A stretch of 64,000 bases of DNA from Aggregicoccus sp. 17bor-14 (GTDB lineage: Bacteria > Myxococcota > Myxococcia > Myxococcales > Myxococcaceae): the NCBI RefSeq assembly GCF_009659535.1, contig NZ_VJZZ01000001.1, positions 325,424 to 389,423 of the forward strand. Reading direction: 5' to 3'. Below the pieces are notes generated by a model. That model worked only from the letters and a program-made list of their open reading frames with translations. It searched no databases and was not told where the DNA came from. This document shows, one piece after another, positions 1 through 64,000 of the stretch; positions within the stretch are counted from its first letter, which is position 1, and each line of letters opens with the position of its first letter. The translations under genes and the position numbers were made by a program.

Positions 1-2
1 AA

Positions 3-1193
3 TTACGCGATGATGTCCGCCACGACGCCGGCGCCCACGGTGCGGCCGCCCTCGCGCACGGCGAAGCGCAGCTCCTTCTCCATGGCGATGGGGGTGATGA
101 GCTCCACCTCGATGGCGATGTTGTCGCCCGGCATCACCATCTCGACGTTCTCCGGCAGCTTCACGGTGCCCGTCACGTCGGTGGTGCGGAAGTAGAACTG
201 GGGGCGGTAGCCCTTGAAGAAGGGGGTGTGGCGGCCGCCCTCCTCCTTCGTCAGCACGTAAATCTGCGCCTTGAACTTCGTGTGCGGGGTGATGCTGCCC
301 GGCTTCGCCATCACCTGGCCGCGCTCCACGTCCTCGCGCTTGAGGCCGCGCACCAGCGCGCCGATGTTGTCGCCCGCCATGCCCTGGTCCAGCAGCTTGC
401 GGAACATCTCCACGCCCGTGACGACGGTCTTCTGCGTGGGCTTGAGGCCGACGATTTCGACTTCCTCGCCCACCTTGATGATGCCGCGCTCCACGCGCCC
501 CGTGCACACCGTGCCGCGACCGACGATGCTGACCACGTCCTCCACCGGCATGAGGAAGGGCTTGTCCGTCGCGCGCTGGGGCGTGGGGATGTAGCTGTCC
601 ACGGCCGCCATCAGCTTGAGGATGGCCCCCTCGCCGATGTCCGAGGTGTCGCCCTCGAGCGCCTTGAGGGCGCTGCCGGGCACGATGGGGATGCTGTCAC
701 CGGGGAAGTCGTACTTCTTGAGGAGGTCACGCACCTCCATCTCCACGAGCTCGCGCAGCTCGGGGTCATCCAGCATGTCCACCTTGTTGAGGAAGACGAC
801 GATGTAGGGCACGCCCACCTGGCGGGCGAGCAGGATGTGCTCGCGCGTCTGGGGCATGGGCCCATCGGCCGCCGACACCACGAGGATGGCGCCGTCCATC
901 TGCGCCGCGCCCGTAATCATGTTCTTCACGTAGTCGGCGTGGCCCGGGCAGTCCACGTGCGCGTAGTGCCGGTTCTGCGTCTGGTACTCCACGTGCGCGG
1001 TGGAGATGGTGATGCCGCGCTCGCGCTCCTCCGGCGCCTTGTCAATCTGGTCGTACGCGAGGAACGTCGCGCCGCCCGTCTTCGCCAGCACCTTCGTGAT
1101 GGCGGCCGTCAGCGACGTCTTGCCGTGGTCCACGTGCCCAATCGTCCCGATGTTCACGTGGGGCTTGCTGCGATCGAACTTCTCCTTGCTCAT
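3..1193 (-). CDS. tuf: Translation elongation factor Tu
   Basis: EF-Tu, 396 aa, the cytoplasmic GTPase that brings aminoacyl-tRNA to the ribosomal A site. The P-loop GHVDHGKT is at residues 19-26, DCPGH at 81-85 and NKVD at 136-139; the two C-terminal beta-barrel domains follow and the length equals other bacterial EF-Tu proteins. The ATG is preceded by GAGGAG at 5 nt spacing. It is the last gene of the rpsL-rpsG-fusA-tuf series, 132 nt after fusA; that gap holds a hairpin, so tuf may be partly uncoupled from the operon. The stop codon lies 3 bases from the window edge, so the 3' context is unseen. Myxobacteria often carry a second tuf, which cannot be judged here. Confidence 0.98.
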
Positions 1194-1284
1194 CGCGTCT
1201 CCTCGCGGTGCCGGTTCCTGCGGAGGCCGGCGGGGTCAAAAAGCAGTAAAGGGTGTGCGTCGTGCTCCAACGGCCTACAAAGGT

Positions 1285-1304
1285 CAACCGAATTCGATCG
1301 GTTG
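1285..1304 (-). other. Hairpin in the fusA-tuf gap
   Basis: A perfect 7-bp stem (1285-1291 with 1298-1304) closes a 6-nt loop, 21 nt after the fusA stop. No convincing U-tract follows on the transcribed strand, so it is better read as an attenuating or mRNA-stabilising structure than as a full terminator. Function is inferred. Confidence 0.4.
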
Positions 1305-1325
1305 CCCGTTGCGCTCTCCCCTGCC

Positions 1326-3395
1326 CTAGCGGTTGAGCGCCGACTTCGGAGCGGGCGCGTAGTGACTGAACTGCATGGTGTAGGTGGCTCTTCCCTGGCT
1401 GCGGCTGCGCAGGTCGGTCGAGTAGCCGAACATGGCGGCCAGGGGCACCTGGGCCTGGATGGCCTGCACGCCGCCCGGGCGGGGGCTCATGCCCATGATC
1501 TTGCCGCGGCGGCCGTTCAGGTCGCCGATGACGTCGCCCATGAAGTCGTCGGGGGTGACGATCTCGCAGCTCATCACCGGCTCGAGCAGCACGGCCTGCG
1601 CGCGGTTCACGGCATCCCTGAACGCCATGGAGCCGGCGACCTTGAAGGCCATCTCGTTGGAGTCCACCTCGTGGATGGAGCCGTCGTAGGCCTCCACCTT
1701 CACGTCCACCATGGGGTAGCCGGCGATGGGGCCGCTCTGCAGGCTCTCGCTCACGCCCTGCTCCACCGCGGCGATGAACTCCTTGGGCACCGTGGCGCCG
1801 GAGATCGTGTTCTCGAAGTGGAAGCCCTTGCCGGGCTCGTTGGGGCCGACGCGCAGCCAGACGTGGCCGTACACGCCCTTGCCGCCGAGCTGGCGGATGT
1901 ACTTGCCCTCGGACTCGACGGTGGCGGTGACGGTCTCGCGGTAGGCCACCTGCGGCTTGCCCACGTTCGCGTCGACCTTGAACTCGCGCAGGAGCCGGTC
2001 GACGATGATCTCGAGGTGCAGCTCGCCCATGCCGGCGATGATGGTCTGCCCCGTCTCCTCGTTCGTCTTCACGCGGAAGGACGGGTCCTCCATCGCGAGG
2101 CGCTGCAGGCTCTGGTGGATCTTGTCCTGGTCCGCCGTGCTCTTCGGCTCGATCGCGATGTCGATGACCGGCTCGGGGAACTCCATCTTCTCGAGGATGA
2201 TGGGGTGCTTGTCGTCACACAGCGTGTCGCCGGTGGTGAAGTTCTTGAGCCCCACCACGGCGCAGATGTCCCCGGCGTAGCACTCGGAGAGCTCGTCGCG
2301 CTTGTCCGCGCGCATCTGAAGGAGCCGGCTCGCGCGCTCGCGCTTGCCCTTGGCGCCGTTCCACACCGTGGTGCCCGCTTCCAACTTGCCCGAGTAGACG
2401 CGGATGAACGTGAGCGTGCCCACGAAGGGGTCCGTCATGATCTTGAACGCGAGCGCGCTGAAGGGGGCCTTGTCGCTCGTCTCGCGCGTCTCGTCCGCGC
2501 CCTTGGGGCTCTTGCCGTGCACGGGCGGCACGTCCAGGGGGCCCGGCAGGTAGTCCACGACCGCGTCCAGCAGGGGCTGCACGCCCTTGTGCTTGAAGGC
2601 GGAGCCGCAGAAGACCGGGAACAGCTTGAGGCCGAGGCAGCCCTTGCGGATGGCGCCGCGGATCTCCTCCTCGGTGAGCTCGTGGCCCTCGAGGAACTTC
2701 TCGGTGAGCGCGTCGTCCTGCTCGGCGGCGGCCTCCAGCAGGTGGCCGCGCGCCTCCTCCGCCGCTGCGCGGAAGTCCTCGGGGATCTCCTCCACGCTGA
2801 AGCGGCTGCCCTGCACCGCGTCCTCGAAGACGAGCGCCTTCATCAGCACGAGGTCGATGACCCCGCGCAGCTTGTCCTCGGTGCCCAGCGGCAGCTGCAT
2901 GACCACGGGGCGTGCGCCGAGCTTCTCGCGCAGCGAGTTCACGGACATGTCGAAGTCCGCGCCCACGCGGTCCATCTTGTTGATGAAGCAGATGCGCGGG
3001 ACCTTGTACTTGTCCGCCTGGCGCCAGACGGTCTCGCTCTGCGGCTCCACGCCGTTCACGCCGTCGAACACGGCGATGGCGCCGTCCAGCACGCGCAAGG
3101 AGCGCTCCACCTCGATGGTGAAGTCCACGTGGCCCGGCGTGTCGATGATGTTCACGCGGTACTTCTGATCCCGGCGGGTCCAGAAGGCGGTGATGGCGGC
3201 GCTCGTGATGGTGATGCCGCGCTCGCGCTCCTGCACCATCCAGTCCGTGGTGGTGGTGCCCTCGTGCACCTCGCCCATCTTGTGGATCGCGCCCGTGTAG
3301 AACAGGATCCGCTCGGTGGTGGTGGTCTTGCCGGCATCGATGTGCGCCATGATGCCGATGTTGCGGTAGCGCTCGAGCGGGTATTCGCGAGCCAT
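1326..3395 (-). CDS. fusA: Translation elongation factor G
   Basis: EF-G, 689 aa, the GTPase driving ribosomal translocation and, with RRF, subunit recycling. The start [20 protein letters not shown] is typical of the family, with P-loop AHIDAGKT at 17-24, DTPGH and NKMD further on, followed by the domain II barrel and the tRNA-mimic C-terminal domains. The frame stays open for 50 more codons to an upstream GTG, but that stretch lacks EF-G similarity, and the ATG chosen here has GAGGA about 10 nt upstream. Third gene of the str operon, separated from rpsG by 169 nt containing a strong stem-loop. It may be one of two EF-G paralogues, as is common in myxobacteria. Confidence 0.97.
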
Positions 3396-3506
3396 GGCGT
3401 TGCTGTCCTCGTGAAAGAAGGGGCGGAAGGGCCCGCCGCGCGCCGTCTGATAGCGCGCCGGCCCCGTCCGGGGAACGGCAAAGAAGCAGACTGCTGGAAA
3501 CGGAAA

Positions 3507-3536
3507 CGCCCGGACGCGGGAATCCGCATCCGGGCG
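3507..3536 (-). terminator. Strong stem-loop between rpsG and fusA
   Basis: An 8-bp stem (3507-3514 with 3529-3536), one C/A mismatch, a further 4 bp (3516-3519 with 3524-3527) and a GAAT loop, 28 nt after the rpsG stop. On the transcribed strand it is followed by TTTCCGTTTCC, a broken U-tract. This resembles a weak intrinsic terminator and could lower fusA-tuf transcription relative to rpsL-rpsG, or act as an mRNA processing site. The structure is seen; the role is inferred. Confidence 0.5.
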
Positions 3537-3564
3537 CCGCCGCACCGCGAGACCTACGAAGGGT

Positions 3565-4035
3565 CTACCAGCGGTAGTGCGCGAAGGCCTTGTTGGCCTC
3601 GGCCATCTTGTGGGTGTCCTCGCGCTTCTTCACGGCGTTGCCGCGGTTGTTCGCCGCGTCCATGATCTCGCCGGCGAGCTTCTCCATGGCCGTCTTCTCA
3701 CCGCGCGCCTTCGCGTAGGTGATGATCCAGCGCATGCCGAGCGCCACGCGGCGATCCTGACGGACCTCCACGGGGACCTGGTAGGTGGCGCCACCGACGC
3801 GGCGGCTCTTCACCTCGAGCACGGGCTTCACGTTGTCCAGGGCCTTCTTGAAGGTCTTGAGGGGGTCTTCCTTCGCCCGCTCCTCGATGAGACCGAAGGC
3901 GCCGTAGCACACGCGCTCAGCGATGGACTTGTTGCCCTTGCGCATGAGGTCGTTGACGAACTTGGTGACGAGCCGATCCTGGAACTTCGGATCGGGAAGG
4001 ATCTTGCGCTTGGCGACTACGCGACGACGAGGCAT
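3565..4035 (-). CDS. rpsG: 30S ribosomal protein S7
   Basis: S7, 156 aa, binds the 3' major domain of 16S rRNA and nucleates assembly of the 30S head. The N-terminus [18 protein letters not shown], the [11 protein letters not shown] segment near 80-90 and the C-terminal [15 protein letters not shown] are characteristic, and the length is standard. ATG start with AAGGG about 6 nt upstream. In Escherichia coli S7 represses translation from the rpsL-rpsG intercistronic region; here that gap (147 nt) contains two hairpins, one ending just before the ribosome-binding site. Second gene of the str operon. Confidence 0.98.
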
Positions 4036-4054
4036 CTGATTTCCCTTACGCCCC

Positions 4055-4070
4055 GCTCTCCTTGGAGAGC
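4055..4070 (-). promoter_or_regulatory. Stem-loop at the rpsG ribosome-binding site, possible S7 target
   Basis: A perfect 6-bp stem GCTCTC/GAGAGC with a 4-nt loop sits 20 nt before the rpsG ATG and directly abuts the leader carrying the AAGGG ribosome-binding site. Its position matches the region where E. coli S7 binds to repress the str mRNA. That this copy binds S7 is inferred only. Confidence 0.35.
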
Positions 4071-4115
4071 TTCAAAGTGGGGCTTGTACGAACGGCTTTG
4101 ACAGAAACGACTCAG

Positions 4116-4145
4116 GACGCTCCCCAGGGTGCGGGGCAGCGCGTC
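4116..4145 (-). other. Hairpin after rpsL
   Basis: GACGC at 4116-4120 pairs with GCGTC at 4141-4145, and CCCC 4122-4125 with GGGG 4133-4136. It lies in the rpsL-rpsG gap, 37 nt after the rpsL stop. No U-tract follows, so it may be part of a folded intercistronic regulatory region together with the stem at 4055-4070. Confidence 0.35.
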
Positions 4146-4182
4146 CCAGGACGCAACGAAGGTGGTGACTGCGTGAAGCGGA

Positions 4183-4554
4183 CTAGCTCGGGCGCTTGGC
4201 GCCGTACTTCGAGCGGCTCTGCTTGCGGCCGGCAACGCCCACGGAGTCGAGGGTGCCGCGCACGATGTGGTAGCGAACGCCCGGGAGGTCCTTCACGCGA
4301 CCGCCGCGGATCATGACCACCGAGTGCTCCTGGAGGTTGTGGCCCACGCCGGGGATGTACGAGGTGACCTCGATCCCGTTGGTGAGGCGCACGCGGGCGA
4401 CCTTGCGAAGGGCCGAGTTCGGCTTCTTCGGGGTCGTCGTGTACACGCGAGTGCACACGCCGCGCTTCTGCGGGCACTCCTTGAGGGCGGGAGACTTGCC
4501 CTTGATGTTCAGCTTCTCGCGGCCCTGACGGACCAGCTGGCTAATCGTCGGCAC
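4183..4554 (-). CDS. rpsL: 30S ribosomal protein S12
   Basis: S12, 123 aa, lines the decoding centre and helps control translational accuracy. [12 protein letters not shown] opens the protein, and the conserved [19 protein letters not shown] segment carries the lysine at residue 43 whose substitution commonly gives streptomycin resistance; it is wild type here. The start is GTG, preceded by AAGGA 7 nt upstream, and no better ATG exists. First gene of the str operon, about 85 nt downstream of a consensus promoter. Confidence 0.98.
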
Positions 4555-4644
4555 TAGTGAATCCTTCTCGCTGGATGGATGCCCCGCAGCTCACGGCCGG
4601 AGCAGCGCATACTGTCCTACAACTGCGCTTGAAAAAGGGTCGCG

Positions 4645-4672
4645 AGTATAGGGGGGGACCCCCCTGTGTCAA
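4645..4672 (-). promoter_or_regulatory. str operon promoter with a palindromic G/C spacer
   Basis: On the minus strand the -35 hexamer TTGACA (4667-4672) is a perfect match and the -10 hexamer TATACT (4645-4650) differs at one position, with a 16-bp spacer. The spacer is almost wholly an inverted repeat of six to seven G and C residues. The predicted start is near 4638, giving a leader of about 85 nt before rpsL. It is the best sigma70-type promoter seen in the window. Confidence 0.85.
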
Positions 4673-4712
4673 GCACTCCCGGTCCGCCTACACCGCGGCT
4701 CGCCCGGGGGCT

Positions 4713-5207
4713 TCAGAGGTCGAGCACCATCACGATCGCGTCCTCGCCCTCGTCCACGTAGTAGTTGGGGCGAATTCCGACCGCACGGAAACCGAAGCCC
4801 TTGTAGAGGTTGAGCGCGGCCTCGTTGCTGCGGCGGACCTCCAGGGTGGCGAGCGTGCACTTGCGCTCCCGGCCGCGCGCCAGGGTGGCCTCCAGGGCCA
4901 CGCGGGCCACGCCGCGCCGGCGCTGCTCGGGCGCGGTGGCGACGTTGAGGATGTGCACCTCGTCGTGGACGATCCAGAAGATGGAGAAGCCGAGGAGGCG
5001 CATGCCCCCCTCGGGCAGCGGCTCCTCCACGAGCAGGATGGTGGACCAGTCGTGGCTGAGCTCGCGCCGCAGCAGCTCGAGCGACCAGGGGTTGCGGAAG
5101 GCGACCGCCTCGATGGCCATCACCGCCGGCAGGTCCTCGTGCGTCATCTGACGCAGCTGGAAGGTCGGGTGCGGCGAGGGGACCTCGCCCTCTCTCAGGC
5201 GCCTCAC
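4713..5207 (-). CDS. rimI: Ribosomal-protein-alanine N-acetyltransferase RimI-like (GNAT)
   Basis: GNAT acetyltransferase, 164 aa, expected to acetylate the N-terminal alanine of S18 or other proteins with acetyl-CoA. The N-terminal pattern LRQMTHEDLPAVMAIE then FRNPWS is typical of RimI; the acetyl-CoA loop is APEQRRRGVARVAL and the later LEVRRSNEAALNLYKGFGF also fits RimI. The GTG start at 5207 overlaps the stop of the preceding chaperone gene as GTGA, implying translational coupling. Starting there adds about 20 residues compared with compact RimI proteins; the internal ATG at the MTHED motif would cut into the first beta strand. Confidence 0.85.
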   Translation of the reverse strand: MRRLREGEVPSPHPTFQLRQMTHEDLPAVMAIEAVAFRNPWSLELLRRELSHDWSTILLVEEPLPEGGMRLLGFSIFWIVHDEVHILNVATAPEQRRRGVARVALEATLARGRERKCTLATLEVRRSNEAALNLYKGFGFRAVGIRPNYYVDEGEDAIVMVLDL

Positions 5208-5938
5208 GGTGCGGCCTCCCGGGCGAAGGGGGCCACGCGGCGCACCGCGGGGCTGCGCCGCACGTTGGCCAGCTCCTCCTGGGCGAGCTGCGCGTAGCGC
5301 TCGCGCACCAGGCGCTCGCGCAGCTGGGCGCGCACGCTCGCGTAGGGGGCGCCGCCGAGCTCGCGCGCGTGGGCCTCGTAGGAGCGGCGCACCTCCGCCT
5401 CGCTCACCTGGGCGCGCAGCCGCACGCGGCTGTCCAGGATGTGCTCGGCGCGCACGCTGCGCTCGAGCAGGGCGCGCAGCCCCTCCGCGTCCGCCTCGTA
5501 GCGGGCGAGGAAGGCCTGCAACGCGGGCTCTCCACCCATGCGCTCCACGAGCCGGACGTAGCGGGCCTGGACCTCCTGGGGGTCCGCCGGTGAGGCCTGG
5601 AGGCGGTCCGCATCCAGGACCTGGAGGCGCTGGCTCAGCGCGAGCTCCAGCGCGCTGCGCAGCACCGCCTCGTCGAGCGGGGCCTCGGCTGCCTGCACGC
5701 CTCCCCGCTCGAGCAGCGCGACGCGCGCCTCGAACTCCAGCTCGCTGAGCGTGAGCACCTGGTTCTCCACCACCGCCACCACCCGGTCGAAGATGCGGCC
5801 CTGGGGCGCCGCCTGAGCAGCCGCGGCCAGGGGAAGGCTCCCGAGACAGGCCCCGGCGAGCGCCAGCGCCGCTCCCCACCCTGCCCGCCGCCCCCGTGCT
5901 GTACCGACCCTGCCTCGCATCGCCGCAACCTTAGTCAT
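5204..5938 (-). CDS. SurA-like periplasmic chaperone lacking a PPIase domain
   Basis: A 244-aa exported protein. A twin-basic start and hydrophobic stretch (about residues 19-43, ending AAAAQAAPQ) look like a signal peptide. [21 protein letters not shown] at about 50-70 is the classic opening of the SurA N-terminal chaperone domain, followed by a helical region. The parvulin peptidyl-prolyl isomerase domain of SurA is absent, so chaperone activity is likely and isomerase activity is not. The ATG at 5938 has GGAG 7 nt upstream; a second ATG at 5920 is possible. Coupled to rimI by a 4-nt overlap. The gene is divergent from the DnaJ-like gene. Confidence 0.75.
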
Positions 5939-6015
5939 CCGTGGGCTCCGGAATGAGCCCCCCGCGCATGGCGCGCTGGCGCACTCCTCCAGGCTGGTTA
6001 CGTTTTACGCAACCT

Positions 6016-7047
6016 ATGGCCGAAGACTTCTACCAAGTTCTGGGCGTGGCCCGCAGCGCCTCCGACGAGGAGGTCAAGAAGGCGTACCGCCGGCTGGCCC
6101 GCAAGCACCACCCGGACGTGAACCCCGGCAACAAGGCCGCCGAGGAGAAGTTCAAGCAGCTGGGCGCCGCGTTCGAGGTGCTCGGAGACCCCAAGAAGCG
6201 CAAGCTCTACGACGAGTTCGGCGACGACGCGGCGAAGATCGGCTTCGACGAGAAGAAGGCCGAGCAGTACCGCGCCTACCGCGCCGCGGCGTCCGCTCCG
6301 GGCGGCGGCGGCTACAGCCGCGGGGGCATTCCCTTCGACATGGGCGGCGAGGGCGTGGACATCGGCGACCTGTTCGGCGAGCTGTTCGGGCGCGCGGCGG
6401 CCGGGGGCGGCGGCGGGGGCGGCGCGGGCTTCGATCCAGGCGAGCTGTTCGGGCGCGCCGGGCGCAGGCGTCCCGCGGGGCCCGTGCCGGGCGAGGACCT
6501 GAGCGCCCGCGTGGGGCTCTCGTTCGCCGAGGCGCTGCAGGGCACCGAGCGCACGCTCAACGTGCGGCGCCCGGGCCGCGGCGGCGCCGAGGAGACGAAG
6601 CAGCTCACGGTGAAGATCCCCGCCGGCGTGCAGACCGGCTCGAAGGTGCGGCTCGCGGGCCAGGGAGGCCCGGGCGAGCGCGGGGGCCCTGCGGGGGACC
6701 TCTACATCGAGACCGAGGTGGCCGAGCACCCGCTCGTGCGCCGCGAGGGCGATGACCTGCACATGGACCTGCCCATCACGGTGCGCGAGGCGCTGCTGGG
6801 CGCCGAGGTGCGGGTGCCCACCTTCCAGGGGGACGTGACGGTGCGGGTGCCGCCCGGCTCGCAGTCCGGCAAGAAGATGCGCCTGCGCGGGCGCGGCGCG
6901 CCGTCCCTGCGCGGCGGCGCCGCGGGAGACCTCTACCTGCGGCTGGAGGTGCGCGTGCCCGAGGAGGCGGACGACGCGGCGCGCGCCGCGGCCGAGGCGC
7001 TGGAGCGCGCATACCGCGGCGACGTGCGCGCGCAGCTCAAGCTCTGA
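6016..7047 (+). CDS. DnaJ-family co-chaperone without zinc finger (CbpA-like)
   Basis: A 343-aa J-domain protein that should stimulate DnaK ATPase. The J-domain covers residues 4-68 with HPD at 32-34; a Gly-rich linker with repeated [16 protein letters not shown] segments follows (about 95-155), then two beta-sandwich substrate-binding domains ending in a dimerisation helix. The four CxxCxGxG zinc repeats of classical DnaJ are absent, so this is the CbpA/type II architecture. The frame is open upstream, but the ATG at 6016 begins exactly at the J-domain. Its divergent neighbour is also a folding factor. Confidence 0.88.
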
Positions 7048-7119
7048 CAGCCCTTGCCTTCCTCCACGCGCCGGCCTAAGGCGGCGGCGCCACTCACAGC
7101 AGCCGGAGTCCACAGCGCC

Positions 7120-7845
7120 ATGGGTTTCTTCGACATCTTCGGTGGTTCGGGTCCCGAGAAGGCCCTCAAGCTCAAGTCCAAGGTGACGCAGAAGTACGGC
7201 GACCCGACGACGCGCCAGAAGGCCCTGCAGCAGCTGGGCGAGATGAAGTTCCCGGAGGCCGTGAGCGTGCTGATGAGCCGCTTCACCGTCACCGTGGAGC
7301 CGCTCACCACGGACGCGGACGAGAAGGAGCACACCTTCGAGCTGATCAAGGGCTTCGGGCAGGACGCGGTGGCCCCGGTGAAGGAGTTCCTGCGCAAGAG
7401 CGACCAGGCCACCTCCTGGGCCCTGCGCGTGCTCACCGCGCTGCTGCCCGAGGCGGAGGTGACCGCCATCCTGCTCGAGCTGCTCGGGCAGCTGGGCAGT
7501 CAGTACACGCGCACCCCGGAGAAGAAGGTGGTGCTCCTGCACGCGCTGGAGGGGCGCGAGGACGCGCGCATCGCCCCCGCCACCCTGCCCTTCCTCGAGG
7601 ACATGGCGGACGACGTGAAGCTCGCGGCGCTCGCGGCGCTGGGGCCCCGCAAGTACGAGCCGGCGCGCGAGCCCATCCTGCGCCTGCTCACCGCCGAGGA
7701 GACCGCGCGCCGCGTGCAGATGGCGGCGCTGGCGGCGCTGCACCAGAGCGGCTTCGGCGTGCAGGGCTTCCGCGAGAAGGTGCAGGCCGTGGTGCAGGAG
7801 CCCTTCTTCCTCGACGCCTCCGGGAACGTGCAGCGGCGCGCCTGA
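7120..7845 (+). CDS. HEAT-repeat protein of unknown function
   Basis: A 241-aa soluble, mostly helical protein starting MGFFDIFGGSGPEK. Repeating helix pairs such as ALQQLGEMKFPEAVSVLMSR, DVKLAALAALGPRKYEPARE and RVQMAALAALHQSGFG have the hydrophobic pattern of HEAT/Armadillo repeats, suggesting a protein-binding scaffold. No catalytic motif, signal peptide or membrane segment is visible. The upstream in-frame extension is unlike a protein start, so the ATG at 7120 is chosen. It lies 72 nt after the DnaJ-like gene on the same strand and may be co-transcribed; a hairpin follows its stop. The partner is unknown. Confidence 0.8.
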   Translation: MGFFDIFGGSGPEKALKLKSKVTQKYGDPTTRQKALQQLGEMKFPEAVSVLMSRFTVTVEPLTTDADEKEHTFELIKGFGQDAVAPVKEFLRKSDQATSWALRVLTALLPEAEVTAILLELLGQLGSQYTRTPEKKVVLLHALEGREDARIAPATLPFLEDMADDVKLAALAALGPRKYEPAREPILRLLTAEETARRVQMAALAALHQSGFGVQGFREKVQAVVQEPFFLDASGNVQRRA

Positions 7846-7850
7846 CGGGC

Positions 7851-7870
7851 CCTGTCCTGAAGCGGACAGG
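7851..7870 (+). terminator. Hairpin downstream of the HEAT-repeat gene
   Basis: A perfect 7-bp inverted repeat (CCTGTCC, loop TGAAGC, GGACAGG) 5 nt after the stop codon. A further copy of CTGTCCTGA follows at 7876-7884. No U-tract, so it would need Rho or serve as an RNA 3'-end stabiliser. Confidence 0.4.
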
Positions 7871-7944
7871 CAAGCTGTCCTGAGTCCCACCCCGCGTCCC
7901 GCGCACATTCCGCCCGCGCGGGGGCTCTGGGAGGATGGGCGCCG

Positions 7945-9687
7945 ATGTCACGCGAAGAGCCCAAGCGCCCCGTCCGCTCGAAGAAGAGCCCCCCGCCCAG
8001 CAACGTCGTCGCCCTGCGGCCCTCCGCGCCGAAGGAGCCGGCGAAGCCGCAGCGGAAGCGCCCCGCGCGCCCCGCGCGCGAGCTCCCGACGGTAGAGACG
8101 GAGGCCGCCGAGGCCGCGCTCACCGAGATGGTGCGCCACCTCACCGGCAACGCAGGTCCCCTCGAGGCGCTGCGCGCGCAGCTGCAGACGGTGCACGCGC
8201 TCTTGCAGCCCAAGGCCTGCTACGTGGCGCGCTACGACGGCGAGCGCAAGCAGCTGCTCGTGGAGCACGTGCGCGGCCGCTACGACGCGCGCATCACCGC
8301 TGTGTCCCCGGACGAGGGCGTGCTGGGGCGCGCCTTCACGACGCGAACCATCCAGCGCGACGAGGACACCGTGGCGGTGCCCCTGGAGGGTGCGCACGGG
8401 GTGAACGGCTGCCTCGCGCTGCTCGCCCCGCGGCGCACGGCGAGTGACTCGCTGCTGAGCGCGCTCGCCGGTCAGCTCTCGGCGGCGTACGAGCTGGCGC
8501 GCCTGCGCGACGACAGCGCCCGGCGCGAGAAGGATCTGCAGACGGCGATCGCCGGCCTCAAGAGCCTCGAGGACAACCGCGACGAGCTGCTGGGCAACGT
8601 CTCGCACGACCTGAAGAACCCGCTCACCACCATCAAGGCGTACCTGGCGATGCTGGGGCGGCAGAAGCTGGGGGCGCTCTCCGAGGGGCAAGCCAAGGCC
8701 GTGCAGACCTGCGACCGCAGCGCCGACCGGATGCTGCGCATGGTGAACGACCTGCTGCTCATGTCGCGGCTGCAGAGCGGCAAGATGCAGCTGAACCAGC
8801 GCGCCTTCGGGCTCAAGGCGGTGGCCGAGGAGGTGGTGCGCGCGCTCGCGCCGCAGGCCGAGGCCGCGCGCGTGCGCCTCACCATCCCGCCCTGCACCGA
8901 GGTCTTCGTGCGCGGGGACCGCGAGCGCATCGCGGAAGCGATTGCCCACCTGGCCGAGCACGCGATGCACAACGGGGACGCCGACCGCAGCGTGGAGCTG
9001 CGCGTCTCCACCGAGGGCGGGCTCGCGCTCTTGAGCGTGAAGGACAACGGCCCGGGGCTCTCGTCCGAGGACCTGGAGCACCTCTTCGATCCCTTCTTCC
9101 GCGCCCAGCCGGGCACCCCCCGGGTCAACGGCGGCGGCGGGCTCGCACTGCCCCTGGTGGCCAAGATCCTGGGCCTGCACGGCGGCCGGGTGGACGCGAG
9201 CAGCACCCTGGGCGAGGGCACCACGCTGCAGCTCGCCCTGCCCATGTTCGCGGGCGCCGTGGCGAGCCCCCAGCCGGACGTGCCCGCCCCGAGCGCGGGC
9301 GGCATCCTCATCGTCGAGGACGACCGCGACTGCCGCGAGGTGCTGCAGCAGGTGCTCGAGGAGGAGGGCTACCGGGTGATGACGGCGGCGAACGGGGCCG
9401 CGGCGCGCGCCATCCTCTCGCACATCCGCCCCGCCATGGTGCTGCTGGACCTGCGCCTGAGCGAGGAGGACGGCCGCTCGGTGCTGCGCTTCATCCGCGG
9501 CGACGCGCACCTCGCGGAGGTGGCCGTGTACCTCATCTCGGGGGCCAGCGAGGTGGCCTCGCTCGCGTCTGCGGGCGGCCTCGAGCGCATCGACGGCTTC
9601 TTCGAGAAGCCCCTGCAGCTGCCCAAGCTGCTGGACACGGTGGCTGCGGTGGTGCGCCCCAGCCGCCGCTCGGCCGGGCTGCCCTGA
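7945..9687 (+). CDS. Hybrid sensor histidine kinase (GAF-HisKA-HATPase-REC)
   Basis: A 580-aa cytoplasmic hybrid kinase. A basic N-terminal tail (1-48) precedes a GAF-like sensor domain (about 50-190), a HisKA dimerisation helix with phospho-acceptor H221 (NVSHDLKNP), an ATPase domain with VKDNGPGL and a Gly-rich lid, and a C-terminal receiver domain with phospho-acceptor D502 (LLDLRLSEEDG). No membrane segment, so the stimulus is probably intracellular. The N-box normally carries a magnesium-binding Asn, but here reads HLAEHAMHNG with His at 339, so catalysis may be weak. No response regulator is adjacent, making it an orphan of the kind common in myxobacteria. Confidence 0.88.
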   Translation: MSREEPKRPVRSKKSPPPSNVVALRPSAPKEPAKPQRKRPARPARELPTVETEAAEAALTEMVRHLTGNAGPLEALRAQLQTVHALLQPKACYVARYDGERKQLLVEHVRGRYDARITAVSPDEGVLGRAFTTRTIQRDEDTVAVPLEGAHGVNGCLALLAPRRTASDSLLSALAGQLSAAYELARLRDDSARREKDLQTAIAGLKSLEDNRDELLGNVSHDLKNPLTTIKAYLAMLGRQKLGALSEGQAKAVQTCDRSADRMLRMVNDLLLMSRLQSGKMQLNQRAFGLKAVAEEVVRALAPQAEAARVRLTIPPCTEVFVRGDRERIAEAIAHLAEHAMHNGDADRSVELRVSTEGGLALLSVKDNGPGLSSEDLEHLFDPFFRAQPGTPRVNGGGGLALPLVAKILGLHGGRVDASSTLGEGTTLQLALPMFAGAVASPQPDVPAPSAGGILIVEDDRDCREVLQQVLEEEGYRVMTAANGAAARAILSHIRPAMVLLDLRLSEEDGRSVLRFIRGDAHLAEVAVYLISGASEVASLASAGGLERIDGFFEKPLQLPKLLDTVAAVVRPSRRSAGLP

Positions 9688-9694
9688 GCAGCAC

Positions 9695-9725
9695 GGGCAA
9701 CGGGCCCCCGATTCGCCCGCTGCCC
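9695..9725 (+). terminator. Stem-loop after the histidine kinase gene
   Basis: An 11-bp stem with one mismatch (9695-9705 with 9715-9725) and a 9-nt loop, 7 nt after the kinase stop and 32 nt before argS. It is followed by CAAACGCCC, not a U-run. It likely ends or attenuates transcription before argS. Confidence 0.45.
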
Positions 9726-9757
9726 AAACGCCCGGGGCTGTAGTATCCGCCCCGGTC

Positions 9758-11482
9758 ATGAGCACTCCCGTCTATCTTCGCTACCGCCGCGCCTTCTGCG
9801 AGGCGCTCGCCCAGGCGCTCGGGCTCCCGGTCTCCGACGTCGAGGCCCAGGTGAAGCCCGCCGAGCCGCCGCACGGCGACCTCTCCTTCCCCACCTTCGC
9901 GCTCGCCAAGCAGCAGAAGAAGGCGCCGCCGGCGATTGCCGCGGCGACGGCCGCCTCCGTGAAGGTGCCGGGCCTGGAGATCGCGGCGGCGGGCCCCTAC
10001 GTGAACGCGCGCTTCGCCGTGCAGCCCTTCACGCAGGAGGTCATCGACGCGGCCCGCGGCGCGGGGCTCGCGTACGGCGGGGGCGACGTGGGCGCGGGCA
10101 AGACGGTGGTCATCGACTACTCCTCGCCCAACATCGCCAAGCCCATCGCGTTCCACCACATCCGCTCGACGATGATCGGCCACAGCCTCGCGAACCTGCA
10201 CCGCGCGCTGGGCTACCGGGTGGAGGGCATCAACTACCTCGGTGACTGGGGCAAGCAGTTCGGTCTCGTCGCCGTGGGCTTCCAGGAGTACGGCGACCCG
10301 GCGCGCCGCAACGACATGGCGCACCTGGTGGAGGTGTACGTCAAGGCGAACGCGCGCGCGGAGAAGGAGCCCGCGTTCGACGAGCGCGCCCGCGACTTCT
10401 TTCGCCGCATGGAGGCCGGAGACCCCGAGGCGCTCGCGCTCTGGCAGCAGTTCCGCGACACCAGCCTCGCGGACTTCAAGCGCATCTACGCGCGCCTGGG
10501 CATCGAGTTCGAGCACTTCGAGGGCGAGAGCCGCTACCAGGGCAAGATGGACGCGGTCATCGACGAGATCGCGAAGAAGCCCGGGGTGAAGGAGTCCCAG
10601 GGCGCGCTCATCGTGGACCTGCCCTATGCCGAGGGCGAGCCGCCCGTGCTGCTCAAGAAGAACGACGGCTCCACGCTCTACGCCACGCGCGACCTGGCGG
10701 CGGCGCACGACCGCTGGGAGCGCTTCGGCTTCGAGAAGGCGCTGTACGTGGTGGCCAACGACCAGGCGCTGCACTTCCGCCAGGTGTTCGGCGTGCTCAA
10801 GGCCATGGGCCGCGAGTGGGCGGAGCGGCTGGTGCACCCGGGCTTCGGGCGCGTGCACGGGATGAGCACGCGCAAGGGCAACGTGGTGCTGCTCAGCCAG
10901 GTGCTGGACGAGGCGAAGAACCGCGCCCTGGAGAAGGTGAAGGAGAACCAGGCGGCGGGCCGCATCCACACGGAGGACGCGGAGAAGCTCGCCGAGCAGA
11001 TCGGCATCGGCGCGATCGTGTTCGGCGACCTGAAGAACCGCCGCACCACCGACTACACCTTCGACTGGGACGAGATGCTCAGCTTCGAGGGACACACCGG
11101 GCCCTACCTGCAGTACGCGCACGCGCGCGCCTGCAACATCCTCCTCAAGGGCGGCGGGGCGCCCGCGTCCTACGACGCGAGCCTGCTCACGCTCCCCGAG
11201 GAGCAGGCGGTGCTGCGCATCATCGCGCGGCTCCCGGTGGTGGTGCAGGAGGCGGCGGACCAGCTGGACGCGAGCCTCGTCTCGCGCCTGCTGCTGGACC
11301 TGGCGGCGGCCTTCAGCCGCTTCTACACGCTGGGCAACCAGGACCGCGACAAGCGCGTGCTGGTGGAGGGCGAGGAGAAGGCGGCGCTGCGCGCGGCGCG
11401 GCTCGCCCTGACGGATGCGACCCGGGTCACCCTTGCGGCGGGGCTCACGCTGCTGGGCGTGGCCACCCCCGACACGATGTAG
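9758..11482 (+). CDS. argS: Arginyl-tRNA synthetase
   Basis: Class I aminoacyl-tRNA synthetase charging tRNA-Arg, 574 aa. The N-terminal Arg-specific domain is followed by the HIGH-type signature SSPNIAKPIAFHHIRST around 125-141 and by NYLGDWGKQFG. FGRVHGMSTRKGNVV occupies the KMSKS region near 370, and the C-terminal DALR anticodon-binding helices contain FEGHTGPYLQYAHARA. The length is normal. The ATG follows a 70-nt gap after the kinase gene. The stop is immediately followed by the ribosome-binding site of the PlsB-like gene, so the two are probably co-transcribed. Confidence 0.96.
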   Translation: MSTPVYLRYRRAFCEALAQALGLPVSDVEAQVKPAEPPHGDLSFPTFALAKQQKKAPPAIAAATAASVKVPGLEIAAAGPYVNARFAVQPFTQEVIDAARGAGLAYGGGDVGAGKTVVIDYSSPNIAKPIAFHHIRSTMIGHSLANLHRALGYRVEGINYLGDWGKQFGLVAVGFQEYGDPARRNDMAHLVEVYVKANARAEKEPAFDERARDFFRRMEAGDPEALALWQQFRDTSLADFKRIYARLGIEFEHFEGESRYQGKMDAVIDEIAKKPGVKESQGALIVDLPYAEGEPPVLLKKNDGSTLYATRDLAAAHDRWERFGFEKALYVVANDQALHFRQVFGVLKAMGREWAERLVHPGFGRVHGMSTRKGNVVLLSQVLDEAKNRALEKVKENQAAGRIHTEDAEKLAEQIGIGAIVFGDLKNRRTTDYTFDWDEMLSFEGHTGPYLQYAHARACNILLKGGGAPASYDASLLTLPEEQAVLRIIARLPVVVQEAADQLDASLVSRLLLDLAAAFSRFYTLGNQDRDKRVLVEGEEKAALRAARLALTDATRVTLAAGLTLLGVATPDTM

Positions 11483-11495
11483 GAGGCAGCCCCCC

Positions 11496-14051
11496 GTGGA
11501 GAGCGCCGTGGTGCCCCAGGAGAGCCGCGAGCAGACCCTGAAGTGCGAGTTCGGGCCGGTGTCCCGCTGGCTCGGTGCGCGCTACTTCGACGGCGTGCGC
11601 TTCGCGCCCGAGGCCGAGGAGGAGCTGCGCGGCTTGAGCGAGCGCGGCTTCGTGGTCCACGTGATGCGCAGCACCGCGTGGATCAACTTCCTGTACCTCG
11701 CGTGGGCCATGGTGCGCCGGGGGCTGCCCGCGGTGCGCGCGGTGGTGAACCTGCGCCCCTGGTTCACCCGCCCCTTCGTGCGCACCGCGCAGCGCGGCGA
11801 CTACGACGTGCGCTTCACCTACGCCCGGCGCCAGAGCGGCAGCGGCCTCATCTTCCTCAAGAAGACCGCCCTGCTCACGCCCGAGGGCAAGGACATCACC
11901 GAGAACCCCTTCCCGGCGCTGGTGGCGATGGCGCGGCGCACGGACACGGCCGTGTTCCTCGTGCCCGAGCTCTTCGTCTGGGAGAAGCGCACCAGCCGGC
12001 TCAAGCCGAGCCTCATGGACATGGTGTTCGGGAGCCCCGAGGCCCCGGGCTTCGTGCACTCGATGGTGGCCTTCTTCCGCAACTACAAGCGGGCCCAGTT
12101 CCGGGTGGGCGAGCCCATCGACCTGCAGCGCTTCATCCGCGAGAACCCGAGCGACTCGGACGAGCTCATCGCGCGCAAGGTGCGCAGCGCCCTGCACCAC
12201 CACCTGTCGCGCGAGACGCGTGCGGTGTTCGGCCCTCCGGCCAAGAGCACCGACCGGCTCATCCGAGAGACCCTGCGCGACCGCGTGCTGCGCGAGAGCC
12301 TCGAGGAGGTGGCCAAGGCGAGCGGCCGCCGGATGGAGAGCGTGGAGCGAGAGGCGAAGCGCGACCTGGAGGCGATCGCCGCGCGCCCCGGTCCCACGGC
12401 GCTGGCCATCGCCTCGCCCATCCTCGACTGGGTGTTCAGCCGCATCTACGACGGCATCGACGTGGACGAGCGCGGGCTCGAGCGCGCGCTGCGGGCTGCG
12501 CGCGGCGCCCCCGTGGTGGTGTGCCCGTCGCACAAGAGCCACGTGGACTACCTCATCCTCGCGTGGGTGCTGTTCAAGCGCGGCTACAAGCCGCCGCTGG
12601 TGGCCGCCGGCGCGAACCTGAGCTTCTGGCCCCTGGGGCCGTTCCTGCGGCGCGCGGGCGCCTTCTTCCTGCGCCGCTCGTTCAAGGACGACAAGGTGTA
12701 TGCGGCGGCCTTCCGCGCCTACATCAAGAAGCTCATCCACGACGGCATCCACCAGGAGTTCTTCCCGGAGGGTGGACGCTCGCGCACCGGCAAGCTGCTG
12801 CAGCCGCGCCTGGGCATGTTCAGCTGGCAGGTGGACGCGCTGCTCGAGCGCGCCAACAGCGACATCATCTACGTGCCCGTCTCCATCGACTACGAGAAGG
12901 TGGTGGAGTCCAGCTCGTACTCGAAGGAGCTCGCGGGCGGCGAGAAGAAGCCCGAGGACCTCAAGGCGCTGCTCACCGCGCCCAAGGTGCTCACCGCGCG
13001 CTACGGCCGCATCCACCTCACCTTCGACGAGCCCGTCTCGCTCGTGGAGTTGATGAAGGCGCGCGGGCTCTCGCTCGACGCCGGCGTGGACGAGGAGCAG
13101 AAGAAGGGCCTGGTGCGCGCGCTGAGCAACCGCGTGATGTACGGCATCGGGAAGGTGTCCACCGTGACGCCCAACGCGCTGGTCAGCGCCGCGCTGCTCG
13201 CGGGCTCGCACCGCGGCACCGGCATGCGCCGCGCACAGGTGGGCGACCGCATCCGCACCCTGCGCCGCATCGCCGGTGAGGAGGGCGCGCCGCTCTCGCA
13301 CATCCTGCGCAACTCGCCGAGCGATCCCGAGGCGCTGGGGGCCATCCAGGAGGCGGGCCGCAGCTTTGCCTCGGACGGGCTCATCCGCACCCGCGAGGTG
13401 GAAGGAGAGCTGCTCTACGAGCCGGTGCCCGAGCGCCGCCCCGAGCTGGCCTTCTACAAGAACACGCTGATGAACCTGCTCGCGCCCCGCAGCCTCGTGG
13501 CGCACGCAGTGCTCGCGGGCGCCCCCGCCTCGCAGGCCCAGGTGAAGGAGCGCGCGCTGTTCCTCTCGCGCCTCTTCAAGCTCGAGTTCATGTACCGGGT
13601 GGGCGCGAGCTTCGACATCCTCTTCACCGAGGCCGTCGAGGCCCTGGTGCGCATGGGCCTGGTGCTGCGCACCGACGACGCGCTCGCCATCGCGCCCGAG
13701 GCGCACGCCCTGCCGGACCTGGACTTCCTGGCGGAGCTGCTTCGCGACTACCTCGAGGCCTACCTGCTCGCGTACCAGATGCTGGAGGAGGTGGCGGCGG
13801 GAACGGTCACCGAGCGCAAGGGCTTCGTGCGCGCCGCGCTGGATGCGGGCCGCGCCGCGCTGCAGTCGGGCAAGCTGCTCGCGCCCGAGGCGCTGTCCAA
13901 GCCCACGCTGGAGAACGCGCTCGCGTACCTCCTCGACCAGCGGCTGCTGGTGGAGGAGGACAAGAAGCTGCGGCTCGGTCCGGCCGCGCAGGACGCCGCG
14001 GCGCGCGCCCAGCGCCGCGCAGAGATCGCCCGCTTCCTCGAGCGCGGCTGA
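11496..14051 (+). CDS. plsB: Glycerol-3-phosphate acyltransferase, PlsB-type, with degenerate N-terminal repeat
   Basis: A predicted 851-aa acyltransferase for the first acylation step of phospholipid synthesis. The active domain has HKSHVDY at 346-352 (the HX4D pair is H346/D351) and FFPEGGRSRTG at 422-432 for glycerol phosphate binding, both typical of PlsB. The N-terminal segment 52-94 resembles the active segment 335-380 in length and hydrophobic pattern, but the catalytic His and Asp are replaced by Trp62 and Asn64, suggesting a duplicated inactive domain. The GTG start at 11496 has a perfect AGGAGG 9 nt upstream, right after the argS stop; the open frame extends further but overlaps argS. 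Confidence 0.85.
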   Translation: MESAVVPQESREQTLKCEFGPVSRWLGARYFDGVRFAPEAEEELRGLSERGFVVHVMRSTAWINFLYLAWAMVRRGLPAVRAVVNLRPWFTRPFVRTAQRGDYDVRFTYARRQSGSGLIFLKKTALLTPEGKDITENPFPALVAMARRTDTAVFLVPELFVWEKRTSRLKPSLMDMVFGSPEAPGFVHSMVAFFRNYKRAQFRVGEPIDLQRFIRENPSDSDELIARKVRSALHHHLSRETRAVFGPPAKSTDRLIRETLRDRVLRESLEEVAKASGRRMESVEREAKRDLEAIAARPGPTALAIASPILDWVFSRIYDGIDVDERGLERALRAARGAPVVVCPSHKSHVDYLILAWVLFKRGYKPPLVAAGANLSFWPLGPFLRRAGAFFLRRSFKDDKVYAAAFRAYIKKLIHDGIHQEFFPEGGRSRTGKLLQPRLGMFSWQVDALLERANSDIIYVPVSIDYEKVVESSSYSKELAGGEKKPEDLKALLTAPKVLTARYGRIHLTFDEPVSLVELMKARGLSLDAGVDEEQKKGLVRALSNRVMYGIGKVSTVTPNALVSAALLAGSHRGTGMRRAQVGDRIRTLRRIAGEEGAPLSHILRNSPSDPEALGAIQEAGRSFASDGLIRTREVEGELLYEPVPERRPELAFYKNTLMNLLAPRSLVAHAVLAGAPASQAQVKERALFLSRLFKLEFMYRVGASFDILFTEAVEALVRMGLVLRTDDALAIAPEAHALPDLDFLAELLRDYLEAYLLAYQMLEEVAAGTVTERKGFVRAALDAGRAALQSGKLLAPEALSKPTLENALAYLLDQRLLVEEDKKLRLGPAAQDAAARAQRRAEIARFLERG

Positions 14052-14077
14052 CGCAGCACTGCCCAAGGAGTCCCCCG

Positions 14078-15250
14078 GTGGATGAGCTCCCCTCCAGCCC
14101 CTCCGCGCCAGAGCCCCCCGGGCTCGTGCGCGTGCGCAGCGCGCGGTGGCTCGCGGTGCTCTCGACGCTCATCGTCCTGGTGCTCTACGGGACGGTGGGC
14201 TTCGCGGTGCAGTCGCTGAACATCCCCTTCGGGCTGTGGTTCACCGAGGTCTTCGTCTTCCTCGCGGTGGGCTGGGTGATGCTGCGCCGCACCGGGCGGC
14301 CTCCCGTGGCCTACACGCACCTCGAGCCGCGGGGTTGGGGGCTCCTGGCATTCGGCTTCGCCCTGGGGCTCGCCAACTTCTTCGCCTTCGTGGTGCCCAT
14401 CCAGTTCGCCGCGCAGGCGCTCGCGCCCGAGTCCTGGAAGGTGATGGACGTGAGCCAGATCTTCCGGGGACAGACCTCCCTGGAGCTCGCGCTGATCATC
14501 GGCGCGGTGAGCATCGCCGCGCCGGTGTGCGAGGAGTTCTTCTTCCGCGGCGTGCTGCAGCAGGGCCTCATGCCGCCGGCCTTCTCGCCCCAGCGCGCCG
14601 TGCTCCTCACCGCCGTGGTCTTCAGCGCGTTCCACATGGACCCCGTGGGCTTCCTCGCCCGCGTGGAGCTGGGCATGCTGTTCGGCCTGCTGCTGTTGCG
14701 CACCGGCTCGCTGTGGCCGGGCATCGCCGCGCACTCGGCGAACAACCTCATCTCCACCCTGCTCTACTTCGCTGCCGAGCGCGTCGGCGCCGGAGCGAAG
14801 GTGCAGGCGCAGGCCGAGGCGGCGTCCCCCCTCATGCAGGTGCTCGCGCCCGTGGTCATGGTGCTGCTGGGCATGGCCTGCTTCTTCGGGCTGCTGCTCG
14901 CTGCGCGCCGGCATCCGTCCTTCTGGCGCCCCGGCTCCCCGGAGCGGGTCGCCGCCGAGGCGCTGCCTGCGCCCTCGCTCGCGCGGCTCATCGCACCGTG
15001 GGTGCTCGCGGCGACCGCGGCCATCGGGGGGCTGGTGCTCGTGGACTCCCGGGGCCTGGAGCTGCAGCAGGTGGACCTGCGCATCCCGCTGCAGCCGCTC
15101 GCGGACGATGCGCCGGACGCGGCGCAGGCCGAGCGCACGGCGCTGCGGGAGCTGCGCGCAAAGGTGCGCCGCGGGGAGGCGCCCCTGAGCGAGTACCGCA
15201 CCGAGCGCGCGCGGCTGAAGGAGCGCGAGCGCGGGGCGGCGCTGCACTGA
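14078..15250 (+). CDS. CPBP-family intramembrane glutamic endopeptidase
   Basis: A 390-aa polytopic membrane protein of the CAAX/Abi (CPBP, Rce1-like) protease family. The three active-site motifs are present: EEFFFR at 152-157, FSAFH with H186, and HSANN with H219 and N222/N223. About eight hydrophobic helices are spread over residues 27-310, and a soluble C-terminal helix rich in Arg and Glu follows. The substrate is unknown; relatives cut prenylated proteins, anti-sigma factors or bacteriocin-related peptides. The GTG start has AAGGAG 7 nt upstream. It lies 26 nt after plsB, so it probably belongs to the argS-plsB transcript. Confidence 0.85.
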   Translation: MDELPSSPSAPEPPGLVRVRSARWLAVLSTLIVLVLYGTVGFAVQSLNIPFGLWFTEVFVFLAVGWVMLRRTGRPPVAYTHLEPRGWGLLAFGFALGLANFFAFVVPIQFAAQALAPESWKVMDVSQIFRGQTSLELALIIGAVSIAAPVCEEFFFRGVLQQGLMPPAFSPQRAVLLTAVVFSAFHMDPVGFLARVELGMLFGLLLLRTGSLWPGIAAHSANNLISTLLYFAAERVGAGAKVQAQAEAASPLMQVLAPVVMVLLGMACFFGLLLAARRHPSFWRPGSPERVAAEALPAPSLARLIAPWVLAATAAIGGLVLVDSRGLELQQVDLRIPLQPLADDAPDAAQAERTALRELRAKVRRGEAPLSEYRTERARLKERERGAALH

Positions 15251-15279
15251 TAGGGGCGCAGCTTCGCCCGGCTCCCTCA

Positions 15280-15318
15280 CCCCGAGCCGCTCCCAAGGTG
15301 GAGCGGGAGCACTCGGGG
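15280..15318. terminator. Bidirectional terminator between convergent genes
   Basis: Nested inverted repeats: CCCCGAG 15280-15286 pairs with CTCGGGG 15312-15318, and CCGCTCC 15287-15293 with GGAGCGG 15300-15306 around a CAAGGT loop; a 5-nt bulge separates the arms on one side. It occupies the gap between the CPBP gene and the convergent small gene, where a shared terminator is expected. No U-tract on either strand. Confidence 0.55.
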
Positions 15319-15320
15319 AC

Positions 15321-15532
15321 TTACGTGAAGCGGTAGCCGTTCACGCGCAGCAGCGGACCGACCATGGCGGCGGTGACGCCGCCTCGGTCCACCTCGCCGT
15401 CGATCTCCACGCGCTTGCCGTCCTTCTTCAGGCCGCGATCTCCCCCGGCCAGCGCGTAGGTGCGGCCGTCGTCAGCCTCGAGCACCCAGACGCCCGTCTC
15501 GATGTCCCGGAACACCACCCGCCCGCTGAGCT

Positions 15533-15536
<4 letters not shown>
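15321..15536 (-). CDS. Small conserved-looking protein coupled to the subtilase gene
   Basis: A 71-aa protein, MKLSGRVVFRDIETG at the start and GPLLRVNGYRFT at the end, with a pattern of short beta strands (GVWVLEADDGRTYAL, KRVEIDGEVD) suggestive of a small OB-fold-like barrel. There is no signal peptide, membrane segment or cysteine. Its ATG overlaps the subtilase stop as ATGA, so it is translationally coupled to that gene and may modulate it, but no function is recognised. It is shorter than the longest open frame here because the rest of that frame is antisense or shadow sequence inside the protease gene. Confidence 0.65.
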
Positions 15537-17392
<1,856 letters not shown>

Positions 17393-17488
17393 GAGCGAAC
17401 TCCTTCCAGCGAGCCTACGAACGGGCCGGGAAACGATTGGGTCTGCGCCTGCGCCTGCCTGGCTCCCCTCCCCTTCTCCCTAGAGAAT

Positions 17489-18154
17489 TCAGGAGGTTAT
17501 GTCAGGCGCGCCGCTCAGGCGCTGCAGCCACTCGGCGACGAGGTGTCCGATGACGGGCAGGTTCCTGGGGAAGGTGGGGGCGGCGTCGGAGACGAGCTCC
17601 AGGCGGCCCCCCGCCTCGGACACCGCCTCCGCCATGGCTGCGCTCTCGCGCCGGTCGCCGCCCGCCCAGGCGATGACCAGGAGCGGCACCCGCACGCGCG
17701 CCAGGGCCCCCAGGGGCACGTCCCGGGGCTCGACGAGGGCGAGCGCGCAGGGCTCGGCGCGGCGCGCGAGGAGCGCGAGGGCGACCGGAGCGCTGCCGTG
17801 CAGGGCGGCGAGGGCGGCCGCGGGGCCGCGCGCGTTCTCGAGCGCCACGTCCAGCGCTGCCGCGGCGTCCCGGCCGAGCGCCTCCTGGTCGCCGCGCGCA
17901 CCCTGGCTCGCCCCGACGCCGCGGTAGTTGAAGCGCAGGGTCGCGTGGCCCGCGCGGGCCGCCGCGAAGGCGAGCTCGGCGGCGAGGACGTGGTCCATGC
18001 CGCCCCCCTCCTCCGGGCGCGGCGGCAGGATGAGCAGCGGCGGCTGGCGCTCGCCCCGGTGGGCGGTGCCCTCCATGACCTCGGAGGCCGGACCCGCGCC
18101 GGTGTCCACGGGGATGAGGGTGGAGCGCTCCAGGAACTGGCCCTTGAGCACCAT
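17489..18154 (-). CDS. Alpha/beta-hydrolase-fold protein with degenerate nucleophile elbow
   Basis: A 221-aa cytoplasmic protein. LLILPPRPEEGGGMDH corresponds to strand 3 and the oxyanion region, and FNYRGVGASQG at about 75-85 is a common hydrolase motif. The expected GxSxG nucleophile reads ALHGSAPVALAL, which keeps Gly-Ser but loses the second Gly. VPLLVIAWAGGDRRES marks the acid strand and VIGHLVAEW the histidine. Activity is therefore uncertain; the closest architecture is the dienelactone hydrolase/KANL3-Tex30-like group. It lies 4 nt after the lipoprotein gene and probably in the same operon. Confidence 0.7.
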   Translation of the reverse strand: MVLKGQFLERSTLIPVDTGAGPASEVMEGTAHRGERQPPLLILPPRPEEGGGMDHVLAAELAFAAARAGHATLRFNYRGVGASQGARGDQEALGRDAAAALDVALENARGPAAALAALHGSAPVALALLARRAEPCALALVEPRDVPLGALARVRVPLLVIAWAGGDRRESAAMAEAVSEAGGRLELVSDAAPTFPRNLPVIGHLVAEWLQRLSGAPDITS

Positions 18155-18158
18155 GGCG

Positions 18159-18662
18159 CTAGTCCTCGCGCGGCTCGTCGCGCGCGGTGAAGGCCAGGGT
18201 CGCGGCGCACTTCACCCCGGCAGTGTCGCTCGCGCTCAGCTCGAGCGTGCCTCGGGCGAGCGCGCCGCGCTCGGTGAAGGTCACGCGCACCACGCGCGAG
18301 CGCAGCTTCTGGTCGTTGGCGTCGAGGTCCAGGCGCTCCGCCTCGAAGACCTCGCCGGTGCCCGCGATGGCGCCGGGCGCCTGGATGACCGGGGCATCTC
18401 CGAGCACCCAGCCACCCGGAGGCGACTCAAGCTCGAGGTAGGCGCGCCCGCCGTCCGCGTCCCACAGCGTCCAGCGCAGCGCCTGGAAGCCGTTGTCGCG
18501 GGGGCGCTCGGCGGGGAGCACGCCGCCCTTGTAGCAGGAGGCCTCCAGGCGCGAGAGCGGCGCCGCGTCCACGGCGACGAGGTAGTGGCGCACCTGGGTG
18601 TCGCCGCAGCCGGCGCCGAGCGAGGCGAGCAGCAGCAGCGCGGGCAGGAGGGAGCGGGACAT
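18159..18662 (-). CDS. Predicted lipoprotein of unknown function
   Basis: A 167-aa protein with signal peptide and lipobox LGAGC (Cys19). Two further cysteines (CYKGG and VKCAA) could form a disulfide in the periplasm. The mature part is predicted mostly beta, with alternating strands such as RAYLELESPPGGWVL and GTLELSASDTAGVKC. No known domain was recognised. It is located 12 nt after the methyltransferase gene and 4 nt before the hydrolase gene on the same strand, so it is expressed with a mix of housekeeping functions. Confidence 0.75.
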   Translation of the reverse strand: MSRSLLPALLLLASLGAGCGDTQVRHYLVAVDAAPLSRLEASCYKGGVLPAERPRDNGFQALRWTLWDADGGRAYLELESPPGGWVLGDAPVIQAPGAIAGTGEVFEAERLDLDANDQKLRSRVVRVTFTERGALARGTLELSASDTAGVKCAATLAFTARDEPRED

Positions 18663-18674
18663 GGGAGGGGTCTC

Positions 18675-19874
18675 CTAGACGGACTGCAGGACGTAGAACT
18701 TGAGGTAGCGGCCTTCGCGGAACTGCAGGCGCACGGGGTGGTCCGGCGGCTGGTAGCGCTCCTCCACGAGCGCGAGGTCCACGCCCGCCTTGAAGCCCGC
18801 CTCCTTGATGGCCTCGAAGAAGGCCTCGGGGCTCACGCGCGCCGAGCAGGAGGCCGTGGCGAGCAGGCCGCCGGGGCGCAGGATGCCGAGCGCCTGGCGG
18901 TTGAGGGAGGCGTAGCCGTCGATGGCGGCCTCCACCGCGCGCTGGCTCTTCGCGAAGGCGGGCGGGTCCAGGATGATCAGGTCGAAGGTGCGGCCCTCCT
19001 CCTTGAACGAGGCGAGCAGCTTGAAGACGTCCGCGGCGAGGAAGTCGTGCTTCTCGGCGGGCAGGCCGTTGCGCGTGAAGTTCTCGCGGGCGAGCGCGAT
19101 CGCATCCGCATCCTGGTCCACCGAGAACACGCTGCGCGCGCCGCCCAGGGCCGCGTTCACCGAGAAGCCGCCGGTGAAGCAGAAGCAGTTGAGCACGTCG
19201 CGGCCGGCGGCGAGGCGGCGGATGAGGTAGCGGTTCTCGCGCTGGTCGAGGAAGAAGCCGGTCTTCTGTCCGCGCAGGGCGTCCACCATGAAGGTGGCGC
19301 CGCGCTCCTGGATGGCGAGCAACTCGGGCGCGGGCGGACCCCAGAGCATGCGCCCCGCGCCGCGCTCCTCGTCCCCTTCTGCGTCGTCGCGGCCCACCTC
19401 GTCGCGGCCGATGACGCCCAGGAGCTCGGGCAGCGCCTGGCGAAGCGCCTCGACGATGAGCGAGCGGTACGGCGTGAGGCCCGCGGAGTAGAGCTTGAGC
19501 ACCGCGTAGCGGCCGTAGAGGTCCACCACCACGCCGGGCAGGCCGTCCCCCTCGCCGTGCAGGAGCCGGAAGCTGTCCGTGCCGCTGAGGTCGATGAGCG
19601 AGCGGCGCTCGGCGAGCGCGGCCTTCACGCGGCGGGCGAAGAAGGCCGCGTCGATGGTCTCGCGCGGGTCGCGGGTGAGCACGCGCACCGCGATGGCCGA
19701 GTGCGGATCGTAGTAGCCGCGGGCCACGAACTTCCCGCCCTCGGTGAGGTCCACCACGCTGCCGGCGGGGATGCGCGGCGGGTGCTCGAAGGCCTTGCGG
19801 AAGGCCCAGGGGTGACCTGCGCGCAGGTGGCGCCCGAGGCCCCGGGCGAGCTCCAGCTTCACGAGACTGCTCAT
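18675..19874 (-). CDS. rlmI: 23S rRNA cytosine-C5 methyltransferase, RlmI-like
   Basis: A 399-aa S-adenosylmethionine-dependent methyltransferase. A PUA RNA-binding domain (about 1-75, with GHPWAFRKAFEHPP) precedes a small beta domain and a Rossmann methyltransferase domain: SAM motif VLNCFCFTGGFS near 220-232 and the catalytic-site motif LDPPAFAKSQ near 297-306. RlmI in E. coli makes m5C1962 of 23S rRNA; the target here is inferred from the family. The ATG start overlaps the stop of the upstream HAD gene (ATGA), so the pair is translationally coupled. Confidence 0.85.
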   Translation of the reverse strand: MSSLVKLELARGLGRHLRAGHPWAFRKAFEHPPRIPAGSVVDLTEGGKFVARGYYDPHSAIAVRVLTRDPRETIDAAFFARRVKAALAERRSLIDLSGTDSFRLLHGEGDGLPGVVVDLYGRYAVLKLYSAGLTPYRSLIVEALRQALPELLGVIGRDEVGRDDAEGDEERGAGRMLWGPPAPELLAIQERGATFMVDALRGQKTGFFLDQRENRYLIRRLAAGRDVLNCFCFTGGFSVNAALGGARSVFSVDQDADAIALARENFTRNGLPAEKHDFLAADVFKLLASFKEEGRTFDLIILDPPAFAKSQRAVEAAIDGYASLNRQALGILRPGGLLATASCSARVSPEAFFEAIKEAGFKAGVDLALVEERYQPPDHPVRLQFREGRYLKFYVLQSV

Positions 19875-20713
19875 GCGGCGACTCCTTGAGATTCACGAGG
19901 GCCGGCCCGACGCTTTTCCCGGCGTTGGCGCTGCGCGAGCACGGCGCGCGCGAGCTCCTCGAAGCCTGCGCCCTCGGCGGCGCGGGTGATGAAGGCGGGG
20001 GGCGTATCGATGGCCGCGAGCACGGCGCGCACGTTGGCGACGCCCACGCTCACGGGGAACGCGCCGAAGAGGGGCGCGTCGTTGAAGGAGTCACCGGCGT
20101 ACGCGTAGCGGCGCTCGCCGGGCTGCAGGACCTGGCCCCACGCGCTGCGCAGGAAGCGCGAGACGGCGGTGCGCTTGTCGAAGCGGCCGATCCAGCAGTT
20201 CACGTGCACCGAGGAGCGCACCGCGGTGACGCCCCGCGCGCGCAGCAGCGCCTCGATGCGGCCCGCCGCCGCGCTGCCCAGGCGGGCCTCCTCGTTGTAG
20301 TCGATGGCGAGGTCCACCTCGGTGTGCGCGCTGTCCGAGGAGAGGCGCGCGCCGGGCACCCGGGCGAGCACGCGCGCGACCTCGGCCTGGAGCCGGCGGC
20401 GGTTCACCGCGCGCACGCTCGCGCTCTGGGCGTACACCTTGCGCAGCGGCCCGCCCGGCCGGCGGTGGAAGAAGAGCCCGCCGTTCTCCACGATGACGCC
20501 GTCCACCGGCAGGGTGCGCGCCCAGGCCTCGCCCCAGCCCGCGGGCCGCCCGCTCACCAACACCACGCGCACGCCTCCTTGCGCGAGGGACTCCAGCGCG
20601 CGCAGCGTGGAGCTGCGCAGCAGGCCGTGGGTGGTGAGGGTGCCGTCGACGTCGGTGAAGACCGCCTCCACCGAGGAGAGGTCCGCGTCGCGCAGCGGGC
20701 GGGGATGCGGCAT
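19871..20713 (-). CDS. HAD-superfamily IIB hydrolase (sugar-phosphate phosphatase-like)
   Basis: A 280-aa Cof/MPGP-type phosphatase. Motif I is FTDVDGTL with catalytic D21 and D23; motif II is VVLVSGRPAGW; the cap domain lies about 90-190, followed by the motif III/IV region AYAGDSFNDAPLFGAF. Substrates of this class include sugar phosphates and mannosyl-3-phosphoglycerate; the exact one cannot be told. The ATG at 20713 is preferred; a GTG 12 nt further upstream (20725) is also in frame, and neither has a strong ribosome-binding site. Coupled to the rlmI-like gene by an ATGA overlap. Confidence 0.82.
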   Translation of the reverse strand: MPHPRPLRDADLSSVEAVFTDVDGTLTTHGLLRSSTLRALESLAQGGVRVVLVSGRPAGWGEAWARTLPVDGVIVENGGLFFHRRPGGPLRKVYAQSASVRAVNRRRLQAEVARVLARVPGARLSSDSAHTEVDLAIDYNEEARLGSAAAGRIEALLRARGVTAVRSSVHVNCWIGRFDKRTAVSRFLRSAWGQVLQPGERRYAYAGDSFNDAPLFGAFPVSVGVANVRAVLAAIDTPPAFITRAAEGAGFEELARAVLAQRQRREKRRAGPRESQGVAA

Positions 20714-20781
20714 TGCCCCGAGCACTTACACCCGAGGGCCCCCCGGGCAAAGCGGGAAGGCGCGCGCCCCTCGCCTCCCCC

Positions 20782-21972
20782 CTAGCCTACGGGCAGCTGG
20801 GCGAGCAGCTCCTGGAAGGACTCGAGCGTGCCTCGCAGCTCCTCGCCCGTCAGCGTGGCGAGCGGCGCCTTGCGGGCGCGGCGCAGGAAGACGTCCAGGG
20901 CGGGGTCGCGGCCGTAGAGCGACTGGGCGCGCGCAGCGGCCTCCGAGAGCACCTTCGCGGCGAGCGAGGGATCGTAGCCGAACATCCCCATGGCCCGCTC
21001 CAGCTGCACGCCGCAGGCGGCCCACACCTCGCGGTCGTGGGAGATGAGGATTTGCCGGCGGTTCACCTGCGCCAGGTCTCCCACGAAGGTGTCCAGCTCG
21101 CTCGCCACGGCCATGAGCTCGGGCTGCGCGGGGGCGGGCTGGATGGCGAGCTTGCCCACCTGGGAGCGCACCTCGATGATGCGCCGCTTATCCTGGGCGC
21201 GCAGCGAGCGGTAGGCCTGCGTGCGGCCGAAGGCGTCCAGCTCGTTCTGCAGCTGCTGGGCGTTCCACTGCACGTCCTCGGGCTCGGCCTCGCGGATCTT
21301 CTGCACCCGCGCGCCCACGATGCGCCCGAGGTCCGCGACGATGGCGCGCACCACGATCGCGGCCTTCACCTCGGTGTCGTGGCCGGGGACCACGTCGCGC
21401 CGGTTCACGTCCGCGAGCGCTCCGGCCGAGTCGTACACCAGCGTGCCGATCTGCTCGCGGAACAAGGCGCGGAAGCGCTGGATCTCGGCGAGCAGGTTCC
21501 ACCGGTCAGACACCACGCCGGGGCTGCGCATCGCCTCGCCCAGCTGGGTGATGCCCTGGGCGATGACGCCCATGGCCGCGTGCAGCACCTCCACCGACTC
21601 CTGCGCCTTGCGGGCGAGCGGGCTGGAGGGCGGCAACGGCCCCGCCTCCTCCGCGGCGCTGCGCACCGTGTCCGCGAGCCCGCCGCGCGGCTGCACCGGG
21701 AACTGCTCGCGCACCACGTTGAGCAGGGCGTTCACGTCCATCACCGTGTCGCGGATGACGGGCGCCATCTCCTCCCAGAGCGAGAGGTCGGCGCTGCCCT
21801 CGACGGACGTGGTCTCGTACTTCACGAGGTCCATGTCGCCGAGGCGCACGATGGCGTTCGCCGCGGCGGCGTACACCTTGCGCAGGCGGCCCGCGAACGC
21901 GCGCTCGGGCATCGCGGTGAGGAGCTCTTCGAGCCTCGCGGGGAGGGTGTCGGGTGAGGGGGCGGCGGCCAC
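20782..21972 (-). CDS. Helical protein of unknown function
   Basis: A 396-aa protein, almost entirely alpha-helical, without signal peptide, membrane helix or cysteine-rich motif. Segments such as WNLLAEIQRFRALFREQIG and DVQWNAQQLQNELDAFG have heptad-like hydrophobic spacing. The stretches GALADVNRRDVVPGHDTEV (about 190-208) and GDLAQVNRRQILISHDREV (about 295-313) are similar and suggest an internal duplication of about 105 residues. No catalytic family recognised. The GTG start at 21972 has only a weak ribosome-binding site. It heads the minus-strand run that continues through the HAD and rlmI-like genes. Confidence 0.75.
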   Translation of the reverse strand: MAAAPSPDTLPARLEELLTAMPERAFAGRLRKVYAAAANAIVRLGDMDLVKYETTSVEGSADLSLWEEMAPVIRDTVMDVNALLNVVREQFPVQPRGGLADTVRSAAEEAGPLPPSSPLARKAQESVEVLHAAMGVIAQGITQLGEAMRSPGVVSDRWNLLAEIQRFRALFREQIGTLVYDSAGALADVNRRDVVPGHDTEVKAAIVVRAIVADLGRIVGARVQKIREAEPEDVQWNAQQLQNELDAFGRTQAYRSLRAQDKRRIIEVRSQVGKLAIQPAPAQPELMAVASELDTFVGDLAQVNRRQILISHDREVWAACGVQLERAMGMFGYDPSLAAKVLSEAAARAQSLYGRDPALDVFLRRARKAPLATLTGEELRGTLESFQELLAQLPVG

Positions 21973-22107
21973 GGGGACCGCACTTTAATCGGATCCTGCC
22001 CTTCCTCTACCGGATGTTCACCCTCACGCGGCGCTTCCCCCCGCCGGGGCTCCTTCGGTAGAGCGGAGCCAGGCCCCCCTCCCCCCCTTCCCGGTCCTGG
22101 AGCACCC

Positions 22108-22899
22108 ATGCCCACCCTGAACGTCGACGGCGTCCCCCTGCACTACCGCGACGAGGGCCGCGGCCTGCCCGTCCTGCTCTTTCATGCTTTCCCGCTCACC
22201 AGTGGGTCCTTCGCGCCCCAGGTGGCGGCGCTGGGAGGCCGCTACCGCTTCCTGCTGCCGGACGCGCGGGGCTTCGGCGGGAGCGCCCTGGGCGAGGGCC
22301 CCACCGAGATGTCCCGCATGGCCCGCGACGGCCTCGCCATCCTCGATGCCCTGGGCCTGGACACGGCCGTGGTGGGCGGGGTGTCCATGGGCGGGTACGC
22401 CTCGATGGCGCTGCTGCGCGAGGACGCGAGCCGCGTGCGGGCCCTGGTCCTGGTGGACACGCAGGTGACGGCGGACGACGACGCGGGGCGCGCCCGGCGC
22501 GAGACGCAGGCCCAGGACGCGCTCGCGCGCGGCGTGCAGTCCGTGCTGGAGAACAACCTGCCCAAGCTCATCACCTCGCCCGTGGACTCACGCGTGGGGC
22601 GCGAGGTGGCGGCGCTGATGCGCGAGGGGACTCCCGGCGGCATCGCGGCGGCGCTGCGCGGGATGGGCTTGCGCCACGACAGCAAGGACATGCTCGCGCG
22701 CTTCGCGGGGCCTGCCCTCGTGGTGGTGGGCGCCGAGGATCACGTGACGCCGCTCGAGAAGGCCCGCCAGATGGCGGACCTCATCGGCGGCGCCCAGCTC
22801 GAGGTCATCCCGGCGGCCGGCCACCTGCCGAACCAGGAGAACCCCGAGGCCTTCAACGGCGTGCTGGACGCCTTCCTCTCGCGCCTGCTCGCCGCCTAG
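22108..22899 (+). CDS. Alpha/beta hydrolase
   Basis: A 263-aa hydrolase with a complete triad pattern: nucleophile S93 in GGVSMGGYA, the acid in VVVGAEDHVTP and the histidine in AAGHLPNQENP. VLLFHAFPLTSG gives the oxyanion strand and PDARGFGGS is typical of the esterase, 3-oxoadipate enol-lactonase and haloperoxidase-like group. The substrate cannot be predicted. Monocistronic in appearance. Its TAG stop overlaps the TAG of the convergent NHL-protein gene within a single CTAG palindrome. Confidence 0.85.
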   Translation: MPTLNVDGVPLHYRDEGRGLPVLLFHAFPLTSGSFAPQVAALGGRYRFLLPDARGFGGSALGEGPTEMSRMARDGLAILDALGLDTAVVGGVSMGGYASMALLREDASRVRALVLVDTQVTADDDAGRARRETQAQDALARGVQSVLENNLPKLITSPVDSRVGREVAALMREGTPGGIAAALRGMGLRHDSKDMLARFAGPALVVVGAEDHVTPLEKARQMADLIGGAQLEVIPAAGHLPNQENPEAFNGVLDAFLSRLLAA

Positions 22900-25553
22900 C
22901 GGATGACGCGGCGGATGACGTTGTTGAACGCGTCCGTCACGAGGATCGACTCGTCCGAGGGGACGACCGCGAGGCCGGCGGGGATGGAGAGGTCCGCCTG
23001 GCTGCCGCTGCCCAGGGTGAGCCCCAGCTTCCCCGAGCCCGCGATGGTGTAGACGCGGCTGGAGGCCGCATCGGCGCCGGTGATGACCTTGCGCAGCCGG
23101 AAGTTCGCCGTGTCCGCGATGTAGATCTCCCCCACCGGTCCCACCGCGAGGCCCATCTGGGCGCGGAAGCGGGCCTGATTGCCGGGCCCGTCCGCGAAGC
23201 CCTGCGCGCCGTCCTTGCCCGCGAGCGTGGTCACCGCGTGGGGCGCCTCGGGCGCGATGCGCTTGAGCTTCTGGCTGTAGCCCTCGAAGACGAAGACTTC
23301 GCCGGCCGAGCCCACCGCGATGGCGCTCGGGTTGTTGAACCGAGCCTGGCTGCCGTCTGCGCCGTCCGCATCTCCGGCCTGGCCGTTGCCCGCGAGCGTC
23401 GTGACCTCCACCGCGTGGGTGATCGGGTCCACTCTGATCATGCGCACGCTGTTGCCCGCCTGGTCCGCGACGTAGACGTTGCCCAGCGAGTCCACGGCGA
23501 GGGCGGTCGGACGGTTGAAGCGCGCGGCCGGGCCTGCTCCATTCGCGTAGCCGGACTGGCGGCTGTCGGAGCCCGCGAAGAGCGAGACCCTCCAGCCCTG
23601 CGGCGTCTCCACGATGCTGCGGATGCAGTGGTTGTCCGAGTCCGCCACGTAGACGGTCCCGTCCGGGGCCACCGCCACGCCCGTGGGCTTGCGGAACTGC
23701 GCCGTCGCGCCGGCCACGTCGTTCAGCACCTTCACGGGTCCCAGCGCGCCCGTCCCGGCGACGAGGCTCACGGTGTGCTCGGAGTCGGTGCCGATCACGC
23801 GGATGCGGTTGTTGTTGGTGTCCGCCACGTAGACGCGGCCGTCCGGGCCCACGGCAACGCCCGTGGGACCGTTGAACAGCGCCTGGTCCGCAGGGCCCTC
23901 GCGGTAGCCGCCGCGGCCCGGCTGGCCGGCGAAGGCGTGCACCGAGCTCGCCCACACGGCGATGGGCTCGTTCTCCGGCGTGCCACTGCTCGTCACGGGC
24001 GCGAGCGCGCGGTGGGCGCGGCGGTGCTCGAGCGAGCGCTCCAGCACGTTGGCCGTCATGCGCAGGACGCGGTCGTCGTGCAGCTCGGGGTCCGAGCCGA
24101 AGGCGAGCGGCCACTGGATGGTGCCGGAGGCGAAGATGTGGGTGCCGCCGGGCAGATCGCGGTCCACGCCGTGCGAGACGTTGGGGATCCCCTCGGCCGT
24201 GAGCAGCGGGCTCTCCAGGCTCACGCGCTGATTCGTGGGCGTGCCCGCAAGGTCCGGCCAGATGCGATCCACCTCGAAGCCCAGCAAGCCGGGCAGCTGC
24301 GTGCCGGTGGTGAGGCCCGTGCCCTCGAAGAGCCAGTGGGACTCGTCTGCGACCACGAGCGGGAAGCTGATGAGCTGCCAGCCGTCGTACATCACGCCGA
24401 AGAGCTCGCTCTCGGGGTGAGGGTTGGGGTCGTCGCGGAAGCGCACGGTGCTCCCGGGCTGCGGGTCCAGCCACGGCGTGTTCTTGTAGCAAACGATGGT
24501 GCGCAGCTCGTTGCCGGCCCGGTCCTTCTCACCGCGCACGCGCCAGTAGGCGCCGTTCCCGCCGAAGTACGCGAGGCTCATCTTCCCGCTGGCGAGCGCC
24601 GCATCCACCTGCGTGCGCTGCTGCGTGGGCCAGTACTCGTCCTGGCCCGCGTGCACGTAGGCGCCGATCCCCTCGAGGAAGTTGCCGTAGCGCAGGAAGT
24701 CCGAGTTGGTGCCGTAGGTGACGTCGTAGCCCTCCTTCTCCAGCCAGGTGATGAAGGGCTGCTCGAGGTAGAAGACCTTGCCCCGGCCATCGTCCGCCTC
24801 GAAGGGCCGGTCGAACGAGACCTCGTAGCTGCGGTTGTACGGCATGCCCGAGGAGGTGGCGTAGAGGCTCTCGCCGCCCCAGCGGTTGTAGGCCTGCGAG
24901 GTGTAGAGGGCCGAGCCGTAGAGGAGCTCGGCGGCGCGGTCGTCGCGCACGATGAAGGGCGTGAAGCGCTTGTAGCCGCTGTAGCTCACCTTCACGAGGT
25001 AGAAGCCGGAGACCCAGTCGTCGCCGACCTTGAAGGAGAAGGTGTCGTCCCAGGCGCACTCCACGCGGCCCGTGGTCGAGTCCCGGGGGCACGGTGCCTG
25101 CGTCCGCGTGTCGAAGGCGCTGCCGCTCCACACCTTCCGCGCACCGGCGCCGCCGTAGTAGCCGAGCCGGTACACGGTGGCGCTGATGGTGCCGGGGCTC
25201 CTGGTGGAGACCTTCACCGAGACCGTGTCACCGGCCTTTGCCGAGTCGAGCGAGGCGTAGAGCTCGACGGTGCCGGGAGGCGCGCTGCTGCCCTGGCGCC
25301 AGCTCGTGTCGCCGGGCTTCGCGTTCTCGGCCGGGATGGGGTTGGGCGCGGGCACGCGCTTGAACTCCGGCGGCGGCGGGGGCGGAGGCGGCGGCGGCGG
25401 GGGCGGGGGCGGCGGCGGCGGCGGAGGCGGCGGTGGCGGGTCGACGACGCCAGGACCGCCGTCTCCGGGCTCGCGCACACCGGTGGCCTCGTGGCAGCCC
25501 ACCGCCAGCGCGATCACTGCCACCCAGACCCCGTTCCAGCTGCTCGCTCGCAT
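22896..25553 (-). CDS. Secreted lipoprotein: N,N-dimethylformamidase-beta-like domain plus NHL propeller
   Basis: An 885-aa lipoprotein (lipobox LAVGC, Cys20). After a linker of 24 consecutive prolines comes a region of about 450 residues resembling the large-subunit domain of N,N-dimethylformamidase (DTSWRQGSSAPP, RLGYYGG, YRAYNRWGG-like and AGQDEYW motifs), which in other proteins occurs without proven formamidase activity. Residues about 555-885 hold six NHL-type blades with the recurring pattern FNxPTGVAVGPDGxVYVAD, enough for a closed six-bladed propeller. Probably on the cell surface or outer membrane, binding protein, sugar or small molecules. The ATG at 25553 starts the signal peptide. 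Confidence 0.8.
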   Translation of the reverse strand: MRASSWNGVWVAVIALAVGCHEATGVREPGDGGPGVVDPPPPPPPPPPPPPPPPPPPPPPPPEFKRVPAPNPIPAENAKPGDTSWRQGSSAPPGTVELYASLDSAKAGDTVSVKVSTRSPGTISATVYRLGYYGGAGARKVWSGSAFDTRTQAPCPRDSTTGRVECAWDDTFSFKVGDDWVSGFYLVKVSYSGYKRFTPFIVRDDRAAELLYGSALYTSQAYNRWGGESLYATSSGMPYNRSYEVSFDRPFEADDGRGKVFYLEQPFITWLEKEGYDVTYGTNSDFLRYGNFLEGIGAYVHAGQDEYWPTQQRTQVDAALASGKMSLAYFGGNGAYWRVRGEKDRAGNELRTIVCYKNTPWLDPQPGSTVRFRDDPNPHPESELFGVMYDGWQLISFPLVVADESHWLFEGTGLTTGTQLPGLLGFEVDRIWPDLAGTPTNQRVSLESPLLTAEGIPNVSHGVDRDLPGGTHIFASGTIQWPLAFGSDPELHDDRVLRMTANVLERSLEHRRAHRALAPVTSSGTPENEPIAVWASSVHAFAGQPGRGGYREGPADQALFNGPTGVAVGPDGRVYVADTNNNRIRVIGTDSEHTVSLVAGTGALGPVKVLNDVAGATAQFRKPTGVAVAPDGTVYVADSDNHCIRSIVETPQGWRVSLFAGSDSRQSGYANGAGPAARFNRPTALAVDSLGNVYVADQAGNSVRMIRVDPITHAVEVTTLAGNGQAGDADGADGSQARFNNPSAIAVGSAGEVFVFEGYSQKLKRIAPEAPHAVTTLAGKDGAQGFADGPGNQARFRAQMGLAVGPVGEIYIADTANFRLRKVITGADAASSRVYTIAGSGKLGLTLGSGSQADLSIPAGLAVVPSDESILVTDAFNNVIRRVIR
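25368..25439 (-). repeat. Proline-codon microsatellite (24 consecutive Pro)
   Basis: 72 bp of CCN codons, mostly CCG, encode 24 uninterrupted prolines between the lipoprotein signal and the first folded domain of the NHL-protein gene. The opposite strand is a G-rich GGC/GGG array with G-quadruplex potential. A rigid polyproline II spacer off the membrane surface is the likely protein role. The repeat may vary in length by slippage. Confidence 0.9.
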
Positions 25554-25640
25554 GCTTGCCTCCTCGCTCGGTCCCCGAGGTAGGCATCGGGCGGCGATTC
25601 GGCAAGTGCGGTGTTTTTCAGTTTCCTCGGATTTTCGGGT

Positions 25641-26645
25641 CTAGGACCCGAGGGTCTCCCGGAAGAAGCGGTGGAGGTTGCCCCCGAGGACACGCTCCAC
25701 GCGCGCTTCTGGATGGCGGCGCAGCAGGGCCTCGGTGAGCAGTGGGAGGCCGGTGACATCCCGCATGCCCTTGGGCAGCGGCACCATCCCGTCGAAGTCC
25801 GAGCCCAGGCCCACGGCCTCCTCGCCCATCACGTCCAGTGCGTGCTCGATGTGGCGCACCACGTCCTCGATGCGGTCTCCGCCGAGGTACACGGTGCCGA
25901 AGATGATGCCCACCACCCCACCCCGCTCGGCGATGCGCCGCAGGGTGTCGTCCGGGAGGTTGCGCCAGCCTCCACCGGCGGAGCGCACGCCGGTGTGCGA
26001 GCAGAAGGGGCGCGCGCGGGGGTGCGAGAGCACGGCCTCCAGGGTCTGCTCCGAGGCGTGGGCCACGTCCACGCTCATCCCCAGACGGGCCATCTCGTCG
26101 AGCACCTCGCGTCCGAGCGCGGACAGGGTGCGGTTGCCCATGAAGGGGAAGGAGGAGCCGCCCAGTGCGTTGTTGGACAGGTGGGTGAGCCCCATGAAGC
26201 GCACGCCGCGCGCGTGCAGCTCCGAGAGGCGCTCCACCCTCCCCTCCAGCGCATGGCCGCCCTCGACGCCGAGCACCGCGGAGAGCCGGCCCTCGGCGAG
26301 GTTCTGCGCGAGCTGCGCGCCGCGGGTGGCGATGGCCGCCTGTCCCTGGGAGCGCCGGCAGAAGTCCTCGAGCCGGTCGATCTGCCACTGCGCGCGCGCC
26401 CACTCGCCCCTGAGCGCCTCGCGCGGCCAGCCGCGCCACGCGCCGAACACCGGGAAGCCGCCGACGAAGGGAAAGCCGCGCGTCACGAGGGTGAAGCACT
26501 GCAGCTTCACCCCTGCCTCGCGCAGGCGCGGGAAGTCCACGTGCCCCTCGTGCGAGCGCACGGTGAGGTCGCGGTTCCACATGAGGGAGTCCGCGTGGGC
26601 GTCCGCGATGGGCCAGCGGCGATGGAGCTCGAGCACGTCCGTCAC
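25641..26645 (-). CDS. Membrane-dipeptidase-family peptidase (M19)
   Basis: A 334-aa zinc dipeptidase of family M19. The metal ligands are recognisable: ADAHADSL with H17 and D19, GVEGGHALEG for the bridging Glu, DVAHAS and FCSHTG for the two His residues, and GLGSDFDG near the active-site end. No signal peptide, so probably cytosolic, cleaving dipeptides (possibly with D-residues, as known for some bacterial M19 enzymes). The start is taken as GTG 26645 because the protein family begins here; the open frame extends 18 codons to a TTG with no similarity. It lies 111 nt after the coiled-coil lipoprotein gene, beyond a strong stem-loop. Confidence 0.85.
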   Translation of the reverse strand: MTDVLELHRRWPIADAHADSLMWNRDLTVRSHEGHVDFPRLREAGVKLQCFTLVTRGFPFVGGFPVFGAWRGWPREALRGEWARAQWQIDRLEDFCRRSQGQAAIATRGAQLAQNLAEGRLSAVLGVEGGHALEGRVERLSELHARGVRFMGLTHLSNNALGGSSFPFMGNRTLSALGREVLDEMARLGMSVDVAHASEQTLEAVLSHPRARPFCSHTGVRSAGGGWRNLPDDTLRRIAERGGVVGIIFGTVYLGGDRIEDVVRHIEHALDVMGEEAVGLGSDFDGMVPLPKGMRDVTGLPLLTEALLRRHPEARVERVLGGNLHRFFRETLGS

Positions 26646-26702
26646 GCGCGCCAGTGTGGGCCGTCCGGGCGCGCGCCACAACGGCGCACTCGCACCCAAT
26701 GA

Positions 26703-26734
26703 CTGCGGCCCCGTCCCGGAGGACGGAGCCGCAG
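26703..26734 (-). terminator. Long stem-loop after the coiled-coil lipoprotein gene
   Basis: A 14-bp stem containing one G/T wobble (26703-26716 with 26721-26734) and a 4-nt loop, 22 nt after the lipoprotein stop. It has the best stem in the window, but no U-tract follows. It probably protects or terminates the lipoprotein mRNA before the dipeptidase gene. Confidence 0.6.
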
Positions 26735-26756
26735 CGCTGCATCCGTGTGAAGGCGA

Positions 26757-27407
26757 CTACTTCTTCATCACGGCCTTCAGCACGGTCACGTCGCGGGCCA
26801 CCATGTCGTCGCCGTCCTTCACGTAGGAGGCGCGCACCTGGGTGCCCTCGTCGAAGCTGTCCAGCTTCGCGGCCTTGTTGTTGTACATGACGCGGGTCGC
26901 GTCGTTGGTCTTGAGCTTCAGCTCCTTGCCCGTGGAGTCGACGAGCTGGAGGTTGTTGGCCATCGTGACGTCCTTGAGCGTGCCGGTGAGGGTGCCGGCC
27001 GCGGGGATCGCCGCGCCGCTGCCGCCCGTGGCGCTGTCGTCCGCGCTGTCACGCGCCGCGTCCTGACGGGCCTCGGCCACGTCCTTCTTCTCCTCGTTCA
27101 CGTCCTTCTGTGCGTCCGCGATCTTCTTCTGGGCCTCCTCGTCCGCGTTCGCCATCTTCTTCTGCGCGTCGCGCTGGGCGTCGGCCGCCTCCTGGTTGGC
27201 GTTGGCGAGGTCCTTGTTCTCCTCCTTCTGGGCCTCCGCCTTGTCCTTGGCGGCGTCCTGGCGCGCGTCGGCGACCTTCTCGCTGGCCTTGGCCTGCGCC
27301 TGGGCCACGTCACGCTGTTCGTCGGCGACCTTGCTCTTGTTGTCCTGACAGCCCGCCATCATCCCCAGCGCCGCCACCGCCCCCACCGCCATCATGAGCT
27401 TCCGCAT
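26757..27407 (-). CDS. Lipoprotein with Ala/Lys/Asp-rich coiled coil and C-terminal beta domain
   Basis: A 216-aa lipoprotein (lipobox MMAGC, Cys20). Residues about 24-125 form a continuous charged helix with repeats of the type AxAQxDAxKxxADA, predicted as a long coiled coil reminiscent of Lpp-like or LEA-like periplasmic proteins. After a Gly/Ser linker the C-terminal 80 residues (TLTGTLKDVTMANNLQLVD to the end) look like a small beta domain. A structural role between the membranes or as a desiccation-type protectant is possible, but not shown. ATG start; a 15-bp perfect palindrome lies 22 nt upstream. Confidence 0.8.
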   Translation of the reverse strand: MRKLMMAVGAVAALGMMAGCQDNKSKVADEQRDVAQAQAKASEKVADARQDAAKDKAEAQKEENKDLANANQEAADAQRDAQKKMANADEEAQKKIADAQKDVNEEKKDVAEARQDAARDSADDSATGGSGAAIPAAGTLTGTLKDVTMANNLQLVDSTGKELKLKTNDATRVMYNNKAAKLDSFDEGTQVRASYVKDGDDMVARDVTVLKAVMKK

Positions 27408-27429
27408 GTCGATGCCCCTTTCGTTGTGT

Positions 27430-27444
27430 CCGGGTTCAACCCGG
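27430..27444. promoter_or_regulatory. 15-bp palindrome upstream of the coiled-coil lipoprotein gene
   Basis: CCGGGTT-C-AACCCGG is a perfect inverted repeat with a single central base, 22 nt upstream of the lipoprotein start. The single-base centre cannot form an RNA hairpin loop, so it fits a dimeric repressor operator better than a terminator. The regulator is unknown. Confidence 0.4.
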
Positions 27445-27612
27445 CGCTTCGCAAAGCAAGGTGGTGCTCGACCCGGGCCCGGAAAAGAGCTTGTCAGCGC
27501 GCAGGGAGCGACACAGGGGCGCCGGCCTGACTGCGCACGGCTCGATCGGCTGCCTGCTACTCGTCGGGATGAAACGGGCTGCCGTGCGCTCTGACGGCTC
27601 CGAGCGTGCGCG

Positions 27613-27641
27613 TTGACACTGCGCTCCCTCGCCTGTAGGGC
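27613..27641 (+). promoter_or_regulatory. Possible promoter of the thi genes
   Basis: A perfect -35 TTGACA (27613-27618) is followed after 17 bp by TAGGGC (27636-27641), which keeps only the TA of a -10 consensus. It points toward thiS, 50 nt downstream. The 284-nt gap before thiS otherwise shows no THI-box motifs: neither CTGAGA nor the ACCTGATC...AGGGA pattern occurs in order. Confidence 0.4.
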
Positions 27642-27650
27642 TCGACCTGA

Positions 27651-27667
27651 ACGCAGTCTCCCTGCGT
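27651..27667 (+). other. Leader hairpin before thiS
   Basis: ACGCAG and CTGCGT pair perfectly around a TCTCC loop, 24 nt before the thiS start. It is too simple to be a TPP riboswitch. Possible translational control element; inferred. Confidence 0.3.
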
Positions 27668-27691
27668 GTTTCCCGATAGGAGCAGCGGCGC

Positions 27692-27892
27692 GTGAAGGTC
27701 TGGGTGAACGGCGATCCCCGGGAGGTGCAGGACGGCGTGAACCTCACGCGCCTGCTCGCGGAGCTCTCGCTCTCGGGGCCTGGGGTGGCGGTGGAGGTGA
27801 ACGCGGCGGTGGTGCGCCGCGCGCAGCACGCCGAGCACCGGCTCAAAGAGGGAGACCGCGTGGAGATCGTGACCTTCGTAGGCGGCGGCTAG
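27692..27892 (+). CDS. thiS: Thiazole biosynthesis sulfur carrier ThiS
   Basis: A 66-aa ubiquitin-like sulfur carrier. It begins [15 protein letters not shown], has the beta-grasp pattern [12 protein letters not shown] and [12 protein letters not shown], and ends in Gly-Gly, the residue that is adenylated and thiocarboxylated before passing sulfur to ThiG. GTG start with AGGAG about 9 nt upstream. Ten nt before thiG, same operon. ThiF, ThiO/ThiH and ThiC are not in this window. Confidence 0.92.
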
Positions 27893-27902
27893 GAGCGCGG
27901 AC

Positions 27903-28685
27903 ATGAGCCAGCAGGACACTCCCCTCACCATCGCAGGCGTCACCTTCGGGTCGCGGCTGCTCATCGGCACCGGCAAGTACCCGAGCTTCGAGATCATGAA
28001 GCGCTGCCACGAGGCGAGCGGCGCCGAGGTGGTCACCGTGGCGGTGCGCCGCCTGGACCTCAAGGCCCAGGGCGAGCAGTCGCTGATGAGCTGGATCGAC
28101 ACGAAGCGCATGCGGCTGCTGCCCAACACCGCGCTCTGCTACACGGCGGACGACGCGGTGCGCACCTGCCGGCTCGCCGAGGAGCTGGGCATGAGCAAGT
28201 GGGTGAAGCTCGAGGTGCTCGGCGACGAGAAGACCCTCTACCCGGACGTGGAGGAGACGGTGAAGGCGGCGCGCATCCTGGTGAAGGAGGGCTTCACCGT
28301 GCTGCCCTACACGAGCGACGACCCCATCACCGCGCGCAAGCTCGAGGACGCGGGCTGCGCCGCGGTGATGCCGCTCGCGGCGCCCATCGGCTCGGGCCTC
28401 GGCGTGCGCAACCCGCACAACATCCGGCTCATCCGCGAGACCGTGAAGGTGCCGGTGATCGTGGACGCCGGCGTGGGCACGGCCTCGGATGCCGCGATCG
28501 CGATGGAGCTGGGCGTGGACGCGGTGCTGATGAACACCGCCATTGCCGGTGCGAGGGATCCGGTGCGGATGGCCGTGGCCATGCGCAAGGCGGTCGAGGC
28601 GGGGCGCGAGGCCTTCCTCGCGGGCCGCATCCCGCGCAAGGCGTACGGCTCGGCGTCGAGCCCCCTCGAAGGACTGGTCGAGTAG
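27903..28685 (+). CDS. thiG: Thiazole synthase ThiG
   Basis: A 260-aa TIM-barrel enzyme that condenses 1-deoxy-D-xylulose 5-phosphate, dehydroglycine and ThiS-thiocarboxylate into the thiazole phosphate carboxylate. Diagnostic segments are [30 protein letters not shown] (carrying the active-site lysine region), [17 protein letters not shown] and [18 protein letters not shown]. Length and ATG start are normal, with a GGAG-type site 6 nt upstream. It follows thiS by 10 nt and precedes the ThiE-like gene by 5 nt. Confidence 0.96.
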
Positions 28686-28690
28686 CGCGG

Positions 28691-29308
28691 GTGCTCCCGC
28701 GCCTCGTCGTCATCACCGACTGGGGCCTGCCGCGAGCGCGCCTGCTCGGGTCGCTCGAGGCGGCGCTCTCGGCAGGTCCCGAGGTGGCCGTGCAGCACCG
28801 CCACCCGGGGGTCGGGCTGCGGCAGTTCCTCGAGGAGGCGCGGGTGCTCGCGGCCCTGTGCGAGCGGCTCGCGCGGCCGCTCTTCATCAACGGCCGATTG
28901 GACGTGGCGCTCCTGCTCGGGGCGCACCTGCACCTGCCTGCGGGAGGACTCACGCCTGCGGACGTGCGCCCGGCGCTCCCCGCAGGGCGGCTCGTGAGCG
29001 CGGCGGTGCACGACGCGCGCGAGGCGGCGGACGCGGCCGGCGCGGACCTCGCCCTGGTGAGCCCGGTGTACGCGCCCGGCTCGAAGCCGGACGACACGCG
29101 CGCTCCCCTGGGCCCGGCGGGGTACGCCGCACTGCGGGCGCAGCTGAGCTGTCCCGCCCTCGCGCTCGGCGGCATCGACCCGGTGCGCGCGGCCGCGCTT
29201 CCCGACGCGGACGGCTTCGCGACCATCTCGGGGGTGCTCGCCGCCGCGGACCCGGCGGCCGCAGCGCGGGTGTTGCTCACGCGGGGGCGCGGCAGCGATC
29301 GCGGTTGA
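28691..29308 (+). CDS. ThiE/TenI-family protein with altered substrate motifs
   Basis: A 205-aa TIM-barrel protein of the thiamine phosphate synthase/TenI superfamily. LVVITDWG opens it; LFINGRLDVALLLGAHLHLPAGGL corresponds to the INDRvdlAlalgAdGVHLGqeD motif, and LVSPVYAPGSKPD plus ALGGIDPVRA complete the barrel. Two positions differ from ThiE: the VQLREK motif reads VAVQHRHPG, and the Asp of INDR is Gly. These changes are more compatible with a TenI-like thiazole tautomerase, which fits its place after thiG, but ThiE activity cannot be excluded. GTG start 5 nt after thiG; the frame upstream is thiG shadow. Confidence 0.75.
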   Translation: MLPRLVVITDWGLPRARLLGSLEAALSAGPEVAVQHRHPGVGLRQFLEEARVLAALCERLARPLFINGRLDVALLLGAHLHLPAGGLTPADVRPALPAGRLVSAAVHDAREAADAAGADLALVSPVYAPGSKPDDTRAPLGPAGYAALRAQLSCPALALGGIDPVRAAALPDADGFATISGVLAAADPAAAARVLLTRGRGSDRG

Positions 29309-29339
29309 CAGGGCGGGCGCGGGAGGGTGGCGTGGGGTC

Positions 29340-32063
29340 ATGCGCCGACTCCTGCTGATGCTCCTCGCCGTGGGCTCGCTGCACTGTGGCCACTCCCCCG
29401 CTCCCGCACCCGCCTCGACAGCTGCCGCTCCTGCGGCCAAGGCGCCCGAGTACCCGCAGCCTGCGCCGCCCGAGCTGAGGCTCCCGGACACCGTGCAGCC
29501 GGTGCACTACGCGCTCGAGCTCACGCTGCTGCCGCGCGAGGACACCTATCCGGGTACGGTCACCATCGACGTGGACGTGCGCGCCCCGGTGCGCCAGGTG
29601 TGGCTGCACGCGCTGGACGTGCAGGTGACGGCGGCGCGCGTGGAGCGCGAGGGCCGCACGCTCGAGGCAAAGCCCGTCACGGCGGACGCGGGGCGCCTCG
29701 GGCTGCTGCTGCCCGAGGAGCTGCCGGCAGGACGCGCCCGGCTGGTGCTCACCTTCACCGGCCACGTGGAGCGCAAGCTGAGCCAGGGCCTGTACGGCGA
29801 GACCGAGGCCGGCGAGCCGTACCTCTACACCTTTTTCGAGCCCATCGACGCGCGGCGCGCCTTCCCCTGCTTCGACGAGCCCACCTTCAAGGTGCCCTGG
29901 CAGCTCACCTTCACGGTGAAGGCCGAGCACGTGACCGCGGCGAACGCGCCGGTGGTGCGCGAGGAGCCGCTGCCCGATGGGCTCAAGCGCGTCACCTTCG
30001 CCGAGAGCAAGCCGCTGCCCAGCTACCTCGTCGCCTTCATGGTGGGCCCCTTCGACGTGGTGGATGCCGGGACGGTGGGCCGCACGAAGGTGCCGCTGCA
30101 CTTCATCGTGCCGCATGGCCGCGGGCCCGAGACGGCGTACGCCGCGCGCGTCACCCCGCGCATCGTGCAGGTGCTCGAGGACTTCTTCGATCAGGCCTAC
30201 CCCTTCGAGAAGCTGGACGTCGCGGTGGTGCCGCGCTTCTGGGGCACCATGGAGCACCCGGGCATCGTCGCGCTCGGCCAGCCGCTCACGCTGATCAAGC
30301 CGGGCGAGGAGACCCTGGAGCGCCGCCAGCGCTACGCGACCATTGCGGGCCACGAGCTGGGCCACTACTGGTTCGGCGACCTGGTCACCTGCCGCTGGTG
30401 GAACGACGTGTGGCTCAACGAGTCCTTCACCAGCTGGCTGGATCGCAAGACCATGGACGGCTTCGAGCCCGCGTGGGGCCTGGGGCGGGAGATGAGCGCC
30501 GAGTCGCTCTCCTTCGCCATGAGCACGGACTCGCTGGTGAACACGCCTCCGGTGCGCAAGCCCGTGGCCACCAACGACGACATCATCGGCGCCTTCGACA
30601 ATGGGACCACGTACTCGAAGGGCGCCTCGGTGCTGGGGATGCTGGAGACCTGGCTCAGCCCGGAGAAGGTGCGCGACGTGATGCGCACCCACGTGCGCAC
30701 CCACGCGTGGAAGACGGCCACCTCGGACGACTACGTGACCACGCTCTCGCAGGTCGCGGGCCCCGAGGCCGCGCAGGTGTTCAAGAGCTTCGTGGACCAG
30801 GCGGGTGTGCCGCGCATCACCGCCCAGGTGCAGTGCACACCGGGCGCTCCCGCCAGGCTGCAGCTCTCGCAGGAGCGCTACTGGCCCGCGGGATCCGCGG
30901 GAAAGCTCGGGCAGACCTGGAGCGTGCCGGTGTGCGTGCGCGCGGGCACCGGCGCGAAGGCGGAGCGCCAGTGCACGCTGCTCACCGAGGCCCAGGGAGA
31001 GCTCGCGCTGCAGCAGCCGGGCTGCCCGCGCTGGGTGCTGCTCAACGCCGAGGGCCGCGGCTACTACCACGCGGGCTACGCGCGGCCGCAGCTGGACGCG
31101 CTGCTGCAGGCGCCCTCCGGAGCGCTGAGCGAGGACGAGCGGCTCGCCCTGCTCTCGGACGTGAAGGCGGGTGTGGCGCGCGCGGACCTGCGGTTGGGTG
31201 AGGCGCTTCCTGCCGTGCCCGCCACGGCGCGCGACCCCAGCCGCCTGATGGTGCAGCGCGGGATGGAGCTGCTCGAGGGCGTGCGGCTGGAGCAGCTCAG
31301 CGCGGAGGACCGCGGCCGCTACCGCGCGTGGCTGCGCCAGACCTACGCCCCGCGCGCCCGGCAGCTCGGGTGGGTGGCGCGCCCCGGTGAGGACGAGAAC
31401 GTGCAGCGCCTGCGGCTGATGATCGTGCCGCTCGCGGCGGGGGCCGGCGAGGACCCGGTGCTCTCGGCCGAGGCCACGCGCCTCGCGAAGGCGTGGCTGA
31501 AGGATCGCAGCGCGGTGCCCGAGGACGTGGGCCACACGGCGCTGCGCGTGGCGGCGCGCCGCGGGGATGCGGCGCTCTACGACACGGTGCTCGCGCAGGC
31601 GCGCTCGGCGAAGGACCGGCGCGAGCGCGGCGAGCTGCTCGGCATCCTCGGGTCCTTCCGCGACCCCACCCAGCTCGCCCGCGCGCTCGAGCTGGTGAAG
31701 GGCACCGAGTTCGACGCGCGCGAGACGGTGGGCATCCTGCAGGCGGCGCTGGGAGGCGCGGAGTCTCGCGCGCAGGCCTGGGCCTTCTACCAGCAGAGCT
31801 TCCCCTCGCTCGCGAAGCGCCTGCGCTCGGACGAGCTGGGCTGGCTCATCGAGCGCGCCGGCGTGCTCTGCACCCCGGAGCAGCGCGCGCAGGCGGACGC
31901 GCTGCTCACGCCCCAGGTGAAGCAGATCGAGGGCGGCCCGCGCGCGCTCGCACGCGCGCTGGAGTCCATCCAGCTGTGCGTGGATGCGCAGGCGCGCAAC
32001 GCCCCCAGCGTGCACGAGTTCCTGGGAACGCGTGCGCGCGTGGGGGCAAGCGGGGCCCGGTGA
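29340..32063 (+). CDS. M1-family zinc aminopeptidase lipoprotein
   Basis: A 907-aa M1 metallopeptidase, probably lipid-anchored (lipobox-like GSLHC, Cys16) after a Pro/Ala-rich linker. The zinc site HELGH is at 338-342 with the third ligand E361 (LNESFTSW). The exopeptidase motif usually GxMEN reads GTMEH at 302-306. The N-terminal beta domain, catalytic domain and a helical ERAP1-like C-terminal domain (about 560-900) are all present. It should trim peptides at the cell envelope, useful for a protein-eating predator. ATG start; the gene ends 10 nt from the convergent exoP. Confidence 0.88.
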   Translation: MRRLLLMLLAVGSLHCGHSPAPAPASTAAAPAAKAPEYPQPAPPELRLPDTVQPVHYALELTLLPREDTYPGTVTIDVDVRAPVRQVWLHALDVQVTAARVEREGRTLEAKPVTADAGRLGLLLPEELPAGRARLVLTFTGHVERKLSQGLYGETEAGEPYLYTFFEPIDARRAFPCFDEPTFKVPWQLTFTVKAEHVTAANAPVVREEPLPDGLKRVTFAESKPLPSYLVAFMVGPFDVVDAGTVGRTKVPLHFIVPHGRGPETAYAARVTPRIVQVLEDFFDQAYPFEKLDVAVVPRFWGTMEHPGIVALGQPLTLIKPGEETLERRQRYATIAGHELGHYWFGDLVTCRWWNDVWLNESFTSWLDRKTMDGFEPAWGLGREMSAESLSFAMSTDSLVNTPPVRKPVATNDDIIGAFDNGTTYSKGASVLGMLETWLSPEKVRDVMRTHVRTHAWKTATSDDYVTTLSQVAGPEAAQVFKSFVDQAGVPRITAQVQCTPGAPARLQLSQERYWPAGSAGKLGQTWSVPVCVRAGTGAKAERQCTLLTEAQGELALQQPGCPRWVLLNAEGRGYYHAGYARPQLDALLQAPSGALSEDERLALLSDVKAGVARADLRLGEALPAVPATARDPSRLMVQRGMELLEGVRLEQLSAEDRGRYRAWLRQTYAPRARQLGWVARPGEDENVQRLRLMIVPLAAGAGEDPVLSAEATRLAKAWLKDRSAVPEDVGHTALRVAARRGDAALYDTVLAQARSAKDRRERGELLGILGSFRDPTQLARALELVKGTEFDARETVGILQAALGGAESRAQAWAFYQQSFPSLAKRLRSDELGWLIERAGVLCTPEQRAQADALLTPQVKQIEGGPRALARALESIQLCVDAQARNAPSVHEFLGTRARVGASGAR

Positions 32064-32073
32064 GGAGGCCGCG

Positions 32074-33276
32074 CTAGAGCTGCTTGCCGGCCTTGAGCAT
32101 GGCGGCGCCCACGTGCTGGCGGATCTCCTCCACGCGGGCGTCCCAGCTCTCCGAGTAGATGCGCTCGGCGCGCTCGCGGCGGGGGCCCGCCCCCTCCGCG
32201 AGGCACTCGTCCACCTTGCGCACGAAGTCCTCGGTGGAGGTGGCGATCTTGCACAGCCCCACCTTGCGCACCTCGGGCAGGTCCGTGGAGACGCAGGGCA
32301 GGCCCGCGGCCAGGTACTCGCGCACCTTGAGCGGGTTCGCGTTCAGCGTGAGCTCGTTCACGGTGAAGGGCATCAGGCTCACGTCGAAGGCCTTGCAGTA
32401 GCCGGGCAGCTCCTCGTAGCGCTTGCGGCCGAGCAGGTGGATGTTGGGCACGGCGCGCAGCTTCGAGTCGTCCACGTCCGGGGCCACCTTGCCCACGATG
32501 ACGACGCTGCCCTCGGGGTGCGCCTTCGCGGTGGCGATGAGCGCATCCTGGTCCACCCAGTCCGCCACGAGGCCGAAGAAGCCGAAGATGGGCTTGGGCA
32601 GGCTCGCGATGTCCTCGGGGATGGGCGTGGCCGGGTCGCACGCCTTCACGAAGTGCTGGAAGTCGGTGCCGTGGCGCACGAGCACGGTGCGCGGGTTCAC
32701 CTTGACCTTGTTCTCGCGCAGGCGCTCCGCCGAGGTGATGACCAGGTCCGCCTTCTTGAGCAGCACCTGCTCCAGCTCGGCGATGTGGCGGCCGTTGGTG
32801 TCGCTGAAGGCGCTGAACTCGTCCACGCAGTGGTAGACGAGGAAGTCCTCGCCCAGGGTGCCGGAGACGGGCGCGCTGGTGGGCAGGAAGCTCCAGCCCA
32901 CCGGGCGCTCGAACTTGAGCTGCTTCATCGCGCGCTTCACCTGCAGCTTGAGCAGCTCGCGGTTCGCGGCGCGGATGGCCTCGGAGCCGTAGGCGGGGAT
33001 GGCGAGCGGCGCGAGCACGAAGAGGTTGGGCTCTACCTCGCGGATGCCCTGGGTGAAGCTGCTGAGCTTCTTCCAGATGCGCTTCGCGTCGTGGGCGTTC
33101 GCCTTGGGCGCGCGGTAGCCGATGCTGTTCACCCACAGCACGCGGTTGTCGCGCGCGAGGATCCGCATGATGTGCGTCTTGGAGAGCGGGTCCCCGTCCC
33201 AGTCGTTGGAGAACACCACCAGGTCGCGGCCCCTGAGGGCGCGGCGAGCGAGGTCCATGTCATCGGTGCGGCGCAT
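32074..33276 (-). CDS. exoP: Glycosyltransferase, group 1 (ExoP-like)
   Basis: A 400-aa GT-B glycosyltransferase. The N-terminal domain starts with LVVFSNDWDGDPLSKTHIM, and the donor-binding domain carries IFGFFGLVADWVDQ and EYLAAGLPCVSTDLPEV, the EX7E-like region of GT4 enzymes. Predicted to add a sugar to the undecaprenyl-linked repeat unit on the cytoplasmic face. ATG start with GGAG 7 nt upstream. Last of five minus-strand genes whose order (deacetylase, flippase, acyltransferase, two GTs) matches the M. xanthus exoL-exoP block; the name rests on that order and family, recalled from memory. Confidence 0.75.
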   Translation of the reverse strand: MRRTDDMDLARRALRGRDLVVFSNDWDGDPLSKTHIMRILARDNRVLWVNSIGYRAPKANAHDAKRIWKKLSSFTQGIREVEPNLFVLAPLAIPAYGSEAIRAANRELLKLQVKRAMKQLKFERPVGWSFLPTSAPVSGTLGEDFLVYHCVDEFSAFSDTNGRHIAELEQVLLKKADLVITSAERLRENKVKVNPRTVLVRHGTDFQHFVKACDPATPIPEDIASLPKPIFGFFGLVADWVDQDALIATAKAHPEGSVVIVGKVAPDVDDSKLRAVPNIHLLGRKRYEELPGYCKAFDVSLMPFTVNELTLNANPLKVREYLAAGLPCVSTDLPEVRKVGLCKIATSTEDFVRKVDECLAEGAGPRRERAERIYSESWDARVEEIRQHVGAAMLKAGKQL

Positions 33277-33320
33277 GCGTCATCTCCTGTAGCGAAGGCG
33301 AGAAAGGTCCAGAGAAGGGT

Positions 33321-34379
33321 TCAGGCTGCGGCGGCGTGGTCGGCCGCAGGCGGAGGCAGCCCCGCGAGCTGCGCGTAGAGCGCGAGCAGCACGGGCCCGG
33401 CGTCCGGCGAGGCGACCTGCGCCCGGGCGCCGGTGAGCGCCCGCTCCACGGCAGCCGCGAGGGCCGCAGGATCATTGTTGGCGAAGGTGATCGTTCCCGC
33501 CGGCCGGGTGCACACGTCCGAGGCCACGCAGGCGACCCCCAGCGTGAGCGCCTCGCGCACGGAGATGGCGTCCCCGTCGTGCGTGGTGGGGCGCAGGAAC
33601 ACGTCCGAGCGGGAGATGAGCGCGAGGGCCTGGTCGTGGGCGAGCTCGCCGAGCAGCTCGAGGTGGGAGGCGACGCGGGCCTCGCGCACGTCGCGCACGA
33701 AGTCGTCCGTGCCGATGCCCGGGCCGAAGAGCGCGAGCCCCACGTCCGGGTGGCGCTCGGCCACGAGGCGCAGCGCGCGGAAGGCGAGCGCGCGGCCGTA
33801 CACCGGCGAGGGGTGGTGCGCCATGGCGATGAGCGGCGTGCGGCGCGCGCGGGCGGCCTCCACCTCGGGGGTGGCGGCGCCGGGGCGCACCTGCGAGGCG
33901 CAGAAGGCTGGCTCCACCTGCACCTTGCGCTCGGGGACGCCGGCGTCCACCAGGGCGGCCTTCACCGCGTCCGACACGGCGATGACCCGGTCGTAGCCCG
34001 CGAGCGCGGCGCGCGCGAAGGCCCGGCGCGCCGCGGAGGCCGCGAGGTAGCCCGGCAGGAGCCCCGAGTGCAGGGTGATGACGCGCGGAGCGCGCGGGCC
34101 CGGGATGCCGGCCGTGGCGGCGAGCACCCAGGACTTCGGGTTGTTTCCGCTGGTGTGGACGTGGACCGTCCACCCGGCGCGCAAGAACCCCGCGAGCCGC
34201 AGCGAGTACTGGGCGAGCGTGCGCACCGGGAGGACGTCCGGATCCGGCCGGCCACCCTTCCCGATGTCGAGCACCTTCGCCTCGACGCCGCGGCTGCGAA
34301 GAAATCGATGGAGCTGCTGGACGTGGACCGCGACCCCGCCATGAGGCGGGGGGTAGTCCCCCACGAGGAGCACGCGCAT
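33321..34379 (-). CDS. exoO: Glycosyltransferase, GT4-type (ExoO-like)
   Basis: A 352-aa GT-B glycosyltransferase. MRVLLVGDYPPPHGGVAVHV is a classical GT4 N-terminus; VITLHSGLLPGY and DRVIAVSDAVKAALVDAG follow, and the donor domain contains DAISVREALTLGVACVASDVCTRP, the GT4 EX7E segment. Cytoplasmic, extending the lipid-linked repeat unit. ATG start at 34379; 31 nt follow exoN and 44 nt precede exoP. The position in the block corresponds to M. xanthus ExoO, shown there to be needed for the intact spore coat. Confidence 0.77.
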   Translation of the reverse strand: MRVLLVGDYPPPHGGVAVHVQQLHRFLRSRGVEAKVLDIGKGGRPDPDVLPVRTLAQYSLRLAGFLRAGWTVHVHTSGNNPKSWVLAATAGIPGPRAPRVITLHSGLLPGYLAASAARRAFARAALAGYDRVIAVSDAVKAALVDAGVPERKVQVEPAFCASQVRPGAATPEVEAARARRTPLIAMAHHPSPVYGRALAFRALRLVAERHPDVGLALFGPGIGTDDFVRDVREARVASHLELLGELAHDQALALISRSDVFLRPTTHDGDAISVREALTLGVACVASDVCTRPAGTITFANNDPAALAAAVERALTGARAQVASPDAGPVLLALYAQLAGLPPPAADHAAAA

Positions 34380-34410
34380 GGTGTGTGGTTCTCCGGTCTC
34401 GGACCGCTGC

Positions 34411-34920
34411 CTACTGGATGTGGGTGGGCGTCTTGGTGGGCGGCGGCGGCTGGGGGGCGAGCCCCATGTCCCGCTGGTAGCTGGCGAGCGGGTCCGGCTC
34501 CCGGCGCAGCACGCGCGCGGGGACTCCTGCGACCACCGCGCCCGGGGGCACGTCCTTCACCACCACCGCGTTCGCGCCGATCACGGCGAAGTCCCCCACC
34601 GTGATGTTGCCGAGGATCTTCGCCCCGGCGCCGATGCGCACGTAGTCGCCGATGACCGGCGCGCCCTCGAGGCCCGAGCGCCCGCCGATGGTGACCTGCT
34701 GCGAGATGAGGCACTGGCGCCCGATGCGGGCCGCCTTGTGGATGACCACGCCGATGCCTCCGTAGCCCAGCTGCGTGCCCTCGCCGATGTCCGCGTCCTG
34801 CGGGATGGAGGAGCTGTGCAGGTAGTAGATCGCCTTGCGCAGCAGGTCCGGCAGCACCGGGATGTTCTTGAGATGCAGCCGCCGTGCGGCCCGGTACAGC
34901 GTCATCGCGTCCACGCCCAT
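34411..34920 (-). CDS. exoN: Left-handed beta-helix acyltransferase (serine acetyltransferase-like)
   Basis: A 169-aa hexapeptide-repeat transferase. From about residue 45 the repeats IGEGTQLGYGG, IGRQCLISQQVTIGG, IGDYVRIGAGAKILG and VGDFAVIGANAVVVKDV build the beta-helix, with the catalytic His in VVIHKAARIG. The C-terminal VVAGVPARVLR is typical of serine and sugar O-acetyltransferases in polysaccharide loci. It likely O- or N-acetylates the repeat unit. The ATG at 34920 is used; an in-frame GTG 12 codons upstream lacks similarity. The symbol follows position between exoM and exoO and is less certain than its neighbours. Confidence 0.72.
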   Translation of the reverse strand: MGVDAMTLYRAARRLHLKNIPVLPDLLRKAIYYLHSSSIPQDADIGEGTQLGYGGIGVVIHKAARIGRQCLISQQVTIGGRSGLEGAPVIGDYVRIGAGAKILGNITVGDFAVIGANAVVVKDVPPGAVVAGVPARVLRREPDPLASYQRDMGLAPQPPPPTKTPTHIQ

Positions 34921-34991
34921 CGCCCTCTTCCCCCGTCCCCTCGACCTCTGGCCCAAAGACCCACGGCCCCCGTTGGGTCGTGGCCAAGCTA

Positions 34992-35019
34992 GGTACCTCC
35001 CACGCCGGTGGGAAGTGCC
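34992..35019 (-). other. Stem-loop in the exoM-exoN gap
   Basis: A 12-position stem with two mismatches or wobbles (34992-35003 with 35008-35019) and a GCCG loop, 12 nt after the exoM stop. A second imperfect hairpin (about 34961-34982) follows in the transcript. Possible processing or attenuation point within the exoL-P operon. Confidence 0.35.
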
Positions 35020-35031
35020 GTTCCCTACCCC

Positions 35032-36555
35032 TCACGCTGCGCGGCGCAGCCTCACGTTCGCGATCAGCGCGAGCAGCCGCACGCCTGTCGCGTGCAGGAC
35101 GGCGACGTAGCCCGTGGCGAACAGGATGCCGGCCACCGCGAGCGGCAGCGCGCGCCACACGAAGCCCGTGGGCAGGCCGAGGTACGCGTGCCCCAGGAAG
35201 AGCCGCAGCAGCGTGACGCCCAGCGCGGCGGCGGCGGCCGAGAGCCCCGCCTGGCCCAGCTGCCGCCAGGGGATGACGTCGCGCAGGTGCAGCGGGCGCT
35301 CCGGCGTGGAGAGCGCGCGCGGCAGGGGCATCAGCAGCGTGGCCTTGCCCACCACCTCCGCGAGCGCCCACGAGGCGATGCCGCCGGACATCCCGAAGTG
35401 GCGCACGCCCAGGTACACGAGCGGCAGCGTGACGAGCGCCTTGGTCAGGTACGAGAGGAAGATGGCGCGGGTGAAGCCGCGCGCGCGCAGCACGCCGTCC
35501 ATGGGCAGCACCGCGAGCGCCACGCCCAGCACGCTGACGCGGAAGATGGGCACCGCGGGCAGGAACTTCTGGCCGAACAGCGCCCCGATGAACTCGGGCG
35601 CGGCGGCGAAGAGGAAGGCGGCGAAGGGCAGGAACACGAAGGCGAGCTTGCCCGCGGCCTCCTTGAAGGCGTCCACTGCCTCGTCGAGCCTCCCCTCCTT
35701 CTCCAGCTCGCCGAGGCGCACCATCAGCACCTCGCTGGTGGGGGTGTAGAGCAGGTCCACCACCGGCAGCTGGAAGCAGCCCACGCGGTAGAGCGCGTAG
35801 AGCGCCGGGGCCACGGCGCCGGCCACCATGTACAGGTGCGCGTTCTGCTGCGGCACGCTGAGCAGCATCGCCGCGCCGAAGGGGGCCGCGTACGCGAGCT
35901 GCGCGCGCATCAGCTGCGGGCTGAACAGCGGCCCGGTGCTGCTGCGCAGGGTGAGCGCCCAGGTGGCCAGGTAGCGCGCGAGCGCGAAGCCCGCCACCGC
36001 CCACATCAGCCCGTGCAGCCCGAAGCCCAGCAGACAGGGCACCACCATCACGCCGGCGCGCACCGCGTCCGAGGCCAGGTACACGAGCGCGCTCTCGCGC
36101 GTGCGGCCCTGGCTGGTGAGGCTCACCTCCAGCGGCATCGCCCCGATGAGCAGCGCGGTGTAGAGCGCGAGCGGCGCGCGGAAGCTGAGCAGCGCGGGGT
36201 TGGAGAACCACGCGGCCACGGGCGAGAGCGCCGCCACCACCCCGAGCCCGCCCACGAGCCCCGCGGCGGTCATGAAGAGCAGCGTCTGCCCGAGGAAGGG
36301 GCGCTTCGCCTCCGCGCGCGGCAGGAAGTAGTAGAGGCTCTGCACCACCCCGAAGGGCAGCACGTAGTAGAGCGTCGTGGCGATGAGGAAGAGCTGGTAG
36401 TACGTGCCGTACTCGCTCAGGTTCAGCACCCGCGCGAGCACCAGGGGGATGGAGAGGGTCAGTCCGGCGGTGAAGAGCCGGGCGAGCACCAGGGGCCCCG
36501 CCTTGCCGAGGAAGCTTCCGCCTCCGGCACTCGCGGGGGCTGTACGGTCCTTCAC
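35032..36555 (-). CDS. exoM: Wzx-type polysaccharide flippase (ExoM-like)
   Basis: A 507-aa multi-pass inner-membrane protein of the MOP/oligosaccharide flippase superfamily, about 12-14 helices. It begins after a short polar tail with FLGKAGPLVLARLFTAGLTLSIPLVLARVL and EYGTYYQLFLI, typical of Wzx. It should move the undecaprenyl-linked repeat unit across the inner membrane. The GTG start at 36555 overlaps the exoL stop (GTGA), and the longer open frame upstream is only exoL shadow. M. xanthus ExoM is the flippase of the spore-coat pathway; gene order and family both agree. Confidence 0.82.
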   Translation of the reverse strand: MKDRTAPASAGGGSFLGKAGPLVLARLFTAGLTLSIPLVLARVLNLSEYGTYYQLFLIATTLYYVLPFGVVQSLYYFLPRAEAKRPFLGQTLLFMTAAGLVGGLGVVAALSPVAAWFSNPALLSFRAPLALYTALLIGAMPLEVSLTSQGRTRESALVYLASDAVRAGVMVVPCLLGFGLHGLMWAVAGFALARYLATWALTLRSSTGPLFSPQLMRAQLAYAAPFGAAMLLSVPQQNAHLYMVAGAVAPALYALYRVGCFQLPVVDLLYTPTSEVLMVRLGELEKEGRLDEAVDAFKEAAGKLAFVFLPFAAFLFAAAPEFIGALFGQKFLPAVPIFRVSVLGVALAVLPMDGVLRARGFTRAIFLSYLTKALVTLPLVYLGVRHFGMSGGIASWALAEVVGKATLLMPLPRALSTPERPLHLRDVIPWRQLGQAGLSAAAAALGVTLLRLFLGHAYLGLPTGFVWRALPLAVAGILFATGYVAVLHATGVRLLALIANVRLRRAA

Positions 36556-37748
36556 GGGTTCTCCTTGGGCAGGTTGTTGGCGGCGGCCGCGGCGCGCAGC
36601 GTCTGCGCCGCGAGAGAGGCGCTCAGGCCGCGCGCCTGGTGCGGGCGCTTGCCGAGCACCGGGCTGCTCATGCCGAGCACGCCGAAGCAGTCGTCGAGCT
36701 GGCAGGTAGTGAGGCTCGGCGAGTAGTCGCCGAGCATGCCGAGGCTGAAGTTCTCCCAGAGCACCTTGCGCTTGAGGGCGAAGGGGTCCCCGCCGATGCG
36801 GTTGGGCACGTCCTCGGTGGTGACGGCGGAGCGGAAGCCCTGCGCCTGCAGCACGCGGATGATCTCGTCCGAGTACCAGCCGTTGCAGTAGGCGAAGTCC
36901 TGCACGCGGCAGCCCAGCTCGCGCTCGATGGTGCGCTTGCTCTCGCCGATCTCCCGCTCCACGGACTCGGTGCTCTCCAGCGTGAGCACGGTGTGGCCCA
37001 GCGTGTGGGCGCCGAACTCGAAGCCGTCGCGGTGCATGCGGCGCACCTCGTCCCAGTTCATGATGTCGCCCTGCTCGGGGGTGAGGTCCGGGTCGCCGCC
37101 CAGCTGCTGCTCGAGCGCGTCGATGACCTCGGTGAGCGTGGAGCCGGGGTGCACCTCGATGAAGTCGTCCAGCGTGGCGCTCGCGCTCTTGTGCCCGGAG
37201 AGGATGGGCTGCAGGAGCTCGGCGGCCGCGGCGGGCAGCGTGTCGAAGAAGGGCCGGTTCTTGCGCTCCTGCATCTTGCGCACGAGGTGGAAGAGCCGGT
37301 CGTGGTTGAAGCGGCGATCCGTGCCGATGAACGCCGTGGGCAGATAGGTGATGGCCGGCACGCCCAGCTTCTTCAGCACCGGGTAGGCGTAGCGGTACAC
37401 GTCCCGGTAGCCGTCGTCGAAGGTCACCACGCACAGGTCCTTCTTCGCCGTGCGCCGGCCCGCCATCACGTCCACCGCGTCCCCGATGCTGGCGAAGTCG
37501 TAGCCGGCGGCCGCCGCCTCCTCGAGGTGCTTCTGGAAGGTCTCCTGGGAGATGAGCAGCCCGGGGATGGAGCGCTGCAGCTCGCCGGTGAAGTCGCTCA
37601 CCACGCGGTGGTAGCTGACGATGAGGATGCGCCGCCCGCCGGACTGGCTGCGGCGCCACTTCGCCATGGCGCTGCGCACCCCGCTGTAGTGCATGAAGCC
37701 CGCGGCCGCGCCCTTCACCACCCGACGAATCAGCATCGAACCCGACAT
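36552..37748 (-). CDS. exoL: Polysaccharide deacetylase, NodB-type (ExoL-like)
   Basis: A 398-aa carbohydrate esterase family 4 protein. Motif 1 is VVTFDDGYRD (catalytic base and metal Asp pair), motif 2 is FGAHTLGHTVL with the H-x3-H metal ligands, and later segments (YCNGWYSDEI) complete the NodB fold; an insert of about 70 residues lies between motifs 1 and 2. No clear signal peptide, so it may act on the cytoplasmic repeat unit. The ATG at 37748 is chosen; another at 37736 is possible and the GTG region further up lacks similarity. First gene of the exoL-M-N-O-P operon, about 47 nt downstream of a predicted sigma54 start. Confidence 0.78.
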   Translation of the reverse strand: MSGSMLIRRVVKGAAAGFMHYSGVRSAMAKWRRSQSGGRRILIVSYHRVVSDFTGELQRSIPGLLISQETFQKHLEEAAAAGYDFASIGDAVDVMAGRRTAKKDLCVVTFDDGYRDVYRYAYPVLKKLGVPAITYLPTAFIGTDRRFNHDRLFHLVRKMQERKNRPFFDTLPAAAAELLQPILSGHKSASATLDDFIEVHPGSTLTEVIDALEQQLGGDPDLTPEQGDIMNWDEVRRMHRDGFEFGAHTLGHTVLTLESTESVEREIGESKRTIERELGCRVQDFAYCNGWYSDEIIRVLQAQGFRSAVTTEDVPNRIGGDPFALKRKVLWENFSLGMLGDYSPSLTTCQLDDCFGVLGMSSPVLGKRPHQARGLSASLAAQTLRAAAAANNLPKENP

Positions 37749-37805
37749 ACCCGTCCCGACCCCCGCGCGTGCCCTGACGCGCCCTGTGGATTGGCGGCGC
37801 TCCGT

Positions 37806-37821
37806 TGCAGCCCCGGTGCCA
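37806..37821 (-). promoter_or_regulatory. Predicted sigma54 promoter of exoL-P
   Basis: On the minus strand TGGCAC-CGGGG-CTGCA matches the -24/-12 consensus TGGCAC-N5-TTGCW at all but one fixed position and has the required GG-N10-GC spacing. Predicted transcription start near 37795, about 47 nt before the exoL ATG. The rest of the 268-nt divergent gap (37749-38016) shows two TCCACCC copies 14 bp apart (37914-37920 and 37928-37934) upstream of it, and no clear promoter for ccmA. Confidence 0.6.
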
Positions 37822-38016
37822 GCGGCGCGCGCGCCAAGCGCCTGATCTTCCAACGCTCTGGGCGAGCCGATCCGCCGCTCCCGGGGCGAGCAGGCCTACC
37901 TGCTGAAAAACTTTCCACCCGAGCGGCTCCACCCTTCCCTGTGCGCCGCCGGGGGGCGCGGGGGTGCCGAGTCCGCTGGTGAACGCGGCGATTTCCGGCT
38001 ACTTACGCGGGCCTCC

Positions 38017-38685
38017 ATGCCCCCTCCCCCTTCCCCTGACGCTGTGCCGGCGCTCGCGCTGCACGACGTGAGCAAGCGCTACGGGCGCCGCTGGGCGCTC
38101 GCGCGGCTCAGCTATGCGCTGCCCGCGGGGCGCTCGCTGCTGCTCACCGGGCACAACGGCTCGGGGAAGACGACGCTGCTGCGCCTGGTGGCCACGGCGC
38201 TCAGCCCCACGGCGGGCCGGGTGGAGGTGCTGGGCAAGGACAGCGTGGGCGCGCGGGACGAGGTGCGGCGCGAGGTGGCGCTCTTGAGCCACGCGAGCTT
38301 CCTGTACGAGGACCTCACCGCGGAGCAGAACCTCACGGTGTTCGCGCGGCTGCTGGGCCTGCCCTCCCCGCGAGACGCCGCGCAGGGGCTGCTCACCCGG
38401 GTGGGGCTCACCCAGCGCTCGGACAGCCCGGTGCGCCAGTTCTCCGCGGGCATGCGCAAGCGGCTCGCCATCGCGCGGCTCCTGATGAAGCGGCCCTCGC
38501 TCGCGCTCCTGGACGAGCCCTTCGGGGAGCTGGACCCCGCGGGCATCGCGGCGATGGAGGAGATCATCGGGCAGCTGAAGCAGGAGGGGGTCACGGTGGT
38601 GCTCGCCACGCACCTGGTGGAGCAGGGCCTCGCGCTGTGCGAGGAGCGGCTGCACCTGCAGGACGGCCGGGCGGTGGCCGCGTGA
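38017..38685 (+). CDS. ccmA: Cytochrome c maturation ABC transporter ATP-binding protein CcmA
   Basis: A 222-aa ABC ATPase. Walker A GHNGSGKTTLLR at about 45-56, signature QFSAGMRKRLAIARLL, Walker B LALLDEPFGELD and the H-loop ATHLVEQG are intact. With CcmB it forms the ATPase that releases holo-CcmE from the CcmC-D-heme complex in System I cytochrome c biogenesis. Together with eight ccm genes in order, the assignment is secure. ATG start; the stop overlaps the ccmB GTG as GTGA. First gene of the plus-strand ccm cluster, divergent from exoL. Confidence 0.92.
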   Translation: MPPPPSPDAVPALALHDVSKRYGRRWALARLSYALPAGRSLLLTGHNGSGKTTLLRLVATALSPTAGRVEVLGKDSVGARDEVRREVALLSHASFLYEDLTAEQNLTVFARLLGLPSPRDAAQGLLTRVGLTQRSDSPVRQFSAGMRKRLAIARLLMKRPSLALLDEPFGELDPAGIAAMEEIIGQLKQEGVTVVLATHLVEQGLALCEERLHLQDGRAVAA

Positions 38686-39380
38686 GCGCGCCGCGCCAGG
38701 GAGTGGGGCTCGCGCGCACGACGCTCGCGCTGCTGGGCAAGGACCTGCTCATCGAGTGGCGCACCCGCGCGCGGCTCAACGCGCTGGTGTTCTTCTCGCT
38801 CGCCACGCTGCTGCTCTTCTCGTTCGCGCTGGGGCCGGACACGCGCCTGCTGGAGCGCAACGCGGGCGGCTACCTCTGGCTCGCCATCCTCTTCGCCAGC
38901 GTGCTCGCGCTGGGCGAGAGCTTCCGGGTGGAGCAGGAGAACGCCTGCCTGGATGGCCTGCGGCTCACCCCGGCGGACGCGCGCGCCATCTTCCTGTCCA
39001 AGGCGCTGGGCAACGGGCTGCTGCTCGTGGTGCTCGGGGTGCTGCTGGTGCCGGTGATGGCGGCGCTCTACGGAGTGAAGATCACGCTCGGGCTGTTGCC
39101 CCTGGGTCTCACCCTTCTGCTCGGCTGTATGGGGCTCAGCGCGCCGGGCACCGTGTACGCCTCCATCGCGAGCAACGCCCGCGCGCGGGACGTGCTCCTG
39201 CCGCTGTTACTCTTCCCCCTGATCATCCCGGCGCTCCTCGCCGCCGCCAAGGCCACCAACCTGGTCCTCCAGGGTGACCCGATGAATCAGCTGAGCTCAT
39301 GGCTCAAGCTTCTGGCGGGCTTCAATCTGATATACTGGAGCCTGGGCTTCGTGCTGTTCCCCCGGGTGATCGAGGACTAG
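38682..39380 (+). CDS. ccmB: Heme exporter membrane subunit CcmB
   Basis: A 232-aa inner-membrane protein with six hydrophobic helices; LLGKDLLIEWRTRARLNALVFF at the start and VLALGESFRVEQENACLDGLRLTP are typical CcmB signatures. It is the permease partner of CcmA. GTG start overlapping the ccmA stop by GTGA; the longer open frame is ccmA shadow. It is followed after 19 nt by ccmC. Confidence 0.93.
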   Translation: MSAPRQGVGLARTTLALLGKDLLIEWRTRARLNALVFFSLATLLLFSFALGPDTRLLERNAGGYLWLAILFASVLALGESFRVEQENACLDGLRLTPADARAIFLSKALGNGLLLVVLGVLLVPVMAALYGVKITLGLLPLGLTLLLGCMGLSAPGTVYASIASNARARDVLLPLLLFPLIIPALLAAAKATNLVLQGDPMNQLSSWLKLLAGFNLIYWSLGFVLFPRVIED

Positions 39381-39399
39381 GGACCGAAGGGCCAAACCT

Positions 39400-40098
39400 A
39401 TGGGCAAATCCAAGACCGTCTGGGTGCTGGGGGCACTGGCCGCAGTGCTGCTGGTGGTGGGCCACTACCTCGGGCTCGCGTGGGCGCCGCCCGACCGCGA
39501 GATGGGCGACGTGCAGCGCATCATGTACGTGCACGTGCCGCTGCAGTGGATGGCCTGCCTGCTGCTCACGCTGAACTTCGGCTGCGCGCTCGCCTACCTC
39601 TTCAAGGCGAGCTGGCGCACGGACGCGCTCGCGGAGGCCTCGGCCGAGGTGGGCCTGGTGTGCGCGACGCTGGGCCTCGTCACCGGCTCCATCTGGGGCA
39701 AGCCCACGTGGGGGGTGTACTGGTCGTGGGATCCGCGGCTCACCGCGGAGGCGATCATGATCGTCACCTACACGGGCTACCTCGCGCTGCGCCGCTTCGT
39801 GGAGGACCCGGAGCGGCGCGCGGTGTGGAGCGCGGTGGTGGGGATCATCGGCTTCGTGAACCTGCCCATCGTCTGGTTCAGCGTGCGCTGGTGGCGCAGC
39901 CTGCACCAGGTGCAGAGCAGCCCGCGCACCGTGGACCCGCAGATGGTGCTGCCCCTGCGGGTGAACGCCTTCGGCTTCCTCGCGCTGGTGTGCGCGTTCG
40001 TCCTCATCCGCTACTGGATTGCCCTGCGCGAGCGCGAGGCCGAGGTGGCCCTGCCAGACGCGCTGCCCAGCGCGCCGCACCCCCGGGAGGTCGCATGA
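39400..40098 (+). CDS. ccmC: Heme-handling protein CcmC
   Basis: A 232-aa six-helix membrane protein of the heme-handling family. The tryptophan-rich WWD-type motif reads WGVYWSWDPRLT near 105-116, and histidines flank it (MYVHVPLQWM and RSLHQVQ) as heme ligands. CcmC loads heme onto CcmE. ATG start; the stop overlaps the ccmD ATG (ATGA). Confidence 0.95.
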   Translation: MGKSKTVWVLGALAAVLLVVGHYLGLAWAPPDREMGDVQRIMYVHVPLQWMACLLLTLNFGCALAYLFKASWRTDALAEASAEVGLVCATLGLVTGSIWGKPTWGVYWSWDPRLTAEAIMIVTYTGYLALRRFVEDPERRAVWSAVVGIIGFVNLPIVWFSVRWWRSLHQVQSSPRTVDPQMVLPLRVNAFGFLALVCAFVLIRYWIALREREAEVALPDALPSAPHPREVA

Positions 40099-40328
40099 TG
40101 CCCCTTGCTTCGGTTGCCTCGGTGCTCTCCTCGGGGCTGCTCGCCCAGGCGGCGGATGCCGCCTCGCGCGTGGGCGTGGGCCGCATCGTGGGCGGCTGGG
40201 ACTTCGTGGGGCGCGCGTACGGCGTGGCCTGGGCGGGGCTCGCGCTCTACGCGCTCTCGCTCTGGGTGCGCCGCCCGCGCACGCAGGACCTTCCGCCCGC
40301 TGGCAACCGCGGGCCTTCGGGGAAGTGA
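40095..40328 (+). CDS. ccmD: Small heme exporter protein CcmD
   Basis: A 77-aa single-span membrane protein. The core WDFVGRAYGVAWAGLALYAL followed by WVRRPR is the recognisable CcmD helix with its basic cytoplasmic end. It stabilises the CcmC-CcmE-heme complex. The N-terminal 35 residues before the helix are longer than usual. It starts at an ATG inside the ccmC stop (ATGATG) and ends 5 nt before ccmE. Small size and position between ccmC and ccmE support the call. Confidence 0.82.
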   Translation: MMPLASVASVLSSGLLAQAADAASRVGVGRIVGGWDFVGRAYGVAWAGLALYALSLWVRRPRTQDLPPAGNRGPSGK

Positions 40329-40333
40329 CGGCC

Positions 40334-40876
40334 ATGGAATCGGAGAAGAAGCCGGCGATGAAGCCCACCACCCGCAACCGCCTCCTCGCGCTCGGCGCGC
40401 TGCTCGTCGCCGCGGCGGGGCTCGCCTTCGTGTCGCTGGGGAAGATTGGCGACAACCTCGTCTACTACTGGAGCCCCTCGGAGATGCTCGCCAAGGGCGA
40501 GGACGCGTACGGGGCCACGGTGCGTCTGGGCGGCCTCGTGCAGCCGGGCAGCATCCACTGGGACGAGACCCACACCTCGCTCACCTTCCGCGTGGCGCAG
40601 GGGCTCGAGCCGAGCGCCGCGAGCGTGCTGGTACGCAGCACGGAGGTGCCGCCGCAGATGTTCCGCGAGCGCATCGGCGTGGTGGTGGAGGGCACCTATG
40701 ACGCCTCGCACGTCTTCAGCTCCAACCGGCTGATGGTGAACCACTCCAACGAGTACCGGGCGCCCAAGAACAGCGACGACGTGAAGAAGCTGTACCAGAC
40801 GCTGGAGCCGGAGAAGACCGCGTCCAATGGCGCCCCCGGCGAGGGCATCAGCGGCGGTCCGGGGGGCAAGCCTTGA
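40334..40876 (+). CDS. ccmE: Cytochrome c heme chaperone CcmE
   Basis: A 180-aa periplasmic heme chaperone anchored by one N-terminal helix (about 16-35). The OB-fold domain contains the covalent heme-binding motif VNHSNEY with H137 and Y141. The C-terminal tail is Pro/Gly-rich and flexible. It carries heme from CcmC to CcmF/H. The ATG lies 5 nt after the ccmD stop. The stop TGA is overlapped by the TTG start of ccmF. Confidence 0.93.
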   Translation: MESEKKPAMKPTTRNRLLALGALLVAAAGLAFVSLGKIGDNLVYYWSPSEMLAKGEDAYGATVRLGGLVQPGSIHWDETHTSLTFRVAQGLEPSAASVLVRSTEVPPQMFRERIGVVVEGTYDASHVFSSNRLMVNHSNEYRAPKNSDDVKKLYQTLEPEKTASNGAPGEGISGGPGGKP

Positions 40877-42894
40877 ACGGGCTGGTGGGCTACGGCCTCA
40901 TCCTCGCGGGGCTCGCGTTCGCGACCTTCGGCGCGATCGTGGGGCTCACGGCCGGCATGCGCCGCAGCACGGGCAGCCTGCGCTGGGTGCGCGCCTGCGT
41001 GTGGGGCTTCTTCCTGTGCATGGCGGGCAGCAACCTGACCATGGTGCACGCGCTCGTCACCCACGACTTCAGCGTGCGCTACGTGGCGCAGGTGGGCAGC
41101 CGGGCCACGCCCCTGCTCTACACGGTGGTGAGCCTGTGGAGCGCGCTCGAGGGCTCCATCCTCTTCTGGGGCCTCATCATGGGCAGCTACGTGCTCGCCT
41201 TCATGCTGGCGAGCCGCCGCGAGGAGCCGCGCCACCTCACGCTCGCGCTGGGCACCATGCTCGGGGTGGGCATCTTCTTCGCCTTCCTCATCGCGGGGCC
41301 GGCGAACCCGTGGAGCGCGGTGAGCCCGGTCCCGCCGGACGGGCCGGGCCCCAACGCGCTGCTGCAGAACCACTTCCTCATGGTGATCCACCCGCCGATG
41401 CTCTACCTCGGCTACGTGGGCATGACCGTGCCCTTCGGGGTCGCCGTGGCAGCGCTGCTGGGAGGCGAGCTGCGCGAGAGCTGGATGGCCCCCCTGCGGC
41501 GCTGGACGCTCATCGCGTGGACCTTCCTGTCCGTGGGCATCATCCTGGGCAGCTGGTGGGCGTACGCGGTGCTGGGCTGGGGCGGCTACTGGGCGTGGGA
41601 TCCGGTGGAGAACGCGAGCTTCCTGCCGTGGCTCACGGCGACCGCGTTCATCCACTCGACGATGGTGCAGGAGCGCAAGCGCATGCTGAAGCTCTGGACC
41701 ATCAGCCTCGCGCTGGCGAGCTTCGTGCTCACCATCCTGGGCACCTTCATGACCCGCTCGGGCATCTTCAACTCGGTGCACTCCTTCACCCAGTCGGAGA
41801 TCGGCCCCACCTTCCTGGTGTTCATCGCCTTCCTGCTGGTGGTGTGCATCGCGCTGCTCGCGGCGCGCGGACACCTGCTCGTGGCCGAGGGCTACGTGAA
41901 GAGCCTCGCGAGCCGCGAGGCCAGCATCCTGGTGAACAACCTGGTGTTCGTGGCCATCACCTTCACGGTGCTCATCGGCACGCTCTACCCGCTCATCAGC
42001 GAGGCGGTGCGCGGCGTGCGCGTGAGCGTGGGCGAGCCCTACTTCAACAAGATGGCGGTGCCCGGCGGCATCGCGGTGCTCTTCCTGATGGGCGTGGGGC
42101 CCATGCTCCCCTGGGGGAGCTCGGACCCGGCCACGGTGCGCCGGCAGTTCGTGGTGCCCTCGCTGGTGGGGCTCGCGGTGACGGCGGCCTGCTACGCGGC
42201 GGGGCTGCGCGGCTTCTACCCGCTGCTCACCTTCGGCCTCGCGGGCTTCGTCACCCTCGTCACCCTGCGTGAGCTTGCCCTGCCCGTCCGGGTGCGGATG
42301 CGCGAGCGCAAGGAGGGGCTGGTGGGGGCGCTCTTCGGCAGCGCCACCAAGGCGCGCCGCCGCTTCGGCGGGTACATCGTGCACCTGGCCATCGTGCTCA
42401 TCATCGTGGCCGTCGCCGCGAGCAGCTCGTACGTGACCCACGCCACGGCCACCGTGCGCGAGGGGCAGAGCTTCGCCATCGGCGGCTACAGCGTGAAGTA
42501 CCTGGGGCTCACCAGCGGCCGGGAGCCGCGGCGCACCTTCGTGGCCACGAAGCTCGAGGTGACCACGCCGGGCGGCAAGGTGGAGCCGCTCGCGCCGCGG
42601 ATGAACTACTACGAGCGGATGACCGACCCGGTGGGCAGCCCCGCCGTGCGCGACCACCCGGGCGAGGACCTCTACGTGTCGCTGCTCGCCTTCAGCGAGG
42701 GCGGCGCCACGGCGAGCTTCAACGCGTGGGTGTTCCCGCTGGTGAGCTGGATCTGGTGGAGCATCCCGCTGCTGGTGCTCGGCTCGCTCATCTCGCTGTG
42801 GCCCTCGCGCCGGGCGCGCACGAGCGCGGCCGGGAGCGCCGGTGCCCAGGTCGCCTCCGTGCCTTCGGCCTCGGCCGAGCGGGGGGCCGCATGA
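40873..42894 (+). CDS. ccmF: Heme lyase subunit CcmF
   Basis: A 673-aa polytopic membrane protein with some 14-15 helices, the heme-lyase core that ligates heme to apocytochrome c. The WWD motif reads [19 protein letters not shown] near 235-253; further signatures are SAFEGS-like [11 protein letters not shown] and [12 protein letters not shown]. The protein appears to start at TTG 40873, overlapping the ccmE stop (TTGA); a GTG at 40885 is the alternative. The stop overlaps the ccmG ATG. Confidence 0.95.
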
Positions 42895-43430
42895 GGTGGA
42901 AGCTGCCCGTGGGGCTCGCCGTCGTGAGCGTGGCGCTGCTCGTGGTGCTGTGGAAGGGCTTCGGGCGCGACCCGCACGAGGTGCCCTTCATGATGCAGGG
43001 CAAGCCCGCTCCCGCCTTCACCCTCAAGGCGCTGAATACCGGTGAGACGGTGAGCCTCGCCGCCCTCAAGGGCCAGCCGGTGGTGCTCAACTTCTGGGCG
43101 TCCTGGTGCGGGCCCTGCGAGGGCGAGCACCCGGTGCTCGAGTGGGGCGCGCGCAAGCTGGGCCAGGACGCGCGCTTCCTCGGCGTCATCTTCGAGGACA
43201 CGGACGACAACGCCCGCGCCTTCCTGCGCCGCCACGGCGAGAGCTTCACCCAGCTCGTGGACCCCCGCTCGCAGATGGCGGTGGACTACGGGGTCGCGGG
43301 CGTGCCCGAGACCTACTTCATCGACGCGGATGGCATCATCCGCGGCAAGCACGTGGGGCCCATCGATCCGGACACCCTGGAGGCCGCCGTGAGGGCGCTG
43401 CGCGAGCCTGCAGCCGCTCCGGCGCGCTGA
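42891..43430 (+). CDS. ccmG: Thiol:disulfide oxidoreductase CcmG/DsbE (TlpA-like)
   Basis: A 179-aa membrane-anchored thioredoxin-fold protein. One N-terminal helix (about 5-22) precedes the thioredoxin domain with active site WCGPC (C73, C76) and the cis-Pro region GVPETYFID. It keeps the CxxCH cysteines of apocytochrome c reduced. It starts at an ATG overlapping the ccmF stop. After it comes a 95-nt gap with a hairpin before ccmH. Confidence 0.92.
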
Positions 43431-43486
43431 GGCGCGCAGTGGAGCGCGCGACGCCAGCTCCCCCATCGGCCCCGCCCGGGGCTTTC

Positions 43487-43503
43487 CCGGTGCAAGGCAC
43501 CGG
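43487..43503 (+). other. Hairpin in the ccmG-ccmH gap
   Basis: CCGGTGC-AAG-GCACCGG, a perfect 7-bp stem with a 3-nt loop, 22 nt before the ccmH start. A second GC-rich stem (about 43470-43482) precedes it. It is the only sizeable gap in an otherwise overlapping cluster, so this may be a processing or attenuation site. Confidence 0.35.
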
Positions 43504-43525
43504 CGCAAGCAGTAGGACGTACCCC

Positions 43526-44011
43526 ATGAGCCTCCTCCTTCCCCTCACGCTCGCGCTCGGCCTCGCCGCGGGCCAGTACGCGCCGCAGCAGGCCGGAAGC
43601 CAGCCGCTCGCCCCGCCGCTGGAGCAGCGCGTGCAGAAGCTGGGCAAGGAGCTGCGCTGCGCGGTGTGCCAGGGCCTCTCGATCACCGACAGCCCGTCCT
43701 CCATGGCGCGCGCCCAGCTGGACAAGGTGCGCGAGCTCGTCTCCGAGGGGAAGAACGACCAGGAGGTGCGCGACTACTTCGTCGCGCGCTACGGCGAGTG
43801 GGTGCTGCTGCAGCCCAAGGCCGAGGGCTTCAACCTCTTCGTCTGGCTCGGCCCCGGGGTGCTGCTGCTGGTGGGCGCCTTCGTGATCCTCCGCCAGGTG
43901 CGCCGCGCCCCCGAGCCCGCTGCAGCCCCGCATTCGCCCTCCTCCACTCCCGTCCCGGCCGAGGCCGAGGACCCCTACCTCCAGGCCGTGCGCCGGGACC
44001 TCGAGCGATGA
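43526..44011 (+). CDS. ccmH: Cytochrome c biogenesis protein CcmH/CycL
   Basis: A 161-aa protein with signal peptide, periplasmic three-helix domain bearing the LRCxxCQ redox motif (C45, C48, LRCAVCQGLSITDS) and a C-terminal membrane helix (about 107-126). It reduces apocytochrome c and works with CcmF and CcmI in the heme-ligation complex. ATG start with a GGACG-type site. The stop overlaps the ccmI start (ATGA). Confidence 0.93.
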   Translation: MSLLLPLTLALGLAAGQYAPQQAGSQPLAPPLEQRVQKLGKELRCAVCQGLSITDSPSSMARAQLDKVRELVSEGKNDQEVRDYFVARYGEWVLLQPKAEGFNLFVWLGPGVLLLVGAFVILRQVRRAPEPAAAPHSPSSTPVPAEAEDPYLQAVRRDLER

Positions 44012-44982
44012 CACAGCAGACCAACTGGATTCCGGGCCTCGTGGTGCTCGGGCTGGTGTTCGTGGCGGCCTCCCTCTACCTGCTCTTCACCCGCCGCGCC
44101 GGGGGCGCCGCGGCGCCCGAGAGCGCCGGCGCGGGGCCGGGGCTCGCGGACCTGGAGCGGCGCTACCAGGGGCTGCTCGAGCAGCTCAAGGAGCTCTCCA
44201 CGGAGCAGCACCACCTGCCCGCCGAGCAGTACGCCCAGGAGCGCAGCCGGCTCGAGCACGAGGCGGCGGCGGTGCTGCGCGAGCGGGACGCGGTCGCGCG
44301 GGCGCCGGTGGCCGCTGCGCGCGCGCAGGCTCCTGCGCCGGCTGCCGCGGCGCCGGGAGGCTTCCTCGCGGATCGGCCGCAGCTGCGCGGCGCGCTGTGG
44401 GGCGCGGGCATCGTGCTGTTCTTCGGCGCGCTGAGCTACGTGCTCGTCTCCGAGCAGCGCGAGCGCGACGAGCAGGGGGTGATGACCGGCCGCACGCCTC
44501 CGGGAGCCGGTCCCATGCAGGGCCAGGGCGCCCCGGGCGGCAGCGCCGCGGCGGGCCAGAGCGACGACGCGGAGCTCACCGCGGCGCGCGAGCGGCTGCG
44601 CGAGAACCCGGGGGACCTGGAGACCTCGGCGCTGGTGGGCCACGAGCTCATCCGCCGCGAGGTGTACGACGAGGCCCTGCGGGTGACGAACCGCGCGCTC
44701 GCGGTGGACCCCTTCCACGTGGAGTCGCGCGTGCACCGCGGCGTGCTGCGCGCCATCAGCGGTGACGGCGAGGGCGGCGAGAAGGAGCTGCGCGAGCTGG
44801 TGGACCTCTACCCGGACGCACAGGAGGCGCTGCTCTTCCTCGGCGCCATCGCACAGCAGCGCGGGCAGAAGGCGGACGCGCTCGCGTACTTCGAGCGCTT
44901 CAGCGTGGAGGTGCCGCGGGACCAACGGCCGCCCCAGGTGGCCCAGGCGATCGCGCGGCTGCGCCAGCAGCTCGGACGCTAG
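44008..44982 (+). CDS. ccmI: TPR protein CcmI/CycH
   Basis: A 324-aa protein with an N-terminal membrane helix, a charged coiled-coil loop (about 45-95), a second membrane helix (about 128-147) and a periplasmic TPR domain (about 190-322; repeats begin DDAELTAARERLRENP and EALLFLGAIAQQRGQ). This is the CcmI/CycH layout that binds the C-terminus of apocytochrome c and presents it to CcmF/H. It starts with an ATGA overlap after ccmH and ends the ccm run. Confidence 0.85.
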   Translation: MTQQTNWIPGLVVLGLVFVAASLYLLFTRRAGGAAAPESAGAGPGLADLERRYQGLLEQLKELSTEQHHLPAEQYAQERSRLEHEAAAVLRERDAVARAPVAAARAQAPAPAAAAPGGFLADRPQLRGALWGAGIVLFFGALSYVLVSEQRERDEQGVMTGRTPPGAGPMQGQGAPGGSAAAGQSDDAELTAARERLRENPGDLETSALVGHELIRREVYDEALRVTNRALAVDPFHVESRVHRGVLRAISGDGEGGEKELRELVDLYPDAQEALLFLGAIAQQRGQKADALAYFERFSVEVPRDQRPPQVAQAIARLRQQLGR

Positions 44983-44993
44983 ACAGGGGGCGC

Positions 44994-45947
44994 ATGGACC
45001 GGGGACCCACCGAGGCGCCGTTCACCCGCAGCGAGGTGCACTTCGCCTCGGGCGCGGAGCGCTGCGCCGCGTGGCTGTACCGGCCCACGGCGAAGCCCGG
45101 TCCCCTGCCCTGCGTGGTGATGGCCCACGGCTTCACCCTCACCCGCAACGACGCCCTCCCCCGCTTCGCCGAGGCCTTCGCGCGCGAGGGCTTCGCCGCG
45201 CTGCTCTTCGACTACCGGCACTTCGGCGACTCGGAGGGAGAGCCCCGGGAGCTGCTGGACATTGCGCGGCAGCGCGAGGACTACCGCGCGGCGCTCGCCT
45301 ACGCGCGCACCTTGCCCTTCGTGGACGCGGAGCGGCTGGTGCTGTGGGGCTTCTCCTTCTCGGGCGGCCACGTGCTCGCCGTGGGCGAGCAGGACGCGGA
45401 CGTGGCCGCCGTGGTCTCGATCGCCCCCTTCGTCAACGGGCTCGCGAACCTGCGGATCACGCCGCTGCGGGTGCTCCTGCGCGCCGCGGGGCTCGCGGTG
45501 CTGGACGGGCTGCGCGCGCTGTTCGGGCGGGCGCCGCTCTACGTGCCCGCGGTGGGGGAGCCGGGCACCTTCGCGCTGCTCACCTCGGAGGAGGCGATGC
45601 CGGGCTATGCGTCCATCACCTCGAGCGCGGACTCGCGCTGGGTGAACCGGCTCGCCGCGCGGCTGCTGCTGCACGTGCCCTTCGAGAACCCGGGCGGAGC
45701 GGCAGGACGGCTCGGTGTGCCCCTGTTCATGGCCGTGGCGAACCGGGACCTCACCGTTCCTCCGGAGGCGGCCGTGCGCGCGGCGCAGCGCGCCCCGAAG
45801 CTGGAGCTGCGCCGCTACGACACCGGCCACTTCGAGATGTACCGGCGCCCGGACGTGCTGGACGATCAGCTCTCGTTCCTGCGCCGGCGGGTGCTCGGCA
45901 TCCTCCCGCCGAAGAGCGAGCTGCTCGTCGAGGTGGAGCTCTCGTAG
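44994..45947 (+). CDS. Alpha/beta hydrolase (dienelactone-hydrolase/acetyl-esterase-like)
   Basis: A 317-aa hydrolase of the COG1073 type. VVMAHGFTLTRND gives the oxyanion region, LLFDYRHFGDSEGEPR is characteristic, and the nucleophile is S121 in GFSFSGGHVLA. The acid is in FMAVANRDLTVPPE and the His in YDTGHFEMY. No signal peptide. Substrate unknown. It begins 11 nt after ccmI and may be on the ccm transcript, without an obvious link to cytochrome c. Convergent with the M1 peptidase gene. Confidence 0.85.
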   Translation: MDRGPTEAPFTRSEVHFASGAERCAAWLYRPTAKPGPLPCVVMAHGFTLTRNDALPRFAEAFAREGFAALLFDYRHFGDSEGEPRELLDIARQREDYRAALAYARTLPFVDAERLVLWGFSFSGGHVLAVGEQDADVAAVVSIAPFVNGLANLRITPLRVLLRAAGLAVLDGLRALFGRAPLYVPAVGEPGTFALLTSEEAMPGYASITSSADSRWVNRLAARLLLHVPFENPGGAAGRLGVPLFMAVANRDLTVPPEAAVRAAQRAPKLELRRYDTGHFEMYRRPDVLDDQLSFLRRRVLGILPPKSELLVEVELS

Positions 45948-45980
45948 CGGCCGTGCCCTTCCCCCGGAGGAGAGGGAGCG

Positions 45981-48578
45981 CTACGGAGAGGCGGTGTCCA
46001 GCCAGCGCGCGAGCGGCGCCTGCTGCCGCGCCTTGAGCGCCGCGCACTGGGAGATGGACTCCAGGCTGCGCTTGAGGGTGCGCTCGGCGCCCGGAGCCGG
46101 GTGGCTCGCGAAGAAGCCCTCGATGTCGCGCGCGGCCGCGGCGTCACAGAAGGCGCCGAGTGCGCCCACCGCGCCGCCGCCGCCGAACGAGGTCACCTGG
46201 CTGCTCAGGCGCGCCCAGTCCGCCTTCATCGCCGCCCAGGCCTGATCGCGCGAGGCCGGGTTGCTCAGCAACGCCCCGGTGTACGAGGGCAGGTCCTGGC
46301 TGCGCAGGGTGGGCGAGCGGAGGAGGGCCACCGCGCGCTCCACCAGCGCCGGGTCGCGGAAGCGCGTGAGCGCCATCAGGTAGCGGAAGGCCTCCTCGGG
46401 GCTGCCCGCGCGCTGCTGCTGGGCCTGGAAGGCCTCGAAGAGCGCCGCGTCCCCGTAGCGCGCCGCGATGCCCACCGCCACGCCCGCGAGGCTGGGATCC
46501 AGCGAGGCCGGCGCCTTCATCGCCTGCTGGGTGAGCGCTCGCGCCCGCGCGATGGCCGCCTCGTCCCCTGCGCCGGCAAGCGCGCCGAAGAGCCGCGCCC
46601 GCAGGTCGCGCGCGTCATCCGGCTCGCCGGGCTTCGGCTCCCAGCCCAGCTCGTTCAGCGCCGGCGTCACCCGCGCGCGCACCCAGCGGTCGAAGGCAGG
46701 GCGCTGCGCCGGGGCCACCAGGTACTCGCCCACGAAGCCGATGCGCTCGAGCAGCACCTCCCACACGGCGCGCCGCCGCTCCGCCTCCATGCCCGCGGCG
46801 AGCTGCAGCACCTCGGAGACCTCGCCGTCCCCCGCGAGCACCAGCGCCCACTGGTCCTGCAGCAGCACGATGCGCTCGGCGGGGCTCAGCGCGCTCATCA
46901 CCTCGCCCGACAGCGCGCGCAGCGCCTCGGGAGCGTAGCGGGTGCGGTAGAAGCCGCTCGCGCCGGCATTCGCGAACACCCACGGATGGCAGCCCTGCAC
47001 GGAGAAGGTCTGCTCGCGCTGGCGCAGCAGCTCGCACTGCGGCGCCCCCTCCTTGCCGCTGCGCAGGCACACCGGCACCTGCCACAGCTCGGCGGAGGCC
47101 CCCTTCGGCGCGGAGCCCGGGTTCGAGAGGAAGCGCTGCTGGCGCAGCGTCACCTTCGTGCGGTCGCCCTCGCAGCGATTCCGCACGGCGATGCGCGGCA
47201 GGCCCGCCTGGGTGACGTAGCTCTTCATGATGCGGTCCACGGGCTTCTTCGAGACGCGGGTGAGCTCCGTCCAGAGATCCTCCGCCGTGGCGTTGCCGTT
47301 CTGGTAGCGCGCGAGGTAGGCCCGCACGCCGTCACGGAAGGTGTCCGGCCCGAGGTAGGCCTCGAGCATGCCGAGCACCGCCGCGCCCTTCTGGTAGGCG
47401 ATGCCGTCGAACAGCTCCTTGATCTCTCCCGGGGTCTCGCCATTGGCGAGGATGGGGCGGGTGGTGGAGAGCGAGTCCACCTCCGCGACACCGGCCGCAT
47501 CCAGCGCGGCCTCGAGGGCCTGATCCCACTTCGGATCCCACGCCTGCACGGGCTTGCGCGCCATCCAGGTGGCGAAGCCCTCGTTGAGCCAGATGTTGTT
47601 CCACCAGCGCGTGGTGACGAGGTCGCCGAACCACTGGTGCGCCATCTCGTGCGCCACCACCGAGGCGAGGCCGCGCTTGGCGCTCACCGTCATGGTCTTC
47701 TCGTCGCGCAGCAGCGCGCGCTCCTTGTAGAAGATGGCGCCGGTGTTCTCCATCCCGCCCCACTCGTAGTCGGGCATCGCCACCTGATCGAGCTTGCCGA
47801 AGGGGTAGCGGATACCGAAGTAGCGGTTGAAGAAGGGGATGAAGGTGCGCGTGAGCTCGAGCGCCGTGCGCCCCATCTGCACCTTCTCCGGCACCGCGCA
47901 CACGCGCAGCGGCGTGCCGTCCGACTCGCCCTCCAGGCACTGGAAGTCACCCGCGGCAATGGCCACCAGGTACGTGGACATGCGCGGCGAGGTGGAGAAG
48001 GTCAGCGTGTGCTTGCCGGCTTGCGGGCCCGGCTCGTCCTTCACCAGCTTGCCGTTGGAGATGACGGTGTCGCCCGCGTCCGCGACGACGGAGAGGTCGA
48101 AGGTCGCCTTGAACGCAGGCGCGTCGAAGCAGGGGAACACCATGCGCGCGTACGTCGCCTCCAGCTGGGTGGCGAGGTACTTCCGGCGAGGGCTCTTGCT
48201 GAAGTACAGGCCGCGCAGGTCGTCGCGCACGCGGCCGCTGAAGGCGAGCGAGAGCTCCGCCTCCCCTGCTGCCAGCGCCTTGGGAAAGCTCAGGGTGACG
48301 GTCTCGGCCGCCGCGTCCACCTTCACGCTGCCCTGCTGGCGCTGGCCGCCGGCCGTCACGGCCACGTCGCGCAAGGTGAGCCCCACCGCGTTGAGCACGA
48401 CGCTGCGCGTGGGCTTCGCGATGCGCAGGCGCACCGTCTCCTTCCCCTCGAGCGCGCCCGTCGCCATGTCCGGGGCGAGCGAGAGCGTGTAGTGCTCGGG
48501 GACGACGGTCTCTGGCAGGCGGGAGGCGGCCGCCAGAGAGGGCAGGAGGACGAAGAGCAGGGCGAGGTGGGCGCGCAT
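45981..48578 (-). CDS. Secreted M1-family zinc aminopeptidase
   Basis: An 865-aa M1 metallopeptidase with a cleavable signal peptide (about 1-18, ending SLAAAS). The exopeptidase motif is GGMEN at 274-278, zinc motif HEMAH at 310-314 and third ligand E333 (LNEGFATW). The ERAP1-like helical domain occupies about 540-850. In contrast to the lipoprotein paralogue in this window, it keeps the normal MEN motif. Predicted periplasmic or secreted, trimming peptides from the N-terminus. ATG start. It stands between the ccm cluster and exoI, both transcribed from other promoters. Confidence 0.9.
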   Translation of the reverse strand: MRAHLALLFVLLPSLAAASRLPETVVPEHYTLSLAPDMATGALEGKETVRLRIAKPTRSVVLNAVGLTLRDVAVTAGGQRQQGSVKVDAAAETVTLSFPKALAAGEAELSLAFSGRVRDDLRGLYFSKSPRRKYLATQLEATYARMVFPCFDAPAFKATFDLSVVADAGDTVISNGKLVKDEPGPQAGKHTLTFSTSPRMSTYLVAIAAGDFQCLEGESDGTPLRVCAVPEKVQMGRTALELTRTFIPFFNRYFGIRYPFGKLDQVAMPDYEWGGMENTGAIFYKERALLRDEKTMTVSAKRGLASVVAHEMAHQWFGDLVTTRWWNNIWLNEGFATWMARKPVQAWDPKWDQALEAALDAAGVAEVDSLSTTRPILANGETPGEIKELFDGIAYQKGAAVLGMLEAYLGPDTFRDGVRAYLARYQNGNATAEDLWTELTRVSKKPVDRIMKSYVTQAGLPRIAVRNRCEGDRTKVTLRQQRFLSNPGSAPKGASAELWQVPVCLRSGKEGAPQCELLRQREQTFSVQGCHPWVFANAGASGFYRTRYAPEALRALSGEVMSALSPAERIVLLQDQWALVLAGDGEVSEVLQLAAGMEAERRRAVWEVLLERIGFVGEYLVAPAQRPAFDRWVRARVTPALNELGWEPKPGEPDDARDLRARLFGALAGAGDEAAIARARALTQQAMKAPASLDPSLAGVAVGIAARYGDAALFEAFQAQQQRAGSPEEAFRYLMALTRFRDPALVERAVALLRSPTLRSQDLPSYTGALLSNPASRDQAWAAMKADWARLSSQVTSFGGGGAVGALGAFCDAAAARDIEGFFASHPAPGAERTLKRSLESISQCAALKARQQAPLARWLDTASP

Positions 48579-48622
48579 CGGCAGGTCCTTGCGTAGGGAC
48601 CTGCCACCTTAGCAGGCGCGCC

Positions 48623-49900
48623 CTACTTCACCGCCGCAAGCTTGCGCCGGAAGCGGCGCACGCGCTCCACCAGGTTCTCCGGCAGCACGCGCTTCACCGC
48701 GTTGCGCGCGGTGCGGGCGGCCTCCTCGTGGCGGGTGAACCACGCGCCCGCGCCCTTCGCCGCGTGCACGCGCACTGCCACGGTGCGCCGCTGCTGGCTC
48801 GTCCAGTCGGACTTGTAGGTCTCGGTGCCGCGCAGGAAGTCGTACTCGGTCATCCCGGCCGCGAAGGCGTCCTTGAAGGTCTCGCCCACCAGCACCAGGC
48901 CCACGCTCTTGTTGCGCCAGGCGGGGTCGTAGCCGGACTGGAAGTAGATGAAGCTGCCCCTGTGCAGGATGCCGTAGACGCTGGCCACGGCCTGGCCGCC
49001 CACCTTCATCGTGTACATGCGCAGCCGGCCGCGCTCGGCGAGCAGCCCGGTGGCGTCGCGGTGGAAGGCCTCCACGCCCGCGCCCTTGATGCCCTGCGAG
49101 CCGCCGTCACCCGCCCAGCGCATCGCGTGCAGGCGGAAGAAGTCCGTCATGGGCGCGGCGAGCGCGCCCGGCGACTCGGTCTTCTCGATGCGGTAGCCCT
49201 CCTGCTTCTCGAGCCACTTGCGGCGGCGCAGGTAGTTGTCGCGGCGCCCCGTGCGCTTGAGGAAGGCGTCGAAGGGCTCCTTCGGGTCCAGCGTCTCGAA
49301 GGGGCACACGTAGCGCTCGCTCACGCGGACGACGTCTGCGCCGAAGGCCTCCTGCAGGAGCTTCACCGTGAGCGAGCCCTCGCGCAGGTCGAGGAGGTCC
49401 AGCACGTCCCACTCGGCGCGCAGCTCGCGCAGCTGGCTGATGAAGGCCCGGGTGACGGGCTCCTCCTCGCCGCGGCGCGCGACCACGTCCAGGTAGTCGC
49501 TGCCCACGTGCGTCTCGCCGAGGAAGGCGAGCCGGCGCACGCTGCGCCCCAGCACCTTGCGCGTCTCGAGCGCGAGCGGCATCAGCCCCGCGAGGCTGCC
49601 ACGGCGGTCGCGCGCCACCAGCACGAAGGGCTGGCGGTCCATGGCGATGCGCCGGTACCAGGGATACAGCCACTCCCAGGCGTTGAAGGGCCCCGCGTCG
49701 CTCGCATCCAGCAGCGCGTCCCACTCGCCGCGCAGGGCGGCGAAGTCGGCGCCGCTGCGCACGCTGGTCACCTCGAACCACTGGGAGGTGTGCGGCTGCG
49801 GCTGCGGCGAGGGCGTCAGGTCGGCTTCTCGGATCACGGTGTTGCTCCAGTTGGAAACAGGCTCCCCCAGCGACGACGCCGGGGGCGGCTCAGCCGGCAC
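48623..49900 (-). CDS. exoI: FemAB/BioF2-like acyltransferase (ExoI-like)
   Basis: A 425-aa GNAT-fold acetyltransferase of the Acetyltransf_6 type found in polysaccharide loci. The N-terminal FNAWEWLYPWYRRIAMDRQPFVLVARD and the C-terminal ASVYGILHRGSFIYFQSGYDPAW and YDFLRGTETYKSDWT are family hallmarks. It probably N-acylates an amino sugar made by the neighbouring aminotransferase. The GTG start overlaps the exoH stop by 11 nt. Last gene of the exoA-I run; the name follows family and order in M. xanthus. Confidence 0.75.
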   Translation of the reverse strand: MPAEPPPASSLGEPVSNWSNTVIREADLTPSPQPQPHTSQWFEVTSVRSGADFAALRGEWDALLDASDAGPFNAWEWLYPWYRRIAMDRQPFVLVARDRRGSLAGLMPLALETRKVLGRSVRRLAFLGETHVGSDYLDVVARRGEEEPVTRAFISQLRELRAEWDVLDLLDLREGSLTVKLLQEAFGADVVRVSERYVCPFETLDPKEPFDAFLKRTGRRDNYLRRRKWLEKQEGYRIEKTESPGALAAPMTDFFRLHAMRWAGDGGSQGIKGAGVEAFHRDATGLLAERGRLRMYTMKVGGQAVASVYGILHRGSFIYFQSGYDPAWRNKSVGLVLVGETFKDAFAAGMTEYDFLRGTETYKSDWTSQQRRTVAVRVHAAKGAGAWFTRHEEAARTARNAVKRVLPENLVERVRRFRRKLAAVK

Positions 49901-51077
49901 GCGAGCGCTGGGGACGGGTCTGCACCAGCGCGTCGCGCACGGCGTCGGCGATCTGCGCCATCTCGTCAGGACCGAAGTCCTGGTGGCAGGGAATCTCCAG
50001 GATCGTGCGCCGCAGCTCGGCGACCTCCGGGAACTCGGAGGCGTTGCAGGCGGGGTGGAAGTACTTCCAGAAGTCGATGGCGTCGATGCCGCGCGCGCGC
50101 AGGTTCTCGAGCAGGGCGGGCTTGTTCTCCACCACCATCGGGTAGAAGAGCGGGCAGACGCCGGGGGCGAGCTGGTTGAAGAGCGGCGGGGACACGTCGC
50201 GCAGGCGCGCGAGCAGGTAGAAGTAGTTGCGCCGCCGCTGCTCCACCACGCTCGCCAGGTCCTGCGCGAGCGCGATGCGCTTGGTGAGCGGGCTCATGCC
50301 CAGGTCCACGTGCTTGCGGTTGAAGTGCTGGGTGCCGGTGGCCACGCGCTCGATGCTCGCGGCCTTCACCGTGCCCCGGCCCACCCCGCGGATGGCGGCG
50401 CGCAGCGCGCGGCCCACGCTGCCGCCGCGCAGCTCGAGGTTCTGCAGCAGCGAGCCCACCGTGTGGCTGAAGGTGCTGGTGGTGGGAGGCGCGGGCGGCT
50501 CGGGCACGCTGTACTGGCGCGGGCCGTTGATCACCATGGCGCCGCCGTTGGGCACCGGCAGGGTCTTGTAGAGGCAGAAGATGCCCACGTCACCCGTGCT
50601 GCCCAGCGGCACGGTGCCGTCCGAGGAGAGCAAGGACAGCGCGCAGTCCTCGATGAGGGGCAGCCCGTGCTTGTCGGCGAGGGCGCGCATCTCGGCCGCG
50701 GGGCCCGGGAAGCCCGCGTAGTGGATGAGGTAGAGCGCGCGCGTCTTCGGACCGATGCGCCGCTCCACGTCCGCGAGGTCCACGTCCCAGCGGCTGCCCA
50801 CGCGGTAGAAGCGCGGGGTGACGCCGGCGTCCACCAGCGCCTCGATCTCCACGCCGTGGTGGTAGGCGGGGACCAGGACCTCTCCCCCACCCTGGTCCAG
50901 CCCCAGCATCTTCACCGTGAGCCACACCGCGTTGCGCGCGAAGTAGAAGTAGCGCACGGACGGCGAGGCGAAGGGCAGGAAGCCGCCCACGTCCTTGCGC
51001 GCGAGCAGCATGCTGGGCCACAGCGTCGGCAGGGACGGAACGAACATGCGCCCGGCGTTGCTCTTCACTTCTTCCAT
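49890..51077 (-). CDS. exoH: DegT/DnrJ/EryC1-type aminotransferase (ExoH-like)
   Basis: A 395-aa PLP enzyme of fold type I. EVLVPAYHHGVEIEALVDAG is the cofactor-binding N-terminal region, EDCALSLLSSDG resembles the PLP ring-stacking site, and the Schiff-base lysine is in FCLYKTLPVPNGGAM. It would transaminate a keto-sugar nucleotide to an amino sugar or act on a related substrate. The ATG at 51077 overlaps the exoG stop by 13 nt; the longer open frame upstream is exoG shadow. It lies between two acyltransferase genes, consistent with making and then acylating an amino sugar. Confidence 0.8.
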   Translation of the reverse strand: MEEVKSNAGRMFVPSLPTLWPSMLLARKDVGGFLPFASPSVRYFYFARNAVWLTVKMLGLDQGGGEVLVPAYHHGVEIEALVDAGVTPRFYRVGSRWDVDLADVERRIGPKTRALYLIHYAGFPGPAAEMRALADKHGLPLIEDCALSLLSSDGTVPLGSTGDVGIFCLYKTLPVPNGGAMVINGPRQYSVPEPPAPPTTSTFSHTVGSLLQNLELRGGSVGRALRAAIRGVGRGTVKAASIERVATGTQHFNRKHVDLGMSPLTKRIALAQDLASVVEQRRRNYFYLLARLRDVSPPLFNQLAPGVCPLFYPMVVENKPALLENLRARGIDAIDFWKYFHPACNASEFPEVAELRRTILEIPCHQDFGPDEMAQIADAVRDALVQTRPQRSRAG

Positions 51078-52222
51078 CGCGACACCACCTCTTTCGCCGC
51101 TTCCTTGGCGGCAGGAGCCCAGCGGAACTTCGCGGTGCACAGCGCGCGCGCGAAGGCCGTGTCGTTGAACAGGTAGAGCCAGGTGTGGCGGCGGACCTTG
51201 TCCGTCCAGTCGCGCTTCCACACCATGTCCGGCCCCAGGAAGTCGAACTCGCGCACCCCGCGCGCGATGCAGTCGCGCACGGCCTCCTCCATCAGGAGCT
51301 GGCCGGGGCTGCACTCCTTCAGGCGCTCGTCGTAGCCGGGCTTGAGCAGCAGGTAGCGCTCGCCGTGCGTGAGGCCGAACTGGAAGGCGACGGCGCGGTC
51401 GTCCAGGCGCAGGAAGTAGAGCGTGAGGCGGCCGTTGCGGGCGCTCTCGCGCGCGAGCTCCGTGTAGAAGCCGCGCGTGCGCACGTCCTGCGCCATGGCG
51501 GTGCCGCGCTGGCCCTTCCAGCCGCTCGCCTCCAGGGCGAAGCCCTCCTCCAGCTTCGCGTCCAGCTCCACGCCGCCGTCGTAGCGCTCGAAGCGCACCT
51601 GCCCGCGCTCCTCCAGCTTCTTGCGGCGGCGGCGGCAGTTGGCCTTGAACTTGGACTGCAGCGTGGCGAGGAAGGCGTCGTGGCGGGCAGGGAGTGGGAA
51701 GTACGGCGACTGCAGAGACTCCCAGCTGCCGGTGGCGAGCCCCGCCCTGGCGGCCGCCGCGTGCAGCTGCCAGCCCGCGCCGCCCTCGGGCACGTCGTTG
51801 AGGCGCAGCACGTCCCAGCCGCGGTCCTGGCGCAGGTGCGCGAGGAAGGCCTGCGCCGCGGCCTCGGGCTCGCGCGCCACGACGTCGAAGCGGCAGGAGT
51901 GCGGGTTCGCCGCGGAGACCAGCTGGCGCACCGGGGCGCCGTACATGTTGCTCTTCTCGAGCAGCAGGGGCAGCGCGGCCGAGAGGCTCCCGTCCGGCTC
52001 ACGCAGGGTGAGCACGCGCAGCTGCGCGCCGGGGGCGAAGTTGTCCAGCCACACCCGCAGGAACTCGTGGCGGTAGAAGAGCTCGTCACCCGTCTGGGAG
52101 ACCAGCGCGTTCCACTCGGGCTCGAGGGCCATGAAGGCGGCCCGGTCGGTCACCACCTGCACGCGCGCCTGGGGCGCGGGGGCGGCGGCTTCCTGCGGGG
52201 CGCTCAGCTGAAGGGCTTCCAT
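51065..52222 (-). CDS. exoG: FemAB/BioF2-like acyltransferase (ExoG-like)
   Basis: A 385-aa GNAT-fold acetyltransferase related to ExoI. ELFYRHEFLRVWLDNFAPG, the basic segment SKFKANCRRRRKKLEERGQ and the C-terminal QFGLTHGERYLLLKPGYDE and EFDFLGPDMVWKRDWT are typical of the family. Likely acylates a sugar of the repeat unit. The ATG at 52222 is the first good start; the upstream extension is exoF shadow. Separated from exoF by 95 nt containing a stem-loop. Confidence 0.77.
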   Translation of the reverse strand: MEALQLSAPQEAAAPAPQARVQVVTDRAAFMALEPEWNALVSQTGDELFYRHEFLRVWLDNFAPGAQLRVLTLREPDGSLSAALPLLLEKSNMYGAPVRQLVSAANPHSCRFDVVAREPEAAAQAFLAHLRQDRGWDVLRLNDVPEGGAGWQLHAAAARAGLATGSWESLQSPYFPLPARHDAFLATLQSKFKANCRRRRKKLEERGQVRFERYDGGVELDAKLEEGFALEASGWKGQRGTAMAQDVRTRGFYTELARESARNGRLTLYFLRLDDRAVAFQFGLTHGERYLLLKPGYDERLKECSPGQLLMEEAVRDCIARGVREFDFLGPDMVWKRDWTDKVRRHTWLYLFNDTAFARALCTAKFRWAPAAKEAAKEVVSRWKK

Positions 52223-52260
52223 GTCTTTGTCCGCTTCTCCAGGTGCTGTGACTTCGGAAA

Positions 52261-52293
52261 GGCCCGCTCCGCGCCGCTCGCGCAGGGCGGGCC
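52261..52293 (-). other. Stem-loop in the exoF-exoG gap
   Basis: GGCCCGC 52261-52267 pairs with GCGGGCC 52287-52293, and GCGC 52271-52274 with GCGC 52280-52283. It lies between the exoF stop and the exoG start. Similar hairpins occur in the other large gaps of this operon. Confidence 0.35.
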
Positions 52294-52317
52294 CAAGGTG
52301 GGGATGGGCCCGGGCGG

Positions 52318-53403
52318 CTACAAGCCGCTGCGCGCCATCTTCAGGAGGCAGCGCGCGACCTTGCGGCTGTCGTGTCGGATCTTGGACCCTTCCTTGAGCA
52401 GGTCCGCCTCGACCGGGATCACCCCCGCGCTGATGAGGGCGCGGCGGTCCACCGTCACCGGGAAGGCGCCGCGGCGCGCGTAGCGGCGGATGGCCTCGGG
52501 CTCCGGCACGGTGCCGTTGACCAGCACGGCGTCCAGCACGGGGCCCACGTGATCCAGCACCGCGCGCACGTGATCCAGGCAGTCCATGCCGTCCGTCTCG
52601 CCCGGCTGGGTCATGAGGTTGGCCACCATCACCTTGAGCGCCCGCGTCTCCTTGAGCGCGCGCGCGACCCCGTCCACCAGCAGGTTGGGCAGCACGCTCG
52701 AGTAGAGCGAGCCGGGGCCGATGGTGATGAGGTCCGCGCTGTGGATGGCCTCGATGAGCCCGTCCACCGGCGGGGGGCTGCGCGGGCTGAGGCTCACCCG
52801 GCGCACGCGGCCCTGGGCGCGCGCGATCGCCCGCTCGCCCACGACCTCGGTGAAGTCCTCCATCTGGGCCACCAGCTGCACCGGTGCGAGCGTGCTGGGC
52901 AGCACCTGCCCCTTGGCGCCCAAGAGCTCCCCGCTCAGGCGCACCGCCTCGAGGAAGTCCCCCTTGAGCTCGGCGAGCGCGGCGATCAGGAGATTCCCCA
53001 CCGCGTGGCCCGCGAGCCCCTTCGCACCCCCGAAGCGGTACTGGAACACCTCGCCCAGGGCGCTCTTCTTCCCACCCGCCAGCGCCACGAGGCAGTTGCG
53101 GATGTCGCCCGGCGGCAGCGCGCCGTGGTCGCGGCGCAGCCGGCCGCTGCTGCCGCCGTCGTCGCTCATCGCCACCACCGCGGTGATGTCCAGTCCCGGC
53201 TCCCCCAGCCGCGGCTCGGCGCGGCGCGCCAGCCCCCGCAGCACCATGGGCAGCCCCGTGCCGCCGCCCATGGCGACGATCTGCGTGGGGCGCTGCTCCA
53301 GCGGGCGGTTGAGCAGCTCGTTGCGCTGCTGCTCCTCCCGCGCGGCGCGCTCCAGCGCGTCGTGCAGCCCGTTCAGTGGAATCTCCGAGTGCAACCCTGA
53401 CAT
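52318..53403 (-). CDS. exoF: YvcK/CofD-like protein (ExoF-like)
   Basis: A 361-aa protein of the gluconeogenesis factor (YvcK/MgfK) family with a Rossmann-like CofD fold. IVAMGGGTGLPMVLRGL and VVAMSDDGGSSGRLRRDHG are signature motifs; ITIGPGSLYSSVLPNLLV and NLMTQPGETDGM follow. YvcK of Bacillus binds UDP-sugars and influences cell-envelope synthesis; a role in sugar-nucleotide sensing or transfer fits its place in a polysaccharide operon but is inferred. The ATG has AGGGGG about 6 nt upstream. M. xanthus exoF occupies the same position between exoE and exoG. Confidence 0.82.
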   Translation of the reverse strand: MSGLHSEIPLNGLHDALERAAREEQQRNELLNRPLEQRPTQIVAMGGGTGLPMVLRGLARRAEPRLGEPGLDITAVVAMSDDGGSSGRLRRDHGALPPGDIRNCLVALAGGKKSALGEVFQYRFGGAKGLAGHAVGNLLIAALAELKGDFLEAVRLSGELLGAKGQVLPSTLAPVQLVAQMEDFTEVVGERAIARAQGRVRRVSLSPRSPPPVDGLIEAIHSADLITIGPGSLYSSVLPNLLVDGVARALKETRALKVMVANLMTQPGETDGMDCLDHVRAVLDHVGPVLDAVLVNGTVPEPEAIRRYARRGAFPVTVDRRALISAGVIPVEADLLKEGSKIRHDSRKVARCLLKMARSGL

Positions 53404-53441
53404 GTCCGTCCCCCTGCCCGCCGCCCTTTACAGCCTTACAG

Positions 53442-53462
53442 CCCACCCACCCCGCCCTGCCC
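53442..53462 (-). other. G-quadruplex-forming run in the exoF leader
   Basis: On the transcribed strand five G-runs of three or four are separated by loops of one or two bases. It lies 39 nt upstream of the exoF ATG in the 124-nt exoE-exoF gap. A tandem GGCTGTAA repeat (53428-53443) adjoins it. Such an RNA could affect exoF translation or transcript stability. Confidence 0.45.
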
Positions 53463-53477
53463 TCTGTCCTGCCCTGC

Positions 53478-53503
53478 GCGTGCCCTGGCCCCCAGGGGCA
53501 CGC
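53478..53503 (-). other. Stem-loop in the exoE-exoF gap
   Basis: About 11 bp with one bulge: GCGTGCCC at 53478-53485 pairs with the GGGCACGC end at 53496-53503, extended by TGG/CCA. It begins 25 nt after the exoE stop and no U-tract follows. Confidence 0.4.
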
Positions 53504-53527
53504 TCCTGCTCACTGCAACCGCCGGGC

Positions 53528-54895
53528 CTACCGCGCCCCTCGCGCCAGCAGCACGTGGCGCACGGTGTGGAAGATGATCCCGATGTCCAGGAACAGGCTC
53601 CCGTTCTTCACGTAGTAGAGGTCGAACTCGAGCTTGTTGCGCGAGTCCTCCACCGAGGCCCCGTAGGGGTAGCGGATCTGCGCCCAGCCGGTGATGCCCG
53701 GCTTCACCGCCTCGCGCAGGCCGTAGAAGGGGATCTGCTTCTTGAGCTGCTCGATGAACACGGGGCGCTCGGGGCGCGGGCCCACGAAGCTCATGTCCCC
53801 GAGCAGCACGTTGAACACCTGGGGGATCTCGTCGATGCGCGTCTTGCGGATGAAGCGCCCCACGCGGGTGACGCGGTCGTCGTTGGCCTTGGCCCACACC
53901 GCGCCGTCCTTCTCCGCATCCGTGCGCATGCTGCGGAACTTCCAGAGGAAGTAGCTGCGCCCGGCGAGCCCCGTGCGCTCCTGCCGGTAGAAGAGCGGGC
54001 CCTTGGAGTCCAGCTTGATGGCCACCGCCACCAGCAGGAGGAAGGGCGCGGCGAGCAGCACCAGCACGCTGGACACCGCGATGTCGAAGGCGCGCTTGAG
54101 CCCGCGGCGCAGGGGCGACACGGTGAGCTCGTCCGCGAAGGCGAAGTCGCTCGCGCGCAGGTGCGCGACCGGGATGCGGCGCAGCACGCGCTCGCAGAAG
54201 CCGATGGCGTCGTAGACGCGCAGGCCGTTGAGCCGGCAGCGCAGCAGCGCCTCCATCCAGTTCACGCCGCGCATGTCGTCCGCGGCCTGCACCACGTACT
54301 CGGCGCCGAGGCGCTCCGCCGTCGCGTCGATGCTCTCGCTCGCGGTGCGCGGGTCCACCATGGCCACCACGCGGAAGCTGTCCTCGCCGCCCTCCTCGAT
54401 CGCGAGCGCCACCTGGCGCGCCTTCACGCCGTTGCCCACCACCAGCACGCGCGCGGGCTCGCCCACCACCGCGTGCATCGCGGCGCGCACCGTGAGGGTG
54501 CCGGCGAGCGCGCCCATCGCCCCGCCCAGGAGCGCCCCCGGCGGCATGCTCACGTGCACGAGCAGCGGGACGAGCATCATCAGCACGCCCACCACCACGG
54601 CCGTCGCTCCGGCCGCCTTGAGGAAGCGGTAGCCGCGGCGGCGGTCCTCGGTGGCCACGCGCAAGTCGTAGAGATCCAGCAGGTACAGCGTGAACTGGAA
54701 GGTGGCCACGAAGGCCGCGCTGAGGATCAGCAGCGCCGGCGCGAAGTGGTGCCACTGCAGGGGCTCACCCGCCGGGGCGAGCGCCGCCGCCAGCCCCACC
54801 GCGCCGATGAGGCACGCGAGCGCGATGGCCGAGCTCTCTGCGAGAAAGAAGGCCAGCTTCCTGGCCGAGAAGTAGTGATGGAAAACGCGAAGCAC
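53528..54895 (-). CDS. exoE: Polyprenyl-phosphate hexose-1-phosphate transferase (ExoE-like)
   Basis: A 455-aa priming sugar transferase. Four or five N-terminal helices, a soluble Rossmann-like domain (VLVVGNGVKARQVALAI), then the catalytic domain from about 255: LKRAFDIAVSSVLVLLAAPFLLL, PLFYRQERTGLAGRSYFLWKFRSM, RKTRIDEIPQVFNVLLGDMSFVGPRPE and ITGWAQIRYPYG, the WbaP/PglC core with its Asp-Glu pair. It starts repeat-unit synthesis by loading a sugar phosphate onto undecaprenyl phosphate; in M. xanthus ExoE is the initiating enzyme. GTG start with AGGAGG 8 nt upstream. Confidence 0.88.
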   Translation of the reverse strand: MLRVFHHYFSARKLAFFLAESSAIALACLIGAVGLAAALAPAGEPLQWHHFAPALLILSAAFVATFQFTLYLLDLYDLRVATEDRRRGYRFLKAAGATAVVVGVLMMLVPLLVHVSMPPGALLGGAMGALAGTLTVRAAMHAVVGEPARVLVVGNGVKARQVALAIEEGGEDSFRVVAMVDPRTASESIDATAERLGAEYVVQAADDMRGVNWMEALLRCRLNGLRVYDAIGFCERVLRRIPVAHLRASDFAFADELTVSPLRRGLKRAFDIAVSSVLVLLAAPFLLLVAVAIKLDSKGPLFYRQERTGLAGRSYFLWKFRSMRTDAEKDGAVWAKANDDRVTRVGRFIRKTRIDEIPQVFNVLLGDMSFVGPRPERPVFIEQLKKQIPFYGLREAVKPGITGWAQIRYPYGASVEDSRNKLEFDLYYVKNGSLFLDIGIIFHTVRHVLLARGAR

Positions 54896-54955
54896 TCGAA
54901 ACCCCTCCTACCCGCCCTACACCCACACCCGATGCAAACCGACCGCCCCTTGCGC

Positions 54956-54992
54956 CGCGCGCCCCCGGAAGGAGCCCCTCCGGGAGCGCGCG
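54956..54992 (-). other. Stem-loop in the exoD-exoE gap
   Basis: A 14-bp stem with a single C/A mismatch (54956-54969 with 54979-54992) and a 9-nt loop, between the exoD stop (55029) and the exoE start. Strong enough to slow polymerase or block 3'-exonucleases; no U-tract. Confidence 0.45.
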
Positions 54993-55028
54993 GTGACTGC
55001 TCCAGCACAGCGCCCTGCGACGGCAGGG

Positions 55029-55799
55029 CTACTTCTTGAGGTAGTTCTTCAGGTACGGCGTGGTGTGCGTCTCCGCGCCGTTGAGGATGCAGCCGAGCAC
55101 CGGCGCGCCCCCGAGCTGCTCCACCGCCTGGTTCACGGCCTTCACCGGCGTCACGTTCGCGCGGATGACCATGAGCACGCCGTCCGCCTGGTGCGCGAGG
55201 ATGCCCGCGTCGGCGAAGGGCAGCGAGGGAGGCAGGTCCACGTAGATCTCGTCGAAGCTCTCGCGCACCGCCTTGAGCAGCTGCTTCATGCGCGAGCTCG
55301 CGAGCACCTGGGTGGGCTCCTCCGGCACGCCGCCGGCGGGCAGGATGGCCAGCCGGGTGGCGGCGAAGCGGCGCACCACGTCGCGCACCTCGACCTCGCC
55401 CGCGAGCAGCTCGCTGAGGCCCGGCTTGCTCTTGATGCCGAGCACGGTGCCCACGTTGCTGCGGCGCAGGTCCGCGTCGACGAGCAGGATGCGGCGGTCC
55501 GGGTTCGCCCGCGCGGCGGCGAGCGCCAGGTTCACCGCCGACACCGTCTTGCCCTCGCCGGGCATCGCGCTGGTGAAGGCGATGACCTTCATGGGCCGCA
55601 GCTCGCGCATGCGCTCGAGCCGATAGTAGAGGCTGCGGTACTGCTCGGCCGCCGCCGAGGCCGGGGCGGTGAGGCTGACCAGACGGCGGTCCACCTCGTT
55701 CCCCGTCACGCTCTCGTCCACGCGGGGAAGGAAGTTGCCCGCCCGCTCCATCGTCTGATCCATCTCGTTCCTCGAAGAATTCGTCGGGTTCACAGTCAT
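55029..55799 (-). CDS. exoD: Bacterial tyrosine-kinase-like ATPase (ExoD-like, CpsD/Wze type)
   Basis: A 256-aa cytoplasmic ATPase of the BY-kinase family. Walker A FTSAMPGEGKT, the Walker A' segment ILLVDADLRRSNVG and Walker B IYVDLPPSLPF are present. The C-terminus TPYLKNYLKK has only two tyrosines, fewer than the usual cluster, so regulation by autophosphorylation may be simple. It would pair with the Wzz-like ExoC to control polymerisation and export. The ATG at 55799 is used; another ATG at 55841 is in frame, and neither has a perfect ribosome-binding site. Confidence 0.83.
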   Translation of the reverse strand: MTVNPTNSSRNEMDQTMERAGNFLPRVDESVTGNEVDRRLVSLTAPASAAAEQYRSLYYRLERMRELRPMKVIAFTSAMPGEGKTVSAVNLALAAARANPDRRILLVDADLRRSNVGTVLGIKSKPGLSELLAGEVEVRDVVRRFAATRLAILPAGGVPEEPTQVLASSRMKQLLKAVRESFDEIYVDLPPSLPFADAGILAHQADGVLMVIRANVTPVKAVNQAVEQLGGAPVLGCILNGAETHTTPYLKNYLKK

Positions 55800-55851
55800 C
55801 CCCCTCTGACCTGCGGCGCCCACTGAGCGTCGGGTCTCCATTTTTTCAGCC

Positions 55852-57261
55852 CTAGTTCAGGGACCCCGGGGAAGAAATTCCGTTCCGGGACGCAGGAGCG
55901 GGCATCAGCACCCGCCGCTCGCTCTTGCCCTGCATGTTCGGCACCACCGCGAGCACCGGCAGCGTGAGGCGCTCCTTGATCTCGCTGCTGTCGCGGATAC
56001 TGTCGTCGCGCATCTCCATCACCACGCCGGTGAGCACGCCGAGGCCCAGGGCCACGAGCAGGCTGATCATCAGGCCGCCCATGCGGTCCGGCTTGGCGGG
56101 GCTGAAGGGCACGCCGGCCGGGGAGATGACGTTGAAGAGGCTCTTGGCGCTCTTGGCCTCGAGGTCCTCGGCGAGCTCGGCCTCCACCTTGCGGCTCACC
56201 ACGCTCTGGTACTTGGTGCGGGCGATCTCGTAGTCGCGGTTGAGCACGCCCAGCTCGTGGGCCCAGCGCGGGGTCTGGTCCAGGCGCTTCTGGTAGGTCT
56301 CGGCCTGCTTCTGCAGGTCACCGATGCTCTGCTGGATGTCGGTGATGAGCTGCGCCACGCGGGTGCGCTCCGCGCGCTCGGCGAACATGCGGCTCTCGGC
56401 GTCCTTGCGCTTGGCGCTCATCGCGTCGAGCTCGGCGGACAGGCGCTTGATCTCCGGGTGATCCGCGGTCCAGGTGGTCTTCGCGGTGACCAGGTCCTTG
56501 GTGAGGGTGTCCTCGGCGAGCTCGAGGCGGCCGGCCTCGCTGTCCGCCGCGTTGCGGGCGCGGGCCAGGTCGGAGCGGCGCGCCTCGGCGATGCGCAGCT
56601 CCTCGCTCTTGGTCTGCAGCTGCTGGCTGATGCGCTCCAGGCCGCGCATGTTCATCTCCATCTGCTCGGGCAGCTCACCCATGTGGTCCACCTTGAACTG
56701 GGCGATCTTGCGCTCCCACTCGGTGACGCTCTTGGAGAGCGAGCCCATCTCGTCCTGGAAGAGCTGGGTGGCGCGCGCGGCCTGAGCCTGGCGCAGCTTC
56801 AGCGTCTCCTCGGCGAAGATGGCGGGAAGGCGGTTGGCCACCTTGGCGGCCGTCTCCTTCTCGTGGCTCGAGTAGGTGATCTCGAAGGCGTTCTCACCCT
56901 CCACGCGCACCTCCAGGTCCTTGCGCATGGCGTCCACCGCGGCGTCGATCCCGTCCTCGCTCACGATGTTCGGGTAGAGGTTCATCTCCTCGATGGCCTT
57001 CTGCAGCACGGGGCGCGCCATCAGCTCCTGGCGCACGGTGAGCAGGCGCTGCTCGATGAGCTCGCTCACGGTGTGCTGCACCATCTCCTCGGCCGGCCGC
57101 TGCGGCTCCACGCGCACCACGGCGGTCGCCTGGTACACGTTGGGGCGGGTCATCACGACTGCCGCTCCCATGATGAACGCCGCCACTGCGATGGCTCCCA
57201 CCAGAGCCCTGCGGCGCCACAGGGCCGCCAACATCTGGTCTGCCGTCATCCCACGCTCCAT
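55852..57261 (-). CDS. exoC: Polysaccharide co-polymerase (Wzz/Wzc N-domain type, ExoC-like)
   Basis: A 469-aa inner-membrane protein with a Wzz domain: first helix about 19-39, a periplasmic portion with long coiled coils (about 150-330, for example LRIAEARRSDLARARNAADSE), and a second helix about 397-417, preceded by the Pro-rich PAGVPFSPAKPDRM. The kinase part of Wzc is missing and is supplied separately by exoD. It likely sets chain length and links the polymerase to the export channel. ATG start with AGGAGG upstream. 38 nt after exoB. Confidence 0.85.
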   Translation of the reverse strand: MERGMTADQMLAALWRRRALVGAIAVAAFIMGAAVVMTRPNVYQATAVVRVEPQRPAEEMVQHTVSELIEQRLLTVRQELMARPVLQKAIEEMNLYPNIVSEDGIDAAVDAMRKDLEVRVEGENAFEITYSSHEKETAAKVANRLPAIFAEETLKLRQAQAARATQLFQDEMGSLSKSVTEWERKIAQFKVDHMGELPEQMEMNMRGLERISQQLQTKSEELRIAEARRSDLARARNAADSEAGRLELAEDTLTKDLVTAKTTWTADHPEIKRLSAELDAMSAKRKDAESRMFAERAERTRVAQLITDIQQSIGDLQKQAETYQKRLDQTPRWAHELGVLNRDYEIARTKYQSVVSRKVEAELAEDLEAKSAKSLFNVISPAGVPFSPAKPDRMGGLMISLLVALGLGVLTGVVMEMRDDSIRDSSEIKERLTLPVLAVVPNMQGKSERRVLMPAPASRNGISSPGSLN

Positions 57262-57299
57262 TTTCCACTCCTCCTAAGACAGGCCTTCCGAAGCCGTCG

Positions 57300-58505
57300 C
57301 TACCAAGCCGTGAACACCGCACGGACCGCCGCGACATTGCGCGACAGGTCCACCGCACCCGTGGCCGCCCCGCCCGGCCCGGCGGCAGGAGCCTGCGGCC
57401 CCCCCACCTGGTCGATGCGGTCCACGGTCCCCTGCAGCGCGAGGTACCGGTTGAGCCGGTACTCCACGCCACCCCCGACTGCGTAGCCCTGGGACACACC
57501 GTCCTGGGCGCTGAAGCTCGTGAGCCCCTGATTGGGGGCCTTGCCGTTGCGGAAGAAGCTGGCCGCACCGAACACGTTGAAGTTGTCGCTGAAGGCGCGC
57601 GACGCGACGAGGCTCGCGTAGTCCGCCCACAGCGTCCGATCGAAGCCGCTCGCGCCCACCAGGTCGTGGCCCACCACGAGGCCCAGCGCCGCGTGCTCCA
57701 CCTCGCGCGTGAGCTCCAGCTGCACGCGCGGGATGACGCCCTGCCCGCCCGCGACTCCCGAGTGCGGCTGGAAGAAGACGGGCCCGCCGCGCGCGGTGAA
57801 GGTGGTCCAGCGCGTGAGGTGGTAGCGCAGCATCGCGCTGGGCGTGTGCGACTGGTCCAGGCCGTTGCTCAGCTGGAAGGCCTGGTAGCGGTACTCGGTG
57901 CCCAAGAGCAGCCGGCGCGACACGCCGTACCAGGCCTCGAGCGTGGGCGTGTGCACGAAGTCACCGCGCGCGCTCTTGCCCTCCAGCCCCACGCCCACCT
58001 GCGGCGTGGCCGCGTACACGCGCGCCGCCTCGAAGGTGTAGGCCCCGCGCACGTTCCAGCGCCGCGACACGCGGCCGCCGAGCCCCACCGTGGCCTTGCC
58101 GTAGAGAATGGGGTCGAAGGTCGCCCCCAGGCCCTGGCGCGGCAGGCTGGTGGGGTCCGTCACCCGGAACACCCGCAGCGCCGTGTCCAGGCGGAGGTTG
58201 CGGCTGAGCTGCTTCTTGAGGTCCACCCCGGCGCGGTGATCCAGCGAGGTGCTCCCCGAGCCGTGGCGGATGAACGCGTCCGCCGCGTAGAAGGAGTCCA
58301 GCACCAGGGTGGGATCCTTCGCCTCGAGCCCGAGGCGCGGGGACAGCTTGCTCATCAGCTGGCCGCCCGCCCCGTTCTCGCGCAGGCGCAGGTCGGTGTC
58401 GTAGCGCTCCTCGGCCGTCACCTTCAGCGAGGGCGTGAACACCGTCCCCGCCAGCGCTGCCGGCGCGCAGAGCACCACGCACGCCGCCATCAGTCTGTTG
58501 CGCAT
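57300..58505 (-). CDS. exoB: Outer-membrane beta-barrel protein (ExoB-like)
   Basis: A 401-aa protein with signal peptide (about 1-19, ending CAPAALAG) and a series of amphipathic strands throughout, for example LLLGTEYRYQAFQLSNG, GYAVGGGVEYRLNRYLALQG and the terminal VAAVRAVFTAW ending in an aromatic residue, as expected for an outer-membrane barrel assembled by Bam. In exo-type pathways of myxobacteria this barrel is thought to replace or complete the outer-membrane part of the Wza channel. The ATG at 58505 has GGAGG 8 nt upstream; the upstream extension is not protein-like. Confidence 0.8.
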   Translation of the reverse strand: MRNRLMAACVVLCAPAALAGTVFTPSLKVTAEERYDTDLRLRENGAGGQLMSKLSPRLGLEAKDPTLVLDSFYAADAFIRHGSGSTSLDHRAGVDLKKQLSRNLRLDTALRVFRVTDPTSLPRQGLGATFDPILYGKATVGLGGRVSRRWNVRGAYTFEAARVYAATPQVGVGLEGKSARGDFVHTPTLEAWYGVSRRLLLGTEYRYQAFQLSNGLDQSHTPSAMLRYHLTRWTTFTARGGPVFFQPHSGVAGGQGVIPRVQLELTREVEHAALGLVVGHDLVGASGFDRTLWADYASLVASRAFSDNFNVFGAASFFRNGKAPNQGLTSFSAQDGVSQGYAVGGGVEYRLNRYLALQGTVDRIDQVGGPQAPAAGPGGAATGAVDLSRNVAAVRAVFTAW

Positions 58506-58569
58506 CGCCAACGCCTCCCCTCCCACCCACCGCCAGATGACTGCACTTGCGCTGCCTGCAACCACTCCC

Positions 58570-58610
58570 GAGCGGGGGCCGCGGCCCGCGCCGCACGCCC
58601 CGCCCCGCTC
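58570..58610 (-). other. Stem-loop in the exoA-exoB gap
   Basis: GAGCGGGG 58570-58577 pairs perfectly with CCCCGCTC 58603-58610, with a GC-rich interior (about 25 nt) that can fold further. It starts 10 nt after the exoA stop in the transcript. Possible attenuator giving more exoA than downstream mRNA; inferred. Confidence 0.4.
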
Positions 58611-58620
58611 CCGCTGCGCG

Positions 58621-59217
58621 CTACGGAACGACGATGGTGTCGCCCGGGCGCAGGATGACGTCGTACTTCTCCTGCGCGTCCCCCTTCACCAGGTCGCTGT
58701 AGCGCACCGGGATGCGCTGGCTCTTGGCGCCCGCGTCCGTGGAGGTGCGGATGACCACGATCTCGTCCGAGTCCGCGAAGTCGGTGAAGCCGCCCGCCTG
58801 CGCGAGCACCTGCAGCAGCGAGACGCGGCCGCGCAGCGGGTAGGCACCCGGGTGCGTCACCTCGCCGGTGACGAACACGCGGCTGCTGTTCACCTCGCGC
58901 ACGATCACGTTCACGCGCGGCTCCTGCACGTACGGCTTGAGCTTCTCCTTGATCTCGTTCTCCAGCTCGCCGGGCGTCTTGCCCGCGGCCATCAGCTCAC
59001 CCGCCATGGGCATGGTGATGAAGCCGTCCGGCCGCACCGGGAGCACCCGGGAGAGGTCCGGATCGCGCCACACCGCGATGTCGAGCACGTCCTCGCGCCC
59101 GATGCGGAACGGCTTCTCCGAGTTGTCCACCTGGGGGGCCTGCTGGTGGGCGCATCCCGAAAGGAGGAGCATCCCGAACCCCATCACCGCCATCGCCCTC
59201 GCGCTCTTCTTGAACAT
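58621..59217 (-). CDS. exoA: Polysaccharide export lipoprotein (Wza-type, ExoA-like)
   Basis: A 198-aa outer-membrane lipoprotein (lipobox LLSGC, Cys22). The poly-export domain FRIGREDVLDIAVWRDPDLS (about 37-56) is followed by one SLBB domain, VFVTGEVTHPGAYPLRGRVSLLQVLAQAGG. It lacks the C-terminal amphipathic helix with which E. coli Wza spans the outer membrane, so the barrel ExoB probably completes the channel. The ATG at 59217 has an AGGAGAGGG site; 13 extra in-frame codons upstream lack similarity. First gene of the exoA-I operon; in M. xanthus the gene is also called fdgA and is reported as a target of the developmental regulator FruA. Confidence 0.85.
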   Translation of the reverse strand: MFKKSARAMAVMGFGMLLLSGCAHQQAPQVDNSEKPFRIGREDVLDIAVWRDPDLSRVLPVRPDGFITMPMAGELMAAGKTPGELENEIKEKLKPYVQEPRVNVIVREVNSSRVFVTGEVTHPGAYPLRGRVSLLQVLAQAGGFTDFADSDEIVVIRTSTDAGAKSQRIPVRYSDLVKGDAQEKYDVILRPGDTIVVP

Positions 59218-59306
59218 CTTTCCCTCTCCTCCCTCAGTGCCACTCGATTCATCCACCGCGGTACGGCATTGCCCACACGGTGGCCTGCATTCGGGGCACT
59301 GGCCTT

Positions 59307-59322
59307 AGCACCGGGTGTGCCA
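59307..59322 (-). promoter_or_regulatory. Predicted sigma54 promoter of exoA-I
   Basis: TGGCAC-ACCCG-GTGCT on the minus strand: the -24 element is perfect and the -12 element differs at one position from TTGCW, with GG-N10-GC spacing. The start should fall near 59296, giving a leader of about 79 nt before exoA. Confidence 0.65.
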
Positions 59323-59451
59323 CCCCCTCGGAGTGCCCAAACCTCGGGAATCTGGGGGTTTCAGTGAGGTAGGTGCAAGGAGGACAGGGGAAGATCGGGA
59401 AATTTTTTCGGCTGATCCCCAGAGGACACCGGGGTCCTTCCCGTGATCAGG

Positions 59452-59499
59452 GCCCACCCGTGGAAGGGTTTTGCCCACATGCTCGCTGCGGTTGCCCAC
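59452..59499 (-). promoter_or_regulatory. Three GCCCAC hexamers at exact 21-bp spacing (candidate enhancer)
   Basis: GCCCAC occurs at 59452-59457, 59473-59478 and 59494-59499; the last two extend to TTGCCCAC. The 21-bp period is two helical turns, placing all copies on one DNA face, about 155-200 bp upstream of the predicted exoA start. That is the usual place for activator sites at sigma54 promoters. Confidence 0.5.
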
Positions 59500-59587
59500 G
59501 CCCCGGGGGAGAGCCGCTCGGCACGCTGCTTGTAAGGACCTCCCGTGGACGCCGGGCAGTGGGCCCGGGAACCTGGAGCGTGCACCG

Positions 59588-59779
59588 ATGGGGAAGGCAG
59601 CGGGGGCGGTGGTGGCGGTGTTCATGGTGGGCAGCGGGGCGATGACTCTCCTGAGCACGGTGCTCGGGGCGTACGCCGAGGCTGCGGCGCTGGGTCTGAT
59701 CGGGCTCGGCCTCTTCGCCACGAGCTCTGCGCTGGCGGGCAAGCTGCCCGCGCCGACCGGTGTCGCCAAGGAGGCGTAG
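59588..59779 (+). CDS. Small membrane protein of unknown function
   Basis: A 63-aa protein with two hydrophobic helices (about 5-25 and 29-49; GAVVAVFMVGSGAMTLLSTVLGA then ALGLIGLGLFATSSALAG) joined by a short acidic turn and ending in a short polar tail. No known domain. The ATG at 59588 fits a compact two-helix protein; the frame is open upstream but reads as Arg/Pro-rich non-protein sequence. GGAG lies about 11 nt upstream. It is 49 nt before treZ on the same strand and divergent from exoA. Confidence 0.55.
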   Translation: MGKAAGAVVAVFMVGSGAMTLLSTVLGAYAEAAALGLIGLGLFATSSALAGKLPAPTGVAKEA

Positions 59780-59828
59780 CCGCCCCATCTTCTGAGGGGG
59801 GCCTGCCGCCTCCCACGGGGAGGGCCGG

Positions 59829-61724
59829 GTGCCGGACGAGGACCGCAGGCTGACGCTGGGTGCGCGCCCCTCGCTCGAGGGGCGCACGCGTTTCCGCGTC
59901 TGGGCGCCGCGGCGCGAGCGCGTCGAGGTGTGCCTCGCGGGTGCACCGGGCGCTTCCGCAGCCGTCTGCCTGCCGCTGCAGCGTGCGAGCGGGGGCTACT
60001 TCGAGGGCGAGCTGCCGGTGCCCACCGGCGCGCTCTACACGTACCGGCTCGATGGCGGGGCCTGCTTCCCGGACCCCGCCTCGCGCTTCCAGCCGCAGGG
60101 GCCTCACGGCCCCTCGCAAGTGGTGGACCCGCGCCGCCATGCGTGGGGGGACGCCGCCTGGCGGGGCCCCGAGCTCCGGGGCCAGGTGCTCTACGAGCTG
60201 CACGTGGGCACCTTCACGCGCGAGGGCACCTATGCGGCCGCGGCGCACCGCCTGCCGCAGCTCGCGGAGCTCGGCGTCACCTGCCTCGAGCTGATGCCGC
60301 TGCACACCTTCCCGGGCCGCTTCAACTGGGGCTACGACGGGGTCACCCTCTTCGCGCCCTGCGCCGTGTACGGCAGCCCGGACGACCTGCGCCGCTTCGT
60401 CGACCGCGCGCACGCGCTGGGGCTCTCGGTGCTGCTGGACGTCGTCTACAACCACCTGGGCCCGGACGGGAACTACCTCGCCCAGTACTCGCCCGGCTAC
60501 TTCAGCACCCGCTACCCGGGCGAGTGGGGAGACCCCACCAACTTCGACGCGTACCCGGACGCCGAGGGCAGCCGCGAGTTCTTCATCCAGAACGCCTGCC
60601 ACTGGGTGAGCGAGTACCACTTCGACGGGCTGCGGCTCGACGCCACCCAGAGCCTCTTCGATCAGAGCGCGCGCCACGTGGTGCAGGAGCTCACGGCGCG
60701 GGTGCGCGAGGCGGCGGGCCCCCGCCGCGTGCTCGTGGTCTCCGAGAACGAGCCCCAGGACGTGCGCTGCGTCCAAGCTCCCGAGCAGGGAGGCCACGGC
60801 ACGGACGCCCTGTGGATCGACGACTTCCACCACACGGCGCGCGTGGCGGCGCTGGGGCGGCGCGAGGCGTACCTCGTGGACTACACCGGCACGGCGCAGG
60901 AGCTGCTCTCGTGCGCGCTGCGCAACGCGCTCTACCAGGGCCAGCACTACCGCTGGCAGCAGAAGCCGCGCGGGACGCCCTTGCTGCACACCCCTGCCCC
61001 GCACGCCGTCTTCTTCCTGCAGAACCACGATCAGCTCGCCAACACGCTGCGCGGCGAGCGGCTGTGCCAGCTGGCGGGCCCCGCGCGGGCGCGCGCGCTG
61101 ACGCTGCTGCTGCTGCTCTTGCCGCAGACCCCGCTGCTCTTCATGGGCCAGGAGTGGGCGGCGAGCACGCCCTTCCTCTACTTCGTCGACCACAAGGAGG
61201 AGCTGCAGCCCCTGGTCGAGCGGGGCCGCAACGCCTTCGTCTCGCAGTTCCCGGCGGCGCGCGAGGCGCTGGAGCACGAGGGCTTCCGCATCCCCTTCGG
61301 CGAGGAGGCCTTCAGGCGCTCACAGCTGGACTGGAGCGAGTGCGAGCGCGAGCCGCACCGCGGCATGCGCGAGCTGCACCGTAAGCTGCTGCGGCTGCGG
61401 CGCGAGGACCCGGTGTTCGCGGCCCAGGCGCGCGAGCGGCTCGCGGGCGCGGTGCTCTCGCGCGACGCGCTGGTGCTGCGCTACCTGGGGGACGGGCAGC
61501 AGGGCGACCGGCTGCTGCTCTTGAACCTGGGGACCGAGCTGGACCTGTCCCCCTGCCCGGAGCCCCTGCTGGCGCCGGAGGCGGGAAAGCTTTGGCGCCC
61601 GCTGCTGTCTTCAGAGGAGACCCGCTTCGGCGGGAGCGGAATGGCGCCGCTCGAGGACGGGGGCCGCTGGCGACTCCCGGGGCAGACGGCCTGCGTACTC
61701 ATCAGTGAGGAGAGGACCGCGTGA
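59829..61724 (+). CDS. treZ: Malto-oligosyltrehalose trehalohydrolase
   Basis: A 631-aa GH13 enzyme that releases trehalose from maltooligosyl-trehalose. An N-terminal CBM48-like domain (TRFRVWAPRRERVEVCL) precedes the barrel: YELHVGTFTREGTY, FPGRFNWGYDGV, LDVVYNHLGPDG, DGLRLDATQ (nucleophile Asp), VVSENEPQ (acid Glu) and LQNHDQLAN (stabilising Asp). TPFLYFVDHKEEL is typical of TreZ rather than glycogen branching enzyme. The GTG start has GGGAGGG upstream. The partner treY is not in the window. It overlaps the debranching gene as GTGA. Confidence 0.88.
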   Translation: MPDEDRRLTLGARPSLEGRTRFRVWAPRRERVEVCLAGAPGASAAVCLPLQRASGGYFEGELPVPTGALYTYRLDGGACFPDPASRFQPQGPHGPSQVVDPRRHAWGDAAWRGPELRGQVLYELHVGTFTREGTYAAAAHRLPQLAELGVTCLELMPLHTFPGRFNWGYDGVTLFAPCAVYGSPDDLRRFVDRAHALGLSVLLDVVYNHLGPDGNYLAQYSPGYFSTRYPGEWGDPTNFDAYPDAEGSREFFIQNACHWVSEYHFDGLRLDATQSLFDQSARHVVQELTARVREAAGPRRVLVVSENEPQDVRCVQAPEQGGHGTDALWIDDFHHTARVAALGRREAYLVDYTGTAQELLSCALRNALYQGQHYRWQQKPRGTPLLHTPAPHAVFFLQNHDQLANTLRGERLCQLAGPARARALTLLLLLLPQTPLLFMGQEWAASTPFLYFVDHKEELQPLVERGRNAFVSQFPAAREALEHEGFRIPFGEEAFRRSQLDWSECEREPHRGMRELHRKLLRLRREDPVFAAQARERLAGAVLSRDALVLRYLGDGQQGDRLLLLNLGTELDLSPCPEPLLAPEAGKLWRPLLSSEETRFGGSGMAPLEDGGRWRLPGQTACVLISEERTA

Positions 61725-63772
61725 GAGAGAAATCGCCCCCCCTGCCGCGCATGGAGTTCCAGTGGCCGCGAGGCCCCGAGGCCAGCGAGGTGCTCAGCCG
61801 CGAGTGGCTGGTGACGAACGGGCGCGGCGGCTACGCGTCCGGCACCATTGCCGGCTGCAACACGCGCCGCTACCACGGCCTCTTCATCCCCAACATCCCC
61901 GAGCACGGGCGCACCGTGCTGCTCGCGCGCCTCACCGAGGAGGTGGTGCTCGGCGGAGGCGCCAAGCGCGTGCGCCTGGACGCCGAGGAGCACGCGGACG
62001 GCACGCTGGTGAGCAGCAACCTGCCCTTCCTGAGGGCGTTCCGGCTCCACGGCCTGCTGCCGGAGTGGGAGTTCGAGGTGGACGGCGCCCGGCTGCGGCG
62101 CCGGCTCGTCCTGGTCCACGGCACCAACAGCCTCTTCGTCGCGTGGGATCTGCTCTCGGGCTCCGAGCTCACCCTGCGCGTGCGCCCCTACCCGGTGATG
62201 CGCCCGCACGACCAGGGGATGCCGCCGCAGCCGTGGAGCCCGGTGGTGAACCTGCGCGAGGACCGCGTCGAGGTGCGCGCGAACGAGCACTCGCCCGCCA
62301 TGCGGATGAAGATCTTCGCGCCCCGCCCCATGCCCTTCGTGGGCCTCTACGACGTGTCCGCCCCGCTGCTGTACCGGACGGAGAAGGCGCGCGGCTACGA
62401 TCACGTGGAGACGCAGGCGAGCCCCGGCTACTTCGAGTGCACGCTGCGCGCCGGAGAGACCGTGGTGCTCGGCGTCACCACCGAGGACTGGAGCTCGCTC
62501 GGGACCCTGCCCACGGAGGCCTTCGAGCACGAGCAGACGCGCGAGCGGCACCTGCTCTCACGCGCGCCGGCCGCGACCCACGACAAGGTCGCCGAGCGGC
62601 TGGTGCTCGCGGCGGACCAGTTCGTCATCGAGCCCATGCGCCCGCGCGACGATGCCTGGGCGCGCGCCATCGGGCACGACGCGCGCAGCGTCATCGCCGG
62701 CTACCACTGGTTCACCGACTGGGGCCGCGACACGATGATCTCCCTGGAGGGGCTCACCCTGTGCACGGGGCGCCTGCGCGAGGCGGCGGCCATCCTGCGC
62801 ACCTTCCGTCACTACGTGCGCGACGGCCTGCTGCCCAACCTCTTTCCCGAGGGCAACAGCGAGGGCCTGTACCACACGGCGGACGCCACGCTCTGGTTCT
62901 TCCACGCCATCGACCGCTACCTGGAGACCACGAAGGACCGGGCGCTCCTTCAGGACTTCTTCCCCACCCTGCAGGAGATCGTCACCCGCCACCTGCAGGG
63001 CACGCGCTTCAACATCCGCATCGATCCCGCGGACGGCCTCTTCACCCAGGGCGAGCAGGGCTACCAGCTGACCTGGATGGACGCGAAGGTGGACGGCTGG
63101 GTCGTCACCCCGCGCCGCGGCAAGGCCGTGGAGCTCAACGCGCTCTGGTACAACGCCCTGCGCCTGATGGCCACGTGGGCCGAGCAGCTGGGAGAGGACC
63201 CGGCCCCCTACGTGCGCGACGCGGACCGCACCGAGGCCTCGTTCAACCAGCGCTTCTGGAACGAGCGCGAGGGCTGCCTCTACGACGTGGTGGACGCCGA
63301 GGGCGGTGGCAACGACGCCGCCGTGCGCCCGAACCAGATCTTCGCGATCTCGCTGCGCAACCCCGTGCTGCGCCGCGACCGCTGGGAGCCGGTGCTGCGC
63401 AAGGTCACCGAGCAGCTGCTCACCCCCGTGGGGCTGCGCTCGCTCGCCCCGGGCCACCCCGACTACAAGCCAAACTACGACGGCAACCTCCGCGCGCGCG
63501 ACGCCGCCTACCACCAGGGCACCGTGTGGAGCTGGCTCATCGGCCACTACGTGGATGCGCGCCTGAAGGTGGACCCGGACCGCTCGCGGGCCCGCGAGGT
63601 GCTCAGCGGGCTGCAGGAGCACCTGGAGCACGCCGGCGTCGGCCAGGTGAGCGAGATCTTCGACGCCACCGAGCCCTACCGCCCCCGCGGCTGCATCGCC
63701 CAGGCCTGGGGCATCGCCGAGGCCCTGCGGGTGTTCCTCAAGACGACCCCGGCGCAGGCTCCCGGCCGCTGA
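61721..63772 (+). CDS. Amylo-alpha-1,6-glucosidase / glycogen debranching enzyme-type protein
   Basis: A 683-aa protein of the GDE family (GH133-type). The N-terminal domain has REWLVTNGRGGYASGTIAGCNTRRYHGLF, diagnostic for the family; the (alpha/alpha)6 catalytic region begins about 290 with FTDWGRDTMISLEGL, then LFTQGEQGYQLTWMDAKVDGWVVTPR and YHQGTVWSWLIGHYVDA. It removes alpha-1,6-linked glucose from glycogen-like polymers, feeding linear glucans to the trehalose route of treZ. GTG start overlapping the treZ stop. Linking glycogen breakdown to trehalose is sensible for a spore-forming bacterium, but this is inference. Confidence 0.87.
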   Translation: MREKSPPLPRMEFQWPRGPEASEVLSREWLVTNGRGGYASGTIAGCNTRRYHGLFIPNIPEHGRTVLLARLTEEVVLGGGAKRVRLDAEEHADGTLVSSNLPFLRAFRLHGLLPEWEFEVDGARLRRRLVLVHGTNSLFVAWDLLSGSELTLRVRPYPVMRPHDQGMPPQPWSPVVNLREDRVEVRANEHSPAMRMKIFAPRPMPFVGLYDVSAPLLYRTEKARGYDHVETQASPGYFECTLRAGETVVLGVTTEDWSSLGTLPTEAFEHEQTRERHLLSRAPAATHDKVAERLVLAADQFVIEPMRPRDDAWARAIGHDARSVIAGYHWFTDWGRDTMISLEGLTLCTGRLREAAAILRTFRHYVRDGLLPNLFPEGNSEGLYHTADATLWFFHAIDRYLETTKDRALLQDFFPTLQEIVTRHLQGTRFNIRIDPADGLFTQGEQGYQLTWMDAKVDGWVVTPRRGKAVELNALWYNALRLMATWAEQLGEDPAPYVRDADRTEASFNQRFWNEREGCLYDVVDAEGGGNDAAVRPNQIFAISLRNPVLRRDRWEPVLRKVTEQLLTPVGLRSLAPGHPDYKPNYDGNLRARDAAYHQGTVWSWLIGHYVDARLKVDPDRSRAREVLSGLQEHLEHAGVGQVSEIFDATEPYRPRGCIAQAWGIAEALRVFLKTTPAQAPGR

Positions 63773-63817
63773 CGCTTGTGCTTGGCCCGCGCGGGCCGCC
63801 GGGTAGCATGCGCCGCC

Positions 63818-64000
63818 ATGGCGAAGACCCAGTACTGGCTGATCAAGAGCGAGCCCTCCGTCTACCCCTACGCGCAGCTGGAGCAGGAGGGGCGCACCGC
63901 GTGGACCGGGGTGCGCAACTTCGAGGCGCGCAACAACCTGCGCGCGATGCAGCCGGACGACCTCTGCCTCTACTACCACTCCAACGAGGGCAAGGCCGTG
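63818..64000 (+). CDS. EVE-domain protein, 5' part only
   Basis: The first 61 codons of a gene cut by the window end. MAKTQYWLIKSEPSVYPYAQL, WTGVRNFEARNNLRAMQ and LCLYYHSNEGKAV are the hallmark opening of EVE/PUA-like proteins (thymocyte nuclear protein 1 family), which bind modified bases in DNA or RNA. The ATG lies 45 nt after the debranching gene. Full-length members are about 150 residues; the remainder and its context are not visible. Confidence 0.85.
   Translation, partial: MAKTQYWLIKSEPSVYPYAQLEQEGRTAWTGVRNFEARNNLRAMQPDDLCLYYHSNEGKAV

Follow-up and report, generated by a model that had tools for sequence, protein, structure and literature searches.

A probable sigma54 promoter before exoL-P, one of three on dispersed pieces of a spore-coat pathway

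The window, that is, the whole stretch of 64,000 nucleotides that was analysed, carries genes of the spore-coat (SPS/MASC) exo pathway at two places on its minus strand. At the higher coordinates lie exoA, which encodes a polysaccharide export (OPX) protein (58621..59217, PF02563), and exoI (48623..49900, Acetyltransf_6), which in other families stands directly before exoL. Here exoI and exoL are parted by a stretch (38017..48578) holding CcmA/B/C-like genes, a redoxin, a hydrolase (+) and an M1 peptidase (-). The exoL-P group comprises exoL, which encodes a polysaccharide deacetylase (36552..37748, PF01522), an exoM-like gene for a Wzx flippase (35032..36555, start approximate, PF13440), an exoN-like gene for a hexapeptide acyltransferase (34411..34956, PF00132), and exoO-like and exoP-like glycosyltransferase genes (33321..34379 and 32074..33276, respectively), the orthologue of the latter standing directly before wzy in family f5. 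The third piece of the pathway is the Wzy polymerase gene, located 138 kb from exoA in the source genome (G000:C1:521831-523117, minus strand). Its product is a Wzy_C protein, and position and domain suggest that it is WzyS (ExoJ). The M. xanthus gene for WzyS and the WzaS tract are 223 kb apart (PMC7310880), and in genome G022 wzy is 246 kb from exoA. The components found for the pathway are an export protein, Wzz, a kinase-like ATPase, Bac_transf, Wzx, Wzy, a deacetylase, and acyltransferases.

Before exoL, the string TGGCAC-CGGGG-CTGCA occupies 37806..37821 (minus strand, read from 37821 to 37806) and departs at one position from the sigma54 consensus TGGCAC-N5-TTGCW. Its GG (-24) and GC (-12) are intact, with 10 bp between them, which is the spacing of a sigma54-dependent promoter, and 47 nt separate the predicted start (~37795) from the ATG at 37748; both the site and this distance had been proposed in a sequence-only reading of the DNA and were confirmed. 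The exoL leader was scanned for a sigma70-like promoter, and none was seen. The site of exoA-I, TGGCACACCCGGTGCT, is located at 59307..59322 on the minus strand, and ~79 nt lie between its predicted start and the exoA ATG at 59217. The two sites had been described as having the same orientation and a similar distance to their genes; the orientation holds, and the distance agrees only roughly (47 nt vs ~79 nt). The same reading had asked whether the Wzy locus also has such a site, and it does: TGGCACGCACCCTGCT stands 70 nt before the ATG of wzy. A single rpoN and ~40 enhancer-binding-protein domains are encoded in the genome.

Motif strength was assessed genome-wide using pattern counts, with the reversed pattern as control. 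In the window, only the exoL and exoA sites fit the pattern with one mismatch; chance would give 1 to 2 such sites, and the strength of the motif alone is therefore not significant. With at most one mismatch, the genome contains 106 matches to the sigma54 pattern and 107 to the reversed pattern; since the two are equally frequent, motif strength was rejected as sole evidence. The earlier argument that two near-consensus sites speak against chance is accordingly weak on its own, such matches being common across the genome. Leaders accounted for 15 of 30 sampled sigma54-type matches and coding sequence for 9, although this sample takes in all 13 perfect matches and is thus enriched for good sites; among 30 reversed-pattern matches, coding sequence accounted for 27 and leaders for 1. 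Because the motif by itself leaves room for chance, the decision falls to comparison across the family.

For this comparison, a leader was counted as having a site if there were no more than two mismatches and GG/GC were intact, with f1 denoting the family of the window. Sites were present in 25/26 exoL leaders, 26/26 exoA leaders, and 27/27 wzy leaders of f1; in other families they were found in 22/24 exoA leaders and in 0/24 exoL leaders. Shuffled leaders gave sites in 2-5% of cases, and leaders of paralogous export genes in 1/20. Counted once per genus, the -24/-12 boxes hold 1.75-1.92 bits per column, the spacer 0.34-0.84, and the flanks 0.26-0.65, a combination of conserved boxes and freely varying spacer that is characteristic of sigma54 promoters. 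The exoL and exoA sites are kept across 12 genera, and this conservation in both leaders supports the proposal that exoA and exoL have sigma54-type promoters in common. Although the window and genome-wide counts given above would allow it, a functionless sigma54-like string in the exoL leader is highly improbable, given that the site is retained with a variable spacer in nearly every leader of the family, against 3-5% in shuffled leaders, and is missing from every leader in which exoL is internal to an operon.

In f1, a sigma54 site could not be recognised in just one exoL leader, that of G011:C525:2558-3664. The wzy site of G036 is atypical (AGGCGCGCGGATTGCA). In G006 and G026 (f1, genus g7), exoA has a sigma54 site and the search for an exoL orthologue returned only ~26% matches. 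The entry titled Comamonas sp. KCTC 72670 (L032) is probably mislabelled, its exoL locus closely resembling that of Myxococcus xanthus.

The spore-coat set forms one continuous block in most related families and three pieces in the source genome. Wherever exoA and exoL share one contig in other families, exoL follows exoA in the same orientation at a distance of 9-12 kb, and the gene before it, where found, matches exoI and ends at most 97 nt before exoL. The two groups had been regarded as separate halves of one pathway; this does not hold for their origin, since in other families of the order the genes are contiguous and the only sigma54 site is the one at exoA. At E below 1e-40, exoL was found only within the order. 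The ExoL tree shows f1 as a single clade with good support, nested in the other families under a midpoint root, the root being weak, and the exoL promoter was thus probably gained once. For wzy, the sites in f1-f3 and those in f9 point to two gains or more. Where wzy is on another contig or far from exoA in f4, f6, and f7, there is no close upstream sigma54 site, so promoter gain is not universal. In f5, wzy follows the exoP-like glycosyltransferase gene in several genomes and has a sigma54 site in 0/7. Since exoL probably acquired its promoter a single time, in one clade, about three events in all tie detachment to the acquisition of a promoter, which is few.

A further feature is shared by the leaders upstream of the promoters. 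A 12-base motif, GGAAaTTTTTCC, was learned from exoA leaders only and scored z 5.9 in exoL leaders and 5.4 in wzy leaders (0/100 shuffles). In the window, the candidate activator sites are GGAAAGTTTTTC, 95 nt upstream of the exoL -24 (37905..37916, minus strand), and GAAAAAATTTCC, 87 nt upstream of the exoA -24 (59398..59409, minus strand). Measured from the -24, the element is mostly at 85-89 nt in exoA leaders, most often at 84-88 nt in wzy leaders, and over a wider range in exoL leaders. The exact dyad was found in 19/26 exoA leaders of f1 (null mean 1.4) and 11/22 elsewhere (0.3), and exoL leaders had it exactly in 3 cases and with at most one mismatch in 22/25 (null 8.1), these nulls flattering the result because leaders within the family are mutually related. 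An exact GGAA-N-TTCC dyad was present in 0/26 wzy leaders of f1 and was rejected for that promoter, where only a related element scores, often at the same distance. The shared GGAA...TTCC-like upstream element is a likely candidate for an activator site, weakest at wzy. A second block common to exoA and wzy leaders, approximately GATCCAYGGG-CTTT, was seen by eye ~15-40 nt upstream of the -24.

The pattern GGAA-N3-6-TTYC-N58-88-TGGCAY-N6-TGCW was searched over 20 genomes and gave 30 matches, with exoA, exoL, and wzy among them besides other single hits, and 0 matches when reversed. The element and a sigma54 site were also found together before a gene for a 73-aa YHS-domain (PF04945) protein in five genomes, with the gene start within ~70 nt downstream (G000:C15:22158-22252, minus strand, L305; also L292, L296, L297, and L313), which suggests that this small protein is a fourth target.

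Taken with the conservation of the sites, this makes it very probable, as judged from comparative sequence data, that the exoL site is the sigma54 (RpoN) promoter of spore-coat exoL-P and one of three on dispersed pieces of the pathway that have apparently retained common control. In the ancestral state, one operon would have been driven from exoA. On detachment, exoL-P and wzy would each have gained a sigma54 promoter of their own and a GGAA...TTCC-like upstream element, so that one promoter apparently became three during operon break-up and the pathway may have stayed under common control through the separate promoters and elements. RNA polymerase carrying sigma54 remains inactive at the -24/-12 boxes until an enhancer-binding protein bound upstream opens the promoter. 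At the exo promoters, such a protein would act from ~70-140 bp upstream during sporulation, and the same type of switch on each piece probably still allows all of them to be activated together.

The main candidates for this activator appear to be Nla6 and an ActB-like response regulator encoded beside exoA in several families. That Nla6 activates all three promoters is a real possibility, if short of probable. Its control of exoL-P has reportedly been published, which would make the operon an Nla6 target. The title of Giglio 2015 also favours Nla6, as does the finding that nla6 mutants fail in glycerol-induced sporulation, with nla6 up 20.6-fold (PMC2875238).

More tentatively, the activator may be the ActB-like enhancer-binding protein, with receiver and Fis-type domains, that was historically encoded beside exoA. 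Its orthologue is the immediate upstream neighbour of exoA in f3, f4, f5, f7, and f9, and in f1 the distance upstream is 3-68 kb; in the source genome the gene (L269, G000:C1 ~393.3-396.1 kb, outside the window) is ~9 kb upstream of exoA. It stands behind a GGDEF gene, with a perfect sigma54 site, TGGCACAGCTGTTGCT, further upstream, and the name ActB-like was given because this site fits the published actB promoter, TGGCACA-N4-TTGCT (PMC9765219). The element was not seen upstream of the act-like operon's own promoter. Family f6 carries the dyad, yet its genome G051 is without a clear orthologue, which counts against the ActB-like protein as sole binder. As a more speculative extension, the ActB-like protein might control at least four promoters (exoA, exoL, wzy, and YHS) through GGAA...TTCC, each fragment having independently acquired the element and a sigma54 promoter, and the regulon would thereby have outlived the break-up.

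A further, equally tentative reading is that the promoters are real and answer to different activators, with FruA, MrpC, and Nla6 acting promoter by promoter and no single regulon. A 2024 study of late-acting operons is said to have found that regulator binding differs at each promoter, and the weakness of the element at wzy is consistent with this. PMC4320627 reports binding of FruA upstream of exoA (the exo operon) and no such binding for MrpC. Against separate activators, the same element was recovered in all three leaders, and it predicts new matches where the reversed pattern has none.

Common control by sigma54 promoters, the preferred reading, would make this a clean natural case in which an operon has split and its control is apparently still common. 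Inside the operon the gene lacks a promoter; standing by itself, the same gene has a sigma54 promoter that is conserved. The case also offers a short candidate for an activator site and a rule for finding more sporulation genes, and it leaves fewer proteins to consider as the direct activator of spore-coat synthesis.

Earlier work has established the exo genes, the way they are split, and the role of sigma54 in controlling development. M. xanthus exoA-I and exoL-P have reportedly been studied jointly, and their control is said to be partly published. In a literature search that stopped short of the contents of the most relevant papers, no description was found of a promoter being gained when an operon splits, of the element common to the leaders, or of Wzy and YHS as members. 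M. xanthus exoA-I (MXAN_3225-3233) and exoL-P, which we take to be MXAN_3259-3263, have the same genes and the same split as here, and in M. xanthus AM003 (L031) a site that matches, TGGCACCTCCCCTGCA, precedes exoL by 68 nt; the source genome differs in belonging to another genus of the same family. The exo sites have the same core consensus as the M. xanthus developmental cascade of sigma54 and enhancer-binding proteins (Nla28, Nla6, ActB, and MrpB), for which TGGCACG-N4-TTGC(T/A) has been published (PMC9765219). Both split and contiguous spore-coat clusters have been described, and the contiguous spore-coat-type cluster of Anaeromyxobacter (PMC7310880; f5 was taken as that group) resembles the present one in its orthologous genes and in having a sigma54 site at exoA. 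In contrast to the dispersed pieces, that block has one promoter for all its genes, with exoL and wzy internal and without a site.

Follow-up and report, generated by a model that had tools for sequence, protein, structure and literature searches.

The 16 nucleotides at 59307-59322 on the minus strand of the window, that is, the whole 64,000-nucleotide stretch of Aggregicoccus sp. 17bor-14 DNA analysed here, most probably (at roughly 0.92) serve the exoA-I spore-coat operon as its core sigma-54 promoter, which would be opened by an enhancer-binding protein bound upstream, likeliest at two palindromic blocks, C and B.

Probable Core Promoter and the exoA-I Operon

The promoter and the nine genes behind it are arranged as follows:

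59307-59322, minus strand: predicted sigma-54 core promoter of exoA, TGGCACACCCGGTGCT (TGGCAC-ACCCG-GTGCT)
58621-59217, minus strand: exoA, Wza-like outer-membrane polysaccharide export protein (Pfam Poly_export/SLBB)
57300-58565, minus strand: exoB, predicted start, no Pfam match, placed by position and similarity to relatives
55852-57261, minus strand: exoC, Wzz (Pfam)
55029-55841, minus strand: exoD, AAA_31, BY-kinase (Pfam)
53528-54895, minus strand: exoE, Bac_transf, sugar transferase (Pfam), predicted start
52318-53403, minus strand: exoF, CofD, i.e., CofD/YvcK (Pfam)
51065-52222, minus strand: exoG, GNAT (Pfam)
49890-about 51077, minus strand: exoH, DegT, aminotransferase (Pfam), predicted start
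48623-49900, minus strand: exoI, GNAT (Pfam), predicted start

The label of an exoA-I operon, given by an earlier reading of the sequence only, holds by Pfam family (exoB apart) and by gene order, with exoB to exoI spanning 48623-58565 on the minus strand in the order known from Myxococcus xanthus. This order is also found in other families, complete in L279, L281, L282 and L283 (in L281, the exoI match lands on the exoG place) and with seven of the nine genes in L280. According to PMC3858216, exoA-I is essential to spore-coat synthesis, and PMC2875238 gives fdgA as MXAN_3225, induced 12.3-fold in glycerol sporulation. The exoA ATG at 59217 has a GGAGG-like ribosome site directly 5' and is also backed by the ortholog alignment.

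Reading the minus-strand letters from 59322 to 59307, the -24 GG lies at 59321-59320 and the -12 GC at 59309-59308, separated by 10 bases, and the -24 hexamer has no mismatch, confirming the perfect -24 element and GG-N10-GC spacing of the sequence-only reading. Its leader of 79 nt was likewise reproduced, from a predicted +1 at 59296 (placed 12 bases beyond the C of GC) to the ATG. Compared with TGGCAC-N5-TTGC[TA], the site has a single mismatch, in the -12 element, where GTGCT is one base from TTGC[TA]. The M. xanthus consensus is given as TGGCACG-N4-TTGC(T/A) in PMC9765219, whose mutation-tested examples include nla6, with GTGTT as its -12 element; in addition, PMC7910581 describes several characterised sigma-54 promoters in which a single base of GG or GC is changed.

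With a hand-written sigma-54 matrix, this site has the top score of the 64-kb window (15.46, the runner-up having 14.52), and the pattern TGGCAC-N5-[CG]TGCT has a chance expectation of 0.0003 occurrences in 300 bp of a single strand and of 0.13 in 64 kb with both strands counted. Genome-wide (6.92 Mb), the core pattern is not enriched, occurring 19 times compared to 27 for the reversed pattern; in the window, a looser sigma-54 pattern is under-represented (14 observed, 27.8 expected). Another, looser pattern gave 29 versus 18. Motif counts by themselves were discarded as evidence and, as the core is not over-represented in the genome, the case for a promoter rests on its conservation in place.

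Conservation of the Core

This conservation was studied in 63 orthologs, one of them in a genome of family f7 and the others in family f1, where 62 of 70 genomes having an exoA ortholog were used (left out: G057, G059, G061, G064, G066, G071, G115 and G117), excluding the duplicates L034-L044 and with an upstream sequence of 395 bp for L024. In all 63, the highest sigma-54 score of the 600 bp before exoA belongs to TGGCAC-N5-[CG]TGCT, lying 28-110 bp 5' of the chosen start codon, so that the sequence-only reading, which had named a failure of related exoA promoters to keep the element as a refutation, came through this check. Pairwise identity averages 0.98 over the eleven sigma-54 positions, 0.68 in the variable spacer and 0.47-0.49 in the flanks; ten of the eleven positions are invariant and the remaining one is C or G, giving CTGCT in 53 orthologs and GTGCT in 10, including this genome. 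The 30 other ortholog-grade exoA homologs all belong to other families of the order; GG-N10-GC lies close to the gene in 27 of them, with scores of 11.8-16.4, the misses being L153, L166 and L109 (the last at a contig end). Meanwhile, none of 17 exoA paralogs (31-42% identical) used as a control reaches 10.5, the best having 10.2, and, among 28 exoA homologs outside the order, one scores 12.0 and the other 27 at most 9.6.

Because almost all relatives retain the element nearly letter for letter while the surrounding DNA has diverged, the 16-mer is, very probably, a true sigma-54 promoter. Moreover, the comparison across the order shows that this predicted wiring of exo to sigma-54 predates the genus Myxococcus.

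TGGCAC-N5-GTGCTA can also be seen as an imperfect inverted repeat, and the site might then be an operator for a repressor or another dimeric regulator, as the arms GCAC and GTGC pair in this genome and the homologs of families f2 and f3 mostly have GTGCT. However, CTGCT spoils one arm in 53 of the 63 orthologs, yet GG-N10-GC persists, TGGCAT spoils the opposite arm in some f2 and f3 homologs, and the N5 spacer varies in the way that those of sigma-54 promoters do. The repressor palindrome was rejected on account of the broken arm, and an operator at this site is hardly credible.

The promoter had also been described as fitting a sporulation switch. The sigma-54 promoter within that description is supported, but its link to sporulation is not exclusive, as G013, G014 and G018, which we take to be Anaeromyxobacter strains, keep both the operon and the GG-N10-GC site, and this genus is not known to form fruiting bodies.

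Sigma-54 Machinery and Upstream Blocks

The genome encodes rpoN and has 40 Sigma54_activat matches, which, together with the conservation in 63 of 63 orthologs, support the earlier interpretation of a sigma-54 promoter under an enhancer-binding protein. In such a mechanism, RNA polymerase bearing RpoN would sit on 59322-59307 as a closed complex, until an enhancer-binding protein bound upstream, likeliest at the palindromic blocks C and/or B, hydrolyses ATP and opens it; only then would transcription start, near 59296.

Aligned on the core, the upstream regions of the 63 orthologs show four recurrent blocks, named D, C, B and A with increasing distance. The three on the exoA side are:

59339-59365, minus strand: block D, CGTAACCCACNNNGATCCANGGNNTTT in relatives, degenerate here, a possible FruA site (from ortholog comparison)
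59395-59411, minus strand: block C, palindromic CCGAAAAAATTTCCCGA (CCGGAAANTTTTCCCGG in relatives), candidate activator site
59460-59477, minus strand: block B, imperfect palindrome TGGGCAAAACCCTTCCAC (TGGGNAAANNTTTTCCCA in relatives), candidate activator site

Blocks C and B form phased palindromic candidates for activator binding. Block C lies about 89 bp before the core here, with its best match at -88 to -91 in 58 of the 63 orthologs, and block B about 155 bp before it, at -155 to -158 in 49 of 63; the motif of block B is also enriched genome-wide. Both resemble the palindrome GTGGGNAA-N4-TTNCCCAC, but they are unequal in half-site spacing and both copies are imperfect in this genome.

Block D matches at least 17 of 21 letters at 42-43 bp before the core in 55 of 63 orthologs, compared to 12 of 21 in this genome, which is among the eight lacking it, with seven loci of deeper-branching or lone genera. 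The exact FruA consensus, GGGYRN4-6YGGG in PMC4320627, was not matched in the five of the 63 orthologs scanned, this genome included. The same paper describes the M. xanthus exo promoter as FruA-dependent, with FruA bound upstream of the promoter. FruA does not belong to the enhancer-binding proteins, so sigma-54 may have a partner here, and FruA may contribute extra control through block D in the relatives. A stronger version would have a sigma-70-type or another developmental sigma factor drive the operon under FruA, with GG-N10-GC being secondary, and it could draw on the developmental sigma factors of M. xanthus, the FruA binding there (PMC4320627) and the position of block D, where a FruA site could be. 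This is very improbable, as GG-N10-GC is the only element near the start conserved down to the deepest orthologs, and eight of the 63 loci lack block D, including that of this genome, where the sigma-54 core is intact.

Other known regulators were considered for the sites upstream of the sigma-54 core. No tandem Nla28 half-site, CT[CG]CG[CG]AG, was found at up to one mismatch within 250 bp upstream of the core in this genome. Nla6, reported by Giglio and co-workers in 2015 to bind the exo promoter in M. xanthus, presumably recognizes CMACGNNGNC, as a direct repeat C(C/A)ACGNNGNC; this motif has no exact match in the same 250 bp, is present in 12 of 63 orthologs at variable positions and fails to account for blocks B and C. 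The MrpC motif TGTYN8RAC is absent here and present in 1 of 63 orthologs, in agreement with the failure of MrpC2 to bind fdgA from -100 to +1, as reported in PMC4320627. No fixed sites upstream of the core were found for Nla28, Nla6 or MrpC, and Nla28 and MrpC were discarded as regulators.

The Divergent Side

Beyond block B, the intergenic region faces genes on the opposite strand:

59519-59534, plus strand: block A, CGGCACGCTGCTTGTA, sigma-54-like, facing the divergent small gene
59588-59779, plus strand: divergent small gene, 63 aa, hydrophobic, no Pfam family at cut-off
59829-61724, plus strand: CBM48/alpha-amylase/DUF3459 gene (treZ-like)
61721-63772, plus strand: GDE (glycogen-debranching) gene

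Block A is placed at -210 to -236 relative to the core in 58 of 63 orthologs and was caught in 55 (five absent, three read in another frame), mostly as [CT]GGCACG-N5-TTG[ATG]. This genome has TTGTA where TTGCA would fit, and a C at -12 is present in none of the 55 loci caught; block A might work as a weak promoter. The divergent hydrophobic protein has about 63-76 residues across orthologs. In the stretches examined of nine named loci, the small gene is found in eight, the GDE gene in one and the treZ-like gene in none. The treZ-like and GDE genes could link glycogen to trehalose in spores.

A Palindrome Shared with CotH and Other Envelope Genes

At up to two mismatches, the palindrome TGGGNAAANNNTTTCCCA has 23 strand hits in this genome compared to 3 for its reversed control. 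The corresponding values (palindrome/control) are 18/5 in G119, 18/7 in G101, 18/7 in G083, 37/7 in G046, 22/6 in G068 and 16/0 in G054, the excess being weak in G074 (13/9) and G085 (4/2). In this genome, two sites lie immediately 5' of CotH genes. The cotH set was then composed of 29 of the 31 listed matches, in 14 of 15 genomes, after dropping one without a locus and L253, the second piece of the L239 gene. The palindrome at up to three mismatches is present in 14 of these 29 loci compared to 14 of 1160 shuffles, and a sigma-54-like site scoring at least 10.5 in 22, several loci lacking one or both elements.

Regarding the palindromes themselves, 41 loci were collected, 15 from the search of this genome and 26 returned for eight others, of which 37 were used (dropped: L211 and L230, which are exo, and L212 and L225, with cut flanks). 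An outward sigma-54-like site 40-160 bp from the palindrome occurs in 12 of the 37 compared to 6 of 296 control positions, and many palindrome matches have no sigma-54-like neighbour. Such pairs also precede a transglycosylase SLT gene (L215), a CHAP-like gene just under the Pfam cut-off (L229), a Hepar_II_III_N gene (L197, with a similar protein behind L228) and choice-of-anchor-like genes judged by eye (L208 and L219). L242 holds a perfect palindrome, GTGGGCAAACCGTTACCCAC. As a separate observation, L190 and L191, from two g19 genomes, carry a perfect palindrome TGGGTAAAA[GA]TTTTCCCA near base 4000; in L190 it stands about 140 bp upstream of a gene whose lipoprotein-like product has STNGL repeats.

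The presence of the palindrome before exo, CotH and envelope genes beside sigma-54-like sites suggests one enhancer-binding protein. The same activator would probably also act on the CotH-type coat genes and other envelope genes. In its full form, for which the chances seem even, one enhancer-binding protein recognizing GTGGGNAA-N4-TTNCCCAC would run a Myxococcaceae-wide sigma-54 spore-envelope regulon, comprising exo and the divergent small gene (sharing the sites between them), several CotH-type coat kinases, the lytic transglycosylase and the CHAP-like and heparinase-like proteins. Before exoA in other families, the palindrome is weaker, found in 9 of 28 at up to four mismatches compared to 48 of 840 shuffles. 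This weakening, together with the half-site mismatch between blocks B and C, the imperfect copies, the incomplete cotH loci and the lone palindromes, speaks against a single clean regulon.

Blocks B and C might instead bind a protein that is not an activator, for instance a growth-phase repressor of envelope genes, with the enhancer placed elsewhere (for Nla6 or another protein), which concerns the upstream blocks and leaves the account of the core untouched. Such a protein is rather unlikely, though the Nla6 binding reported for M. xanthus exo (Giglio, 2015) and the cotH loci where one of the two elements is absent would fit it; against it stand the palindromes placed outward of sigma-54-like sites, in the proportions given above, and the Nla6 motif CMACGNNGNC, with no exact match in the 250 bp here and no fixed place in the 12 of 63 orthologs having it.

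The 20-mer palindrome at three mismatches was rejected as a definition of the regulon, being too loose (404 hits per strand compared to 106 for the control). The distances from palindrome to core (n = 26) give a vector length of 0.53 at about 10.75 bp (p 0.01), a helical phasing that is suggestive only, because the loci are related and the distances were hand-picked. A search for the activator through autoregulation was discarded, as no Sigma54_activat gene was seen by eye within 5 kb of palindrome matches in this genome, G054 and G101. One looser match, with two mismatches, falls within a stretch coding for Sigma54_activat (C8:116176), apparently by chance.

A Probable Second Coat Operon in the Window

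The second-best sigma-54-like site of the window apparently fronts a second coat operon:

37806-37821, minus strand: second sigma-54-like core, TGGCACCGGGGCTGCA, score 14.5
36552-37748, minus strand: NodB-like polysaccharide deacetylase, then a flippase-like gene (families assigned by eye from translations)

This pair is presumably exoL-exoM. Homologs are found in five of the seven genomes with 40-60 kb behind exoA examined, and a site scoring 13.8-14.5 lies 68-91 bp before the gene start in all six loci (the window and the five relatives whose upstream sequence was available), compared to 12 of 2000 random 400-bp windows reaching 13.8. This recurrence also counts in favour of sigma-54 at the exoA core.

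Comparison with Known Systems

The closest system is the M. xanthus exo promoter (fdgA/exoA, MXAN_3225), with the same operon; in L025, which shares its contig with L041 (strain AM003), the corresponding position carries TGGCACACGCGCTGCT. This genome differs by its other spacer letters and degenerate block D. In M. xanthus, the control of exo by sigma-54 is presumably known in part and seems to have been published to some extent. In the open-licence literature searched, neither the conservation across the order nor the palindrome that exo has in common with CotH genes was met, which is no claim that they are unpublished.

Classical NtrC-type -24/-12 promoters, which have paired upstream sites, are alike in core, in spacing and in the two palindromic blocks about 100-180 bp before the start; however, blocks B and C differ in spacing and the region here serves two divergent genes. 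The M. xanthus actB promoter, TGGCACA-N4-TTGCT, has the same form and has been tested by mutation, as given in PMC9765219, but it is activated by Nla28 through CTSCGSAG half-sites, of which the exo promoter here has none at up to one mismatch. An enhancer-binding-protein gene with TGGCACAGCTGTTGCT upstream, matching the actB promoter, lies 4.5 kb past the window end (G000:C1:393957-396114), about 9 kb from exoA. It is probably actB, the nearest activator gene to exo, and as the activator of exo it is a candidate only. A similar enhancer-binding-protein neighbour is seen near exo in G054 (C72:23030).

Implications for Spore-Coat Synthesis

With exoA-I under sigma-54, the commitment step of myxospore formation, the export of the coat polymer, would be tied to a type of promoter that cannot leak without its activator. 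If the wider regulon is true, wall removal and coat building would switch on together. The palindrome also offers a specific DNA bait for the activator that may join coat synthesis, CotH genes and wall hydrolases.
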